From a virus: DNA of 41,703 nucleotides. The notes below the pieces were generated by a model. The model had not been told where the DNA came from, made no database searches, and was given only the letters and a program-made list of their open reading frames with translations. Of the stretch, positions 1 to 41,703 are shown piece after piece. The stretch covers positions 1-41,703 of IMG/VR virus record IMGVR_UViG_3300044628_001788. One strand, 5' to 3'. Position 1 is the first letter of the stretch; every line of letters starts with the position of its first letter. The position numbers and the translations under genes are program-made.

Positions 1-1
1 A

Positions 2-286
2 TTAGTCGAGCTCACTGCAAGAAACTTGAAACACGGCCTTGGTCGTTGTGTTGGCCGCAATCATTTGACGGCTAGCACCAAGCTTCTCTGCAATCCCTCT
101 CCAGTTCGTCGACTCCTTCTCGTAACGCGATAGAGTCACGAGGTATTGAGCACCCTTGAGCCGTGCAATGCCGGCGTCAATCAGCTCTGCTCGAATCGCC
201 TCCTCTTGCTTCTCGAGCTCTTTAATCTGCCGGCGAATTGCACCAAGACGGTCAGCAGCGTTGGTCGCGTTTTTCATTTTCAACAT
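2..286 (-). CDS. Unknown small protein with coiled coil and possible HTH
   Basis: ATG 286 follows CGAAAGGGAATCTC. The 94-residue product is complete, its TAA being at the window edge. Residues 10-40 form a coiled coil (LGAIRRQIKELEKQEEAIRA). A later section WRGIAEKLGASRQMIAANTT resembles the second and third helices of a helix-turn-helix. This suggests a small DNA-binding or regulatory protein, but no family is certain. Confidence 0.6.
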   Translation of the reverse strand: MLKMKNATNAADRLGAIRRQIKELEKQEEAIRAELIDAGIARLKGAQYLVTLSRYEKESTNWRGIAEKLGASRQMIAANTTTKAVFQVSCSELD

Positions 287-312
287 GAGATTCCCTTTCG
301 ATTGTGTAGAAG

Positions 313-333
313 AAAAACCGGTTTACGTCCGGC
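313..333 (-). terminator. Weak intrinsic terminator candidate
   Basis: On the minus strand, GCCGG, a short loop ACGTAAA and CCGGT are followed by TTTTTCTT just before the last gene. The stem is only four GC pairs plus a G-U pair, so any termination would be partial. Confidence 0.25.
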
Positions 334-343
334 AACGGCTAGC

Positions 344-445
344 TCAGGTCGAAGGAGATAACAAAAAACAACCACTCACCAGCTTGCGGGGGTTATACGG
401 CCCAATCTGATAAGCCGCCGGGTCCCACCTCACCGCTTGGGCCAT
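344..445 (-). CDS. Possible 33-residue peptide gene
   Basis: In the 172-base gap between the genes at 459 and 286, ATG 445 opens a 33-codon frame with MAQAVRWDPAAYQIGPYNPR near its start, which reads more like coding than noise. No clear ribosome binding site is present, so translation would have to be coupled to the previous gene, whose stop is 13 bases upstream. Low confidence. Confidence 0.25.
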   Translation of the reverse strand: MAQAVRWDPAAYQIGPYNPRKLVSGCFLLSPST

Positions 446-458
446 CCGGTATGACGCA

Positions 459-707
459 CTACCGACGCCATCCCAACTCTACCTCGCACTCGGCCTCGGC
501 CTGCCCGTGGGCTTTTGAGAAGGCAGCATTATCACTCCCGTTTCCGGCGTGAAACCTCGAGCCCTCCCAGCCAGTGATGCAGTGAAACGCCTGACAGAAA
601 AAATCGTTGTCCTTGAGAATCACTCGCACCGTCATCGGGTACAGGTCGCCCATGCTGTGATTCTGCAAGCCGCCCGTTCCGTTGTGACCACTCATCGCGT
701 CGCTCAT
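459..707 (-). CDS. Unknown small protein
   Basis: The start is ATG 707, preceded by AAAGAGGGACAAGCA; the frame runs further upstream but without a site. The 82-residue product begins MSDAMSGHNGTGGLQNHSMG, then LYPMTVRVILKDNDFFCQAF, and has a His/Gly/Ala-rich middle and an acidic end (AECEVELGWRR). No domain is recognised. A 126-base gap lies before it, containing the hairpin at 809-832 and nothing else that I can support. Confidence 0.6.
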   Translation of the reverse strand: MSDAMSGHNGTGGLQNHSMGDLYPMTVRVILKDNDFFCQAFHCITGWEGSRFHAGNGSDNAAFSKAHGQAEAECEVELGWRR

Positions 708-808
708 TGCTTGTCCCTCTTTCGAGCCAATCTCCAAGGAAGTCTCGGTTTGATTGCTCGGCTGAATTCTACCGATATCTTCGTCGGTATCAAGCGGTTC
801 TTTGCAGC

Positions 809-832
809 AATTCCGGAAAACTTTCCAGAATT
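809..832 (-). other. Strong hairpin after stop codon
   Basis: On the minus strand AATTCTGGAA and TTCCGGAATT pair over a four-base loop AGTT, ten base pairs with one G-U. The pair at 814/827 is a G-U wobble in minus-strand RNA but a C-A mismatch on the plus strand, so it folds better as minus-strand RNA. It starts two bases after the stop at 834 and lacks a T tract. It may protect the message end or slow transcription. Confidence 0.45.
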
Positions 833-833
833 T

Positions 834-1184
834 TCACGTCACCCGCTCAAACTCCCCATCGCTGGTCTCGCGATATTCGCGAATCGCCGGCAATTTGCGG
901 GCAAAATCGTCATCCTGAACCAGCCGGGCCTCGCGGAGTTTTTGGGCCATCTGCAGAATTTGCTTGGGCGTCGGGTCCCCTTTGGAGCGGCCCTTCGTCT
1001 CTTTCTTCCGTCTTTCTCCTGTCTGCTCTCGCATGAATTCCGCCCAGCCGTGCCTTTCCTTGAGACCCTTGATTTTCGTAATGATTTCCAATCCGGTCCA
1101 GCCTTTGTCTGGCCGTTTCCGAATTGAATCACGGGCCCAGTCCTCAAGCAAGTCCAGAATAATCTGTGGAACCTGTCTGCTCAT
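834..1184 (-). CDS. Unknown basic helical protein
   Basis: ATG 1184 follows GAGGGAGTT. The 116-residue product is helical and charged (QIILDLLEDWARDSIRKRP, WTGLEIITKIKGLKERHGWA), then very basic (GERRKKETKGRSKGD), and ends with TPKQILQMAQKLREARLVQD. Its length, charge and position near a nuclease-like enzyme make nucleic-acid binding plausible. No family is recognised. The stop is followed two bases later by a strong hairpin. Confidence 0.65.
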   Translation of the reverse strand: MSRQVPQIILDLLEDWARDSIRKRPDKGWTGLEIITKIKGLKERHGWAEFMREQTGERRKKETKGRSKGDPTPKQILQMAQKLREARLVQDDDFARKLPAIREYRETSDGEFERVT

Positions 1185-1191
1185 AACTCCC

Positions 1192-2232
1192 TCAATCGCA
1201 AAAGATAGGAAACACCCCTGTGACGCGGTTTCTCGTGACGTCGTAAATGCAGCCGGCCTGTTGAGCTGGCTCGAACGGAAAGCCGTTCTCTGTAGCGTAC
1301 TCGCTCCATCCTATCAAGCTGCCATTTGAGAGGCAACGGTTTGTTGGCATCCCGTACTGGTGATGGTGCCCGATAAGATTCCACCCGGCCGGCAGTGTCT
1401 GGTCCTGACGGTAAATCCATTTCGCCAATGGGATTGTCAACCCTCCGACGCCGCCCTGATACCGGACCTGATGACCGTGGCAAGTTCGAATCGCAAAGTG
1501 CGGGGCGAGGTACGACATCCCAACGCCACCGGAGGTAATCTCCCACTGAAAACGCTTGCTGCCGAATCGCTTCGCGAGCATTGCGTAAATGATGGACTCG
1601 AATGACTTTTCCTTGCCATTCTTGAACCTCATCTTTTTCGTTGTGCGGCCGTGATTACCAACAGCACACGCAACCCGAATCGTCTTCAGGTACTTCTCCG
1701 CGGCAATCGTCTCGAGCCCTTTGCATATCAATTCGTACGCGAAGCAAGTGGCCTCTGCCGGCCCTAGCAAGTTCGTCTCGCAAAGTTCCTCGTGGATGTC
1801 TCCAGTGATGAAGTCTCCGCCGAGAAACAGAAACACAGAGTCAACTCGAGAAGACTCGCGGACATGCCGAATCATTTTCACTGTCGACGTCGCACACTTC
1901 TCAGCACGCCTCTCGGCAACCTCGAGATTCATTTCGTTGCGACCGAGCACTTTCGATTTTTCGATTCGCTCTTCGACGTGCCAGTCAGACCAAATGAAAA
2001 TCGGGATAGCCGCGTTCGTTCTCGACTTGCTGACGTGAAGTGGCCCGTGGTCGACATTCACTCCATCGAGTAATGCCTTCAGGTCGACTTCCCGGTTAAG
2101 CCGGTCTATCTCTTCAGACTGCCGCTCAATCAGCTTTTTGAGCGACGCGACTTGGGCACGGCTCGCACGGCCAATTCGCTCGACTGCTTCTGTCTCTTGT
2201 TCGATTGCGTCATTGAGGAGTCGTGAAGCCAT
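1192..2232 (-). CDS. Calcineurin-type metallophosphoesterase
   Basis: The 346-residue protein starts at ATG 2232 with a coiled-coil N-terminus (ASLKKLIERQSEEIDRLNRE). The catalytic domain has WSDWH (Asp83-x-His85), FLGGD (Asp140), VGNHG (Asn193-His194), CHGH (His252, His254) and LIGHHHQ (His289-291). These are the two-metal ligands of the calcineurin-like superfamily, which hydrolyses phosphodiesters in DNA, RNA or small molecules. It lies at the end of the tail module, an odd place for a replication enzyme. The coiled coil may be for oligomerisation or attachment. Substrate unknown; phage members are sometimes compared to DNA-repair Mre11-type enzymes, but no such partner is seen. Confidence 0.85.
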   Translation of the reverse strand: MASRLLNDAIEQETEAVERIGRASRAQVASLKKLIERQSEEIDRLNREVDLKALLDGVNVDHGPLHVSKSRTNAAIPIFIWSDWHVEERIEKSKVLGRNEMNLEVAERRAEKCATSTVKMIRHVRESSRVDSVFLFLGGDFITGDIHEELCETNLLGPAEATCFAYELICKGLETIAAEKYLKTIRVACAVGNHGRTTKKMRFKNGKEKSFESIIYAMLAKRFGSKRFQWEITSGGVGMSYLAPHFAIRTCHGHQVRYQGGVGGLTIPLAKWIYRQDQTLPAGWNLIGHHHQYGMPTNRCLSNGSLIGWSEYATENGFPFEPAQQAGCIYDVTRNRVTGVFPIFCD

Positions 2233-2456
2233 GAGCGAATACTCTCTTTGCAGACATTGATTCCAAAGTGAGAACAGATAACATCCCGGACAGCTCGAAC
2301 GGATGGGCGGTCATGTTCCGCCATCTTGAAATACTCTTCCCTGAATTCCGCGAGCTCTTTCCTTTGCTCGTTCGAAAGCTTGTCATCCCAACTTGAATAA
2401 CGCCGGCCGCTGTCAGCCGCCGCAGCCATCAACAGGCTGAGTCCCGTTTTCTTCAT
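2130..2456 (-). CDS. Unknown basic protein, possible DNA-binding
   Basis: ATG 2456 follows GAGGGAGTTAAGA. The 108-residue product has a helical, charged middle (DDKLSNEQRKELAEFREEYF), then RPSVRAVRDVICSHFGINVC and KESIRSWLHD, a sequence with the rhythm of a helix-turn-helix, and a basic Ser/Lys/Arg tail. It overlaps the next gene by 103 bases in another frame. The long overlap is unusual here, but both starts and the protein characters look real. Confidence 0.55.
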   Translation of the reverse strand: MKKTGLSLLMAAAADSGRRYSSWDDKLSNEQRKELAEFREEYFKMAEHDRPSVRAVRDVICSHFGINVCKESIRSWLHDSSMTQSNKRQKQSSELAVRAVPKSRRSKS

Positions 2457-2640
2457 TCTTAACTCCCTCGTAATCGTCGCACGTCAAGCAGCAACGCTCC
2501 GCCTGACCGTACTGGTATTTTCGCTCGCAGCAAAGAACATACAAGCGGCAACGAAAGATTTTTTCAAAATTCTGCTTGAATCCGCAGAACGTGTTGCGTA
2601 CCTCACGGAAGACTTCGCCGCGGTGGGTGCAGGGTGTCAT
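2413..2640 (-). CDS. Small Cys-rich protein
   Basis: ATG 2640 overlaps the previous stop; a GTG at 2664 is an alternative. The 75-residue protein has CTHRGE, TFCGF, FRCRLYVLCCERK and ERCCLTCDDYEG. The order 'C-x-(H/Y)-R-G-E, C, C, C, C-C-x-T-C-x-D-(Y/F)' resembles, from memory, small Cys-rich proteins encoded in Planctomycetota and their phages, often in tail regions. A zinc- or iron-binding domain is plausible. This is one of few hints to the host. Confidence 0.6.
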   Translation of the reverse strand: MTPCTHRGEVFREVRNTFCGFKQNFEKIFRCRLYVLCCERKYQYGQAERCCLTCDDYEGVKNEENGTQPVDGCGG

Positions 2641-3629
2641 CGTTGGTTCGCCAGCATCGTCCACTCATCAAATTTAATCAGGTCCCTTGGGGGGCCGACC
2701 CAGTTGTCGCCCATCAGATAGAGTCCGTTCGGGAAAACAGGGTACGTCAGGTCCCCGAACTCTTCGCAGACAAAACAGAACCGGAGCCAAGGCGTCGGCT
2801 TCCCTGCACAGCCAGACGTCACCCAACTCGGGGTGTAGCTCGTCTCGAGCGATTGAAGTGTGACGCCATCAACAATAATGTCCTGAATAATCGGATACGT
2901 CGCAGGGTAAATCGGTTGAGCGGCTAATCTCCATACATATTCAATTGTATGGGTCCCTGAGCCTATCTCCGTGCGGACCTGATTCGGGTGCTGTCCGAAT
3001 ATCCCAAAATCAAGAATGCCCTTCCACGGGCCGCACGGTCCCCAAAACGTAGAGCGAGGTGCCGTGTCTCGAATCGTCAGCTCGAAGCCTTGAAAGTGCC
3101 GGCCACCAGTTGGCGGGCCTCCCGGAAACAGCCAGCCATCGCGATACCACTCAAAGCAATCTGTTGGCGTCCCGAACTGAACATTGAAAAACCAGTCAGG
3201 GCAAACCGATAAATCTAAGTCAAAAGTGTGCTTAAAAGAAAAATCCCACTCAGTAAAGTCGAGCGAGAAATACTGCAGCACTTGCGGATGAGGCTTGCCG
3301 ATGTCGCGGTTCGTTGCGTACCTTAACGCCCCGTCATTCGGAATGTACGGCGATGGTGTGTTGCGATTGTACGGAATGCTCGTGTGCGTGAATCGTCGTG
3401 AATCGTCGACATAATACTCACCGCTCCAGCCGGGAGGGAATCCGCCCGGGGGAACGATAAACCTCCACGCCGAAGCGTCGGGTGCGTCCATGTCGTCGGT
3501 CTTGTCAGCGAACAGCACGGGTGCGTTTTCGTTTGCGAAGCATCCGCAAAGCGGGTCGTGCGTCGGGTCGTCATCCCCGCCGCCGCCTCCACCTCCGTCG
3601 CAGCATCCGCAACCAAGCATTCCAACCAC
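2637..3629 (-). CDS. Unknown tail-region protein with Cys/Gly-rich N-terminus
   Basis: GTG 3629 after GGTGAATT is taken as start; an ATG three codons later is possible. The 330-residue protein begins GMLGCGCCDGGGGGGGDDD, with four Cys in the first 35 residues, then a long strand- and aromatic-rich body (WRFIVPPGGFPPGWSGEYYV, YFSLDFTEWDFSFKHTFDLD, FELTIRDTAPRSTFWGPCGP). The composition suits a lectin- or jelly-roll-like surface domain, but no family is certain. Its stop overlaps the next start as ATGA. Confidence 0.6.
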   Translation of the reverse strand: MVGMLGCGCCDGGGGGGGDDDPTHDPLCGCFANENAPVLFADKTDDMDAPDASAWRFIVPPGGFPPGWSGEYYVDDSRRFTHTSIPYNRNTPSPYIPNDGALRYATNRDIGKPHPQVLQYFSLDFTEWDFSFKHTFDLDLSVCPDWFFNVQFGTPTDCFEWYRDGWLFPGGPPTGGRHFQGFELTIRDTAPRSTFWGPCGPWKGILDFGIFGQHPNQVRTEIGSGTHTIEYVWRLAAQPIYPATYPIIQDIIVDGVTLQSLETSYTPSWVTSGCAGKPTPWLRFCFVCEEFGDLTYPVFPNGLYLMGDNWVGPPRDLIKFDEWTMLANQR

Positions 3630-3638
3630 AATTCACCA

Positions 3639-4064
3639 TTACGTTGCGTACAAAAATCCTGACGTTTGGTCAAAGTCTGCAGTGAACGTTTGTCCACTAG
3701 CCACGGTTATAAGGTAACCGTAATCAATATAGCATATCAGCTCATCGTTGGTTGCCGAATCATTATAAATGATACCATATCTGAACGGACCTATAGACCC
3801 GCCCGATGCCGTCCAGCTTGGGTCAGGGCTAACCATGAGTGTATAAAGCCCAGAAGACTGCCCGGAACTTGATATGGTCAGCATCTTACTGTTCTGAGTA
3901 TATCCGTTTGCTGTAGACAACTGGCCAGTGACGCTTGAAAGCTGGGTCCAGCTAAGACTTGGAGCGTCGGTTGTCAGGATGATTTTCAACGTGTCAGAGC
4001 CGAGGTTGTGGACCTTTTCGTGCACAGCCTCCACGAAGCTATAGAATTTCGTTACCGTAGCCAT
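3639..4064 (-). CDS. Conserved phage structural protein
   Basis: ATG 4064 has only a weak upstream AGG. The 141-residue protein contains FVEAVHEKVHNLGSDTLKII, LSTANGYTQNSK, WTASGGSIGPFRYGIIYNDS and LICYIDYGYLITVASGQTFT. The 'K-V-x-x-L-x-T', 'G-Y', 'W-T-A', 'F-R-Y-x-x-x-Y-N-D-(T/S)-A' and 'L-I-x-x-x-D-Y-G' series is shared, from memory, by a widespread phage structural family. It is all-beta and probably part of the tail or head surface. The molecular role is unknown. Confidence 0.65.
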   Translation of the reverse strand: MATVTKFYSFVEAVHEKVHNLGSDTLKIILTTDAPSLSWTQLSSVTGQLSTANGYTQNSKMLTISSSGQSSGLYTLMVSPDPSWTASGGSIGPFRYGIIYNDSATNDELICYIDYGYLITVASGQTFTADFDQTSGFLYAT

Positions 4065-4090
4065 AGTGTACGCCTGTTCACTAATAAACC

Positions 4091-4849
4091 TTATTCAAAC
4101 CCAGAACCAGCACCAGCACCAGAATACCGAACCTCGCGGAATGCGATGGTTGTTGTAATCGGGCTGATGGTTGTTGTAATCGCATCGCCGGCAGGAGGTG
4201 TCGTTCGCCCTCCGCTGACCGGAGGAAGTGTCGAGCCCCCGTCGTTGCAGTCCTCTGCGACAATCAGCCAAGCCGAATTCACCCAGCCCGCAATCCCGTA
4301 CCTGTCGCCATTAACACAAACAGCCGAAGAGGCCCAGTTGAATACCTTGATTGCATCCGAGCTCACGGTCAGCTGGCCGTTTGCGTCGAACGTCACGATA
4401 TCACAAGTGGCACCGCCCATCAAAGAGCCGACGCGGCCGGGAATCCCGCCAGACGGGGCTTTTATCAATCGCAGCCCACCCTTGATTGGGTCGAGCCGGA
4501 TAGAGGCCAGCTGGAGCGTGTCACGCTCAACCAAGCCAACGACGACGAAATTACCCGCGGAGTTCTTCTCGACAACCCAGTCGCCAGTCTTCGGCCGAAC
4601 CCGGTCCCCGACAGCCAGCGTCCCGGTGTACCGGACTAGCATGTCCTCACTGAGATTGACCGCACCTTTCTGCCCGTCGAACCGGCTCGTAGCCCCGAAC
4701 GTCGTTGAAGTGGATGTCGCCTTCTCTACGGTGTAAACAATCCGCCGCCCGCCGGCTTTCGTGTCTGTGCTGGCAATGGCAACGATTGAATAGGCCGGGA
4801 CTGTCTCGGCACACTCAAACGGTCGAAGGTTGATTTTTCGTTCTGCCAT
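4091..4849 (-). CDS. Unknown tail-region structural protein
   Basis: ATG 4849 lies three bases after the previous stop. The 252-residue protein is strand-rich: LRPFECAETVPAYSIVAIAS, LAVGDRVRPKTGDWVVEKNS, AGNFVVVGLVERDTLQLASI. It ends in a low-complexity Thr/Gly section with two ITTTI repeats and SGAGAGSGFE. The N-terminal half reads as an all-beta domain. No family is recognised; neighbours suggest a tail-tip or fibre component. Confidence 0.6.
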   Translation of the reverse strand: MAERKINLRPFECAETVPAYSIVAIASTDTKAGGRRIVYTVEKATSTSTTFGATSRFDGQKGAVNLSEDMLVRYTGTLAVGDRVRPKTGDWVVEKNSAGNFVVVGLVERDTLQLASIRLDPIKGGLRLIKAPSGGIPGRVGSLMGGATCDIVTFDANGQLTVSSDAIKVFNWASSAVCVNGDRYGIAGWVNSAWLIVAEDCNDGGSTLPPVSGGRTTPPAGDAITTTISPITTTIAFREVRYSGAGAGSGFE

Positions 4850-4852
4850 CGG

Positions 4853-6628
4853 TTACAGGAACCTCACCTGCTCAGCTCGCTTTTGCCAGAGCTCTATCGC
4901 CTTTCGGCGGTCCTCTTGCCGCTTCAGAATCTCATCCTGCAGAAGCTTTGTCCTGCGGAGATATCCAAGCGTCCGGGCCCGGCTCTTGTCAGTGTTTCGC
5001 ATCACTACCGTTGTAGCACCGCCCTCGTTGATTGTGTAGCTCGCCTCTCGTATCGCACCGTCAAGCTTGACTGAGATAATCCCGATATATGTTGCGGTCT
5101 CAGCGTCTTTACGCTTGAAGGTCTCATCGACTTCGGCGTCATACGTCGCGATGATTTTTTCAATCTCATCAATATTATTCGCTTTAGTGTCGGTAGCACC
5201 GTAATACGGGGCCGCTTCATCGACACTGACAGTGACAGTGCTGGCCGGGCTTTTCTTTGCCATGCCTTTCACTTTGCTGTGCCGGACTGGCAGTCCCGTC
5301 TTCAGGTCTTTAGCGTGACACCCGCACCGAAGCCAGAGACGCGGTCGCGAGAACGTATAAGTGTCTTTGTTTATCTGTGCGGTGATTGGCTGGTCGAACA
5401 TCACGATTCCGCGTTCGTGGTCGATGTTCATCGACGAAAATGTCACAACGTACCGGACGTTCACTTGCTGGTTGACTCTGATTTTGTCAAGCTGCTCCCA
5501 CGGTATTTTTTTAGGGTCATTGGTATTCAGCGAGCCAATGTCGCCGTCGTCGAAGAACTTGCCAAACACAACAGGCTCTTTTGCGTACCGTCGCTTGTCG
5601 ATATCGTCAAGAATTGTTTCTGCCTGAACCGGAAGCAGCGGCAGAAACTGCTCGACATACTTCGGCGGTCCGTACTCATCGATAAACTTTTTCAACCCCT
5701 TGTTTGGTGGTCCACCATCAGTCACCGGGAGCTTGACTCTCCACCACTTAAATATGCACTTCTGTGCAAGTGCTGCGACTGTGTAAGCGTAATCGGCATC
5801 TTGCTCTGGGACGAGCGTGTCGAAGCCAGCCGCCGGGTCCCAGTCTTCCATTTCCGGCACGTAGTAGCTCAAGTCCTCAATCGGCCGAATCTTGCCGTCG
5901 ACGTCTTCTCCGACAGGCTCGAGCTCAAAGTCTACGTTGTACTTGATTGGCTGAGTGATAAACCGAATTTCCTTCGGCCTCTCGACCGGGTCAGACTCTT
6001 GCCCAATCGATTCGATTTTGTCGTAATCAGTCAGCTTGCCACCGCGGCCAACTTTGTAAACAGCGGCCCCGCCTTTCCAGTTCGGGCACACTCGCAAGTC
6101 GAACTGCTCAAGTAGGCTGTGAAGAGCCTGAGCGGCAATCACGTTATCCCACGAAACCTCCGGGTAGACGTTCTCTGGGACTCGCGAGACATTCGCTTTA
6201 TCAACGCCCATCGCCTCAAAGCACAACTGCACAAGCTCGCGAAGGTTTCTCTTGCTGTACCCGAAAACATCGTCAGGAGTTTTCTTTTTGCTCCCGGAAA
6301 GAACGAGGTCTTTTCCTTCGATGTCCTTGAGGTTGTAAGTCCCGGTGATGGTCGAATAATGCCAAGCCCAGCGATAATCTGTGGCGTAAAAGGCAATTAC
6401 CTCTCCAGAGGAATTCAGCTGATAACTCGCCCGGTCGCTCAGGCAGTTTTTCATTTTCAGCTTCGTCTTGCCGTACGTTATTTTCAGTGTTCCGTACGGA
6501 GCAATCTTGTCGAGCCGTTGCGGTGTAATTTGAAACGACATCACCCCGGGCACAACTCCTTGGCCCATGCTGTACGAAAACGATATGACGTCTTCGACTC
6601 CGGTGTATTCGACAACTGCTTCGAGCAT
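4853..6628 (-). CDS. Tail hub-like or baseplate protein
   Basis: ATG 6628 overlaps the previous stop; a TTG five codons upstream is less likely. The 591-residue protein begins MLEAVVEYTGVEDVISFSYS and has PGVMSFQITPQ, YATDYRWAWHYSTITGTYNL (about 80-100) and LRELVQLCFEAMGVDKANV. It also has AAQALHSLLEQFDLRVC, like tail hub proteins that have a 'D-R-R-W-x-W...I-x-G-x-Y-N' motif. The remainder is mixed, ending with a charged coiled coil (DEILKRQEDRRKAIELWQKR). A role at the tail tip, binding the tape measure and receptor proteins, is inferred. No peptidase motif was seen. Confidence 0.6.
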   Translation of the reverse strand: MLEAVVEYTGVEDVISFSYSMGQGVVPGVMSFQITPQRLDKIAPYGTLKITYGKTKLKMKNCLSDRASYQLNSSGEVIAFYATDYRWAWHYSTITGTYNLKDIEGKDLVLSGSKKKTPDDVFGYSKRNLRELVQLCFEAMGVDKANVSRVPENVYPEVSWDNVIAAQALHSLLEQFDLRVCPNWKGGAAVYKVGRGGKLTDYDKIESIGQESDPVERPKEIRFITQPIKYNVDFELEPVGEDVDGKIRPIEDLSYYVPEMEDWDPAAGFDTLVPEQDADYAYTVAALAQKCIFKWWRVKLPVTDGGPPNKGLKKFIDEYGPPKYVEQFLPLLPVQAETILDDIDKRRYAKEPVVFGKFFDDGDIGSLNTNDPKKIPWEQLDKIRVNQQVNVRYVVTFSSMNIDHERGIVMFDQPITAQINKDTYTFSRPRLWLRCGCHAKDLKTGLPVRHSKVKGMAKKSPASTVTVSVDEAAPYYGATDTKANNIDEIEKIIATYDAEVDETFKRKDAETATYIGIISVKLDGAIREASYTINEGGATTVVMRNTDKSRARTLGYLRRTKLLQDEILKRQEDRRKAIELWQKRAEQVRFL

Positions 6629-7911
6629 TATGCCTGAGTCCAAGTCTTATTGATTGCGGCTTCCCACTCAACGTCGCTAGGCCGGCAGCGGTTGAAAACG
6701 ATTCCGTTCGTATAAGTCACAACCCCATGCGGGTCCTTTAGTGTCGCACCGGCGTTGACCGTGAAATTGGTTACTGTCTTCGTCCGGAGGTCTCGACTGA
6801 AGTCGACTTCCGCCCCGGAGGCAGCGACGATTGTCGTCACCGTCCCTGTCGAGTTGTGGATATACACCCCACCGTTCGCATTCAGGGTCGTTACGGTCCC
6901 AGCCGCTTTGACGTGCTCTCCGCCGCTCAGAGTCAGGGTCGTGATATTTGACCGAGTCTCCAGCGTTCCGCCAGCCTGAGTCACCGTGGTAAGCGTAGCA
7001 CCTAGCCCGCACAGAACACTCGAGTCGCTCTCGACGTTCGTCTGGTAGCCAACACGAAGCGTCGGGACCGTCGCGGCACTGCCGGCGTGCAGGGCAATCC
7101 CGACAGAGCCTGCGGATACGTTTACCTCGTTGCTTGCGTGAGTCCCAATAAACTCAAACGCCTTTTCTGAATCAGTCTCAGGCTGTCCGGTTGATAATAC
7201 CGTGACCGTCGATTGCCCAGTGCCGGCGTTGAGCTTGATTCGCGGTGAACCGCCGCCCTCGCCTTGCCCGACGACCACTTGCATATTCGTGGCGTCACCT
7301 GAGTTGCTGTACTTCAGGAACCGCTCGCGGTATTCGTAGTAGCCGTTTTCGTTGTAGACTGGCAATCCAATCGAGCCAGTGAACGAGGCGTCGAAATACA
7401 CTGATGCTGGAGTCACGGCATTATTATCAAGTCCGTACAAGCAGCTCACGTCTGAGTCCGCAAAAATGACCGTGTCTCCATCGATTGGCAGTGTCGCACC
7501 AGACCAATTCCCGGCAACGTTCGCGAAGTTCGGTCCAGTGCATGCCGTTAAGTCAACTCCGACAGAACTGGTCGCACCGTCGAATCGTTGTAAGTCCGCC
7601 GCCCCGCCACCAGTTTCCGTGGTCGTTAGCGTACACGTAAACGGAACGCCTTCTTCGTCAGCCGTGCCGACGAGGTAATCGCCAGAGCGAGACCATGTAA
7701 TCTCCTCAAACTCCGGGTCGTTTGAGTTGTTCAGTTCCGCGACGACATTATCAACGATGGTTGCTGGAGTCGCACTTCCGGATACAACTGTAATAGACTT
7801 GCTGCCGATTGTCACAATGACATTGTCATTGTTTTCCCATGTCCCATTAAACAGCCACCGAGTCACCTGAGCTACCGGTCGAACAGCACCAATCCAAACA
7901 CGAGTTGCCAT
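6628..7911 (-). CDS. Beta-repeat tail surface protein, possible adhesin
   Basis: ATG 7911 overlaps the previous stop and follows GGTGAAATA. The 427-residue protein has an N-terminal part (MATRVWIGAVRPVAQVTRWL, GSKSITVVSGSATPATIVDN) that resembles an Ig-like or fibronectin-like tail domain. After about residue 230 come short repeated strands rich in Thr, Val, Gly and Asn (TLTTVTQAGGTLETRSNITT, LTLSGGEHVKAAGTVTTLNA), the appearance of a beta-helix or beta-solenoid. Such proteins often bind surface glycans. I infer a tail-tip or side-fibre role. Confidence 0.6.
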   Translation of the reverse strand: MATRVWIGAVRPVAQVTRWLFNGTWENNDNVIVTIGSKSITVVSGSATPATIVDNVVAELNNSNDPEFEEITWSRSGDYLVGTADEEGVPFTCTLTTTETGGGAADLQRFDGATSSVGVDLTACTGPNFANVAGNWSGATLPIDGDTVIFADSDVSCLYGLDNNAVTPASVYFDASFTGSIGLPVYNENGYYEYRERFLKYSNSGDATNMQVVVGQGEGGGSPRIKLNAGTGQSTVTVLSTGQPETDSEKAFEFIGTHASNEVNVSAGSVGIALHAGSAATVPTLRVGYQTNVESDSSVLCGLGATLTTVTQAGGTLETRSNITTLTLSGGEHVKAAGTVTTLNANGGVYIHNSTGTVTTIVAASGAEVDFSRDLRTKTVTNFTVNAGATLKDPHGVVTYTNGIVFNRCRPSDVEWEAAINKTWTQA

Positions 7912-8624
7912 TATTTCACCAACGTAAACGAGTATGACCAGTTGATTCGAAACTCACGCTCGCCCTCGCGAGACGCAATCCGCGGATGTTGCCGGGTAAT
8001 CTGCCGACGCTCGACGTGCTCGAAGTTTGGGTAGAGCGGCGGGGGTGGGACTGGATACGTTCGATAACCCAGAGCCGAGCCGGTTTGTTGTACCATAATC
8101 GGCGTTTCTCGGGCAACTTGCTGGTATATCGGCCTGCCGTATCGAGTGGTTCGGACAATGAACTGAGGCCCGCCAGAGCCTTGCCAGCTGGTTGTCTGGT
8201 CGAACTCGACAACGTTATTCTGCCCGCCTGCGGCACCGCCTCCACCGCCGTCGATGTCGTACGAAGCCTGAACCTCAATGCTGTAATTCCGAAACGTCGT
8301 GTACTCGGCACCATTCTGAAATGGATAGACGATTGCCGTGGCGACAACGCCCGATACCGTATCGCTGCTTCTCAGATAGTGAGCGGTCTGGTTGTAATTA
8401 TCGTCAAGCAAGTATATGTCTTGCCCGCCCTTTGCGTACGCCGCTTCAAGGGCTTGAATCTTCGTCGTCAAGTCGCTGACTGAATTTCCGTTGAGCTGGC
8501 CTTGAATCTGCCAAGTCTCGGTCCCGCCAACAGGGAATCCGCGTTCGTTGATTTTACGACGCTTGGAAATAACGACAGCCGCTTCGTCGACCGCGTGAGT
8601 GTAGTTTCCGAATCGAAGGTACAT
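7911..8624 (-). CDS. Tail protein, distal-tail-like candidate
   Basis: ATG 8624 overlaps the tape measure stop (TAATG), with GGAGG further upstream. The 237-residue protein begins MYLRFGNYTHAVDEAAVVIS and has TETWQIQGQLNGNSVSDLTT and a helix KIQALEAAYAKGG, then QDIYLLDDNYNQTAHYLRSS. This opening resembles distal tail or tail-tip proteins that follow the tape measure. The middle has a Gly run and the end is Pro/Tyr-rich then strand-like (REFRINWSYSFTLVK). The identification rests on place and composition. Confidence 0.55.
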   Translation of the reverse strand: MYLRFGNYTHAVDEAAVVISKRRKINERGFPVGGTETWQIQGQLNGNSVSDLTTKIQALEAAYAKGGQDIYLLDDNYNQTAHYLRSSDTVSGVVATAIVYPFQNGAEYTTFRNYSIEVQASYDIDGGGGGAAGGQNNVVEFDQTTSWQGSGGPQFIVRTTRYGRPIYQQVARETPIMVQQTGSALGYRTYPVPPPPLYPNFEHVERRQITRQHPRIASREGEREFRINWSYSFTLVK

Positions 8625-10744
8625 TATCGCGAGCCTCCGCCCATTCGCTTGTTTTGAAGGTCTTCCTCTGTCATGTTGGTCGCGGTTGCTCTCGAAGCGT
8701 TTTCAATCGCCTCTTTGATTGCAACCTCGACTTGCTTGTTGCGTTCGTCAAGCAGGCTCCGAAGAGCGGGCTCGAGTGTTTTGATAAGCTCGTCGATTTC
8801 CTTGTCGGCCTTATTCTCGAGCGATACAACGATATTCTGTGCAATCTTGACGTCGGCTTTTAATTCACGAGCCTCGGTGCCGTATAAATCAGAGCCGAAC
8901 TGTGCATCAGATATGTCTTTGTTGATTCGGTCCCAAGTATCCTTCGCACCGGGCATTCCGCTGGTACGCCGCATTGCCTCCCGCTCTTTCGCCTCTTCAA
9001 CTGCTTTGCGGAGTGCTTCGTTTGTAGCGAGGCCGGATTGCTCGAGGGCCATCGCCTCTCGGTAGTTCAACTCACCGCCGCCCTCGGCTTTTTGTCTTGC
9101 TGCAAACCCGCGGCGAACCTCTCCGGGCTTTGAACCGAGAACAGCGTCAGTGACTGCCTTCTTTTCTCTCTTCGCGTCTTCGACGAGAGCCTTGAAAAAC
9201 TCAGACTCTTGCTGTGCCATCTGCTGGCGTGTCTTCAGGATATCCAAGTCCTGCCTAGCAGCGTCCATCTTAATCTGCTGCTGAAGACGCTGCATGTCGA
9301 TGATACGCTGGATGTTTTGAATCTCTTCTTCAGCAGCTTTCTGGCGAAGCTGGGCGGCTTGCTCGCGACCTCCCTCTATATGCTCCATGCTGTCAGCACT
9401 ACCGCGAAGAAAATGAGACGCTCGAGTGCTCGCTGCAGCCTGACCTTCCATTGCTGCTAATTGATTCTTTTTTGAACGCCAACCCATCCCGGCAACCGCG
9501 TCAGCCGTCCCGGTAAGATTACTCGCGTCTCTCGCGAACCGCTCGCCGACGGTCGTTCTTGAATTTATCTGCTCGTTGTAGAGTATCCGCGTGACGTCGT
9601 TCTCAAGCGGCCGGCGTCTTTCCATTTCCTCGGCACGTCTTCGCGAAGCCTGCTCAGAGCTTCTCGCACTCCAAGCCTCGCCAACCGCACCAGTCAACGT
9701 CTCTCCGGAGGTCGCGTAATTAAACGCCTCCCCGGCAGCAATGCCACCGGCAATGCCAGCAACAAGTAAACCGCCAGTTCCTGTTGCAAATGTCCCGATG
9801 CCACGCATAGCAGAGCCGGCCCATCTAGCCGCTCTCCCTGCCATTCCTTTTGCTCGCCCCCACCATCCGCCTCCTGCAGGCCCGCCGCCACTGCCACCAC
9901 CCGGGACTGATGGTCCGCATGACTGTGCCTTGCACACCGCAGCCTCGCTTATCGCAAGTGCCGCGTTAATTCCAATGGTTGCTGTCTTGACTTTTTTGAG
10001 TGCCTCTAGTGCACCTGTTATCGACTTGTAGACCCCGTGTATCCCGTGGAGTGCCTGAGACACTGACTCGATTGCTGCAAACCACTGCATCCACTTCTTG
10101 ACAGTTGCATCGTCAGTGTCCATCGCAGCGGCGTACGCAAGTGCGGCAGATTTCGCTAGGCTTGTCAGGCTTTGGAATCCGGTCATAAGTGAACCGAAGA
10201 ATTTCTGATACGCCTTGTTCTTAGCGGTAGTGTGCCGCTCGACCTCTCTTGCCGACTTTTCAATAGCGTTGTTGATTTTTTCGTATGTACGAACGCCAGT
10301 CTCGGCAGTTTTCTTTAGCGAGTCATCGAGCTTGTTAGTTTCGTCGTTGAAACCGGACAGCTCAGAGCGGACATCCTTTAAGCGTCCCTCTAGTTTTTCT
10401 AGCTCTGCAGTAGCCGCTGACGCCTTGCTGTGCTCGGAAGCAGCCTCTCGACCGAACTTCTCGCTAACATTACTGAATCCGCTAAAGGCTCTTTTATTTT
10501 CAGATGCTTCGGCAGCTCGCTTTTCTGCATCCGCCCTTACCTTTATTAGCCGAATCCGCTCTTGCTCAAGTGCGGCTTCTTGCCGAAGCAATTCCTTCCC
10601 ACGAGCGTTATTCGCCTCTTGGAGCTGACCGATATCCCTCATTTCGGTCTTTACTTTTTCAAGATTAGCATGAAGCCTGCCGAACTCCGAACCGTTCGAC
10701 GAGGCCTCCGCCAGCTTGATAATTAAATTCAGCTCTTTATCCAC
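8624..10744 (-). CDS. Tape measure protein
   Basis: GTG 10744 overlaps the end of the frameshift product. The 706-residue protein has long coiled coils in residues about 20-180 (ELLRQEAALEQERIRLIKVR) and 440-560 (EEEIQNIQRIIDMQRLQQQI). It has a Gly/Trp-rich basic middle (GGGPAGGGWWGRAKGMAGR) and a glycine-zipper hydrophobic segment GGLLVAGIAGGIAAGEAF near 330-350. This is the usual composition of tape measures, which set tail length and may form a channel at the host membrane. At roughly 0.15 nm per residue it would fit a tail of about 100 nm. It is short for the family. Confidence 0.9.
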   Translation of the reverse strand: MDKELNLIIKLAEASSNGSEFGRLHANLEKVKTEMRDIGQLQEANNARGKELLRQEAALEQERIRLIKVRADAEKRAAEASENKRAFSGFSNVSEKFGREAASEHSKASAATAELEKLEGRLKDVRSELSGFNDETNKLDDSLKKTAETGVRTYEKINNAIEKSAREVERHTTAKNKAYQKFFGSLMTGFQSLTSLAKSAALAYAAAMDTDDATVKKWMQWFAAIESVSQALHGIHGVYKSITGALEALKKVKTATIGINAALAISEAAVCKAQSCGPSVPGGGSGGGPAGGGWWGRAKGMAGRAARWAGSAMRGIGTFATGTGGLLVAGIAGGIAAGEAFNYATSGETLTGAVGEAWSARSSEQASRRRAEEMERRRPLENDVTRILYNEQINSRTTVGERFARDASNLTGTADAVAGMGWRSKKNQLAAMEGQAAASTRASHFLRGSADSMEHIEGGREQAAQLRQKAAEEEIQNIQRIIDMQRLQQQIKMDAARQDLDILKTRQQMAQQESEFFKALVEDAKREKKAVTDAVLGSKPGEVRRGFAARQKAEGGGELNYREAMALEQSGLATNEALRKAVEEAKEREAMRRTSGMPGAKDTWDRINKDISDAQFGSDLYGTEARELKADVKIAQNIVVSLENKADKEIDELIKTLEPALRSLLDERNKQVEVAIKEAIENASRATATNMTEEDLQNKRMGGGSR

Positions 10745-11563
10745 TGGGCACCGCCTTTACGATGTTTGCGACTTGCTGGGCGAGCTTCTCTTGCTTGTCG
10801 CGTTCGACCAAAATGTCGATGAGTGCGAGGCGATGAGAAAGCCATTCGCTCGAGCGTTGCTCTTCCGTAAGGCACGTTCCGCTGGTCGCCTTAACTTTGC
10901 AGTAGAGATTGTAAAGGTCGCGGTTCGGTTCAGAAAGCTCATAGTTATGAGCCTCGTCTGGCGACTTTTTCGGGCAACTCCAGCAAGGCGGCGGGCCTGT
11001 CCGCTCAATCGGCTTCCCGTGTCGAAACTCCCGCTTCCCGCGTTGGTCGTAAACCCATCGTTTACAATCAGCACAGGAGCGGGTAGCGACTTCTGGGTGC
11101 CTGAAGAGCGTTGTCAGCCCGCTCGTCAGTTTTTTAGTCGAGCCTCTTCGACCGCGTCGTTCAGGTTTGTGCCATCCATCGCACTGACAACCTCAGTCCG
11201 GTCCAGCTCAAGCTTGACCTCGACCGGTTCGCCCGGGTCGCTGTCGCTTCCGCGGGTGCCGTAAATGGCAATCGCCTGAATGTCGTTGAATAGCCGGAAT
11301 TTCAAGCGAAGGATATTCTTCGCTGTGATTGGGACCATTGTTCCGTCAGGTTTGGTCAGGTCCCACTTCCGCAGAATCTTCTCCAGCTCCATTGCAGTGA
11401 CTCGGTCTTGCTGGGCCCGGTCCTTGCACTTTTCCATCTTGTCGAGAAACAGGGACCGCTCCTCGACAAGCAGCGGCTGGAAGCTGAAGTGGACGCCACC
11501 GTGAATTCCTTCAGCTGGTGCCAAGTATCCGTCTTCAGTCCCGTCAATAAAAGCTCCACTCAC
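10737..11563 (-). CDS. Tail assembly chaperone frameshift product, gpGT-like
   Basis: After the slippery A AAA AAC at 11135-11129, the -1 frame stays open to a TAA at 10739-10737, overlapping the tape measure start by eight bases. It has no start codon of its own near its beginning, so it is expected only as a fusion of about 275 residues (145 from gpG plus 130). The added part begins KKLTSGLTTLFRHPEV and holds SCADCKRW and PPCWSCPKK, a likely zinc ribbon. It then has NYELSEPNRDLYNLYCKVKA and helices LALIDILVERDKQEKLAQQV. In lambda the analogous T domain binds tail tube subunits. Confidence 0.85.
11101..11135 (-). promoter_or_regulatory. -1 ribosomal frameshift signal
   Basis: The heptamer A AAA AAC (11135-11129) is in the gpG frame and is followed by TGA, then after a four-base spacer by the stem GAGCG/CGCTC (11124-11120 with 11110-11106). 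Four loop bases CTGA can pair with TCAG at 11104-11101, giving a possible pseudoknot. This is the form of a standard -1 site. Confidence 0.8.
11126..11563 (-). CDS. Tail assembly chaperone, gpG-like
   Basis: GTG 11563 follows GAGGTGAAGT. The 145-residue product has PAEGIHGGVHFSFQPLLVEE, helices around RSLFLDKMEKCKDRAQQDRV, RLKFRLFNDIQAIAIYG and an acidic VEVKLELDRTEVVSAMDG. It is equivalent to lambda gpG by position between tube and tape measure genes. The last codons CTA AAA AAC TGA carry a canonical slippery heptamer for a longer product. The chaperones coat the tape measure during tail assembly. Confidence 0.8.
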   Translation of the reverse strand: MSGAFIDGTEDGYLAPAEGIHGGVHFSFQPLLVEERSLFLDKMEKCKDRAQQDRVTAMELEKILRKWDLTKPDGTMVPITAKNILRLKFRLFNDIQAIAIYGTRGSDSDPGEPVEVKLELDRTEVVSAMDGTNLNDAVEEARLKN

Positions 11564-11577
11564 ACTTCACCTCAAAA

Positions 11578-12540
11578 TTACGGAGTGCTGTCGTTAGCGA
11601 ACGACACCTCCATAGTGCTGCCCTTCTTGTATGCCGTGAAGGTCAAAGGCAGCAGCATTTCATTTCCGCGACTTCCGGAAACGGGAGACGTGTTGTCCGC
11701 TTTCAAATTACCAAACGTCATAGTCAATGATACGGTGCCGTTTGTGATTGTCAAAGTCGCACCGTCGATACCAGCCTCGCTGATATTGCCAAACGCACTG
11801 AGCGTATTCGAGCTGTACGGAACAGCGAGACGCAAGCCAACCTGCCGGTCGCCTGCTGGAATTCGTCGGCGATAAAGCGAGTTCATCTGGCGGTCTGTAA
11901 TCAGGCCGTTGTCAAGAACCAGCTCGAAGTCCCGGATTTCGTAGCTGTTCCCGCCGTACGCGAAAACCGCTTCACTGAAAACGTACGGTTCCTTGTCGTC
12001 AATGGCCGTGATAGTCCCCGGGAATGAACTAGCAGAAACGGTTTCGTTCTTGCCTTCGATGTCCAGAGAAACGCCAATCAATCCGCCTTGGCTTCCGCGA
12101 ATTGTCATCCGGCCAATCTTGCAGCCGCTGTACATGAATCGATTGCCGGTTCGGTCGACGATAATTCCAATCGTCGGAACCTGTTCGGTGAGAGCAAACG
12201 GAGTCGATGCGGTTCCCGTGACGAAGTACAGAATCGAGTTGAGCTCGACCGGAGTCGGGGTCATTTCAATGGACCCGCGGACAACGTGTGCAACCTGCCG
12301 GACACGCTCGTGATTGCGAGAACGAGTCCCGCGAATGCCGCCGTTGTAAGCAAAGCCATCAACCTTTCCAAGGCTCTCGGAAAGGAATTCGATTTGAAGT
12401 GCTGACGCGAAGTCGCCAACCGCAACCGAGCCGTCGTACGCAAGATTGTCGGTTACTTCGTCAACGTCCCCCGTGCCTTCGAGTTGCCAAGCAAGCTTGC
12501 TGTTCGTCGAGATTGAAACGTCACCGTAAATTTCAGCCAT
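11578..12540 (-). CDS. Major tail tube protein
   Basis: ATG 12540 follows CGAGGTTTGTA and overlaps the previous stop. The 320-residue protein is strand-rich with few long helices: NLAYDGSVAVGDFASALQIE, ELNSILYFVTGTASTPFALT, CKIGRMTIRGSQGGLIGVSL, RDFELVLDNGLITDRQMNSL and PYSSNTLSAFGNISEAGIDG. This pattern is typical of siphophage tube proteins that stack as hexameric rings. No sheath gene is nearby. Its place between the terminator and the tail-assembly chaperones supports the call. Confidence 0.85.
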   Translation of the reverse strand: MAEIYGDVSISTNSKLAWQLEGTGDVDEVTDNLAYDGSVAVGDFASALQIEFLSESLGKVDGFAYNGGIRGTRSRNHERVRQVAHVVRGSIEMTPTPVELNSILYFVTGTASTPFALTEQVPTIGIIVDRTGNRFMYSGCKIGRMTIRGSQGGLIGVSLDIEGKNETVSASSFPGTITAIDDKEPYVFSEAVFAYGGNSYEIRDFELVLDNGLITDRQMNSLYRRRIPAGDRQVGLRLAVPYSSNTLSAFGNISEAGIDGATLTITNGTVSLTMTFGNLKADNTSPVSGSRGNEMLLPLTFTAYKKGSTMEVSFANDSTP

Positions 12541-13283
12541 TACAAACCTCGCGTTTGGCGAGCCTCACAACGTATAGTCAGCGAGCATTGAAATAAGTTA
12601 TTCCAGACAGCCGACGGACTGATGACTGGGCCGGGCTCAACCTTTGTGCGGTGAGCATTCCAGTCGCCACCAGTGACGAGTTGCTGGTCCCCTCGAAACG
12701 CCTTTGCAATCAACTCCCGCCACAACAGGAATTTATTGAGATTCGTTTCTGACAGGTCTTGATTGTTCTTGGCGAGAATCGACACGAGCACTGGATACCC
12801 AATGTCATCGCGTACGTTCGTCCCGCCGGGTAATTGTTCTGTTCCGAGTGGAGACACTATCACTGCTGGGTAAGGATACGTCTCGGAATCGTGACCACGT
12901 TCTGTCGGAATTTTTCTGATAAGTACGTTAGAGCCGACGTCTGCGAGGTTGACTGCGATTATGCGAGCCTGTATTGCCTGTAACAGCAGGAAGTGAATCG
13001 AATCAGAGCCGGAAGTTGTCGCGAAATACTCAACAGAGGATATCGAATCAACACCTCCCGACGAAGAGACAACATACCCGAAAAAGTGGCCGGGGTCCAA
13101 GTTCAACGAAACATTGCCATTTCCGAGCCTTGCACTTCCAAGCGTCCAGACGCCGTCGCTGCCCAGACCGCCGGTAAAACGCTGGGTGTAAACAGAGTGG
13201 CTGTCCAGCACTCCGCCGCCGGCTATCGCAACGGTCGCCCCCGTGCCGTCTTCGTTATCTGTCCAAGTGTAGGTGGTCGGCAT
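12540..13283 (-). CDS. Probable tail terminator with extra N-terminal beta domain
   Basis: ATG 13283 overlaps the previous stop as TAATG. The 247-residue protein has two parts. Residues 1-95 are strand-rich and Gly/Ser-rich (TWTDNEDGTGATVAIAGGGV). The C-terminal part, from about residue 100, has RKIPTERGHDSETYPYPAVI, DIGYPVLVSILAKNNQDLSE, FLLWRELIAKAF and CSLTIRCE. These fit the alpha/beta fold and wording of tail terminator proteins such as gpU-like proteins of siphophages. Position just before the tail tube gene supports this. The N-terminal part may be a capping or decoration domain. Confidence 0.6.
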   Translation of the reverse strand: MPTTYTWTDNEDGTGATVAIAGGGVLDSHSVYTQRFTGGLGSDGVWTLGSARLGNGNVSLNLDPGHFFGYVVSSSGGVDSISSVEYFATTSGSDSIHFLLLQAIQARIIAVNLADVGSNVLIRKIPTERGHDSETYPYPAVIVSPLGTEQLPGGTNVRDDIGYPVLVSILAKNNQDLSETNLNKFLLWRELIAKAFRGDQQLVTGGDWNAHRTKVEPGPVISPSAVWNNLFQCSLTIRCEARQTRGL

Positions 13284-13720
13284 TATCTATTCTCGGGGAG
13301 CTTGCTCAAAATGTAGTAATACACAGTCTCCATTATCTTATCCACGGTGTCCTGCCGAAGATACATGAATTCGCGAGCCGGGATTGTACTGGTCCCGAAA
13401 TTCTGTGCCGCCGCGTACTCGAGGTCGACCGTCGCTGTGATGCCACGTTCGGTCAAAAGGTAATTGCTCTGGTTGCTGACTTCTGATAACAGCTCTCCGC
13501 TGTCAATCAGCAGGTCGTGCGGGCCCATTGCGGCAACGGTGGCCGGCGAGTGCTCGGGCCAAGGGTTTCCGTCGGAGTCGACTTGGTCCGAGAAAATCTG
13601 CCAGAAATTGTCCTCGAGGTGATACGCAACCTCTTTCCAAGCCGGCTTGAAATCGCCCTGCTTCAAAAAGCCCTCAAATGCGTTCAGGACCTCGATACCC
13701 TTTTCAAGGTCCATTTCCAT
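13283..13720 (-). CDS. Virion morphogenesis / tail completion protein, gpS/gpG-like
   Basis: ATG 13720 overlaps the previous stop (TAATG) with GAGG eight bases upstream; an in-frame extension further upstream is rejected. The 145-residue protein has VDSDGNPWPEHSPATVAAMG, LLIDSGELLSEVSN and a YAAAQNFGTSTIPAREFMYL end. The 'G-x-x-W', 'L-x-x-(S/T)-G-x-L' and 'Y-A-x-x-x-x-x-G-(x)-x-x-(P)-x-R-x-F' signature is that of the Mu gpG / P2 gpS family, which finishes the head or tail connection. Confidence 0.75.
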   Translation of the reverse strand: MEMDLEKGIEVLNAFEGFLKQGDFKPAWKEVAYHLEDNFWQIFSDQVDSDGNPWPEHSPATVAAMGPHDLLIDSGELLSEVSNQSNYLLTERGITATVDLEYAAAQNFGTSTIPAREFMYLRQDTVDKIMETVYYYILSKLPENR

Positions 13721-14085
13721 TATCGCATCCTCGAACAGTTCAGGACATGCCGGTTGCCCATCATTGAGGTTGAGATACCGTCGACAATCCACGCCTCGCC
13801 ATTATCGCCTGCCGAAGCAGGGATGGTCAGCTTGTCGCCAATCCGCGGGGCAGTGATGGAGTATCGATTAAGCTCTTTCTGCCACACCGCGAAGTTCCGC
13901 CGGTTGTTGATTGCGAACGACGCCGGCTCTTTTGTGTCCTCGCGAGTCAACGGACGGACTTCAATCTCCCCGATGTCAACTCCAGCCTCATACGAGCTCG
14001 AGCCGGTCCTTCGGTAGTACCGCCCGGTAGTCTTGCAGTCCTTCGGGAGCATCCCGGGAATTCGTGCTAGGCTCGTGCTATCCAT
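13720..14085 (-). CDS. Probable head-closure or tail-adaptor protein
   Basis: ATG 14085 overlaps the connector stop as TAATG. The 121-residue protein has a short strand-rich body: GEIEVRPLTREDTKEPASF, NFAVWQKELNRYSITAPRIG, DKLTIPASAGDNGEAWIVDG and HVLNCSRMR. The order 'P-x-x-G-D-x-(I/L)' then 'W-x-V-x-x-(V/I)' and a final 'C-x-R' is like small head-tail joining proteins. Position between connector and gpS-like gene supports this. No direct identification. Confidence 0.6.
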   Translation of the reverse strand: MDSTSLARIPGMLPKDCKTTGRYYRRTGSSSYEAGVDIGEIEVRPLTREDTKEPASFAINNRRNFAVWQKELNRYSITAPRIGDKLTIPASAGDNGEAWIVDGISTSMMGNRHVLNCSRMR

Positions 14086-14747
14086 TAAAACACCACGTCT
14101 GTGATTGAGGCCATGAGTGATTTAATCGTCGCGTAATCGCCCGGGGACTCTTGCTTGAGCGAGTAGCTGTAGTATTCGAATGACTCGCTCGAGAAATCGA
14201 GCCCTGCATTCGCAACAGTCTTGGCAATTTGCCTCGCAAGCAGAATCGCCAACAGCTTGTGGTCTCCCGGGACCACGTTCGTTGAACCGTCAAAACCGGC
14301 CGTGTAAGTGACCTTGATATTTCCGATTCCCGGAAGGTGCGAGCCCACCAAGTCGGCACCGTACTTTTTGATGTAGTTCGACCATACCATTCCGATACGG
14401 TGAACGATGCCAGTCTCTGAGAAGTTCGCCCGAGAGATATCCAAGGCGTAGTCAACGCCGCTTGTCAATAACGTCGACGCAGCGAATGCACCAGAAGCGG
14501 AACCGTAGTATCCACTGTCGTCGACGTATATTGAAGCAATGGCAGTCACTGGCCTGTACCGAAGCACAAGCGTCGTCAATCCGCTCCCGCTGTAATACTC
14601 AGTCAGGGCCTGAGACGAATACAAATAACGGCTTGCGTTTGAGATAATCGATTCAGCTTTTGAGATTGCCGATTCAATTACCGCATCGTCAGCCGTTCCG
14701 CTGATTTGCAGCATTGCCTTGTATTCAGCGAGCGTGACGATAGCCAT
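14085..14747 (-). CDS. Head-tail connector, gp6-like adaptor
   Basis: ATG 14747 lies three bases after the previous stop; the ribosome binding site is weak. The 220-residue protein begins MAIVTLAEYKAMLQISGTAD and continues with VIESAISKAESIISNASRYL, the opening of connectors of the HK97 gp6/SPP1 gp15 type. GLTTLVLRYRPVTAIASIYV and IKVTYTAGFDG also fit, as does an Ala-rich helix (LLAILLARQIAKTVANAG). Such proteins form a ring beneath the portal and join head to tail. Family length is usually shorter, but the extra strands in the middle are common. Confidence 0.8.
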   Translation of the reverse strand: MAIVTLAEYKAMLQISGTADDAVIESAISKAESIISNASRYLYSSQALTEYYSGSGLTTLVLRYRPVTAIASIYVDDSGYYGSASGAFAASTLLTSGVDYALDISRANFSETGIVHRIGMVWSNYIKKYGADLVGSHLPGIGNIKVTYTAGFDGSTNVVPGDHKLLAILLARQIAKTVANAGLDFSSESFEYYSYSLKQESPGDYATIKSLMASITDVVF

Positions 14748-14750
14748 TGA

Positions 14751-15227
14751 TTAGCGGGTGACAAAAACCCGGCCTTCTCGAGAGGTCAGAGCACTGCGAA
14801 GGGCTTGCCGGTACTTGTCCGGTACGTCCAACCCGAGCTCGTGACGTGACAGGTAAAAGGACTGATTGACCGGGTGGTCAACGCTCTTGTTTGGAGCGTA
14901 AGAGTACGGGTCGCCCTGCGATTCCATCCAGACTGGCTCGCCGGCGTCGTTGTACATCGGCTGTTCCGTTACCGGGTCCCAGCTGTGAATCCAGATTGTA
15001 ATCTTGCGATTCTTCGGCTCAGCAAATACCTTGCCGCCGGACTTCAGCCGCTTGGCCTCGTCACAGAAAACCTTGGCAGCGGCGAATGCCTTGGCCGCAA
15101 CAGCTTCAGTCTCGTAGCCAGTGTTGCTTGAGAGCATTGCCCCGAACAGCGTCAGGGCCACTGGCTCGAGTTCTGAAACGTTGAGAGTCTCTTTCGGCTG
15201 CGAGCCGTTCTTGTTGTCGTTCGACAT
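14751..15227 (-). CDS. Unknown head-region protein
   Basis: ATG 15227 follows CGAGGACGAAA. The 158-residue protein has an Ala-rich helical middle (TEAVAAKAFAAAKVFCDEAK). A strand section ITIWIHSWDPVTEQPMYNDA follows, and SFYLSRHELGLDVPDKYRQA leads to the C-terminal end. It lies between the capsid proteins and the head-tail connector genes, so a structural or assembly role is likely, but I do not recognise the family. Confidence 0.6.
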   Translation of the reverse strand: MSNDNKNGSQPKETLNVSELEPVALTLFGAMLSSNTGYETEAVAAKAFAAAKVFCDEAKRLKSGGKVFAEPKNRKITIWIHSWDPVTEQPMYNDAGEPVWMESQGDPYSYAPNKSVDHPVNQSFYLSRHELGLDVPDKYRQALRSALTSREGRVFVTR

Positions 15228-15255
15228 TTTCGTCCTCGAAAGCTTTCCACAAAGC

Positions 15256-15277
15256 GGGCGGCAGCGTTTCGCCGCCC
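15256..15277 (-). other. Strong stem-loop between structural genes
   Basis: GGGCGGC and GCCGCCC form a perfect 7-bp stem with an eight-base loop in the gap between the genes at 15302 and 15227. Directly after it on the minus strand, GCTTT/AAAGC forms a second short hairpin around GTGG. There is no long T tract, so this is more likely an RNA processing or stability element than a full terminator. Confidence 0.5.
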
Positions 15278-15301
15278 TTCACTTCATGGAATTTACGAAA
15301 A

Positions 15302-15607
15302 CTACGCGGTGTCAAACAACCCCAAGTCAACCAAGGCCTGAACCACATTAGATGTTGCAGCCCAGTTGCTGTAGTTAGCCTTTGCCCGCTGCACAACCGG
15401 AGTCTTGCCGTAAAAACCCAGCTTTTGAGACGCGGCAGTTCCGATTTGAGTACCGGTCGTGGTTCCGAGTGCGATGTTCTCGCCTTCGCCAATCGTCAGG
15501 CCGGCAGCGGTTACAGTGAAAACTGCGTTTCCTGTCGCGTTATCGACAAAACGAAAGTTCCCGCTGCTCCAATCTGTCCGGACGTTGTAAACATATCCAG
15601 TGGACAT
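15302..15607 (-). CDS. Conserved phage structural protein, GTQIGTAASQKLGFYG family
   Basis: ATG 15607 follows GCGAGGAAAAA. The 101-residue product has strands (GNFRFVDNATGNAVFTVTAA) and then ALGTTTGTQIGTAASQKLGF and YGKTPVVQRAKA, a signature widespread, from memory, in phage and prophage proteins linked to head or tail fibres. It is followed by a short helical end (NVVQALVDLGLFDTA). Usually this motif is a C-terminal domain of surface proteins; here it stands nearly alone. A surface or decoration role is likely. Confidence 0.7.
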   Translation of the reverse strand: MSTGYVYNVRTDWSSGNFRFVDNATGNAVFTVTAAGLTIGEGENIALGTTTGTQIGTAASQKLGFYGKTPVVQRAKANYSNWAATSNVVQALVDLGLFDTA

Positions 15608-15631
15608 TTTTTCCTCGCGATGATAACGAAA

Positions 15632-15659
15632 CAGGACGGGGCGTAAACGCCTCGCCCTG
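15632..15659 (-). terminator. Stem-loop, possible attenuator after capsid genes
   Basis: A 12-bp stem with one mismatch closes over a TTTA loop in the gap between the genes at 15688 and 15607. On the minus strand the innermost arms are GGCG and CGCC and the outer arms CAGG and CCTG; only TTTCGTT follows. It may reduce transcription past the capsid genes or act as an RNA-stabilising end for their message. Confidence 0.45.
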
Positions 15660-15687
15660 CCTCGCGTGAAGTGGTATCAGTTGACGA

Positions 15688-16233
15688 TTACAGAGGCGAA
15701 GCCGGGATTGCCCGCGGATACGCACTGTCTGCGAGAATCGCGAGCACGCTCACTAAACATGAGTTGTCCGCGTTGTCGCCTTCAATGGTTGCACTGACTG
15801 CGGTGAACCCGCCGTTTGCGTCAAGGTCTTCGGCCCGCACTTCAACCAGCAAGTGCAAAGCGTTCGTGTTGACGTCAGCGACCACTCGAGTTGCACCGGA
15901 CGGGACCGAAGCACCGAAGGAAATGAAGTCGTCGGCAGTGCCGGAACCAACATGGACTTCGGTCCAAGTTCCTTGTGCGGTCATGGTGCCGGTCTTGTAC
16001 CAGCACCGCGAAACAGCCAGAGCCTTACTGCCAGAGCCGGCAGTGTCGGTGGCTTGCTTCACTTCGAGGCCCAAGTCATCCACGTCTTCCGAGCCGCCCT
16101 TGACGAGCAACAGGTAGACGCGGTCGTAATTCTTCAGCGAGACCCAGTCCATCGCCACGTCTGAGTTGGCGTCTGATTGCCAAGCCAGCGGGTGAATGTC
16201 CAAGCCCTTTTCAAACAAACTTCCGGGAAGCAT
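15688..16233 (-). CDS. Probable capsid-associated structural protein
   Basis: ATG 16233 follows GAGAGGAAATC. The 181-residue protein contains MDWVSLKNYDRVYLLLVKGG, DDLGLEVKQATDTAGSGSKAL and a strand-rich rest with GATRVVADVNTNALHLLVEV. Proteins with the 'W-x-x-x-K-N-Y-x-R-V' and 'D-x-x-G-x-G-x-K-A-L' pattern occur next to major capsid proteins in other phages, from memory. A decoration or head-stabilising role is inferred from position and beta-rich composition. No direct functional motif is present. Confidence 0.6.
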   Translation of the reverse strand: MLPGSLFEKGLDIHPLAWQSDANSDVAMDWVSLKNYDRVYLLLVKGGSEDVDDLGLEVKQATDTAGSGSKALAVSRCWYKTGTMTAQGTWTEVHVGSGTADDFISFGASVPSGATRVVADVNTNALHLLVEVRAEDLDANGGFTAVSATIEGDNADNSCLVSVLAILADSAYPRAIPASPL

Positions 16234-16283
16234 GATTTCCTCTCTAACGAAAATGTAACTGTGAAGGCCAGAGCCGTTATGGA

Positions 16284-17567
16284 TTAGGCTCGGGTCTCAA
16301 GGGCGACGAAACTGGACTGAGTATTGGAACCCTTGTAAGGGGTCAATGGAGTGTCGTCCCACGGGCGAGCGTCGAGACGCATGGTGAACTTCAGAGCGGT
16401 CTGGTCAGTGAGGAATTCGACGTGAGTCGAAGCCATCTGGCTAACGCCACCCTTGGTGATGGATAGGACTTGGCTCAAGTCAGCCAAGAGCAAGTCGCCC
16501 ACGGTTCCGACGGTCGCATTGAATTCAGTTTCAACGCGAGGTGCGGTCTTCAGCATCTGAGGTGCAACACCTGCGATGCCGTTGTTCGGGCGGTACAGGG
16601 CGATACCAGCGGTGCCGATTGCTTGGCTCAACGAATCGAGTTGAGGTCCGCAATCTTGGTTGTGGAACCAGCTGTATCCGTCAGCTGCAGCGTACCGGCG
16701 AGCCCACATTTTGTCGATGTTTGCTGCGACGATGGTGCTTGCGGCCTGTCCGGTTTCCTTGGTGATGTTCACCAAAGAGCCCGAATTCAAAATGCCGAGA
16801 GGCTGGCCGACACCCGTTCCATTGAAGATTGCGTCGCCGATGAGGAAGTTGAATTCCTCGGCTGCACACTTCTCCACGTACGACTGGACAGCGGTTCCAC
16901 CGTCCGAAATGAGCTCTTCGGTCAGGTAGACCAGAATGCAGAGCTTCTTCAGGCGGAGCTGAACCTGTCGCATCTTCGGTGCGGACTTGGTGCCGGTCTG
17001 GCCTTCGCCCAGCCAGTATCCGCGGATACCGCCCTTGCGGCTTCCGTTTGCACGGCTGGTTTCAGCGTTCCGCATGAAAACCAAGTTGTTGCCAGCGACA
17101 GTGTAGTTGTCGGTCAGCGAGAAAATCTTGTTGTTGTAGACCCGCTCCAACATCCGGTCGGAGTATTCGGGCTGCACCATGTACCCGCCGTCTTCAGCGG
17201 CACCAACCGACATGCCTTGGACTGCCTTGTAGCAGCTGGCGTGACGATTTTGCCACTCTGCAGACTTCGAGTCCCGGAGACCGGTCAACAGGAAGTCGCC
17301 GAAAGACTTGAAGCCGCCTTCCTTCGCACCCTTGTACCCGGGGAGGTACGAGTTCTTGCGAAAGTTCTTCATCGTGTTCTCGCCGCGTGACCACAGGTTG
17401 TCGATTCGAACGACGTCCTGAGGCCCACCCTCTTCGATGTAAGAGACTGCGACGCCACCGTCACCACCGACAACTCGGTAGTTGGGCTGGTCGAGACTCT
17501 TGAGGGTCTCGAGAATGGCGGCTTGAGTCTTCTCGACCGCCTGAAGCTTTTGTTCAATGTTCGACAT
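16284..17567 (-). CDS. Major capsid protein, HK97 fold
   Basis: ATG 17567 follows CGAGGTTACA. The 427-residue protein begins with a helical segment (IEQKLQAVEKTQAAILETLK) typical of the delta domain that is removed during maturation. It continues with KSFGDFLLTGLRDSKSAEWQ and GAAEDGGYMVQPEYSDRMLE, the classic start of the folded part. Later landmarks are NTVAGNNLVFMRNAET-like E-loop sequence, TEELISDGGTAVQSYVEKCA, FNGTGVGQPLGILNS, and a C-terminal RLDARPWDDTPLTPYKGSNT. These match the HK97-type order. It follows the protease directly, as in most such phages. Confidence 0.93.
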   Translation of the reverse strand: MSNIEQKLQAVEKTQAAILETLKSLDQPNYRVVGGDGGVAVSYIEEGGPQDVVRIDNLWSRGENTMKNFRKNSYLPGYKGAKEGGFKSFGDFLLTGLRDSKSAEWQNRHASCYKAVQGMSVGAAEDGGYMVQPEYSDRMLERVYNNKIFSLTDNYTVAGNNLVFMRNAETSRANGSRKGGIRGYWLGEGQTGTKSAPKMRQVQLRLKKLCILVYLTEELISDGGTAVQSYVEKCAAEEFNFLIGDAIFNGTGVGQPLGILNSGSLVNITKETGQAASTIVAANIDKMWARRYAAADGYSWFHNQDCGPQLDSLSQAIGTAGIALYRPNNGIAGVAPQMLKTAPRVETEFNATVGTVGDLLLADLSQVLSITKGGVSQMASTHVEFLTDQTALKFTMRLDARPWDDTPLTPYKGSNTQSSFVALETRA

Positions 17568-17585
17568 TGTAACCTCGTAGAAAAT

Positions 17586-19004
17586 TTAGCGTTTGAACGC
17601 CTTCAGAAAGTCGAGCGTAGCCTGAGACGATTTTGTGATAGTCTCCAGCCGTTCACTCACGACACCGTCACCCTCGGTCCTCACGTCGGAGCGAGACTGT
17701 TCAACAAAATTCTGCAGCTGTTGTGCACAGGACTTCAGAATTTCAGCCTCCCGCCCGCGGATATTTCCGGACTGGACAACTGACTTGATTCGTTCTGCAA
17801 TTCCACTCGTTGCGAATCGATTACGGGCCCCTGAGGCGAGAAACGATTTCAACTTCTCGTGCCAGTCAAGCCGGCGTCCGTTCGATACGAGTGGAGTGTA
17901 GTTGTACTTCGGGTTCTGCACGTAAGACTTCGCATACGTGTCTTCAACCTTGCCCATCATCGTCGACAATGCTTCGAGCGTGGTCGCGATAAGAGCCTCG
18001 ATTTCCGGGTTCTCGAGAGTGGTTGCACCCTCTTGGATGTTTACCCGGACTTCGTTGAGTGCGTTGTAAGCGGCTTCGACCAGCTGTGCCCCGTAAGGCT
18101 TTGGCGTCTCTTCTCCGCCGTTGCTCTTCATTTCGCCTTCTGGGTCAGCGGCTGCGTCCGGGCTTTGGCCGGGAGCTGCAGCGGCAACGTCAGGGCTTTT
18201 CCCGGGAGCGGCCGGCGGAGCGGCTGCTGCAGGAGGTGCGGCACCGGGCTTGGTCCCCGGAGGGGGAGCGTCGCCGGGTCGTTTCATTTCTTCGTCTTGC
18301 TTTTTCACTTGACCTCCGAGAGCGTCGCCCTCTTCACAGTCGCACTTCATCTTGTCGTCACAGGCTTTTGCAAACCGCATTTTTATGTCTCTCTTCGTGC
18401 TGTAACCCGGAACCTGCAGCTTGCGTTCAGGGATTACAAGCTCCAGAGACTTCGCGATACCAGCTGAGATTCTGCGGCCGGCGAGATAGCCTTTTGCAAT
18501 CACGTCTTGGACCGCCTCGGGATTGCACCCAATCGGCACCCATGACCACTCAAGCAGATACCACTTGTTGAACCTTTGGACGCCATTGACCCGGCTGGGC
18601 GAACCGATAGGGTCGAACCGAATCGAAGTCGCCCGGATGGTCTTCTCGTTCACCAGCTCAAAAATCTGTTCGGCTTCCAGAAACTTATTCGTGAAGTGAC
18701 AGGTCGCTTTGATGTTTTCGCTGGTGGGGTAAATCTCAAGCTTACCAGTTTCCTTGTCTTCTGAAATGCCAATCGGTTTGGTGAACCCATCAAAGGCATG
18801 ATTCCAGAACACAACCGGATTGAGCCGGTACTGAGTGAGGTCGCAACCGAGCGGGTCCATTGAGTCCCCGACACGGTCCACGGCAGGAGTCGAAATGATT
18901 GCCGAAGCGGTCATTTTGCTCGAGTCAACGTCGACAACGTAGCCTATCTGTGGCAGAGAAATAGTTCCGCCAGTCATCGATAAGTTGTTGTTTTCTTTGC
19001 TCAC
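17586..19004 (-). CDS. HK97-type prohead protease with scaffold-like C-terminal half
   Basis: I prefer GTG 19004, seven bases after GGGAG, over an ATG at 19055 that overlaps the previous stop but lacks a good site. Residues about 18-200 form the protease: ISTPAVDRVGDSMDP, NPVVFWNHAFDG (His69), KTIRATSIRFDP (Ser127) and LLEWSWVPIGCNPEA, fitting the His/Ser catalytic pair of the HK97 gp4/U35 family. A Cys pair region (KMKCDCEEG) and a long Pro/Ala/Gly linker follow. The last 170 residues are helical, like a scaffolding protein. Total length is 472 residues, about twice a plain protease. It should shape the prohead, then cut scaffold, capsid N-termini and possibly the tagged internal proteins. 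Confidence 0.85.
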   Translation of the reverse strand: MSKENNNLSMTGGTISLPQIGYVVDVDSSKMTASAIISTPAVDRVGDSMDPLGCDLTQYRLNPVVFWNHAFDGFTKPIGISEDKETGKLEIYPTSENIKATCHFTNKFLEAEQIFELVNEKTIRATSIRFDPIGSPSRVNGVQRFNKWYLLEWSWVPIGCNPEAVQDVIAKGYLAGRRISAGIAKSLELVIPERKLQVPGYSTKRDIKMRFAKACDDKMKCDCEEGDALGGQVKKQDEEMKRPGDAPPPGTKPGAAPPAAAAPPAAPGKSPDVAAAAPGQSPDAAADPEGEMKSNGGEETPKPYGAQLVEAAYNALNEVRVNIQEGATTLENPEIEALIATTLEALSTMMGKVEDTYAKSYVQNPKYNYTPLVSNGRRLDWHEKLKSFLASGARNRFATSGIAERIKSVVQSGNIRGREAEILKSCAQQLQNFVEQSRSDVRTEGDGVVSERLETITKSSQATLDFLKAFKR

Positions 19005-19051
19005 AGCTGGTCTCCCGCGATTAAATGTAGGCGAATCAGTCGCCCACCGCG

Positions 19052-19348
19052 TCATTGCTTTACAATGAATGTAAAGAATTCAGGGATTACCAGCGAAAGA
19101 TTCTTGTGCCTGATTATGGCGTTCACCGCGTCGAAATAGCAAAGGCGAGTCTTCGGCTGCACCCAAGCCCCGTTGTAGTAGTATTGCTTCACCGAGTCAT
19201 CGCTGTTGAGCTGCATGATAACGACCGGGTGCTTCGCGGATTTGATATACGCCACCGCCTCTCGCATTTGACGAGAGCCGAGAATCTTTGTGGTCGTGTG
19301 AATCTCAAGTTTGCCATGCCAAACTATCCCACCCTCTAACTCAAGCAC
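19052..19348 (-). CDS. Unknown small protein
   Basis: GTG 19348 follows GGAGTGAGCC, with the previous stop in the spacer. The 98-residue product starts MLELEGGIVWHGKLEIHTTT and has alternating strands (HPVVIMQLNSDDSVKQYYY, AWVQPKTRLCYF) and a helix (DAVNAIIRHKN) before a hydrophobic end. It reads as a small alpha/beta domain of unknown role. Its stop precedes the protease gene, whose start is discussed there. Confidence 0.6.
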   Translation of the reverse strand: MLELEGGIVWHGKLEIHTTTKILGSRQMREAVAYIKSAKHPVVIMQLNSDDSVKQYYYNGAWVQPKTRLCYFDAVNAIIRHKNLSLVIPEFFTFIVKQ

Positions 19349-19351
19349 GGC

Positions 19352-19693
19352 TCACTCCGTCATGTATTTCTTGACGTACATTTCGTGGAACTTCCGCCGG
19401 CAAGCGGTTGCACTCGCTCTCATCTTTTTCTGCATCAGGTCGGACTTGAAGAGCGAAGACGCTTTCACGGAGAGCACGTCGAACAGCTTTGCCAGAAGCT
19501 TGTATCGGTCTGAGCTCATGTTCCGAATCGTGACGTATCCGGACGTGCAGAAAAAGTTAGCGTCCAGCATTATCCGGGCCAGCTCCCCGGTCTCCTCCGG
19601 GCTCATTTCTAGCGAGTCGGGCTCGGTGTCGATAATTTCCATTGCCCGGAGTACGGCCCACTGCATCCCGGGAGAACACTTGATTTTTATCAT
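19352..19693 (-). CDS. Unknown helical protein
   Basis: ATG 19693 follows GGGGAGAAATCG, a strong site. The 113-residue protein is helical: MQWAVLRAMEIIDTEPDSLE, SPEETGELARIMLDANFF, then SSDRYKLLAKLFDVL and a basic C-terminus (RRKFHEMYVKKYMTE). No family is recognised. It lies between the MuF-like and protease genes, a place where phages often carry small head accessory genes. Confidence 0.65.
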   Translation of the reverse strand: MIKIKCSPGMQWAVLRAMEIIDTEPDSLEMSPEETGELARIMLDANFFCTSGYVTIRNMSSDRYKLLAKLFDVLSVKASSLFKSDLMQKKMRASATACRRKFHEMYVKKYMTE

Positions 19694-19760
19694 CGATTTC
19701 TCCCCACAAGCGTTCGAAGTGGTCGTGGGCTCTCAGCACTGACTCTACTTGGTAATTCAT
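19557..19760 (-). CDS. Possible short overlapping gene
   Basis: ATG 19760 overlaps the zinc-ribbon stop and follows a strong AAGAGGGACGAA. The frame encodes MNYQVESVLRAHDHFERLWG before it enters the next gene, which it overlaps in another frame for 137 bases; that part is Arg/Gly-rich and looks non-coding. Either a 67-residue protein is made, or only the leader matters, for example by bringing ribosomes to the next start. Low confidence. Confidence 0.3.
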   Translation of the reverse strand: MNYQVESVLRAHDHFERLWGEIDDKNQVFSRDAVGRTPGNGNYRHRARLARNEPGGDRGAGPDNAGR

Positions 19761-19921
19761 TTCGTCCCTCTTGGTATCTTTTGTGAGCTTCCGCATTCTT
19801 TGCAGTAGTAGTACACAACCGCCGGCCTGCTGCTGCCAGCTTTACACTCCCCGCCGCATTCAGTGCATTTGACTGTCTTGGTATTCCAGCGTGGCTTGTA
19901 CTTCCGTTTCTTTGGTTTCAC
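19757..19921 (-). CDS. Small zinc-ribbon protein
   Basis: A GTG at 19921 overlaps the MuF stop and opens a 54-codon frame ending at 19757. The product is basic at its start (MKPKKRKYKPRWNTK) and has KCTECGGEC (Cys19, 22, 26) and YYYCKECG (Cys40, Cys43), the two knuckles of a zinc ribbon. The stop TGA overlaps the ATG of the following short frame. The conserved paired cysteines, coupling at both ends and filling of an otherwise empty 158-base gap support a real gene. It may bind DNA, RNA or a protein; no partner is known. Confidence 0.65.
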   Translation of the reverse strand: MKPKKRKYKPRWNTKTVKCTECGGECKAGSSRPAVVYYYCKECGSSQKIPRGTK

Positions 19922-20505
19922 TCAATCACCGTATGCTCTAAGTGACATCGACACCGCGGGTGTGCTGGAGGACCGTTCTCGAAAATGTCATCAATCAGGG
20001 CACCGCTGAGAGCTGCACAGAGCTCGCACGGCCCAGCCTCCGTTGTCCACACGCTCACGATTTTACGCCGCTTCGAAGCTTCCGCGAACAGGTTAATCAG
20101 GCCCATTGGCAAAGCTTTGTACTGAGTGACTCGAGTTTTGGCGTGCCGGACAGCCAACCCCTCGCCGATAGTCCAGAGCCGGGTCACAATCGTAACCGCG
20201 GCCGTGTTTACCCAAACCTCGTCCAGTTTATTTTCGGTCGACAGCTCAATCATTCTTAAAGCAATCTGTCGCAAAAAGTCGTCAACCTCAGAAACAGGCA
20301 TTCGCGGGATAGAGCGAATATCCAACTGAACCAGCAAGCCCTCGTAAGCGGCTTCGGCAATCTCGAGCATCAGGTCCTCGAGGTCCATCAACTCGAAACA
20401 GTCAATCTTCTGCTCATCCCTTTCGGCACAACAGCAACGCTCGACAATCGAGTTTACTTTTGCGAGCATCCGCTTTTCGTATTCCGGCCGGTTCTGTGGG
20501 TTCAC
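19918..20505 (-). CDS. MuF/SPP1 gp7-like minor head protein, short
   Basis: GTG 20505 overlaps the previous stop. The 195-residue protein ends with the signature of phage Mu F / SPP1 gp7 minor head proteins: KIVSVWTTEAGPCELCAALSG (Cys160, Cys163) and GPPAHPRCRCHLEH (His182, Cys185, Cys187), a likely metal site. The N-terminal half is helical, with Cys24-26 and Cys36. Family members are usually longer and often carry extra C-terminal enzyme domains. Here such domains may be supplied as the separate tagged proteins just upstream. The protein probably binds the portal or inner capsid in a few copies. Confidence 0.8.
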   Translation of the reverse strand: MNPQNRPEYEKRMLAKVNSIVERCCCAERDEQKIDCFELMDLEDLMLEIAEAAYEGLLVQLDIRSIPRMPVSEVDDFLRQIALRMIELSTENKLDEVWVNTAAVTIVTRLWTIGEGLAVRHAKTRVTQYKALPMGLINLFAEASKRRKIVSVWTTEAGPCELCAALSGALIDDIFENGPPAHPRCRCHLEHTVIE

Positions 20506-20711
20506 TTTTCGCTCGCCGGAAGTCTCTGGATATTGAGCGACTTGACCGAGCTTGGCTGCGGGGCCTGTTTCCAGTATCCGCGAGCCAGAACAGAGTCGAC
20601 GTTCACGTTATTGACGACGACGCCGTCTTCGAGCTCAATCCGCCCAACTCGCTTCCCTTCGCTCTCGCGTTCAAGAAACAGCTTGTCATTCCCTCGAGTA
20701 GCAATCAGCAT
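20502..20711 (-). CDS. Unknown 69-residue protein
   Basis: ATG 20711 follows AAAGGACTAACA, immediately after the previous stop. The product begins MLIATRGNDKLFLERESEGK, then GRIELEDGVVVNNVNVDSVL and a basic, Pro/Ser-rich tail. The first half reads as a small beta-hairpin domain. No family is recognised. It overlaps the start of the MuF-like gene by four bases and so is probably translated with it. Confidence 0.65.
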   Translation of the reverse strand: MLIATRGNDKLFLERESEGKRVGRIELEDGVVVNNVNVDSVLARGYWKQAPQPSSVKSLNIQRLPASEK

Positions 20712-20713
20712 TG

Positions 20714-23254
20714 TTAGTCCTTTTTTGAAAGTAGTTTTCGTAGCTCTTTTAGTTTTTGCATCGAACCGGGATATGCCGGCTCGTTCAATTCTGCAATGCT
20801 CTTTCCGTCGCCGTCGTAGTAGTCTTCAAGCGGAACGGATTTCTGCGGCTTCTCGCCCTGCTCGTATCCAATTGCAACGACAATCGGAATCTTGTAGTCG
20901 ATGGCACCCTTTAACAGTTCTGGCAGCGAGCCATTAAAATTTCCCATCCATTTTGTTGCGGTGCCTGTGTTGATTACAATCTTTTCAACGTCGTTCACGC
21001 TCACGCCGCCGTGAAACTGAGCCTCGATGTAACTGTTCGTTGACCTTCCGATTCGGCCGGGTTCGTGCGGTGCGACCGAGTATTCTTTATGGTCGCTGTA
21101 CGGACTTGCTGGCAGTGCGTTGTCGAGCGAGTCTCCGAATGTAACTGTAGACCTGCCCTTGATTTCCTCTTTCAAGATATAAGCAACTTCGCCGTATCCG
21201 TCGAGTGCGATTGAGCCGTGCGAGCCATGCTCGTTGCTGACGTATCCGTAAATCGGCCGCTTCTCGTTTTCGATTTTGTGCGGCACGCCCATCGCGTTCT
21301 TTTCGACGTCCCTGCGTAGACGCTCATTTAACGCACCCTGCGAGTTGCCGGTTTCAAATTGACTCTTAAATCGCCCCGCCTCGAAAATATGCTTCGCGAT
21401 GTGCTCGGGTTGCCTGATTGCAACTCGTGAGTTCTTTAGTATTTCGTTTCTCTGCTCCTCGGCTTCCGCTTTTATTACCTCGACTGTCTTTCCAGCCAGC
21501 AGGCTGTACTTGAATTGCTTTTCAAACTCTTCGCGTAAGTGCTTCGGCGTTCCGTCTTTTATCGCTGCTAAAAGCTTGTCTCGAACAGCGTGCACGTCTT
21601 CGATTGTGTTTAAGTCATCTTCCACCAAAGAGCCGACAATCTTTGCTTTGTCGGTGTCTGATATCGCTTCGTAATCGTACATATCATCCGCTATCCGATT
21701 CAGGGTCATAAAATCATCTTGCGGTTTCGTGTACGTTACGTCCATGCGGCGGCTGTACCGCCTCAAGGCTGTGTCGATGTAATCCTGTGCAGGCTTGACC
21801 TCATACCCAATCTCACCTTCCCGAGTCAGGACCGTTATCTCGTATGGTTCGATATCGCGGAGAATCTGCATAATCCCGTGACGCTGCGAAACGAGAGCAT
21901 CGTACCCTCGAATCCTCGCTTGCTCGCGTGCGATAGCCAGCTTCGGCCGGCCGGTCTCGTAAGCCTCTTTCTGTGCCCCGTCGAGAATGCCTTGGTAGAT
22001 ATCGCTGCCGACATCCAGCACTGACATCGTCGCTTCAATTTTGTGCATCACCTTGCCCGGGACAATCTTCTCTCTCTTCGCCCCGTACAGGTAAGCGTGA
22101 ATCACCGCACTCTCAGTTTTCAGCTGGCCGTTCTCGTACTCCATAGAGGCCCGCTCTTCGCCTGCAGCGGCCGTTCCGGCAAAGCCCCGCTTTAATCCCG
22201 TCTGGGACCTATCCTCGCGGCTAAAGTGAAATACAGTGACCATGCGGGTCCCAGAAACGTCCTTCCACTCTTCATCCTCCCCAAGCTTTTTCAGGTCTCG
22301 GGAGCTCTCGGCAAACTCGGGCACCTCCATCGGCTCTGTCGGGCCGCTCAGGCTGCACTCGCCCGCTGGTCGACTTCCGCCGGGGTTGTCCTTTCCTCCC
22401 TCGCCGCCACAGTGGCCGTGATTACCAGAACCGGGCCCGCCCTTCGTGAGCCCCATCCATTTAGCAAAGGCCTTGTAGCGTCGCTTCGCGTTTCGCTCGC
22501 CGATATCCGGGACCCGAATGAAAACCGTGTTGCCAACGGAGATTGCATCCTCTCCGCCGGTTATCTCGTCGCCGGTTCGCTTGTCGTAAAAGTAAGCCGC
22601 GGTCTTCGGATTGTAGCCAACCGGGGTCCAGTCCTCGAAGTCTTCCGGCAACTCGCGAGAGGTCTCGAACTTCCCTTTCACTGTGGCAAGCGGATACTTA
22701 TTGCTCTCGCCTGTCAGAATTGTCTCCGCACCTTTTTCGTTGGAGGCAAACACAACCTCTCCGGACAATCTCACAATTGAGTCATATCCGATTGGAGTGC
22801 CGACGCTTTTCCCTCCGGTGTACTTGTGCACCGTCACGACGTACTTCCCGGTGCTGTTGTATGCGGGAATGTCAATCCGCAATGCAACGGGAGTTCCGGG
22901 CTCGAGGCTTCGGTGGGCACCGAATTTATCTTGCTTGTTCTTGCTCAGTGCTTCCTTGTACTCTTCGTCCGGGCCGAGTTTTGCGTACTCGTGATTACTT
23001 GTTCCTCCAACCGCCTCGAACTTCTCGCCGCCTCTCTCTTCAGCACTCTGCTCGCCACCACACTCGCTAGCCGGCTTGCTCCCGCCCGGGTTATTGTCTC
23101 CGCCTTCTCCACCGCAATGTCCATGATTGCCTGAGCCGGGACCGCCTTTGACAATCCCCATCCAAACAGCGAATCCTTTGGCGTGCGACTTCTTTTTTCG
23201 CTTACGCTCCTGCTCGAACGACTCTGTCGGAAATGCCCAAGCTTTCTTTGCCAC
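20714..23254 (-). CDS. 846-residue tagged protein with two tags and C-terminal ART/DUF3626-like domain
   Basis: The GTG at 23254 comes two bases after the previous stop. A basic N-terminus leads to module 1 (36-67), a strand-rich domain (about 75-265; ALRIDIPAYNSTGKYVVTVH, GYDSIVRLSGEVVFAS), module 2 (271-301), a domain with VTVFHFSREDRSQTGLKRG (about 330-480), and helices. Then come AGRFKSQFETGNSQG (about 620), EKRPIYGYVS, RSTVTFGDSL and SYIEAQFHGGVSVNDVEKI (about 740). The last four motifs match the order in DUF3626 and related domains of phage minor head proteins, which I recall as ADP-ribosyltransferase-fold. The FHFSR domain could be another ART-like or toxin-related domain. Like the two upstream proteins it probably belongs to a set of head-borne effectors; its function is not proven. 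Confidence 0.75.
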   Translation of the reverse strand: MAKKAWAFPTESFEQERKRKKKSHAKGFAVWMGIVKGGPGSGNHGHCGGEGGDNNPGGSKPASECGGEQSAEERGGEKFEAVGGTSNHEYAKLGPDEEYKEALSKNKQDKFGAHRSLEPGTPVALRIDIPAYNSTGKYVVTVHKYTGGKSVGTPIGYDSIVRLSGEVVFASNEKGAETILTGESNKYPLATVKGKFETSRELPEDFEDWTPVGYNPKTAAYFYDKRTGDEITGGEDAISVGNTVFIRVPDIGERNAKRRYKAFAKWMGLTKGGPGSGNHGHCGGEGGKDNPGGSRPAGECSLSGPTEPMEVPEFAESSRDLKKLGEDEEWKDVSGTRMVTVFHFSREDRSQTGLKRGFAGTAAAGEERASMEYENGQLKTESAVIHAYLYGAKREKIVPGKVMHKIEATMSVLDVGSDIYQGILDGAQKEAYETGRPKLAIAREQARIRGYDALVSQRHGIMQILRDIEPYEITVLTREGEIGYEVKPAQDYIDTALRRYSRRMDVTYTKPQDDFMTLNRIADDMYDYEAISDTDKAKIVGSLVEDDLNTIEDVHAVRDKLLAAIKDGTPKHLREEFEKQFKYSLLAGKTVEVIKAEAEEQRNEILKNSRVAIRQPEHIAKHIFEAGRFKSQFETGNSQGALNERLRRDVEKNAMGVPHKIENEKRPIYGYVSNEHGSHGSIALDGYGEVAYILKEEIKGRSTVTFGDSLDNALPASPYSDHKEYSVAPHEPGRIGRSTNSYIEAQFHGGVSVNDVEKIVINTGTATKWMGNFNGSLPELLKGAIDYKIPIVVAIGYEQGEKPQKSVPLEDYYDGDGKSIAELNEPAYPGSMQKLKELRKLLSKKD
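22352..22444 (-). repeat. Cys-tag module 2 in 846-residue protein
   Basis: Residues 271-301 read KGGPGSGNHGHCGG, EGGKD, NPGGSRPA and GEC after AKWMGLT. It divides the first added domain from the FHFSR domain. The same protein therefore looks like two tagged units joined end to end. Confidence 0.9.
23054..23149 (-). repeat. Cys-tag module 1 in 846-residue protein
   Basis: Residues 36-67 read KGGPGSGNHGHCGG, EGGDN, NPGGSKPA and SECGG. Cys positions 12 and 30 are kept. The module follows AVWMGIV, the same W-h-G-h-h junction as in module 2 of this protein. Confidence 0.9.
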
Positions 23255-23256
23255 TT

Positions 23257-24861
23257 CTACTTCCCGCCCTTTCGTGTTTTCTCGACGAACGCCTGAGCTT
23301 CGGCACGCTTGCCGCGTCGCTTCTCAATCTCATACCTGATTGCGGACTCTGCGTGCTTATCGCTCAACCGGTCGCTGTTGCCGAGTCCCATTAGATAGAC
23401 TCTCGAGTTCTGGTCCCAATCTCCTCCGAGAATGACGTACTCCTCTTCACCCGCGTCGTTTGCTCCGTACGAAGGGACAGAGAAAATCTTTGCCTTCGGG
23501 ATGTCGACGCCAACCAGCATTACCGGGTCAACGAAGTCCATTCTATATCCGTCTTCGTCCGTGGTCTCGAGTATGTCGCTAATTTCGCTGTGCAGCGGAT
23601 GGTCGCTTTCAATCTTTCCGAACGCCGACGCAGAACTGAAGCTTGTCGAAGAACTTTGAAGTGCAGATGATTTCAAGGTGATGTCGGTTCGTCGCAACAG
23701 GCCCTCGACTTCCGTCGTTGTAAAGTCAATCTCAGAATCCTCGCGAGGCTTTATCCCGCGGAAAAGAATCATGCTTTCCGGTTCGTCTCGCAGTGCCAAT
23801 TGGGCAACCTCCCAAGTCGCCTTAATCATTGCTGCGTCTGTTTTGTAGTTTGTGTCGGCGATAGAGTCGATACGCACACCGCCTTGGTTTCTATTTAGAA
23901 AATCCTTGACTCCAGAATAATTGCCATCGATTGATACGTCGTTCTCGCGTCCACGCATGGTTGATGGTGCACCAAGCTCTTTCGAGGCAACGTGTGCCAT
24001 CCAGTGACCGAGCGGACTCTGCGAGTCGTTGAGCCAGCTTTGCCAGTACGCTTGAAAGTTTTTCTTTGCGTCCGCGAAGTCTGCGTCGGGCCCCATTAAG
24101 TGTCTGGCACGAGCCTCCATCAGCGATTCCATTACCGGCTGCAAGCCTTGAATATCCTTCGAAGCAGCCGCCCTTCCGCCGTGGCGAATATCATTCAAGT
24201 CAATCTTACCTTGGCTTTTAGCCCAAAAGTCGCGGGCCTCAAGTTCTCTAAAATCGATTGACTGAGCTGCTCGTTCCGAAAGAGCCAAGATTAGATTGAT
24301 TTCGTTTTCTTTTGAGATTCCAAAGCGAGCCCAGTGCCCGTCGGCTATGCTACGCTCTACCGTGTCGAGGAAAACATCGCCCAAGCTTTTGTCTTTGTAG
24401 TCCTCGGCAATTCCGCTGCTTACCAGCTCGAAAGCGTTCTGGTAGTAGCTCTCGAGGCCGTTGCTGATTCCTTGCTTGTGCCTGCCCCAGAACGACAATC
24501 CTAAATCAAACTCTCGAGTAAGCTTGTCTGTTGCCGCTGTCGACATCCTCGAAACGTTATTCGCAACAGCCATCGTGCCAATAGCACGCAATGCGTATTC
24601 CTTGTCGCCGCGGTGCTTCCACCACTGACTCAAGTCAGCTTCCGGACGTCCGGCTAAATGGTCTTCGAGCCAATCGAAGAACTCATCGCCAAGAGCGGTT
24701 GCGTTGTCTGGCTTTGCAGTTGACGTGCCGCACTCACCAGCCGACGACGAGCCGCCGGGATTGCCGGGGCCTCCTTGCCCGCCGCAATGCCCATGGTTGC
24801 CGGAACCCGGACCACCCTTGATTAAGCCCAGCCAATGACTAGAAGATTTTAAGGTCGTCAC
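23257..24861 (-). CDS. Tagged ADP-ribosyltransferase-like protein
   Basis: The GTG at 24861 gives 534 residues and overlaps the previous gene by 23 bases. The N-terminus SSHWLGLIK leads into a Cys-tag module at 15-45. Residues about 50-340 are helical with no recognised domain. The C-terminal part has the signature of R-S-E ADP-ribosyltransferases: MILFRGIKP with Arg368, QSSSTSFSSASAFG with Ser405-Thr406-Ser407, and GEEEYVILGG with Glu472-Glu474 for the E-x-E loop. Such enzymes transfer ADP-ribose from NAD to arginine or other targets. T4 injects comparable enzymes (Alt) from the head to modify host RNA polymerase, a precedent for a virion-carried effector. The substrate here is unknown. Confidence 0.8.
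   Translation of the reverse strand: MTTLKSSSHWLGLIKGGPGSGNHGHCGGQGGPGNPGGSSSAGECGTSTAKPDNATALGDEFFDWLEDHLAGRPEADLSQWWKHRGDKEYALRAIGTMAVANNVSRMSTAATDKLTREFDLGLSFWGRHKQGISNGLESYYQNAFELVSSGIAEDYKDKSLGDVFLDTVERSIADGHWARFGISKENEINLILALSERAAQSIDFRELEARDFWAKSQGKIDLNDIRHGGRAAASKDIQGLQPVMESLMEARARHLMGPDADFADAKKNFQAYWQSWLNDSQSPLGHWMAHVASKELGAPSTMRGRENDVSIDGNYSGVKDFLNRNQGGVRIDSIADTNYKTDAAMIKATWEVAQLALRDEPESMILFRGIKPREDSEIDFTTTEVEGLLRRTDITLKSSALQSSSTSFSSASAFGKIESDHPLHSEISDILETTDEDGYRMDFVDPVMLVGVDIPKAKIFSVPSYGANDAGEEEYVILGGDWDQNSRVYLMGLGNSDRLSDKHAESAIRYEIEKRRGKRAEAQAFVEKTRKGGK
24727..24819 (-). repeat. Cys-tag module in ART protein
   Basis: Residues 15-45 read KGGPGSGNHGHCGG, QGGPG, NPGGSSSA and GEC, with Cys at module positions 12 and 30 exactly as in the portal copies. 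It lies almost at the N-terminus, preceded by HWLGLI. Confidence 0.9.
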
Positions 24862-25042
24862 TCTTCTCGCCCTTGTCTTTCTTCGCTGAGCCGTCGTCGT
24901 TCAAAGGAAAAATCTCTTCGTCGCAGTCAACGAAAAATCCGCTTTCTCGTGCGAGCTTGTCCAGTCCGTCTTGGTACTTTTGCTCCTCTGCTCGAAACGC
25001 TTCGTAAGCCTCATCGCCAAGCGGGTCTTTTTCTTTCGCCAT
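24839..25042 (-). CDS. Small acidic protein in the tagged cassette
   Basis: ATG 25042 overlaps the previous stop (TAATG) and follows GGGGAGGTAACGAGTA. The 67-residue product is highly charged: DEAYEAFRAEEQKYQDGLDK is a likely helix, followed by an acidic GFFVDCDEEIFPLNDDGS and a Lys/Asp-rich tail. No family is recognised. Its place between two putative toxin-domain proteins raises the possibility of an inhibitor or chaperone, but an acidic composition alone does not show this. Confidence 0.65.
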   Translation of the reverse strand: MAKEKDPLGDEAYEAFRAEEQKYQDGLDKLARESGFFVDCDEEIFPLNDDGSAKKDKGEKSDDLKIF

Positions 25043-26730
25043 TACTCGTTACCTCCCCAAATTCGTGTTCCAACCAACGCCCCACGCTTTACCCGCGGTG
25101 CAACGCTTTGCCTGTTCGCAACAGTTGCAGCGGCAAAATCTCGCAACTGCTTTCGGTCCACTTGAATCGCCTCTTTCGGAAACTCGCTAACAAGCTTCGG
25201 CTTTCCCTTCGTCGAATCAATGAACACGAATTTCGCTGAAGGGTTATTCTTGTTTTGGTTGTAAAAATTGAAATGATTCTTTCCGCCGATTCCATAAGAA
25301 TCAGCAAAAACAGAAGCGTCGACCATCCGGCCGTCCGACGGGTCGTTTGCACGCTTCACCACCCCGCGTTCCGGGTCCGCCCAAGAAACGTATGGGTCGG
25401 CGTGAACGAAAACGTACGTGACCTTATGCCCATGCTTTTCGGCGAGGCTTTGAATCCACGGGTTCTCGGTTGCGTTCTGGTCTCCAGCTGAATCCCAGAC
25501 AGCTCCAGCGGCCCCGGCGAGCGGTGCAACTTCTGGGACGTTTTTCTGAGCGTAGCCCTTGCCGGCCCCGCAACCACCAACAGTCACGAGAATATCGCTT
25601 CCAGCAGGCAATGACGCGACGTGCTTTTCAAACGCCCGCTTTGCAATCGCGTTGGCTGTTTGGTGCAGCGACAGATTATAGCGGGCCCGCTTCTCTGCAC
25701 GCTTGTCGAGGTCTGCATCGTTCCAAGCTGAGCTGAGCTTTTTCGCGGCGTCGGTCTCAAACGTGTTCGGTTTGTCCGAGTTCTTAACCATTTCCGCGTA
25801 AGCGTTCGCCATTTCATCAGGGAAGCTTTCGAAGGTCCGGGCAAACCGCTCTTCAACGTGCCTCTCCTCTTGATTGAGGTTCGGGAGCCGCGGGACTTCC
25901 GGGGGAGGCGGAACAGCCATTGCCGGCACGCCAACACGAGCCGCGTCGGTAACGCCGTTGCCGTCACCGTCTTGCTCGACGAACGGATTGTACTCTCCAG
26001 CCCCAGTCGGCGGAGGGACAGCTGATTCCTGACGGATGCCGTTTGTTGCTATTTCAACCTGACGCTTCATCCAAGCATCACGCTCTTCAGCGGTCTGGAT
26101 TTCAAAGACTTCGCCAGTCTTGATATCGTACCCGGCGAGCTGGCCCTTTTCTTTTCCAGCTGCGATAGCTTCTTCTTTCGAGTCGAATACCTTGGTCGCG
26201 TCAAGATAAACCTTACCGTCGCCTTGGGCGTTGTGCCATCCGCCAACGTACACGCTGTCGTCATTCCCCCAAGCGTCTTTGGTTGAGTCGCGATATTTCT
26301 CGACCGTCTCCATGCTGACCTTATCCATGTCAACCACCCGCTCTTGCTCGGGAAAGATTGACACGGCAAAACCTTCAGTCGGAGTCTTGCCGGTCTTCGG
26401 GTGATATGTAAAGCCGCCGGTATTTCGCAGCGTCTCAATCGGGTTCGTCTCAGTGTGCCAAGCGTTCTTGCCGTCAGGCTTATTGTCCTGAGCCGCGGAA
26501 GAGCCGCCGGCAGTCGCCGCCCCAGCTTCCCCGGTCGCACAGGTGTTGCCGGGCTGGAAACCGCCGCCACCTTGGGCGTTTGCCCCGCAATCGGATTTCG
26601 GCTCGTCAGGAGCGGCCTTCACGATTCCGCGAAACGATTTCCGCGTCGTGTCCGGGGTCTCTGCGAGCTTTCGTATCAACTCGCGAAACTGCTCGTCACT
26701 GGCTGTCAAAATTGCTTCAAATACGTTCAT
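25042..26730 (-). CDS. Tagged multidomain protein with zeta-toxin-like kinase
   Basis: Of two adjacent ATGs, 26730 is better spaced from GGAGGAA. The 562-residue product has a helical N-terminus, then SFRGIVKAAPDEPKSDCG and GGGGFQPGNTC (residues 38-64), a divergent relative of the Cys-tag module with Cys at 11 and 27. A domain near 85-205 (NTGGFTYHPKTGKTPTEGF, VGGWHNAQGDGKVYLDATKV) recurs in phage head-associated proteins from memory, with no known role. The C-terminal part has Walker A TVGGCGAGKG (Lys391) and HADPYVSWADPERGVVKRA, fitting a zeta-toxin/UDP-GlcNAc-kinase-type P-loop enzyme. Zeta toxins phosphorylate a cell-wall precursor or related substrate. I infer a virion-carried effector or host-takeover enzyme; no antitoxin is seen. 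Confidence 0.75.
   Translation of the reverse strand: MNVFEAILTASDEQFRELIRKLAETPDTTRKSFRGIVKAAPDEPKSDCGANAQGGGGFQPGNTCATGEAGAATAGGSSAAQDNKPDGKNAWHTETNPIETLRNTGGFTYHPKTGKTPTEGFAVSIFPEQERVVDMDKVSMETVEKYRDSTKDAWGNDDSVYVGGWHNAQGDGKVYLDATKVFDSKEEAIAAGKEKGQLAGYDIKTGEVFEIQTAEERDAWMKRQVEIATNGIRQESAVPPPTGAGEYNPFVEQDGDGNGVTDAARVGVPAMAVPPPPEVPRLPNLNQEERHVEERFARTFESFPDEMANAYAEMVKNSDKPNTFETDAAKKLSSAWNDADLDKRAEKRARYNLSLHQTANAIAKRAFEKHVASLPAGSDILVTVGGCGAGKGYAQKNVPEVAPLAGAAGAVWDSAGDQNATENPWIQSLAEKHGHKVTYVFVHADPYVSWADPERGVVKRANDPSDGRMVDASVFADSYGIGGKNHFNFYNQNKNNPSAKFVFIDSTKGKPKLVSEFPKEAIQVDRKQLRDFAAATVANRQSVAPRVKRGALVGTRIWGGNE
26539..26619 (-). repeat. Divergent Cys-tag module
   Basis: Residues 38-64 keep the GIVK junction, a Cys at 11, a glycine run, F-Q-P-G-N and a second Cys at 27, but lack GGPGSGN and the His residues. 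It occupies the same N-terminal place as the module in the next two large proteins, so I treat it as a distant form or functional analogue. Confidence 0.5.
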
Positions 26731-26746
26731 CATTTCCTCCACGCCA

Positions 26747-26775
26747 ATCTTAACCCGAGGCGGGCTGTATCTCAA
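26747..26775 (-). promoter_or_regulatory. Candidate promoter before zeta-toxin-like gene
   Basis: On the minus strand, TTGAGA (26775-26770) and TAAGAT (26752-26747) are 17 bases apart, with five and four consensus matches. It sits in the 78-base gap after the portal gene, an unusually long gap in the head module. The predicted start of transcription would fall almost on the GGAGG site, giving a very short leader, so the call is weak. Confidence 0.22.
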
Positions 26776-26808
26776 TCATTATTCGCTACACGGCGGAATT
26801 TATTGCCG

Positions 26809-29800
26809 TTATTCTTCCACGTCTTCTGAGGGGTCTTTTAGCATTGACTCAATGCCCTTGGACCTCGCTTCGCGAAGTGCCGATAAGTAACTGTTAGCGG
26901 ACCCGCGTTTGTTTCCGACGCCAGCCTCGTACCACCGAACTTTCTCGAGCATCCACACCGCAGCTTGAACTTCTCGAACTGAAAACTCGTGGCCTCGTGA
27001 CTTTAAGACGCGAGAAGCGTGTTCGGCTGCAAGCTGGTTTGCTGTTCGCGACAAAGAACTGCCCGGGGAGTTGACGACGTCCTTTGTTTTCTTAACTGCT
27101 GTATTCAGTGCGGTTGTAAATTCGTCTCGCTTGATTTCCTTTTGCTTTGAATTTGGTCCGCTCGAGATATGCAGCGAAGCCAAGCGGCCCAACGCTGCCT
27201 TTGTCTTGTCGTCAACGTCTTGCCCGCTCGCAAGTGCATTGACTGCGTTTTTTAGCTTGGCGACAGTCATGCCAACTTTCTCGGCGTTTGCCTTTGAGGG
27301 GGAGTGCTCGGATACATTCCCCCACGCCTCGCGAACCTGCTCTTCAGAGAAGCCAATGCGGCCCGTGATGCGATTGATTGTTCTGGTAAGCCACCTATCC
27401 TGAGTCAACAGGTCATCGATTCCTCCGAGATTTGCGTGGAACGCTCCAATCTTCGGGCCAAACACAAACGACACTGGAACGACTTGGTCCTTAAAGGCAT
27501 TCGAGCCAGAGAACTTCAATCCAACGCTAGATGCGATTTGCTCAAGCTTTCTGACAGTGATTTCTTTGTTGAGAAAATCAAATGCCTGCTTCTCGCCGCC
27601 AAGTGTCTCTATCATTTTCTGATAAGACTTGATATTTCCGCCAATCACGTCGTATGCTTTCGACGCAATCAGCTCTTTTAGCTTTGCGTCGCTTTTTGGA
27701 AACGACCCGTTCTTCGCGTAGAAGTCATACAGGTTTCGAGTTGACGCCAAGTTTTCAGCGGGGCTCGCCTCTTGCGAAGTTAAAGCGAGAACGCCAACAA
27801 ACAGAGCTTTGCCTTGTTCTGTCTTTAGAAGTTCTCGCGATTTTTCTGAGAAGTTGAATTTTCCGTCGTCCTCGGAAAGCTTCTGGGCGACTGTCTCGAT
27901 TTCGCTGTACCACTTCGGCCAAGTCGAGTCGATTTCATTTGCCTCCAGCGTCATGTCGGCGAGGATTTCGCCGGCACGCTCAACGTTATCCTTTAGGATT
28001 TTCTTCCCATCGAATAGAGGCATTGGCTCGGAAGCCTTGTCGAGCTTGGCAGCAAAGTCAACGACGTCAATCTTCGTTCCTTTTTCTCGACTAAGCTCGT
28101 TGTCTTTCAAAAACTGTGTCAGGTTTTGGTTCGGGCTCGTGTAGCGTTCACGCTCTTTAACGTCACCCTCGCTCCATTGGATTTTCGAAAGCTCCTCTTG
28201 AGGGCCGGCTACTATCTCCATTGTTCGGCCAGTCGCCCGTGCTGTGACTTTCTTTCCGCGGCTCATGTAAGTCACAGTATCTCCGCCGCACTCGTCTGCA
28301 GGCTTCGAGCCCCCCGGGTTTCCTTCTCCACCGTCTCCGCCGCAATGCCCGAAGTTTCCAGAGCCAGCTCCGCCCTTGGCGTAGTCATACCACCGGACCC
28401 ACTTTTTGCCGTGCGACTTCACGAAGCCGTTGAAGTACCGCTTGACGAGCCAGCTTGCACCGGACCCGCCAGACTCTCCGTAGCTGTCGATGTACTCTCG
28501 AAGCTTTTCGGCGTGCTCTCGTTTCGCGACGATGTAGTGTGCCGAATTCTTGCCGCCGCCAGTGACAGCCGCTACATACTTTCCGTCAACCTGAGCGAGA
28601 GTCTGCGTCAGCTTATCGTAAAGCTCTTGCCTGTTCGGCTCGATTGCGGTGTACGTCAGGACGTCGATGTCTTCGTTTTGCATTCTCGCAAGAAGTGCTG
28701 CAGATACTCCGCGAAACACTTCAAACTGCTCGCCTCGGCCGCGGCCTGTAATCGAAACGCTTCCGCCCTTGTCGGTAAAAATCATGTCTTCAGTTTTGCC
28801 GCTAATCCCGTGGTCGGCATACGAAGCTTCATTGACCTCTAAATGGAATTCGCTTCCACCTCGAGTCACGAGCTTCAGCTTGGCACCGTCACTTGCTGAA
28901 TACCAAGTGCTCGGCTCCATCGAGCCCCAGCTCATATTCTCGCCGCTGGATTCCTGCACACGCTCGTCATACGTGTTGTTGACGTAATCGTTTTCCCATT
29001 CAGAGCGAATCGAATCGATGTATGACTCGTACCCCTCGGCTGCGTTGCGTGCTTCGCTCTTGAGGTCTTCGAAGACTTCTTGAACTCGCCCGGAAAGCTC
29101 GGCATACTTTTCTTGGTCGTCGCCGGCTTCGAGTTTAATCGCGTCCTCAAAGTCTGCTTCGCGGTCTTCCCAGAATGATTCGAGTGCACGCTCGATGCTT
29201 ATGTTGGTCGTGAACTCTTCCTCTGTCGACTCAAGGAAGCTGTCAATCTCTGTTCGGATGTCTCGCGGCAAGTCGCTGTAGTCGCTGACCTGCTCTTTCA
29301 TTTTTTGAGCTGCCTCTGTTGCTGCCTCTCCCGAGTATTCGTATTCCGGGAAAGCCTCAGAAGCCTCCATGCGAAGGTCTTCCATGATTGCGTCTTCGTC
29401 AATCGTTGACTCGCCGTCGGCAAACGAGACCTTAGAAGCTCTCTCTTTGATGTCCTTGATGAGCTTGTTTTCTTTGTACTGCGTGCCGTCGACTGGCTCT
29501 GGTGCAACTCGGTTTGTTTTTTCTTTCGGTGCTGCGGCCGGACTCTCAGTGCTCTGTGCCGGCGGAGTTGGTGACGGAGGTGAGGCGGTCGGGTCTGCGA
29601 GTGCGTTCACTGCAATTCGTGCCGCGTCTCCGGGCTCGAACCGGGCCCAGTTTCCACCCTGTGACGCTCTCATCAGATTGATTGACTGGACAATCTGAGT
29701 CTCATTCAGGCCTTGAGCTGCGAGCGTGCTGGCGAGCCACTTTGCCCCATCCTCGTTTTCTGCAGTGTAGTTTCCAACTGCCTGCGTGATAAGCGTCCGC

Positions 29801-32013
29801 GTTCGGTAGCTTGCCTCTCCACCTGAACCAAGCGTGTCCAAGTGTGCCTGAGCTTCCTCGGCAGAGATTCCGTAAAAGTTATCGGTTGCGAGTGCACGAG
29901 CTCGGGCCGCGTCTCCCCGTCCGGAGTATGCGGCAATTGCGGCGTTTCGTTCTTCCGCGAAAAAATCTTGGTAGCGAGCCTGCAACGAACTGCCCGTCGG
30001 AACCCAGCCGCGGTCCTCGAGAAACTTCCGCTCCCGGTCGTTTGCCGTCGGCCCGTTCCCGAGCTCGCTTTCTCGGTCAGTCCCGATACGCTCCGAGACG
30101 TACTGGAATGCCTCTTCTGATAGGATTCTCCGCGACCGTGGGTCGATTCCGTAAGCGTGCGGATTTGCCGCCGAAAACCGCCCGGGCTTTTGCTGCGTCG
30201 GAACGGCTTCTGCCGGCTGGGCCTGCGGGGTCGCTGGAGGGGCCTGCTGGGCCGCTGGAGGCGTTTGCGTCGCTGGAGCGGCTTGTGGCTGGGCTGGAGC
30301 GTTGCCGCATTCCTCGGCTGGCCTAGAGCCTCCCGGCTCGCCGTCGTCCGGAGTCCCGCCGCAGTGGCCGTGATTGCCTGAGCCGGGCCCACCCTTCACG
30401 ATTCCGTACTTCTCGAGCTCTTTGGCGAATGCCTTTGCAATCTGGGAAGCGAGCCGCGGCTTTCCGCCCTGCATTGCCCGCCCGAGCGGCTGCTTGGTCG
30501 GCTTGGTCATCATCGCTGCAGCGTCTTCAGGGTTCGTCCCCTGAGGCATCGGCATTCCATCCGGGCCGACAGGCTGTCCGTCTGGCCCAACCATCCCGGG
30601 CATTGCCGCAGGGGCAGCAGCAGCACCGCAAATTTCTTCGTCACGCTCGTCGCCAAACGGCTCGCGACCGCGAAGCTTTCGAAGCTCGCCCTTCGTCAGC
30701 ACGCCAGCCGTGATGTCGGTCTGGATTTGCTTTTCGATGAGGTCTTCGTCATTAAACTTTTTCGCCGTGTAGCAGATTTCAACTTCCCGGCCCTCGTCCT
30801 CTGAGTAGAGGGCAGAGTCCTCGTCCCCGAGCACTTTGAGAATCGGCTGGACCGAGAGCTCGATGAACTGCAGAAGCGGAGCATAGAGGCCCTCGCGGCC
30901 TGTCGGGCTGGTCAAGCCAACCGCCGCCAAAGGGACACCGTGAATCGCAAGTTGTGCGTCCCGGAGCTGCTCGAACCCATCCCCGTAAGCCATGTCCTTT
31001 GGAGCTGTGGTCAGCGGTGTAATCGTCTTGGCAGGGGTAACGAACATCGCTTTCCCGTGCTTGTCCACACCGGCGTATCGCTCGTTGAAGATTGCCTCAC
31101 CGCGGCGGATACTGGTCTCGTCAACCTCTCCATCCAGACCAATAACAACCGACGGGTCCGGCCCGTTTTTCAGGTGGTTGTGCCGGCTCTTGTCGACCAT
31201 TTCGCTTGTGTCAGTCCAAAGAGCCGACGCGGATATTGGCGATTGACCGTCGTCTTTGTATTTCGGGTGCGGAAACTTGATGACCTGCACGTCTTCAGCT
31301 GGGATGGTCTTTCCAAATGCAGCCTCGAGCGAGCCTGTCATGTAGAAGCCAGCCTCATTGGCGTACCGGGCCCCTTCCGGCAGAACATACCATCCGCCCC
31401 GCGGAAGCTCACGAGAAGGTGGGCGTGGTTGTGCAAGGCAAGTCGGGATGACATATCGCTCGATAATCTTCCCAGTGAGTTTACTGCGAACGTTCCAAGT
31501 GATTGCCCGGCCTGTGAGGCAAAGCTGAATTGCACGCTCGCCGTTGAACGCCGAAAGAGTTTGTGCCGGGTTCGGTCGCTTCAACCGCTTCATTATCGGG
31601 TCGAAGTGAGGCATGACAACCATGCTCTCTTGCTGCTCGTTGATGCCCTTCGTGAATCCTCCGGGCATTTGCGGGACCGGCTGCTGGCCGTCCATCACTG
31701 GAGCTGGAGGTGCGGCTTGCGGTTTCTGTAGACTCGGAACAACCAGCCGACGCTCATACACTTCCACACCGGCCTGAATGACCTGCTTGTACACTGCGTT
31801 GATTGCGATGTAATGCCAGCCGGCGTACTTCTCGGTTTCCGCTGCGTGGTCGCTCGACCATCCACCCGGGAGCACGCCCGCCATTGCGGAACGAAGACCT
31901 GTAAGGTTCATCGCTGGCATCGACTTGACATTGTCTGCAGTCTGAGGCGAGCTGGACTTATTGCGGCTGTCCATTTCAGCCATCACGGCGGCGATTTGAC
32001 TTGCACTTGGCAT
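26809..32013 (-). CDS. Giant portal fusion protein with two Cys-tag modules
   Basis: ATG 32013 follows TTAGGACGAAC. Residues 1 to about 460 are an HK97-type portal: SDHAAETEKYAGWHYIAIN, VDKSRHNHLKNGPDPS, HGVPLAAVGLTSPTGREGLY and TKGELRKLRGREPFGDERD. Portals here are usually 400-550 residues; this one has 1734. After a Gly/Pro/Met linker come Cys-tag module 1 (540-570), a Pro/Ala-rich and acidic helical section with FRGVSAALLARM near 1100, module 2 (1213-1243), and a last domain with LALTSQEASPAENL (about 1410), GPKIGAFHANLGG (about 1520) and WMLEKVRWYEAG (about 1690). The last domain resembles an uncharacterised phage domain from memory. Because portal C-termini face the capsid interior, the extra domains are probably internal. 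They may be released by proteolysis. Confidence 0.85.
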   Translation of the reverse strand: MPSASQIAAVMAEMDSRNKSSSPQTADNVKSMPAMNLTGLRSAMAGVLPGGWSSDHAAETEKYAGWHYIAINAVYKQVIQAGVEVYERRLVVPSLQKPQAAPPAPVMDGQQPVPQMPGGFTKGINEQQESMVVMPHFDPIMKRLKRPNPAQTLSAFNGERAIQLCLTGRAITWNVRSKLTGKIIERYVIPTCLAQPRPPSRELPRGGWYVLPEGARYANEAGFYMTGSLEAAFGKTIPAEDVQVIKFPHPKYKDDGQSPISASALWTDTSEMVDKSRHNHLKNGPDPSVVIGLDGEVDETSIRRGEAIFNERYAGVDKHGKAMFVTPAKTITPLTTAPKDMAYGDGFEQLRDAQLAIHGVPLAAVGLTSPTGREGLYAPLLQFIELSVQPILKVLGDEDSALYSEDEGREVEICYTAKKFNDEDLIEKQIQTDITAGVLTKGELRKLRGREPFGDERDEEICGAAAAPAAMPGMVGPDGQPVGPDGMPMPQGTNPEDAAAMMTKPTKQPLGRAMQGGKPRLASQIAKAFAKELEKYGIVKGGPGSGNHGHCGGTPDDGEPGGSRPAEECGNAPAQPQAAPATQTPPAAQQAPPATPQAQPAEAVPTQQKPGRFSAANPHAYGIDPRSRRILSEEAFQYVSERIGTDRESELGNGPTANDRERKFLEDRGWVPTGSSLQARYQDFFAEERNAAIAAYSGRGDAARARALATDNFYGISAEEAQAHLDTLGSGGEASYRTRTLITQAVGNYTAENEDGAKWLASTLAAQGLNETQIVQSINLMRASQGGNWARFEPGDAARIAVNALADPTASPPSPTPPAQSTESPAAAPKEKTNRVAPEPVDGTQYKENKLIKDIKERASKVSFADGESTIDEDAIMEDLRMEASEAFPEYEYSGEAATEAAQKMKEQVSDYSDLPRDIRTEIDSFLESTEEEFTTNISIERALESFWEDREADFEDAIKLEAGDDQEKYAELSGRVQEVFEDLKSEARNAAEGYESYIDSIRSEWENDYVNNTYDERVQESSGENMSWGSMEPSTWYSASDGAKLKLVTRGGSEFHLEVNEASYADHGISGKTEDMIFTDKGGSVSITGRGRGEQFEVFRGVSAALLARMQNEDIDVLTYTAIEPNRQELYDKLTQTLAQVDGKYVAAVTGGGKNSAHYIVAKREHAEKLREYIDSYGESGGSGASWLVKRYFNGFVKSHGKKWVRWYDYAKGGAGSGNFGHCGGDGGEGNPGGSKPADECGGDTVTYMSRGKKVTARATGRTMEIVAGPQEELSKIQWSEGDVKERERYTSPNQNLTQFLKDNELSREKGTKIDVVDFAAKLDKASEPMPLFDGKKILKDNVERAGEILADMTLEANEIDSTWPKWYSEIETVAQKLSEDDGKFNFSEKSRELLKTEQGKALFVGVLALTSQEASPAENLASTRNLYDFYAKNGSFPKSDAKLKELIASKAYDVIGGNIKSYQKMIETLGGEKQAFDFLNKEITVRKLEQIASSVGLKFSGSNAFKDQVVPVSFVFGPKIGAFHANLGGIDDLLTQDRWLTRTINRITGRIGFSEEQVREAWGNVSEHSPSKANAEKVGMTVAKLKNAVNALASGQDVDDKTKAALGRLASLHISSGPNSKQKEIKRDEFTTALNTAVKKTKDVVNSPGSSLSRTANQLAAEHASRVLKSRGHEFSVREVQAAVWMLEKVRWYEAGVGNKRGSANSYLSALREARSKGIESMLKDPSEDVEE
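28285..28377 (-). repeat. Cys-tag module 2 in portal fusion
   Basis: Residues 1213-1243 read KGGAGSGNFGHCGG, then an acidic/glycine spacer, NPGGSKPA and DEC. Two positions differ from the commonest form (Ala for Pro at 4, Phe for His at 9), while His11, Cys12 and Cys30 are kept. It follows KWVRWYDYA and marks the boundary before the last domain of the fusion. Confidence 0.9.
30304..30396 (-). repeat. Cys-tag module 1 in portal fusion
   Basis: Residues 540-570 of the portal fusion read KGGPGSGNHGHCGG, a variable Asp/Pro segment, PGGSRPA and EEC. The module is 31 residues, with His at 9 and 11 and Cys at 12 and 30. It is preceded by YGIV, matching the G-I/L-x-K junction of the other copies, and separates the portal domain from the first added domain. 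Confidence 0.9.
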
Positions 32014-32020
32014 GTTCGTC

Positions 32021-33376
32021 CTAAGCTACATAGACAGTTTTTTCTTGGGTCAGTGCTTTGTACGCACCTGACAGGGCATCGACTTGGTCGTCGTGCTGTG
32101 CATTGGGAAACATAATCAATTCGTCGATAAATTCGCGAGTCCAATGCCCTTTCCTGAGGCGAAGTCGCCCAACTCCCGCCACACTGGCGATACCGTCGAT
32201 GGAATTCACTCGGGCCATTTTACTGTCTTTCGAGCGTATCCCGCGAAAGTTGTGGCCAGTCAGCATCCGCCCCATCGAATCAATCAGCGACTCGCCGCTG
32301 GCCCCGGGCTCTTTTTCCATGCGGATTTTGACGTTGTAGCCGTCAAGCTGGGCGACCTGTTTAATAATGCGGTCGCGTTCGTACGGTGCCCATCGGCCGC
32401 GAACAATATCCATGACGTAGAAATTCCCGTCGTCACAGAGCGAAAGCAGCAACCCGACAGTGAAGTCAGAGTCAGAATTCTTTGTTGCCGCCAAGTCCCA
32501 GAACCTGCAGGACTTCACCACCTGAGGGAAGACGTCGTAAAACTGGTTGAAGAATTCGAGCTTGAAGAGACCGCCCTCCGCCGGCGTCGGCCTTTGCTGG
32601 TAAAGAGCGGACCACCAGAACGGGCCAACGGTCCCGCGGATATTCTCGAGCTGAGAGAGTGGAATGCGTTCGGGCCAGAGCGGCTCGCCCGGGGCCCGGC
32701 CCAAAACGTCATGCTCTTCCGCGATTGCCGGGAAGCTTACCACCTCCCACGGTTCGACGTTCGCGAGCTCTCGGATAATTCGTCCAGCGAGGTCATCCAT
32801 GTGCCATCTGGTCTGTACGACAACCATCACCCCTCCGGGCTCGAGCCGGCTGTACGCCGTGGACCGAAACCAGTCCCAGTTTTTATTTCGCAGCGTTTCG
32901 CTTTGTGCCTCCTCGGAGTTTTTGATTGGGTCATCGATGATAAACAAGTGAGCACCGCGACCGGTAATTGGACCGCGAGCACCTGCTGTTTTCACCCCGC
33001 CTCTGTGCCCGTCGATTTTCCAGAACGAGCTTGACTTCTTCGTGGGGTCGACTCGCACCCCGAGATAGTTTTCGTCGTTGGCGATTAGGTCTCGAGCTTT
33101 TCCGCCGAACTCCGCCGCAAACTCTGCTTCGTAACTCGTGAGAATGACTTGATTGTCCGGGAACATTCCGACGTACCACGCGGGCAGGTGCTCTGAGATA
33201 TAAAAGCTCTTGCCGTGCCGCGGTGGCATTGAAACAACAATACGCTTCGAGCCCATCCCGTTTAACGCTCGGACGATAAGGTCATCCAAGTATGCGATGT
33301 GCCGCGGTATCTTGAACTTACCTTCTGTTCGTTTTCGTGCCCACAGTGCAGGGCTTGCGATGTCAGCTCCTAGCAT
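32021..33376 (-). CDS. terL: Terminase large subunit
   Basis: This 451-residue protein is the DNA packaging motor. The ATPase half has Walker A SMPPRHGKS (49-57), Walker B LFIIDDP (144-150) and the coupling motif TRWH (189-192). The nuclease half has RFWDLA with Asp294, Glu354 in MEKEPGASGES and HDDQVDA (428-434), the acidic residues that bind metal in RNase H-fold terminase nucleases. Its length is normal for the family. It docks on the portal, translocates DNA into the prohead using ATP, and cuts the concatemer. The ATG overlaps the stop of the nuclease gene, and the portal gene follows after seven bases. Confidence 0.95.
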   Translation of the reverse strand: MLGADIASPALWARKRTEGKFKIPRHIAYLDDLIVRALNGMGSKRIVVSMPPRHGKSFYISEHLPAWYVGMFPDNQVILTSYEAEFAAEFGGKARDLIANDENYLGVRVDPTKKSSSFWKIDGHRGGVKTAGARGPITGRGAHLFIIDDPIKNSEEAQSETLRNKNWDWFRSTAYSRLEPGGVMVVVQTRWHMDDLAGRIIRELANVEPWEVVSFPAIAEEHDVLGRAPGEPLWPERIPLSQLENIRGTVGPFWWSALYQQRPTPAEGGLFKLEFFNQFYDVFPQVVKSCRFWDLAATKNSDSDFTVGLLLSLCDDGNFYVMDIVRGRWAPYERDRIIKQVAQLDGYNVKIRMEKEPGASGESLIDSMGRMLTGHNFRGIRSKDSKMARVNSIDGIASVAGVGRLRLRKGHWTREFIDELIMFPNAQHDDQVDALSGAYKALTQEKTVYVA

Positions 33377-33744
33377 TTCATTTCCGCGTAGTTGTAGAAT
33401 TTGTTGACTAAGACTTTCAGGTCAGCCTCGCCCTCTCCGACAAGTTTCCAGTATCCATCAGGGAGAATCTTTTGAATCGTCCTGACCTCTCTACCTGTTG
33501 AATTACTGTAACCTGTAATCACGATTACAAAAAAGTCATTCACTTGGGCAAGCTTAGAGAGAAGAATCTGCTGGCCCTTCGACATCGACTCTCCGCCGTG
33601 CTTCCATTCCATCCAGAGAAAGCATCCGTTGCGTTCGATGACGCCATCGATATTCGACGGCATCGCCTTCGGGTTCTCCTCAATCCAGCCGGCCATAAAT
33701 CCGTAATCAACGTGCTCTGCTTTTCGATTTCTCATCGCGTGCAT
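33370..33744 (-). CDS. VRR-NUC-like nuclease
   Basis: ATG 33744 follows TAGGAGCACAAA, only about 15 bases beyond the terminator's T tract. The 124-residue protein shows a small PD-(D/E)XK core: PSNIDGVIERNG (Asp33), CFLWMEWK (Glu46-x-Lys48) and a helix SMSKGQQILLSKLA with Gln58-Gln59, then VIVITGYS. That order and size fit the VRR-NUC/holliday-junction-resolvase-like nucleases that phages encode near terminases. A role in resolving branched DNA before packaging is likely by analogy. Its last codons overlap the ATG of the large terminase. Confidence 0.75.
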   Translation of the reverse strand: MHAMRNRKAEHVDYGFMAGWIEENPKAMPSNIDGVIERNGCFLWMEWKHGGESMSKGQQILLSKLAQVNDFFVIVITGYSNSTGREVRTIQKILPDGYWKLVGEGEADLKVLVNKFYNYAEMKC

Positions 33745-33757
33745 TTTGTGCTCCTAT

Positions 33758-33784
33758 AAAAAAACCCGGCTGTTACACCGGGTA
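33758..33784 (-). terminator. Rho-independent terminator
   Basis: On the minus strand, ACCCGG, an eight-base loop TGTAACAG and CCGGGT form a 6-bp GC-rich stem immediately followed by a T tract (TTTTTTATA). It lies between the stop at 33837 and the start at 33744. It should end or attenuate transcription of the accessory genes before the nuclease, terminase and structural genes, which would then need read-through, antitermination or their own promoter. Confidence 0.8.
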
Positions 33785-33836
33785 CGGAATGCCGCCTGCT
33801 CCGTCGCAGTGGGTTCAGACTGTTTGACCGGGACTA

Positions 33837-34148
33837 CTAGGTCTCGCAGTTCGTCGGCGTGACTTCAACAGCAATGAGTTTTACGACCCCTCGCCTCTCT
33901 TCGTTCACTAAAACTCTGTCGCACTCATCCTTGCTTCGGTATAAGGCACCGATTGAATTGTCCTTGTACAGGTTTGCGTACCCGAGCTCTGTCGACTGAA
34001 TGCCGGCAGAAGCCTCGAGCATTTTGTCCGCGAAGACGTACGAGATACGAACAACCTCTTCAAAGTCGAGCGAATCGTAAGCGTTCCGCATGAGGTCTTG
34101 ATAGACTGTCGGTGCAATCGAAATTGCGAACTGGTCCCTGAGATTCAT
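33837..34148 (-). CDS. Unknown phage protein
   Basis: ATG 34148 overlaps the nuclease stop and follows GAGGGTGAA. The 103-residue product begins MNLRDQFAISIAPTVYQDLM and continues EEVVRISYVFADKMLEASAG, an arrangement common, from memory, in small phage proteins where an N-terminal 'D-x-F-A-x-x-I' segment precedes a helix ending 'Y-x-x-A-D-x-M-L'. No function is known. The second half is charged and may be strand-rich. It is the last gene before a clear terminator, so it closes the upstream transcription unit. Confidence 0.65.
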   Translation of the reverse strand: MNLRDQFAISIAPTVYQDLMRNAYDSLDFEEVVRISYVFADKMLEASAGIQSTELGYANLYKDNSIGALYRSKDECDRVLVNEERRGVVKLIAVEVTPTNCET

Positions 34149-34783
34149 TTCACCCTCTTTTCAATTGCCTTGACTTTCGGATATAGCGAAGCGTAGGTGA
34201 TAAAGATTTCCTTGGCCTCTTTCAATCCTGCGAATTTCCTGTGCTCGAAGTCCGCATTCTCTTTTGAGATTCGCAAGATATGAGCCTCGTCAATCTCCTC
34301 TCCGTAATGTTCTTCCCAGAGAAGTGCGTACGCCGCACACTGTAACAAGTAGTCGGCGTAAATAGCGTTCGAAGTCTTCCAGTCGAGAATAATCCGCCGG
34401 CCGCTCATAGCTGCACCGTCTAGTGTTCCGCCGAATTGATATCGTTCGGACACGAGACTGATTTCAGTGTGAGTCACCTCAACATTGAACCCAACACGCC
34501 ACGCCAGAAACTGGTCGTAAGCGTTGCGGGCTTTCTCTACAATATCGATACTGACCGGACCTGCTGGCGAGAGCTGCTTGCCGTGAATTGTATCTTCAAT
34601 CCATTGATGGGCAATCGTCCCCGCAGAACAAGCCTGCTCCTTGACTTCGTTCATGCTGATTCCGTCACGGCCGCAATTCCAAGCCCAGTACAAAAGCCCT
34701 CCAGACTCTTTGAACCGGCCGAGAATTGTCGTGACGCTCGGAAGCCTCTCGCCCTTTTTATTCTTATACGGTGCCGTCGGCAT
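34145..34783 (-). CDS. PD-(D/E)XK nuclease, RecB/Cas4-like
   Basis: The start is ATG 34783, because sequence upstream in this frame overlaps the membrane protein and reads as Cys/Arg-rich noise. The 212-residue protein has the order of a RecB-family exonuclease: RLPSVTTIL near the N-terminus, an AGTIAHQWIE helix with His59, TEISLVS (Glu107), GGTLDG (Asp122), ILDWKTS (Asp134-x-Lys136) and the downstream QCAAYAL (motif Q-x-x-x-Y). These are the metal-binding and catalytic positions of the family. It should act on DNA ends during replication, recombination or packaging. Its stop overlaps the next gene as ATGA. Confidence 0.85.
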   Translation of the reverse strand: MPTAPYKNKKGERLPSVTTILGRFKESGGLLYWAWNCGRDGISMNEVKEQACSAGTIAHQWIEDTIHGKQLSPAGPVSIDIVEKARNAYDQFLAWRVGFNVEVTHTEISLVSERYQFGGTLDGAAMSGRRIILDWKTSNAIYADYLLQCAAYALLWEEHYGEEIDEAHILRISKENADFEHRKFAGLKEAKEIFITYASLYPKVKAIEKRVK

Positions 34784-35015
34784 CTTCGTCTTTCGAGTGT
34801 CGCTCGGAGTATTTCTGAACCGAAGCACCGATAACGACAAGTAGCATTCCAGAGAAAAACAACAGCAACGCAATGGCGAACGGAGCCCAGAACGGCAGCG
34901 TGATTGCCCACCACGGCCAGTCGGTCGCACCTGCAGCCTTCAAGAGCACAAGCGAAACACCGAGTAGCCAAGCGAACCCGGTAATCCCCGAGCCGTCGAA
35001 CTGTTCCTTAGCCAT
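34764..35015 (-). CDS. Two-helix membrane protein, Fragile-X-F-like
   Basis: Two ATGs are adjacent; the second (35015) is better spaced from GAGGTGAAT. The 83-residue protein has two hydrophobic helices, GFAWLLGVSLVLLKAAG (about 13-29) and a longer one through WAPFAIALLLFFSGMLLVVI (about 43-62), joined by a TDWPWWAITLPF linker. This LLKxxGxxDWPWWxxxxPxW pattern fits the small phage membrane proteins annotated as transmembrane Fragile-X-F proteins. The C-terminus is charged and cytoplasmic-like. The role is unknown; it is not a convincing holin, because no endolysin is nearby. Confidence 0.7.
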   Translation of the reverse strand: MAKEQFDGSGITGFAWLLGVSLVLLKAAGATDWPWWAITLPFWAPFAIALLLFFSGMLLVVIGASVQKYSERHSKDEDADGTV

Positions 35016-35313
35016 CATTCACCTCGGCCTGTTCGGCTGCTTTCGCGTTCGCCTCAAGTTGCCGCCCGTAAATTCGTTTGGCAAGCACCTTGCTTCGGCG
35101 GTTGAATCGCTCGTTCTCTTTGTCGAGCTTGCGGCAGATTTCCCGCAGGTCATCCGCGGAGAGCCCCATAAACCGAAGCTCGCCCTCGACAATCGAGAAC
35201 TCACCCACCAACAGGTCCAGAAGTTCCTTCCGGCCCCTCTTGTTTTGTTGGTATCGGATTGGCTTCGTCACGCCGCTTTGCTGTAGTTCCCTCGAGTGCT
35301 GATAAATCTTCAC
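35008..35313 (-). CDS. Unknown basic coiled-coil-like protein
   Basis: The frame opens at a GTG codon at 35313, giving 101 residues and a 113-base overlap with the preceding gene. A later GTG at 35208 would give about 66 residues and almost remove the overlap, so the start is uncertain. The conserved-looking part is GEFSIVEGELRFMGLSADDL followed by a charged helix (REICRKLDKENERFNRRSK) and an Ala-rich tail. This looks like a real small helical protein. The function is unknown, although its position near the terminase genes would also fit a packaging accessory. Confidence 0.5.
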   Translation of the reverse strand: MKIYQHSRELQQSGVTKPIRYQQNKRGRKELLDLLVGEFSIVEGELRFMGLSADDLREICRKLDKENERFNRRSKVLAKRIYGRQLEANAKAAEQAEVNDG

Positions 35314-35839
35314 TTTCTTCTCTCACTGCTTCCTGTAGTTCTTTGAAGTCGACACTGCCATCATTGACCTCGGGCTCATTTCCGTCAAGCTGCCTGAGGA
35401 ATGAAATATACTTCGGGTCCATCATCAGCTGCTTTGCAACCTCTTTCGGGTCCTGCTTTGGGCCTTCGCCGTGCAGGTGCAGGTGATTCCCTCCCGGGCC
35501 CGAATCTCCTCGGACGTTCAAGGCATCTGCCATTAGCAGCACCTTCATCGCCGCAAGCTTAGTGCGAGGTGACTTTGCAAACTTCATCACCTCTTGAGCG
35601 AGCTCAATCATTTCCTGACGCTTCTCTGGTGTAATCGGCCAACGTTCGCTCATGGCTTTTGCTATTGTTGTCATGTCTGTTGCCCGGACCTCTTTGACTC
35701 TATCTGGGATTGATTCGTCCGGTATATCATCCCACCACCAGTTCACAGGAACGATGATTTTCCTCCCGGTCTCATCCCGGGTCGCTTCTCCGTCGCTTGG
35801 TTCGACGTAATAGTCAAGCTTATCAAAATCCTCTATCAC
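35201..35839 (-). CDS. Putative terminase small subunit
   Basis: The frame opens at GTG 35839 with AGAGG eight bases upstream. The 212-residue product contains ERWPITPEKRQEMIELAQE and KFAKSPRTKLAAMKVLLMAD, a helical pair that resembles the R-W-P-I-x(n)-R...A-x-K-x-L-L-x-M-x-x-x-N region of small phage proteins encoded just before large terminases. The middle has GGNHLHLHGEGP and the C-terminus is acidic, then Gly/Pro-rich. Small terminases bind pac or cos DNA and regulate the motor. The assignment rests on this partial pattern and on lying about 1.8 kb upstream of the large terminase, so it is tentative. Confidence 0.45.
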   Translation of the reverse strand: MIEDFDKLDYYVEPSDGEATRDETGRKIIVPVNWWWDDIPDESIPDRVKEVRATDMTTIAKAMSERWPITPEKRQEMIELAQEVMKFAKSPRTKLAAMKVLLMADALNVRGDSGPGGNHLHLHGEGPKQDPKEVAKQLMMDPKYISFLRQLDGNEPEVNDGSVDFKELQEAVREESEDLSALEGTTAKRRDEANPIPTKQEGPEGTSGPVGG

Positions 35840-35850
35840 GCCGCAAACCT

Positions 35851-36213
35851 CTAGTCAAACGGACAGTCTTGAGGCAGTAGCGACAGGTCCGTCGTTTCCA
35901 GTAAATAAGCTCTCGCCGCCCTGATGCACTTTAGCATATCTCGGGTGTGTTTTTTGCTCTCGACTATCTCGGAAATGAAAACAATATACTCTCGGGGGCA
36001 GTCGCCGATTCGGTTCCCGCGGTATTTCCCGAACGTCATTTGAACCAGCCCCGACGGTGCGGCCTTGGCGACCTCGGGCAGGTCGCTCTTCTCGGTACTC
36101 GCGAAAGCCAATATCGCTTCGGCAAACTCTTCGGCGTCGTCTTTGCTTATCGCACCATTTGCCGCACGTATTGCCCTGATGAGCTTTTTCCTGACAGAGT
36201 TGTCGGTTGACAT
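35851..36213 (-). CDS. DUF3820-like protein with FGKYRG motif
   Basis: ATG 36213 follows GGAGCTGACA; a GTG four codons upstream overlaps the previous gene and is less likely. The 120-residue protein has a helical N-terminal half (KKLIRAIRAANGAISKDDAEE). It then has MTFGKYRGNRIGDCPREYIV (about residues 59-78), which matches the core of DUF3820, a family of small proteins found in phages and bacteria whose role is unproven. The C-terminal part is helical. In some phages this motif is fused to nucleases or helicases, so a DNA-metabolism role is conceivable. Confidence 0.7.
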   Translation of the reverse strand: MSTDNSVRKKLIRAIRAANGAISKDDAEEFAEAILAFASTEKSDLPEVAKAAPSGLVQMTFGKYRGNRIGDCPREYIVFISEIVESKKHTRDMLKCIRAARAYLLETTDLSLLPQDCPFD

Positions 36214-36215
36214 TG

Positions 36216-36443
36216 TCAGCTCCACTGCCAGTATTCCGAGTCCATCAGTTCGTATCCGGTATTGAGCTTGTCGCCATTCCTTTGAAACCTAAGGCGGTAA
36301 ATATTCGGCGGGCTCGGTGCTGCGTCGTCACTGACTCCAAACGCTTCATTCCTCCTCTGCTGAGTCCATCCGCTCTGTATCTCCCGGCACGCTTCAGCAA
36401 TTTCGCTTAGTGTCGGGTCTGGTCTGCGTTCGTGGTTTTTCAT
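36216..36443 (-). CDS. Unknown 75-residue protein
   Basis: The start is ATG 36443, directly behind GGAGGGAGAA; a codon four positions earlier would place that site inside the gene. The product begins MKNHERRPDPTLSEIAEACR, a likely amphipathic helix, and continues with TQQRRNEAFG and IYRLRFQRNG before an aromatic C-terminus (YELMDSEYWQWS). No family is recognised. Its last codons carry the ribosome binding site of the next gene (TGGAGCTGA). Confidence 0.65.
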   Translation of the reverse strand: MKNHERRPDPTLSEIAEACREIQSGWTQQRRNEAFGVSDDAAPSPPNIYRLRFQRNGDKLNTGYELMDSEYWQWS

Positions 36444-36465
36444 TTCTCCCTCCATGCAACCAAAA

Positions 36466-36855
36466 TTAGTTGCTCTCCTGATTTCTACCGTTTCCGGTTG
36501 CTTCCTGTGCCTCTCGCCAGTCGGCGAACCGTGTAAGCCAGTCGGCTAACTTCCGACATCCGTGCGGCTCAAAACAAATCCAGTACGGTTTATCTTCCTC
36601 ACGATGCAGCAAGCACGGCTGGTCTGTAATGTCGCCAGTCTTAATGGTCAGTTCGTCATCAATCTCCATCGCTTCCGGCTTGGCTGGGATGCGCCTGCGA
36701 ACGGCATGGAACTCTGACGCTTTGCGAAGTGTGAAATATGACGGCACTTTGAACCACACACCGTCCAGCCTTCCGTACTCGTCGCCAAAACCGTCCACCG
36801 GCTCATCCGGCCCAAGCAACCGCCATCCATCGCCAGGTTCAATTTGCTCGCTCAT
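36466..36855 (-). CDS. Phage protein of the GWRLLGPDE family
   Basis: ATG 36855 overlaps the previous stop as ATGA and follows GAGGAGCGA. The 129-residue protein starts MSEQIEPGDGWRLLGPDEPV, then GDEYGRLDGVWFKV and a basic FHAVRRRIP. This GWRLL-x-x-x-E, GDE, R-R-R arrangement recurs in small phage proteins of unknown role. A Cys/His-containing section (QPCLLHREEDKPYWICFEPHGC) could bind a metal, which is speculation. The short gap to the next gene contains a GCAAC/GTTGC inverted repeat without a T tract. Confidence 0.65.
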   Translation of the reverse strand: MSEQIEPGDGWRLLGPDEPVDGFGDEYGRLDGVWFKVPSYFTLRKASEFHAVRRRIPAKPEAMEIDDELTIKTGDITDQPCLLHREEDKPYWICFEPHGCRKLADWLTRFADWREAQEATGNGRNQESN

Positions 36856-37145
36856 TCGCTCCTCGCTTTCTGTTCGCCATCTGCCTTGTCCAGTGCCGCG
36901 TTAAGTTTCTTTTCCAAGTAGTCAATCGAGCCGTCCGACAACTCGCCGTGAACAATCAACGCACGTAATGCGTGCAAGCACTCGTCGCACGCCTCGTACA
37001 GCTCCGGTGCGGCTGCGATGAGTCGTATATCCTCGTCGGTCCATTCCTTTTTTGGTTCCCGCGTGTTCCAGCTGTGACCGGCCCTCAAGTGACCACACGT
37101 TAAAGACCTGATAGGCTCCCACGGTCCCGGTGTAAACTCGCTCAT
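36852..37145 (-). CDS. Phage protein of the TPGPW / LIAAAPELYEAC family
   Basis: The start ATG overlaps the previous stop (ATGA) and follows GGAGGTGAGCGA. The 97-residue protein begins MSEFTPGPWEPI and has DIRLIAAAPELYEACDECL in the middle, a pair of motifs shared, from memory, by a very common family of small proteins in tailed-phage accessory regions. The family has no assigned function. The C-terminus is a charged helix. It lies in a tightly coupled set (37414, 37145, 36855) and is probably co-translated with both neighbours. Confidence 0.75.
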   Translation of the reverse strand: MSEFTPGPWEPIRSLTCGHLRAGHSWNTREPKKEWTDEDIRLIAAAPELYEACDECLHALRALIVHGELSDGSIDYLEKKLNAALDKADGEQKARSE

Positions 37146-37414
37146 TCGCTCACCTCCACGTATGTCGAAACTTCAATCCACACGCTTTCATCGCTGTCGC
37201 TGAACACTATCGCCCCGTTGCCTGTCGGCACTACGAAACTAATAACGTGTCCGCCGATTGACTTGCCTGCGATTTTTTTTGCCAGTTCAATTGCAGCGTT
37301 AATTGTTTTGTCGGTGACTGGCTCAGACCCGTAGCTATTCCACCCCGGTCGTTGAATATCAGACCCACGCCAGCTTTCGATTCTGGCGACCATTTCGTTA
37401 GTCTGCTCGCTCAT
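37142..37414 (-). CDS. Unknown phage protein, WNSYGSEP motif
   Basis: This gene has one of the best ribosome binding sites in the window, AAAGGAGGTGAACGA before ATG 37414. The 90-residue product contains ESWRGSDIQRPGWNSYGSEP followed by a helix (INAAIELAKKIAGK) and strands ending in WIEVSTYVEV. The W-x(n)-GW(N/D)-x-Y/E-G-x-x-P-(V/I)-(T/S)-x-x-x-I pattern is, from memory, shared with many small phage and bacterial proteins of unknown function. Its stop overlaps the next start as ATGA. Confidence 0.7.
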   Translation of the reverse strand: MSEQTNEMVARIESWRGSDIQRPGWNSYGSEPVTDKTINAAIELAKKIAGKSIGGHVISFVVPTGNGAIVFSDSDESVWIEVSTYVEVSE

Positions 37415-37456
37415 TCGTTCACCTCCTTTTCCCCGACATTTATCCCGACATCCAAT

Positions 37457-37524
37457 TGTCCCGGCTGGACTCGCACCAGCACCTTCCGGCTTGTCGCCTC
37501 GCGTCTACATTCCGCCACGGGACC
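37457..37524 (-). tRNA. tRNA-like element, degenerate or pseudo-tRNA
   Basis: These 68 bases fold like a tRNA. The acceptor arms GGTCCCG and CGGGACA pair at six of seven positions, with a mismatch at the outermost pair. Positions 8-9 are TG, and the D-arm GCGGAATGTAGACGC has a GCG/CGC stem and resembles leucine or serine tRNAs. The T-arm has a perfect GCTGG/CCAGC stem with loop TGCGAGT, where G replaces the usual T55. The middle 20 bases only form GGC/GCC around GACAA, so there is no normal anticodon arm and no U33. CCA is not encoded. It is more likely a tRNA mimic or decayed tRNA than a decoding tRNA. Confidence 0.35.
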
Positions 37525-37664
37525 AAATGCGGCACTCTCTCCGCCCGTCACGCACACCCTAGTCGGGCCGACGCCGCTAGTACGTTTCGCTCGTCCTTCT
37601 CTCCTCGGACAGGACCGCAGATTCACCGACTGCGGCACTGAGGCCATCCAACGGTATCATGGCC
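37457..37664 (-). ncRNA. Candidate structured non-coding RNA with tRNA-like 3' end
   Basis: The 267 bases between the genes ending at 37682 and starting at 37414 contain no believable gene. On the minus strand they hold a row of inverted repeats: GGCCAT/ATGGCC (37664-37642, 11-base loop), CCGCAG/CTGCGG (37635-37615, 9-base loop), GTCCT/AGGAC (37615-37593), and CTAG-CGG/CCG-CTAG with a bulged A (37580-37559). They end in a tRNA-like element at 37524-37457. A 9-base direct repeat AGTGCCGCA occurs twice. The density of paired arms in a long gap of an otherwise packed genome supports a structured transcript. Its class is not recognised, and tmRNA and RNase P signatures are absent. Confidence 0.45.
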
Positions 37665-37681
37665 CCACGGCACCGTTCATC

Positions 37682-37951
37682 CTACTCAACAGCATCGGCA
37701 CCGCAAACAACGGCTTCAGCTGCGGTGTAGACGGACTCGGGGAATTCCATCTGAGCGTCGTCTTGCTTCGCACTCAATCCGAGCACCTTGGCCTTGACTT
37801 CGTCGTACTTCGACAGGAACTCGTCAGAGACCGTCTCTGGCGACAGTGCGTTGACCGTGTGCAACAGCCCCTCGACCTCGTCCAGCCGCCGGCGTTCGAC
37901 GCTCGTCAGCTTGACCTTTTTCACAGTTCCGCCGTTAATAATCGCTTGCAT
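37682..37951 (-). CDS. Unknown small helical protein
   Basis: ATG 37951 is preceded by GTGAGGTGTTTC, which decides the start over an upstream in-frame codon overlapping the previous gene. The 89-residue protein is mostly helical and charged, with SVERRRLDEVEGLLHTVNAL and FLSKYDEVKAKVLGL suggesting a short coiled coil, then an acidic, Ala-rich tail. No family is recognised. Its stop marks the upstream edge of the 267-base non-coding stretch described next. Confidence 0.65.
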   Translation of the reverse strand: MQAIINGGTVKKVKLTSVERRRLDEVEGLLHTVNALSPETVSDEFLSKYDEVKAKVLGLSAKQDDAQMEFPESVYTAAEAVVCGADAVE

Positions 37952-37959
37952 GAAACACC

Positions 37960-38367
37960 TCACGAAAAAATTTGACCGACTGCCTGCTCGACTTCGCTTC
38001 GAGTCAACCTAGCGGCAGTACCCATCTTCAAATAAGACAGCGAATACTCGCCGGCTTGTATTGCCTTCTCTGCTTCGTCCTCTTGGAGTCCGAGCATTTC
38101 ACCAACCTCCTGCACGGGAAAGCCCGACACGTAGCTCAACTTGAATGCCATCCTGCAACAGGTCAGACCGATTTCCGAAAGCAGCATGTCGAGCCGCTTG
38201 TCTGGCCGTGGGAATTCGAACTGGTTCGTCCGGAGGTATCCGGCAAGGGCCAGCTCCGCACCTCGCATTGTCTTAAAAGGTCCCTTTACAATCTTGCGTT
38301 CCTTCGTGCTCCCTGCCTCGAAGAACCACTCATCAGCTTTCGAAAACACTCGTGTATGCAAAAACAT
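37960..38367 (-). CDS. Unknown protein, possible sigma/HTH-like fold
   Basis: The start ATG follows AGGGAGCTGAT, where the previous gene's stop codon forms part of the spacer. The 135-residue protein has a mixed N-terminal half (FSKADEWFFEAGSTKERK) and a helical C-terminal half. Residues about 80-105 (GFPVQEVGEMLGLQEDEA) have the rhythm of a helix-turn-helix like those of sigma-factor region 4, where a hydrophobic helix is followed by EVGEMLGL. DNA binding is therefore possible but not shown. No other motif is visible. Confidence 0.6.
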   Translation of the reverse strand: MFLHTRVFSKADEWFFEAGSTKERKIVKGPFKTMRGAELALAGYLRTNQFEFPRPDKRLDMLLSEIGLTCCRMAFKLSYVSGFPVQEVGEMLGLQEDEAEKAIQAGEYSLSYLKMGTAARLTRSEVEQAVGQIFS

Positions 38368-38368
38368 A

Positions 38369-38689
38369 TCAGCTCCCTAATCCGTACTTCATTGCCCACT
38401 CTTGAATTTGAGCCCACGCTGCGTTCCTGTCTTCAGGAGAGCTGGACTCCGGATGAACCGTCAGCCTGCTCACCATCTTCCCTGTCTCGCGGTTGTGGAC
38501 CTCTCCGACGTACCACGCTCCGGTAGTGTAAGTCTTGAGCTCGTAAGGCATTCCACCTTGAAGCCAGACCATCGCGTCTTTTTTTTCCCGGAAGTAAATC
38601 ACCCCGAGCCCGTCACCTCCTCTGCAGGCCCAAAAGTCGCCATCTTTCTCGACCGTTCTATCTCCGTACCTGTACTTACTCTTAATCAT
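38369..38689 (-). CDS. Unknown small protein
   Basis: The start is ATG 38689, six bases beyond AAGGG. An ATG two codons upstream sits too close to that site and longer extensions overlap the previous gene. The 106-residue product has a basic N-terminus (MIKSKYRYGDRTVEKDG), then WACRGGDGLGVIYFREKK and a helical, Trp-containing C-terminus (WAQIQEWAMKYGLGS). No family is recognised. The stop TGA is directly followed by the ATG of the next gene, so translation is probably coupled. Confidence 0.65.
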   Translation of the reverse strand: MIKSKYRYGDRTVEKDGDFWACRGGDGLGVIYFREKKDAMVWLQGGMPYELKTYTTGAWYVGEVHNRETGKMVSRLTVHPESSSPEDRNAAWAQIQEWAMKYGLGS

Positions 38690-38702
38690 GGTCATCCCTT
38701 TT

Positions 38703-39248
38703 TTAAATCTCTTGCGAGTCGCCAGTTCTTCTGACTGCAAAGACATCAACACCAAGAGTCTTTGCCACACGAATAACCAGCCCTATCTCGCAGGTTTCTT
38801 TTCCGTTTTCAAACTCTGACACAAACCGCACCCCGACCCCAGCTACTTCTGCCAATTCGGCCTGAGTCAATCCATGTTTTGCACGGATAGTCCTGCAGTA
38901 GAGTCCGAGATTTGATGGAGTGTCTATTTTTTGACTTGCCTTTCCTATGAACCTGTTTGTTATCAGTGAGGTTTCTTGCTTGTCAATTATCGCTTCGAAT
39001 TGACGAACAATGACGTCGTGCGGGCAGTTGAACCAGTCTCGAGAACTAGGAACCGCAAACTCCACCAAGGAGGTCCGGGCAATGCTTTCAACCGCGAAGC
39101 AATCGTCCACGCCCTTGAACCAGCGGAGTATTGATTCGCCCGGAAGCGTAGCCCGAATAGTGGCAAACCTTTCTTCGACGTTGCTTGTTGCACCAAGCTT
39201 TGACAGGCCCGGGCACCAGTCATTCGTAATGACGTAGACGTAAGACAT
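38703..39248 (-). CDS. GIY-YIG-like domain fused to HipB-like HTH
   Basis: The 181-residue product joins two domains. Residues 2-75 resemble the T5orf172/MUG113 branch of the GIY-YIG superfamily: SYVYVITN for the GIY strand, LSKLGATSNVEER for the second strand with its conserved Arg, an acidic VESIARTSLVE helix and SSRDWF. Residues 114-170 are a Cro/C1-type helix-turn-helix closest to HipB, with LTQAELAEVAGVGVRFVSE, ENGKETCEIG and a terminal LGVDVF. The start is ATG 39248, 11 bases after GGAG; a TTG two codons earlier is less likely. GIY-YIG domains cut DNA in homing enzymes, but the T5orf172 branch is poorly known. I infer a DNA-binding regulator or nuclease. Confidence 0.75.
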   Translation of the reverse strand: MSYVYVITNDWCPGLSKLGATSNVEERFATIRATLPGESILRWFKGVDDCFAVESIARTSLVEFAVPSSRDWFNCPHDVIVRQFEAIIDKQETSLITNRFIGKASQKIDTPSNLGLYCRTIRAKHGLTQAELAEVAGVGVRFVSEFENGKETCEIGLVIRVAKTLGVDVFAVRRTGDSQEI

Positions 39249-39250
39249 CG

Positions 39251-39766
39251 TCAATTATTCTCCGGGTTGTGCTTCGACAGAATATCTCCGAAGACTTTCT
39301 CGATAAACGCCTCGCCTTGGCTCTTCTCGATTTTCTCGACGATGCCGTCGACCACCTTCAGAGCGTGATTGTTTATGTCGACCACGAACGGGTCGTCGAA
39401 GCGAGCGTCACGCCAGACCGCGAGAAAGCGGATATGGGCCAGCTGGAGCACGAGCACTGGGACCGGGCCGACCTTCTCGCCGGCGGGAATGCCCTGTTCG
39501 CGATTCATCTTGTTGAGCCGGTAGAGCTCGTAGAGAGTGTCGGCTGCTGATTCGGAAAGAGTCAGCGTGCCGAACGGAGCGGCGATTGACATATCGACCA
39601 AGTCGGTCACTTTTTGGCGAGAGGCCGGGTTCACACCGGGGTCGCTCTTGAGAGTCCCGAGCTTGTGCCCTGAGACGTAGACATTCCAGATTGGCGACCG
39701 CTCGCTGTGCTCGAAGCAGAGGACCTCGATTGTCATGCCGCCATAATAAACCACGTAGTCCTTCAT
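39251..39766 (-). CDS. Unknown 171-residue phage protein
   Basis: The start ATG is preceded by CAAGAGGGAAAA, a good ribosome binding site. The protein begins with short strands (YVVYYGGMTIEVLCFEHSE) and a WNVYVSGHKLG segment. A central region SAADTLYELYRLNKMNREQG looks helical, and the C-terminus VVDGIVEKIEKSQGEAFIEK is a charged helix. No catalytic motif or known family is apparent. Its stop overlaps the upstream end of the GIY-YIG/HTH gene, so the two are probably translated from one transcript. Confidence 0.65.
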   Translation of the reverse strand: MKDYVVYYGGMTIEVLCFEHSERSPIWNVYVSGHKLGTLKSDPGVNPASRQKVTDLVDMSIAAPFGTLTLSESAADTLYELYRLNKMNREQGIPAGEKVGPVPVLVLQLAHIRFLAVWRDARFDDPFVVDINNHALKVVDGIVEKIEKSQGEAFIEKVFGDILSKHNPENN

Positions 39767-39815
39767 TTTTCCCTCTTGAGTTTGAACTGCTGACCACCCC
39801 GGCCAGCTGAAGCAA

Positions 39816-39844
39816 ATTATCTACAAGTCATTCGATTCCGTAAA
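39816..39844 (-). promoter_or_regulatory. Candidate sigma-70-like promoter
   Basis: Read on the minus strand, TTTACG (39844-39839) and GATAAT (39821-39816) are separated by 17 bases, four and five matches to the -35 and -10 consensus. It lies in the 100-base gap before the gene starting at 39766, one of few gaps long enough for a promoter. A hairpin with GCTGGCC/GGTCAGC arms follows it. This is a motif match only. Confidence 0.3.
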
Positions 39845-39866
39845 GATATGCTTGGCCTTTTTTCTC

Positions 39867-40244
39867 CTACTTTTCCGGGAAATTTATTTGCCGCGTTTCG
39901 CCAGTAAATTCCTTTAGCCAGAACTGAATTGTTTTCGCGAGCCTCTTGCCGGCTAGTATCCGCTCTAACCTGTGCTTCTCGTTTCTGACCATTGTGTCGC
40001 AGGCCATGATTGAGCCCTCGACCGCGTCGCAGACAACCTCGGCAATCAAGAGCCGCTCTATCTCGCAGTAGTCGTCGGAGTTTGGAAGAACAAAGCCCCT
40101 GCCGCTATGCCCCTTCTGAATATGGTCACACGCCCAACCAACCAGCACGAGGCTAATCGTGGTTGCGTCGCTGATGCAGTCTGCTTGATTCAACCGGTCC
40201 CAGAGAATATCGCCTTCGTCTTTCGAAAGAACAAAAATGTTCAT
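39867..40244 (-). CDS. Unknown mostly helical protein
   Basis: The start is the ATG at 40244 behind CGAAAGGGACTGCA. An upstream in-frame extension was dropped because it overlaps the previous gene and lacks an RBS. The 125-residue product begins MNIFVLSKDEGDILWDRLNQ and is predominantly helical, with Cys residues at CISDA, WACDH, DDYCEIE, EVVCD and MACDT. The last third is basic. No domain is recognised. It is followed by a 100-base intergenic gap with a candidate promoter for the next gene. Confidence 0.65.
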   Translation of the reverse strand: MNIFVLSKDEGDILWDRLNQADCISDATTISLVLVGWACDHIQKGHSGRGFVLPNSDDYCEIERLLIAEVVCDAVEGSIMACDTMVRNEKHRLERILAGKRLAKTIQFWLKEFTGETRQINFPEK

Positions 40245-40267
40245 TGCAGTCCCTTTCGGTTTTGAAA

Positions 40268-40660
40268 CTAGATATCGCGTCCGCCAATTTGAGTCACGAG
40301 CCAATTTTCTCCAGCGGCATACACGCTGCCTTTGTGCTTGAAGAACCCGCCCGGAGGGCAGCGGCTCTCTCCGAGATAGTCAGCAAATGACTGGGCCGAT
40401 TCTTTGCAGGGGAACCAGTAGCTGTTGAACCACGAGTCGCCGTCGCCAGACAGCGAGGTCTTTGTCGGATACCAAGTGCAGTTTCCGTCCTCCGGGCTAA
40501 TGGAAAGCAACCGAGCTCCGTTGTACTCGATGACCACTCCCTCTCCAGTTCCCTTCTCTTCCTGTTCGCGGTAAAGCTCCATCGCGGCCCGCAGGCAGGT
40601 CTTGAAGCTCGAGTGTCTCGCGACGGTTTTGCATTCTTTGTTGCAGTAGACCAAGTACAT
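40268..40660 (-). CDS. Unknown phage protein
   Basis: This 130-residue protein starts at an ATG preceded by GAAAGGGATGAACG. It begins MYLVYCNKECKTVARHSS, has an amphipathic helix around residues 20-36 and is rich in Trp, Tyr, Gly and Cys afterwards (CTWYPTKTS, SWFNSYWFPCKE). The composition suggests a compact alpha/beta domain. I recognise no family. A 73-base gap separates it from the previous gene; that gap holds only GC-rich sequence with a short GTCTCGGAGAC palindrome. Confidence 0.65.
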   Translation of the reverse strand: MYLVYCNKECKTVARHSSFKTCLRAAMELYREQEEKGTGEGVVIEYNGARLLSISPEDGNCTWYPTKTSLSGDGDSWFNSYWFPCKESAQSFADYLGESRCPPGGFFKHKGSVYAAGENWLVTQIGGRDI

Positions 40661-40733
40661 CGTTCATCCCTTTCTTGAAGTTGCAGGTTCACAAACCGTC
40701 GGGCCCCGTCTCCGAGACCCTCAGGCCAGCCAA

Positions 40734-40973
40734 CTAGCACATGACCTCAAAAGCCTTCTTGCCTTCGTAGATGGTCTCGGTGATTTCACCAAGCATCCGG
40801 CCGTGCATGATTCCGCCGTTGACCGAGCGGCCCTCTACGGACTTCGCGACCTTCTTGGCCGCGGCCTTGGTCTTGACGATAACCCGGTCATAGCAGTGCC
40901 CCGGGTTGTACCAGAGAATGTCAGCCTCTTTGATACCGAAAGAAATCGCGGTCCAGTTCAGGTTCTCGTTCAT
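40734..40973 (-). CDS. Unknown small protein
   Basis: The start is placed at ATG 40973, preceded by GAAAGGGATGAC. The frame runs further upstream, but that part would lack this site. The 79-residue product has a WTAISFGIKEADILWYN N-terminus, a Lys/Ala-rich central helix and a glycine-containing C-terminal half. No known fold is recognised. The RBS is nearly identical to those of the flanking genes at 41353, 40660, 40244 and 38689, suggesting coordinated expression at similar levels. Confidence 0.65.
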   Translation of the reverse strand: MNENLNWTAISFGIKEADILWYNPGHCYDRVIVKTKAAAKKVAKSVEGRSVNGGIMHGRMLGEITETIYEGKKAFEVMC

Positions 40974-41017
40974 GTCATCCCTTTCGAAGAATTGAAACAA
41001 CCACCTCCAGCGACGTG

Positions 41018-41353
41018 CTAGAAGTTCTCATCATAGTACCGTTCAGCGAACCCCAAGCGTAGCCCTTTGCCCTGAGACTTCCAGCCGCCCTTGGTCAAGC
41101 GGAAGGTCCAGACGTAGCCGTTGGGGTCGTTCGTAATCGACCACTGCTGCTCGCCTGCAACGTTGCGGAAGGTCCGCTCCGCCTTGCATTCCTGCACCTT
41201 GATGGTCTTGCCTGACTTGCTGATTTCGATGACGTTCCCCGGGGTCCGGTCGGTCCAATGGAGAATCGTGCAGGCCATCCCAGCCTCTGGGGCTGGGTTC
41301 GAGCCGGTGAGAAGATGGTTAATCAAGCTGCCTGTTTCAGTTCCGAGCTTCAT
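41018..41353 (-). CDS. Unknown phage protein with WTDR motif
   Basis: The reading frame extends further upstream, but the start is set at the ATG at 41353 because GAAAGGGAAAAC lies just before it, matching the pattern of its neighbours. The 111-residue product contains CTILHWTDRTPGNVIEIS (about residues 27-44) followed by KSGKTIKVQ, then several aromatic and basic strands. It looks like a small beta-rich domain. The (W/S)DR-x-P/A-x-x-V-I-x-(V/I)-S-K-x-G-K pattern recurs, from memory, in small phage proteins of unknown role. Function unknown. Confidence 0.7.
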   Translation of the reverse strand: MKLGTETGSLINHLLTGSNPAPEAGMACTILHWTDRTPGNVIEISKSGKTIKVQECKAERTFRNVAGEQQWSITNDPNGYVWTFRLTKGGWKSQGKGLRLGFAERYYDENF

Positions 41354-41418
41354 GTTTTCCCTTTCGTGTGACTGACTGTCTGAGAGTGTATTCGTCGACC
41401 AGTGGGCGACATTGGAGA

Positions 41419-41703
41419 CTAAAACGGAATTTCTTTGAATTCTTCCGACTGCCGGTAGGCCTGTTGAGACCGGGCGTACTTCCGGGCTTGAATCTCCATC
41501 ATCCGGGCCCGGTAGGCCGCGGGGAAGCGGACCTCGAGCTCCATGCAGCAATCGTAAGTATTTCGGAGGTGCCAGCCCAGCTCTTCGCTCGTGGAATACT
41601 CCGCGTGCTTGTACCAAGTCCTGCCGGCAAACCGGCCGTAATCGTCCTCGAGGTCCGAGACCAGCCAAACCTCAAACAAACCGCTCTCTGATGCCTTGCT
41701 CAT
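41419..41703 (-). CDS. Unknown small phage protein, at window edge
   Basis: This 94-residue frame opens with an ATG that is the last codon of the window, so its ribosome binding site cannot be seen and the true start may lie outside. The protein is charged and aromatic (FEVWLVSDLEDDYGRFAG near the start) with a likely helical C-terminal half rich in Arg, Gln and Glu. No known domain is recognised. It is the first of a run of small minus-strand genes that each have an AAGGGA-type ribosome binding site, typical of phage accessory genes. Confidence 0.6.
   Translation of the reverse strand: MSKASESGLFEVWLVSDLEDDYGRFAGRTWYKHAEYSTSEELGWHLRNTYDCCMELEVRFPAAYRARMMEIQARKYARSQQAYRQSEEFKEIPF

What the first reader, a model, noticed from the sequence alone, without database searches (positions are those of the whole stretch)
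26809..32013. 1734-residue portal fusion with more than 1200 extra C-terminal residues
The portal part ends near residue 460. The rest contains two Cys-tag modules and at least two further domains. Twelve portal copies would place 12 copies of each extra domain at one vertex. Portal C-termini of known structures face the inside of the capsid, so these domains should be internal unless cut off. The last domain resembles an uncharacterised phage domain. A fused cargo on the portal is an unusual way to fix stoichiometry.
Basis: partly seen in the sequence, partly recalled or inferred. Interest (0 to 1): 0.78.

Follow-up and report, generated by a model that had tools for sequence, protein, structure and literature searches.

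The report
Phage portal carrying tagged cargo modules
A phage's DNA-entry ring protein is really translated with about 1,270 extra residues of swappable cargo joined by a short repeated tag, and the same tag sits in front of many enzymes that other phages probably carry in their heads, so it may be a general label for loading or releasing virion cargo.

Summary
Window 32013→26809 (−) is one open 1,734-aa frame: an HK97-type portal (PF04860, residues 138-449), then tag – domain A – tag – domain B. The same layout is kept in three further distinct phages with portals 99%, 72% and 71% identical (1,776, 1,807 and 1,835 aa), so a sequencing error is excluded. A fourth portal (44% identical) keeps a 1,794-aa fusion with unrelated cargo: five tag modules, each followed by its own domain.

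The 'Cys-tag' is a lineage form of a widespread motif, GGPGSGNxGHxGRPGxVGGS. I found 203 distinct copies. Tagged proteins include portals, MuF and DUF2213 head proteins, and many effectors (ART, NUDIX, 2H, Zeta, GNAT). The cysteines are not conserved. Domain B also occurs in giant polyvalent phage proteins. Cargo alleles are exchanged while the portal stays 99% identical.

Most likely this is a portal-anchored effector polyprotein: cargo rides inside the head and is freed at or near the tags. Interior position, cleavage and injection are inferred, not shown. Portal fusions to single effector domains are already described; the tag and its regular placement were not found in the open literature searched. 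New variant of a known kind.

The parts
26809..32013 (-). 1,734-aa portal-cargo fusion ORF
   Evidence: open and same order in L002, L126, L125
30667..31602 (-). portal domain (PF04860), residues 138-449
   Evidence: E=2.4e-22, above curated cut-off
30304..30396 (-). tag 1, residues 540-570: KGGPGSGNHGHCGGTPDDGEPGGSRPAEECG
28378..30246 (-). cargo A, residues 590-1212: A1 (590-829) and A2 (830-1212; last ~150 residues GNAT-like by inspection only)
   Evidence: AF2 model poor (pLDDT 54.7)
28285..28377 (-). tag 2, residues 1213-1243: KGGAGSGNFGHCGGDGGEGNPGGSKPADECG
26812..28284 (-). cargo B, residues 1244-1734: all-helical domain shared with giant polyvalent phage proteins
25042..26775 (-). 577-aa ORF after the portal with one type-2 tag (CGANAQGGGGFQPGNTC, 26539-26589) and a P-loop-like GGCGAGKG motif
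   Evidence: orthologues in L002, L052, L125
23257..24861 (-). 534-aa ORF, type-1 tag near N-terminus (24727-24819), ART-like C-terminal half
   Evidence: DRAT E=0.0068 below cut-off; R-S-E motif read by eye
20714..23254 (-). 846-aa ORF with two type-1 tags (23057-23149, 22352-22444), DUF3626 and L5 gp82-like regions
   Evidence: (DUF3626 E=2.7e-12; gp82 below cut-off)
19918..20505 (-). 195-aa MuF-like head protein
   Evidence: weak: PF04233 E=0.02, phrog_4728 E=0.003
17586..19055 (-). prohead-protease-like protein, candidate processing enzyme
   Evidence: phrog_80 head maturation protease E=2.3e-11
16284..17567 (-). major capsid protein
   Evidence: PF05065 E=1.5e-30, TIGR01554 E=1.5e-43
32021..33376 (-). 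terminase large subunit, directly upstream of the portal

Best explanation
The gene encodes a portal subunit whose C-terminus is a cargo bay: portal – tag – cargo A – tag – cargo B. The portal ring carries the cargo into the prohead. The tags mark module junctions and act as the loading and/or processing element; the phage's prohead protease (or another) cuts at or near them so that A and B are freed from the ring, leave with the DNA, and act on the newly infected cell as effectors or counter-defence proteins. Release is needed on this view because an uncut domain would stay behind with the portal. The next three ORFs carry the same kinds of tag and would be free-standing cargo of the same system. 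Shown here: the fusion, the tag's conservation, one tag per domain, cargo interchange, and kinship of B to polyvalent phage proteins. Inferred: interior position, cutting, injection, enzymatic effect.
For: Same portal-tag-A-tag-B order in four distinct phages. A 44%-identical portal keeps a 1,794-aa fusion with different cargo and five type-2 tags, preceding a JAB-like stretch (by eye), two ART-PolyVal stretches (E=1.1e-42), an ART-like stretch (by eye) and an HExxH stretch (by eye). 63 tag-to-tag gaps: none under 113 aa, whereas random placement gives a gap under 90 aa in 30-40% of such ORFs. The window's tag cores are 12-14 of 14 aa identical but only 30-36 of 42 nt identical, so selection is on protein. 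Tagged ORFs include portals, MuF, DUF2213, ART, NUDIX, 2H, Zeta, GNAT. Zeta with a tag ahead of it is the end of a portal fusion in L119 and free-standing in L040; DUF3626 is free-standing in the window and MuF-fused in L034. B: structural matches to polyvalent phage proteins, best E=9e-14, and relatives mostly in 2,000-4,000-aa phage proteins. Cargo exchange: portal 99% identical in window and L002 but B only 46%, while L002's B is 59% identical to L125's, whose portal is 71%.
Against: No cleavage or virion data exist for this phage; the window is a metagenomic virus contig. No protease consensus was identified in the tag. A2 and B have no demonstrated catalytic activity. Some tags lie near a C-terminus (L102 at residue 747 of 774; L016 at the contig end), which a strict 'tag precedes cargo' rule does not explain. 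A1 and A2 are not separated by a tag.
Confidence: 0.55

Rival explanations
1. The tag is a docking signal only: it binds a head component so that free-standing cargo is packaged, and fused cargo is never cut. A and B stay tethered inside the head.
For: Tags occur near the N-termini of free-standing effectors, with no structural partner in cis. Tag copies are conserved at protein level beyond linker needs.
Against: A portal fusion already places its cargo, so a docking tag before every internal domain (five in L226) would be redundant. Tethered domains could not reach the cell, unlike the ejected roles proposed for polyvalent proteins.
Confidence: 0.22
2. The extension is a structural or assembly part: an internal core or scaffold around the portal that orders DNA or the head, not an effector.
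For: Cargo is large (1.66 MDa for 12 copies), acidic in A, and A1 is predicted helical or disordered. Extensions of similar size recur in two diverged lineages.
Against: Cargo differs completely between related portals and includes enzyme families such as ART. B belongs to polyvalent proteins. Cargo alleles swap under a near-identical portal.
Confidence: 0.13
3. The tag is only a flexible glycine-rich linker.
For: It is glycine-rich and sits between domains.
Against: Positions outside the search pattern are fixed too: R 80%, P 85%, G 98%, then GGS 94-98% across 203 copies. Linkers drift; these do not. It also occurs at the front of free-standing proteins.
Confidence: 0.07
4. Assembly or sequencing artefact joining a normal portal to a downstream gene.
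For: None found.
Against: Same fusion in contigs of separate metagenomes with 70-99% identical portals and a 44% relative.
Confidence: 0.01

Closest known systems
Polyvalent proteins of phages (Iyer et al. 2017, PMC5512222)
   Same: Several unlike domains in one polypeptide, encoded among head genes, expected to be packaged and injected. Portal fusions to PBECR, 2H and InPase domains are described there. Domain B matches proteins named 'ART-PolyVal-like' and 'Large polyvalent protein associated domain' in BFVD.
   Different: Here the carrier is the portal with two tag-delimited blocks of cargo (five in L226). The repeated tag does not appear in that paper under the terms I looked for.
MuF polymorphic toxins and head-packaged ARTs (PMC5576092, PMC3482391, PMC9503650)
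   Same: A head protein carries a variable C-terminal effector; Nudix, 2H and ART fusions to MuF or portal are described. Some MuF-effector fusions carry the same tag (L034, L062).
   Different: Carrier is the portal; no immunity gene was looked for; several cargo blocks separated by tags.
T4 capsid-targeting sequence and cleaved internal proteins; SPN3US head proteins cut by the prohead protease (PMC7411985, abstract only; T4 part from general knowledge)
   Same: A short signal marks proteins for the head, and a prohead protease cuts them.
   Different: No sequence relation was tested; the tag is glycine-rich, internal as well as N-terminal, and its cutting is unproven.
DUF2419 (Qng1) queuine-salvage glycosidase fold
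   Same: Best PDB fold match of domain B (7ugk, E=0.018, probability 0.94; several DUF2419 chains in the top list). Invariant Lys278 and Asp296, 18 apart, recall glycosylase active sites (recalled, not tested).
   Different: TM-scores are low (0.29/0.38) and a profile comparison with HhH-GPD glycosylases found nothing (probability 0.13%). Not a demonstrated member.

Membership tests
HK97-type phage portal protein (PF04860) | Match above the curated cut-off | tested here: met
   80 bits against 39.1
HK97-type phage portal protein (PF04860) | Gene next to TerL and upstream of protease and capsid genes | tested here: met
   TerL 32021-33376, protease-like 17586-19055, capsid 16284-17567
HK97-type phage portal protein (PF04860) | Forms a dodecamer at one vertex | not testable with these tools
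   needs structure or purified virions
Phage polyvalent protein | Several unlike domains in one chain | tested here: met
   portal plus A1, A2, B
Phage polyvalent protein | Domain shared with known polyvalent proteins | tested here: met
   B fold matches, E to 9e-14, to ART-PolyVal-like and 'Large polyvalent' phage proteins
Phage polyvalent protein | Combines unlike biochemical activities | tested here: inconclusive
   no catalytic family assigned to A or B; the L226 relative has ART-PolyVal stretches
Phage polyvalent protein | Packaged and injected | not testable with these tools
   needs virion proteomics and delivery assay
HhH-GPD / DUF2419 glycosidase-like fold (domain B) | Significant fold match | tested here: inconclusive
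   E=0.018, probability 0.94, low TM
HhH-GPD / DUF2419 glycosidase-like fold (domain B) | Profile-level sequence similarity to HhH-GPD | tested here: not met
   probability 0.13% against a five-sequence HhH alignment
DUF7178 (domain B) | Match above the curated cut-off in the window protein | tested here: not met
   4 of 29 relatives match at E up to 8e-5, not the window copy
   Cys at the position after GH in about 2% of 203 copies; absent in L126 and L125 at orthologous tags

The most novel reading that the evidence does not exclude
GGPGSGNxGHxGRPGxVGGS (with CGxnxxGGGFQPGNxC as an alternative form) is a general virion-cargo signal: a portable tag that directs effectors into phage heads and/or releases them there, working alike on portals, MuF proteins and free-standing enzymes, in phages of several bacterial phyla. 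A phage's injected cargo could then be read off its genome by tag.
Probability: 0.45. Interest if true: 0.82.

Novelty: new variant of a known kind. Interest (0 to 1): 0.62.

Why it matters
Phages are thought to inject many proteins with their DNA, but how those proteins are chosen and released is known for few phages. A short sequence tag shared by portals, MuF proteins and dozens of effectors would give a simple rule for finding injected proteins in uncultured phages, including counter-defence enzymes, and a short element to test. The portal as interchangeable carrier of several tag-delimited modules also shows how such cargo evolves: alleles change while the carrier stays nearly constant.

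Tried and rejected
Sequencing error, frameshift or internal start giving a normal portal: rejected. Tag as DNA recombination seed or recent duplication: rejected, since codons differ while residues are kept. A basic amphipathic helix ahead of the tag as part of the signal: seen in the window but not general (net charge upstream −0.31 against −0.30 background). Cysteine module: rejected. Tag searches by tblastn found nothing, probably low-complexity masking. Portal, A and B against PDB by sequence: no credible hit. Domain A structure: low confidence, so no fold search was run on it. Relatives of A2: only the same four phages. HhH-GPD profile test of B: negative; the DUF2419 family had no match in the window or control genomes, so no profile was available. 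First type-2 tag pattern was mis-spaced and found nothing; the corrected one gave 28 stretches. Fyn8 portal annotated 'Acb1-like' looked like a cultured fusion but is a normal 456-aa portal. FP_Brigit portal (Faecalibacterium prophage) has NUDIX plus a further C-terminal domain but another junction sequence (HPRDENGQF), and the paper that describes it reports no mass spectrometry.

Full report
OBSERVATION. The − strand of the window has one frame of 1,734 aa from ATG at 32013 to the stop at 26809. Pfam gives Phage_portal at residues 138-449 (E=2.4e-22, 80 bits against a cut-off of 39.1), PHROG portal E=4.8e-23. TerL lies directly upstream, and protease-like, MuF-like and capsid genes lie downstream. 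About 80 residues of linker follow, then tag 1 (540-570), block A (590-1212), tag 2 (1213-1243) and domain B (1244-1734).

NOT AN ARTEFACT. A relative, L002, has a 1,776-aa version. Two more distinct phages, L052/L126 (1,807 aa) and L125 (1,835 aa), have portals 72% and 71% identical to the window's and keep the same order, with tags starting after residues 551/1246 and 560/1259. No slippery heptamer and no start with a Shine-Dalgarno match is shared by all four. A further relative, L226 (also L227, L228), 44% identical in the portal, has a 1,794-aa fusion; none of A1, A2 or B is in it.

THE TAG. The window has five type-1 tags: two in the portal ORF, one in the 534-aa ORF, two in the 846-aa ORF. 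The 577-aa ORF has another form, CGANAQGGGGFQPGNTC. Among 203 distinct copies, positions outside the search pattern are also fixed: R 80%, P 85%, G 98%, then V or R, then G-G-S at 94-98%. The invariant core itself follows from the search pattern and is not evidence. In the window the five tags agree at 12-14 of 14 core residues but only 30-36 of 42 bases, so the protein is what is conserved. In bacterial genomes a narrower pattern hits Clostridia, Desulfosporosinus and MAGs labelled Terriglobus and Sulfuricaulis, so the tag spans several phyla if those bins are right.

WHAT CARRIES THE TAG. Of 152 non-redundant tagged ORFs, Pfam matches include portals (up to 26, counting matches to four portal families, some of which may overlap), MuF 10, DUF2213 6, ADP-ribosyltransferase exoenzyme 16, ART-PolyVal 4, DRAT 4, NUDIX 10, 2'-5' RNA ligase-like 6, Zeta toxin 3, and single cases of Ntox50, glutamine deamidase and a below-cut-off Acb1 match (Acb1 in L119). 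Other portal fusions: portal-NUDIX-tag (L021, L043; L213), portal-2H-tags (L042), portal-2H-tag-tag-Zeta (L119). The same effector family can be portal-fused, MuF-fused or free: Zeta in L119 and L040; DUF3626 in the window 846-aa ORF, L034 on MuF, and L015. In L226, five type-2 tags (residues 517, 717, 1096, 1368, 1539) each precede a separate domain. Pfam calls ART-PolyVal there (E=1.1e-42, two stretches); the JAB-like, third ART-like and HExxH stretches are my reading of the sequence.

ONE TAG PER DOMAIN. In 45 multi-tag ORFs, 63 tag-to-tag distances have a minimum of 113 aa (type 1) or 171 aa (type 2). Random placement of the same number of tags would put two closer than 90 aa in 30% (type 1) or 40% (type 2) of ORFs. 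Some of these ORFs are related, so this is a description and not a strict test.

DOMAIN B. A profile search found 143 relatives in viral contigs, 80 kept. Apart from the portal-fusion phages these lie almost all in untagged ORFs of 2,000-4,000 aa, typically near residues 800-1,300; two annotated examples sit in the structural gene block of podoviruses. The AlphaFold2 model is confident (pLDDT 84.6, pTM 0.81). Best viral structural matches are proteins named ART-PolyVal-like, Large polyvalent protein associated domain, RelA/SpoT and NAT_SF (E to 9e-14). Best PDB match is the queuine-salvage enzyme DUF2419 (7ugk, E=0.018, probability 0.94, low TM), a protein with structural similarity to DNA glycosylases (PMC9406330). 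Lys278 and Asp296 are invariant in 29 sequences. A profile comparison with HhH-GPD glycosylases was negative. So 'glycosidase-like' is a lead only.

DOMAIN A. A1 and A2 were found only in the four related phages. The model is poor (pLDDT 54.7). The end of A2 looks GNAT-like to me; no tool confirmed it.

CARGO EXCHANGE. Between window and L002 the portal is 99% identical, A1 98%, A2 75%, B 46%. L002's B is closer to L125's (59%), whose portal is 71%. The same steps from about 95-100% to about 30-60% occur inside the 534- and 846-aa ORFs. This looks like replacement of cargo alleles under a constant carrier, as expected for effectors in conflict.

HOW IT PROBABLY WORKS. The portal C-terminus of known phages faces the capsid interior (general knowledge), so the extension is probably internal. 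An uncut domain could not leave with the DNA because the portal stays. Since B belongs to polyvalent proteins, and L226's cargo includes ARTs, I favour release at or near the tags followed by injection. The window has a prohead-protease-like gene that could do the cutting. These steps are inferred.

WHAT IS KNOWN. Polyvalent proteins, including portal fusions to PBECR, 2H and InPase, were described in 2017 (PMC5512222). Nudix and ART fusions to portal or MuF were described in 2022 (PMC9503650). I found no mention of the tag strings in the open-access library; subscription journals were not searchable. The finding is therefore a new variant of a known kind; the tag is its new part.

Noticed in passing
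L226:2605-7986 (also L227, L228): 1,794-aa portal with five type-2 tags and five different downstream stretches (JAB-like, two ART-PolyVal, an ART-like, HExxH); a cleaner example than the window itself.
   Followed up: partly
window 20714-23254: 846-aa ORF with two tags; DUF3626 near the C-terminus and an L5 gp82-like part; its C-terminal half is strongly diverged from L002 while the N-terminal half is 93-100% identical.
   Followed up: partly
window 25042-26775: 577-aa ORF with the type-2 tag and a P-loop-like GGCGAGKG motif; no Pfam family above cut-off, so an unnamed NTPase-like cargo candidate.
   Followed up: no
window 38703-39254: 183-aa protein: N-terminal part looks GIY-YIG-like (by eye), C-terminal part is an HTH regulator (phrog_1373, E=4e-9).
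   Followed up: no
L048:7816-11637: Tagged 1,274-aa ORF that also matches intein splicing, DUF559 nuclease, HEAT repeats and DRAT; intein matches occur in three tagged ORFs.
   Followed up: no
L222:5995-8481 (Faecalibacterium phage FP_Brigit): Cultured-host portal fused to NUDIX and a further C-terminal domain with a different junction, HPRDENGQFAEGEG, perhaps a third tag form.
   Followed up: partly
L229:8944-10457: Portal relative (39% identical) split over several frames, either sequencing errors or a decayed gene; tags are in separate downstream ORFs.
   Followed up: no
L102:6801-9122: Tag lies 27 residues before the end of a 774-aa ORF, so a tag can end a protein without following cargo.
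   Followed up: no
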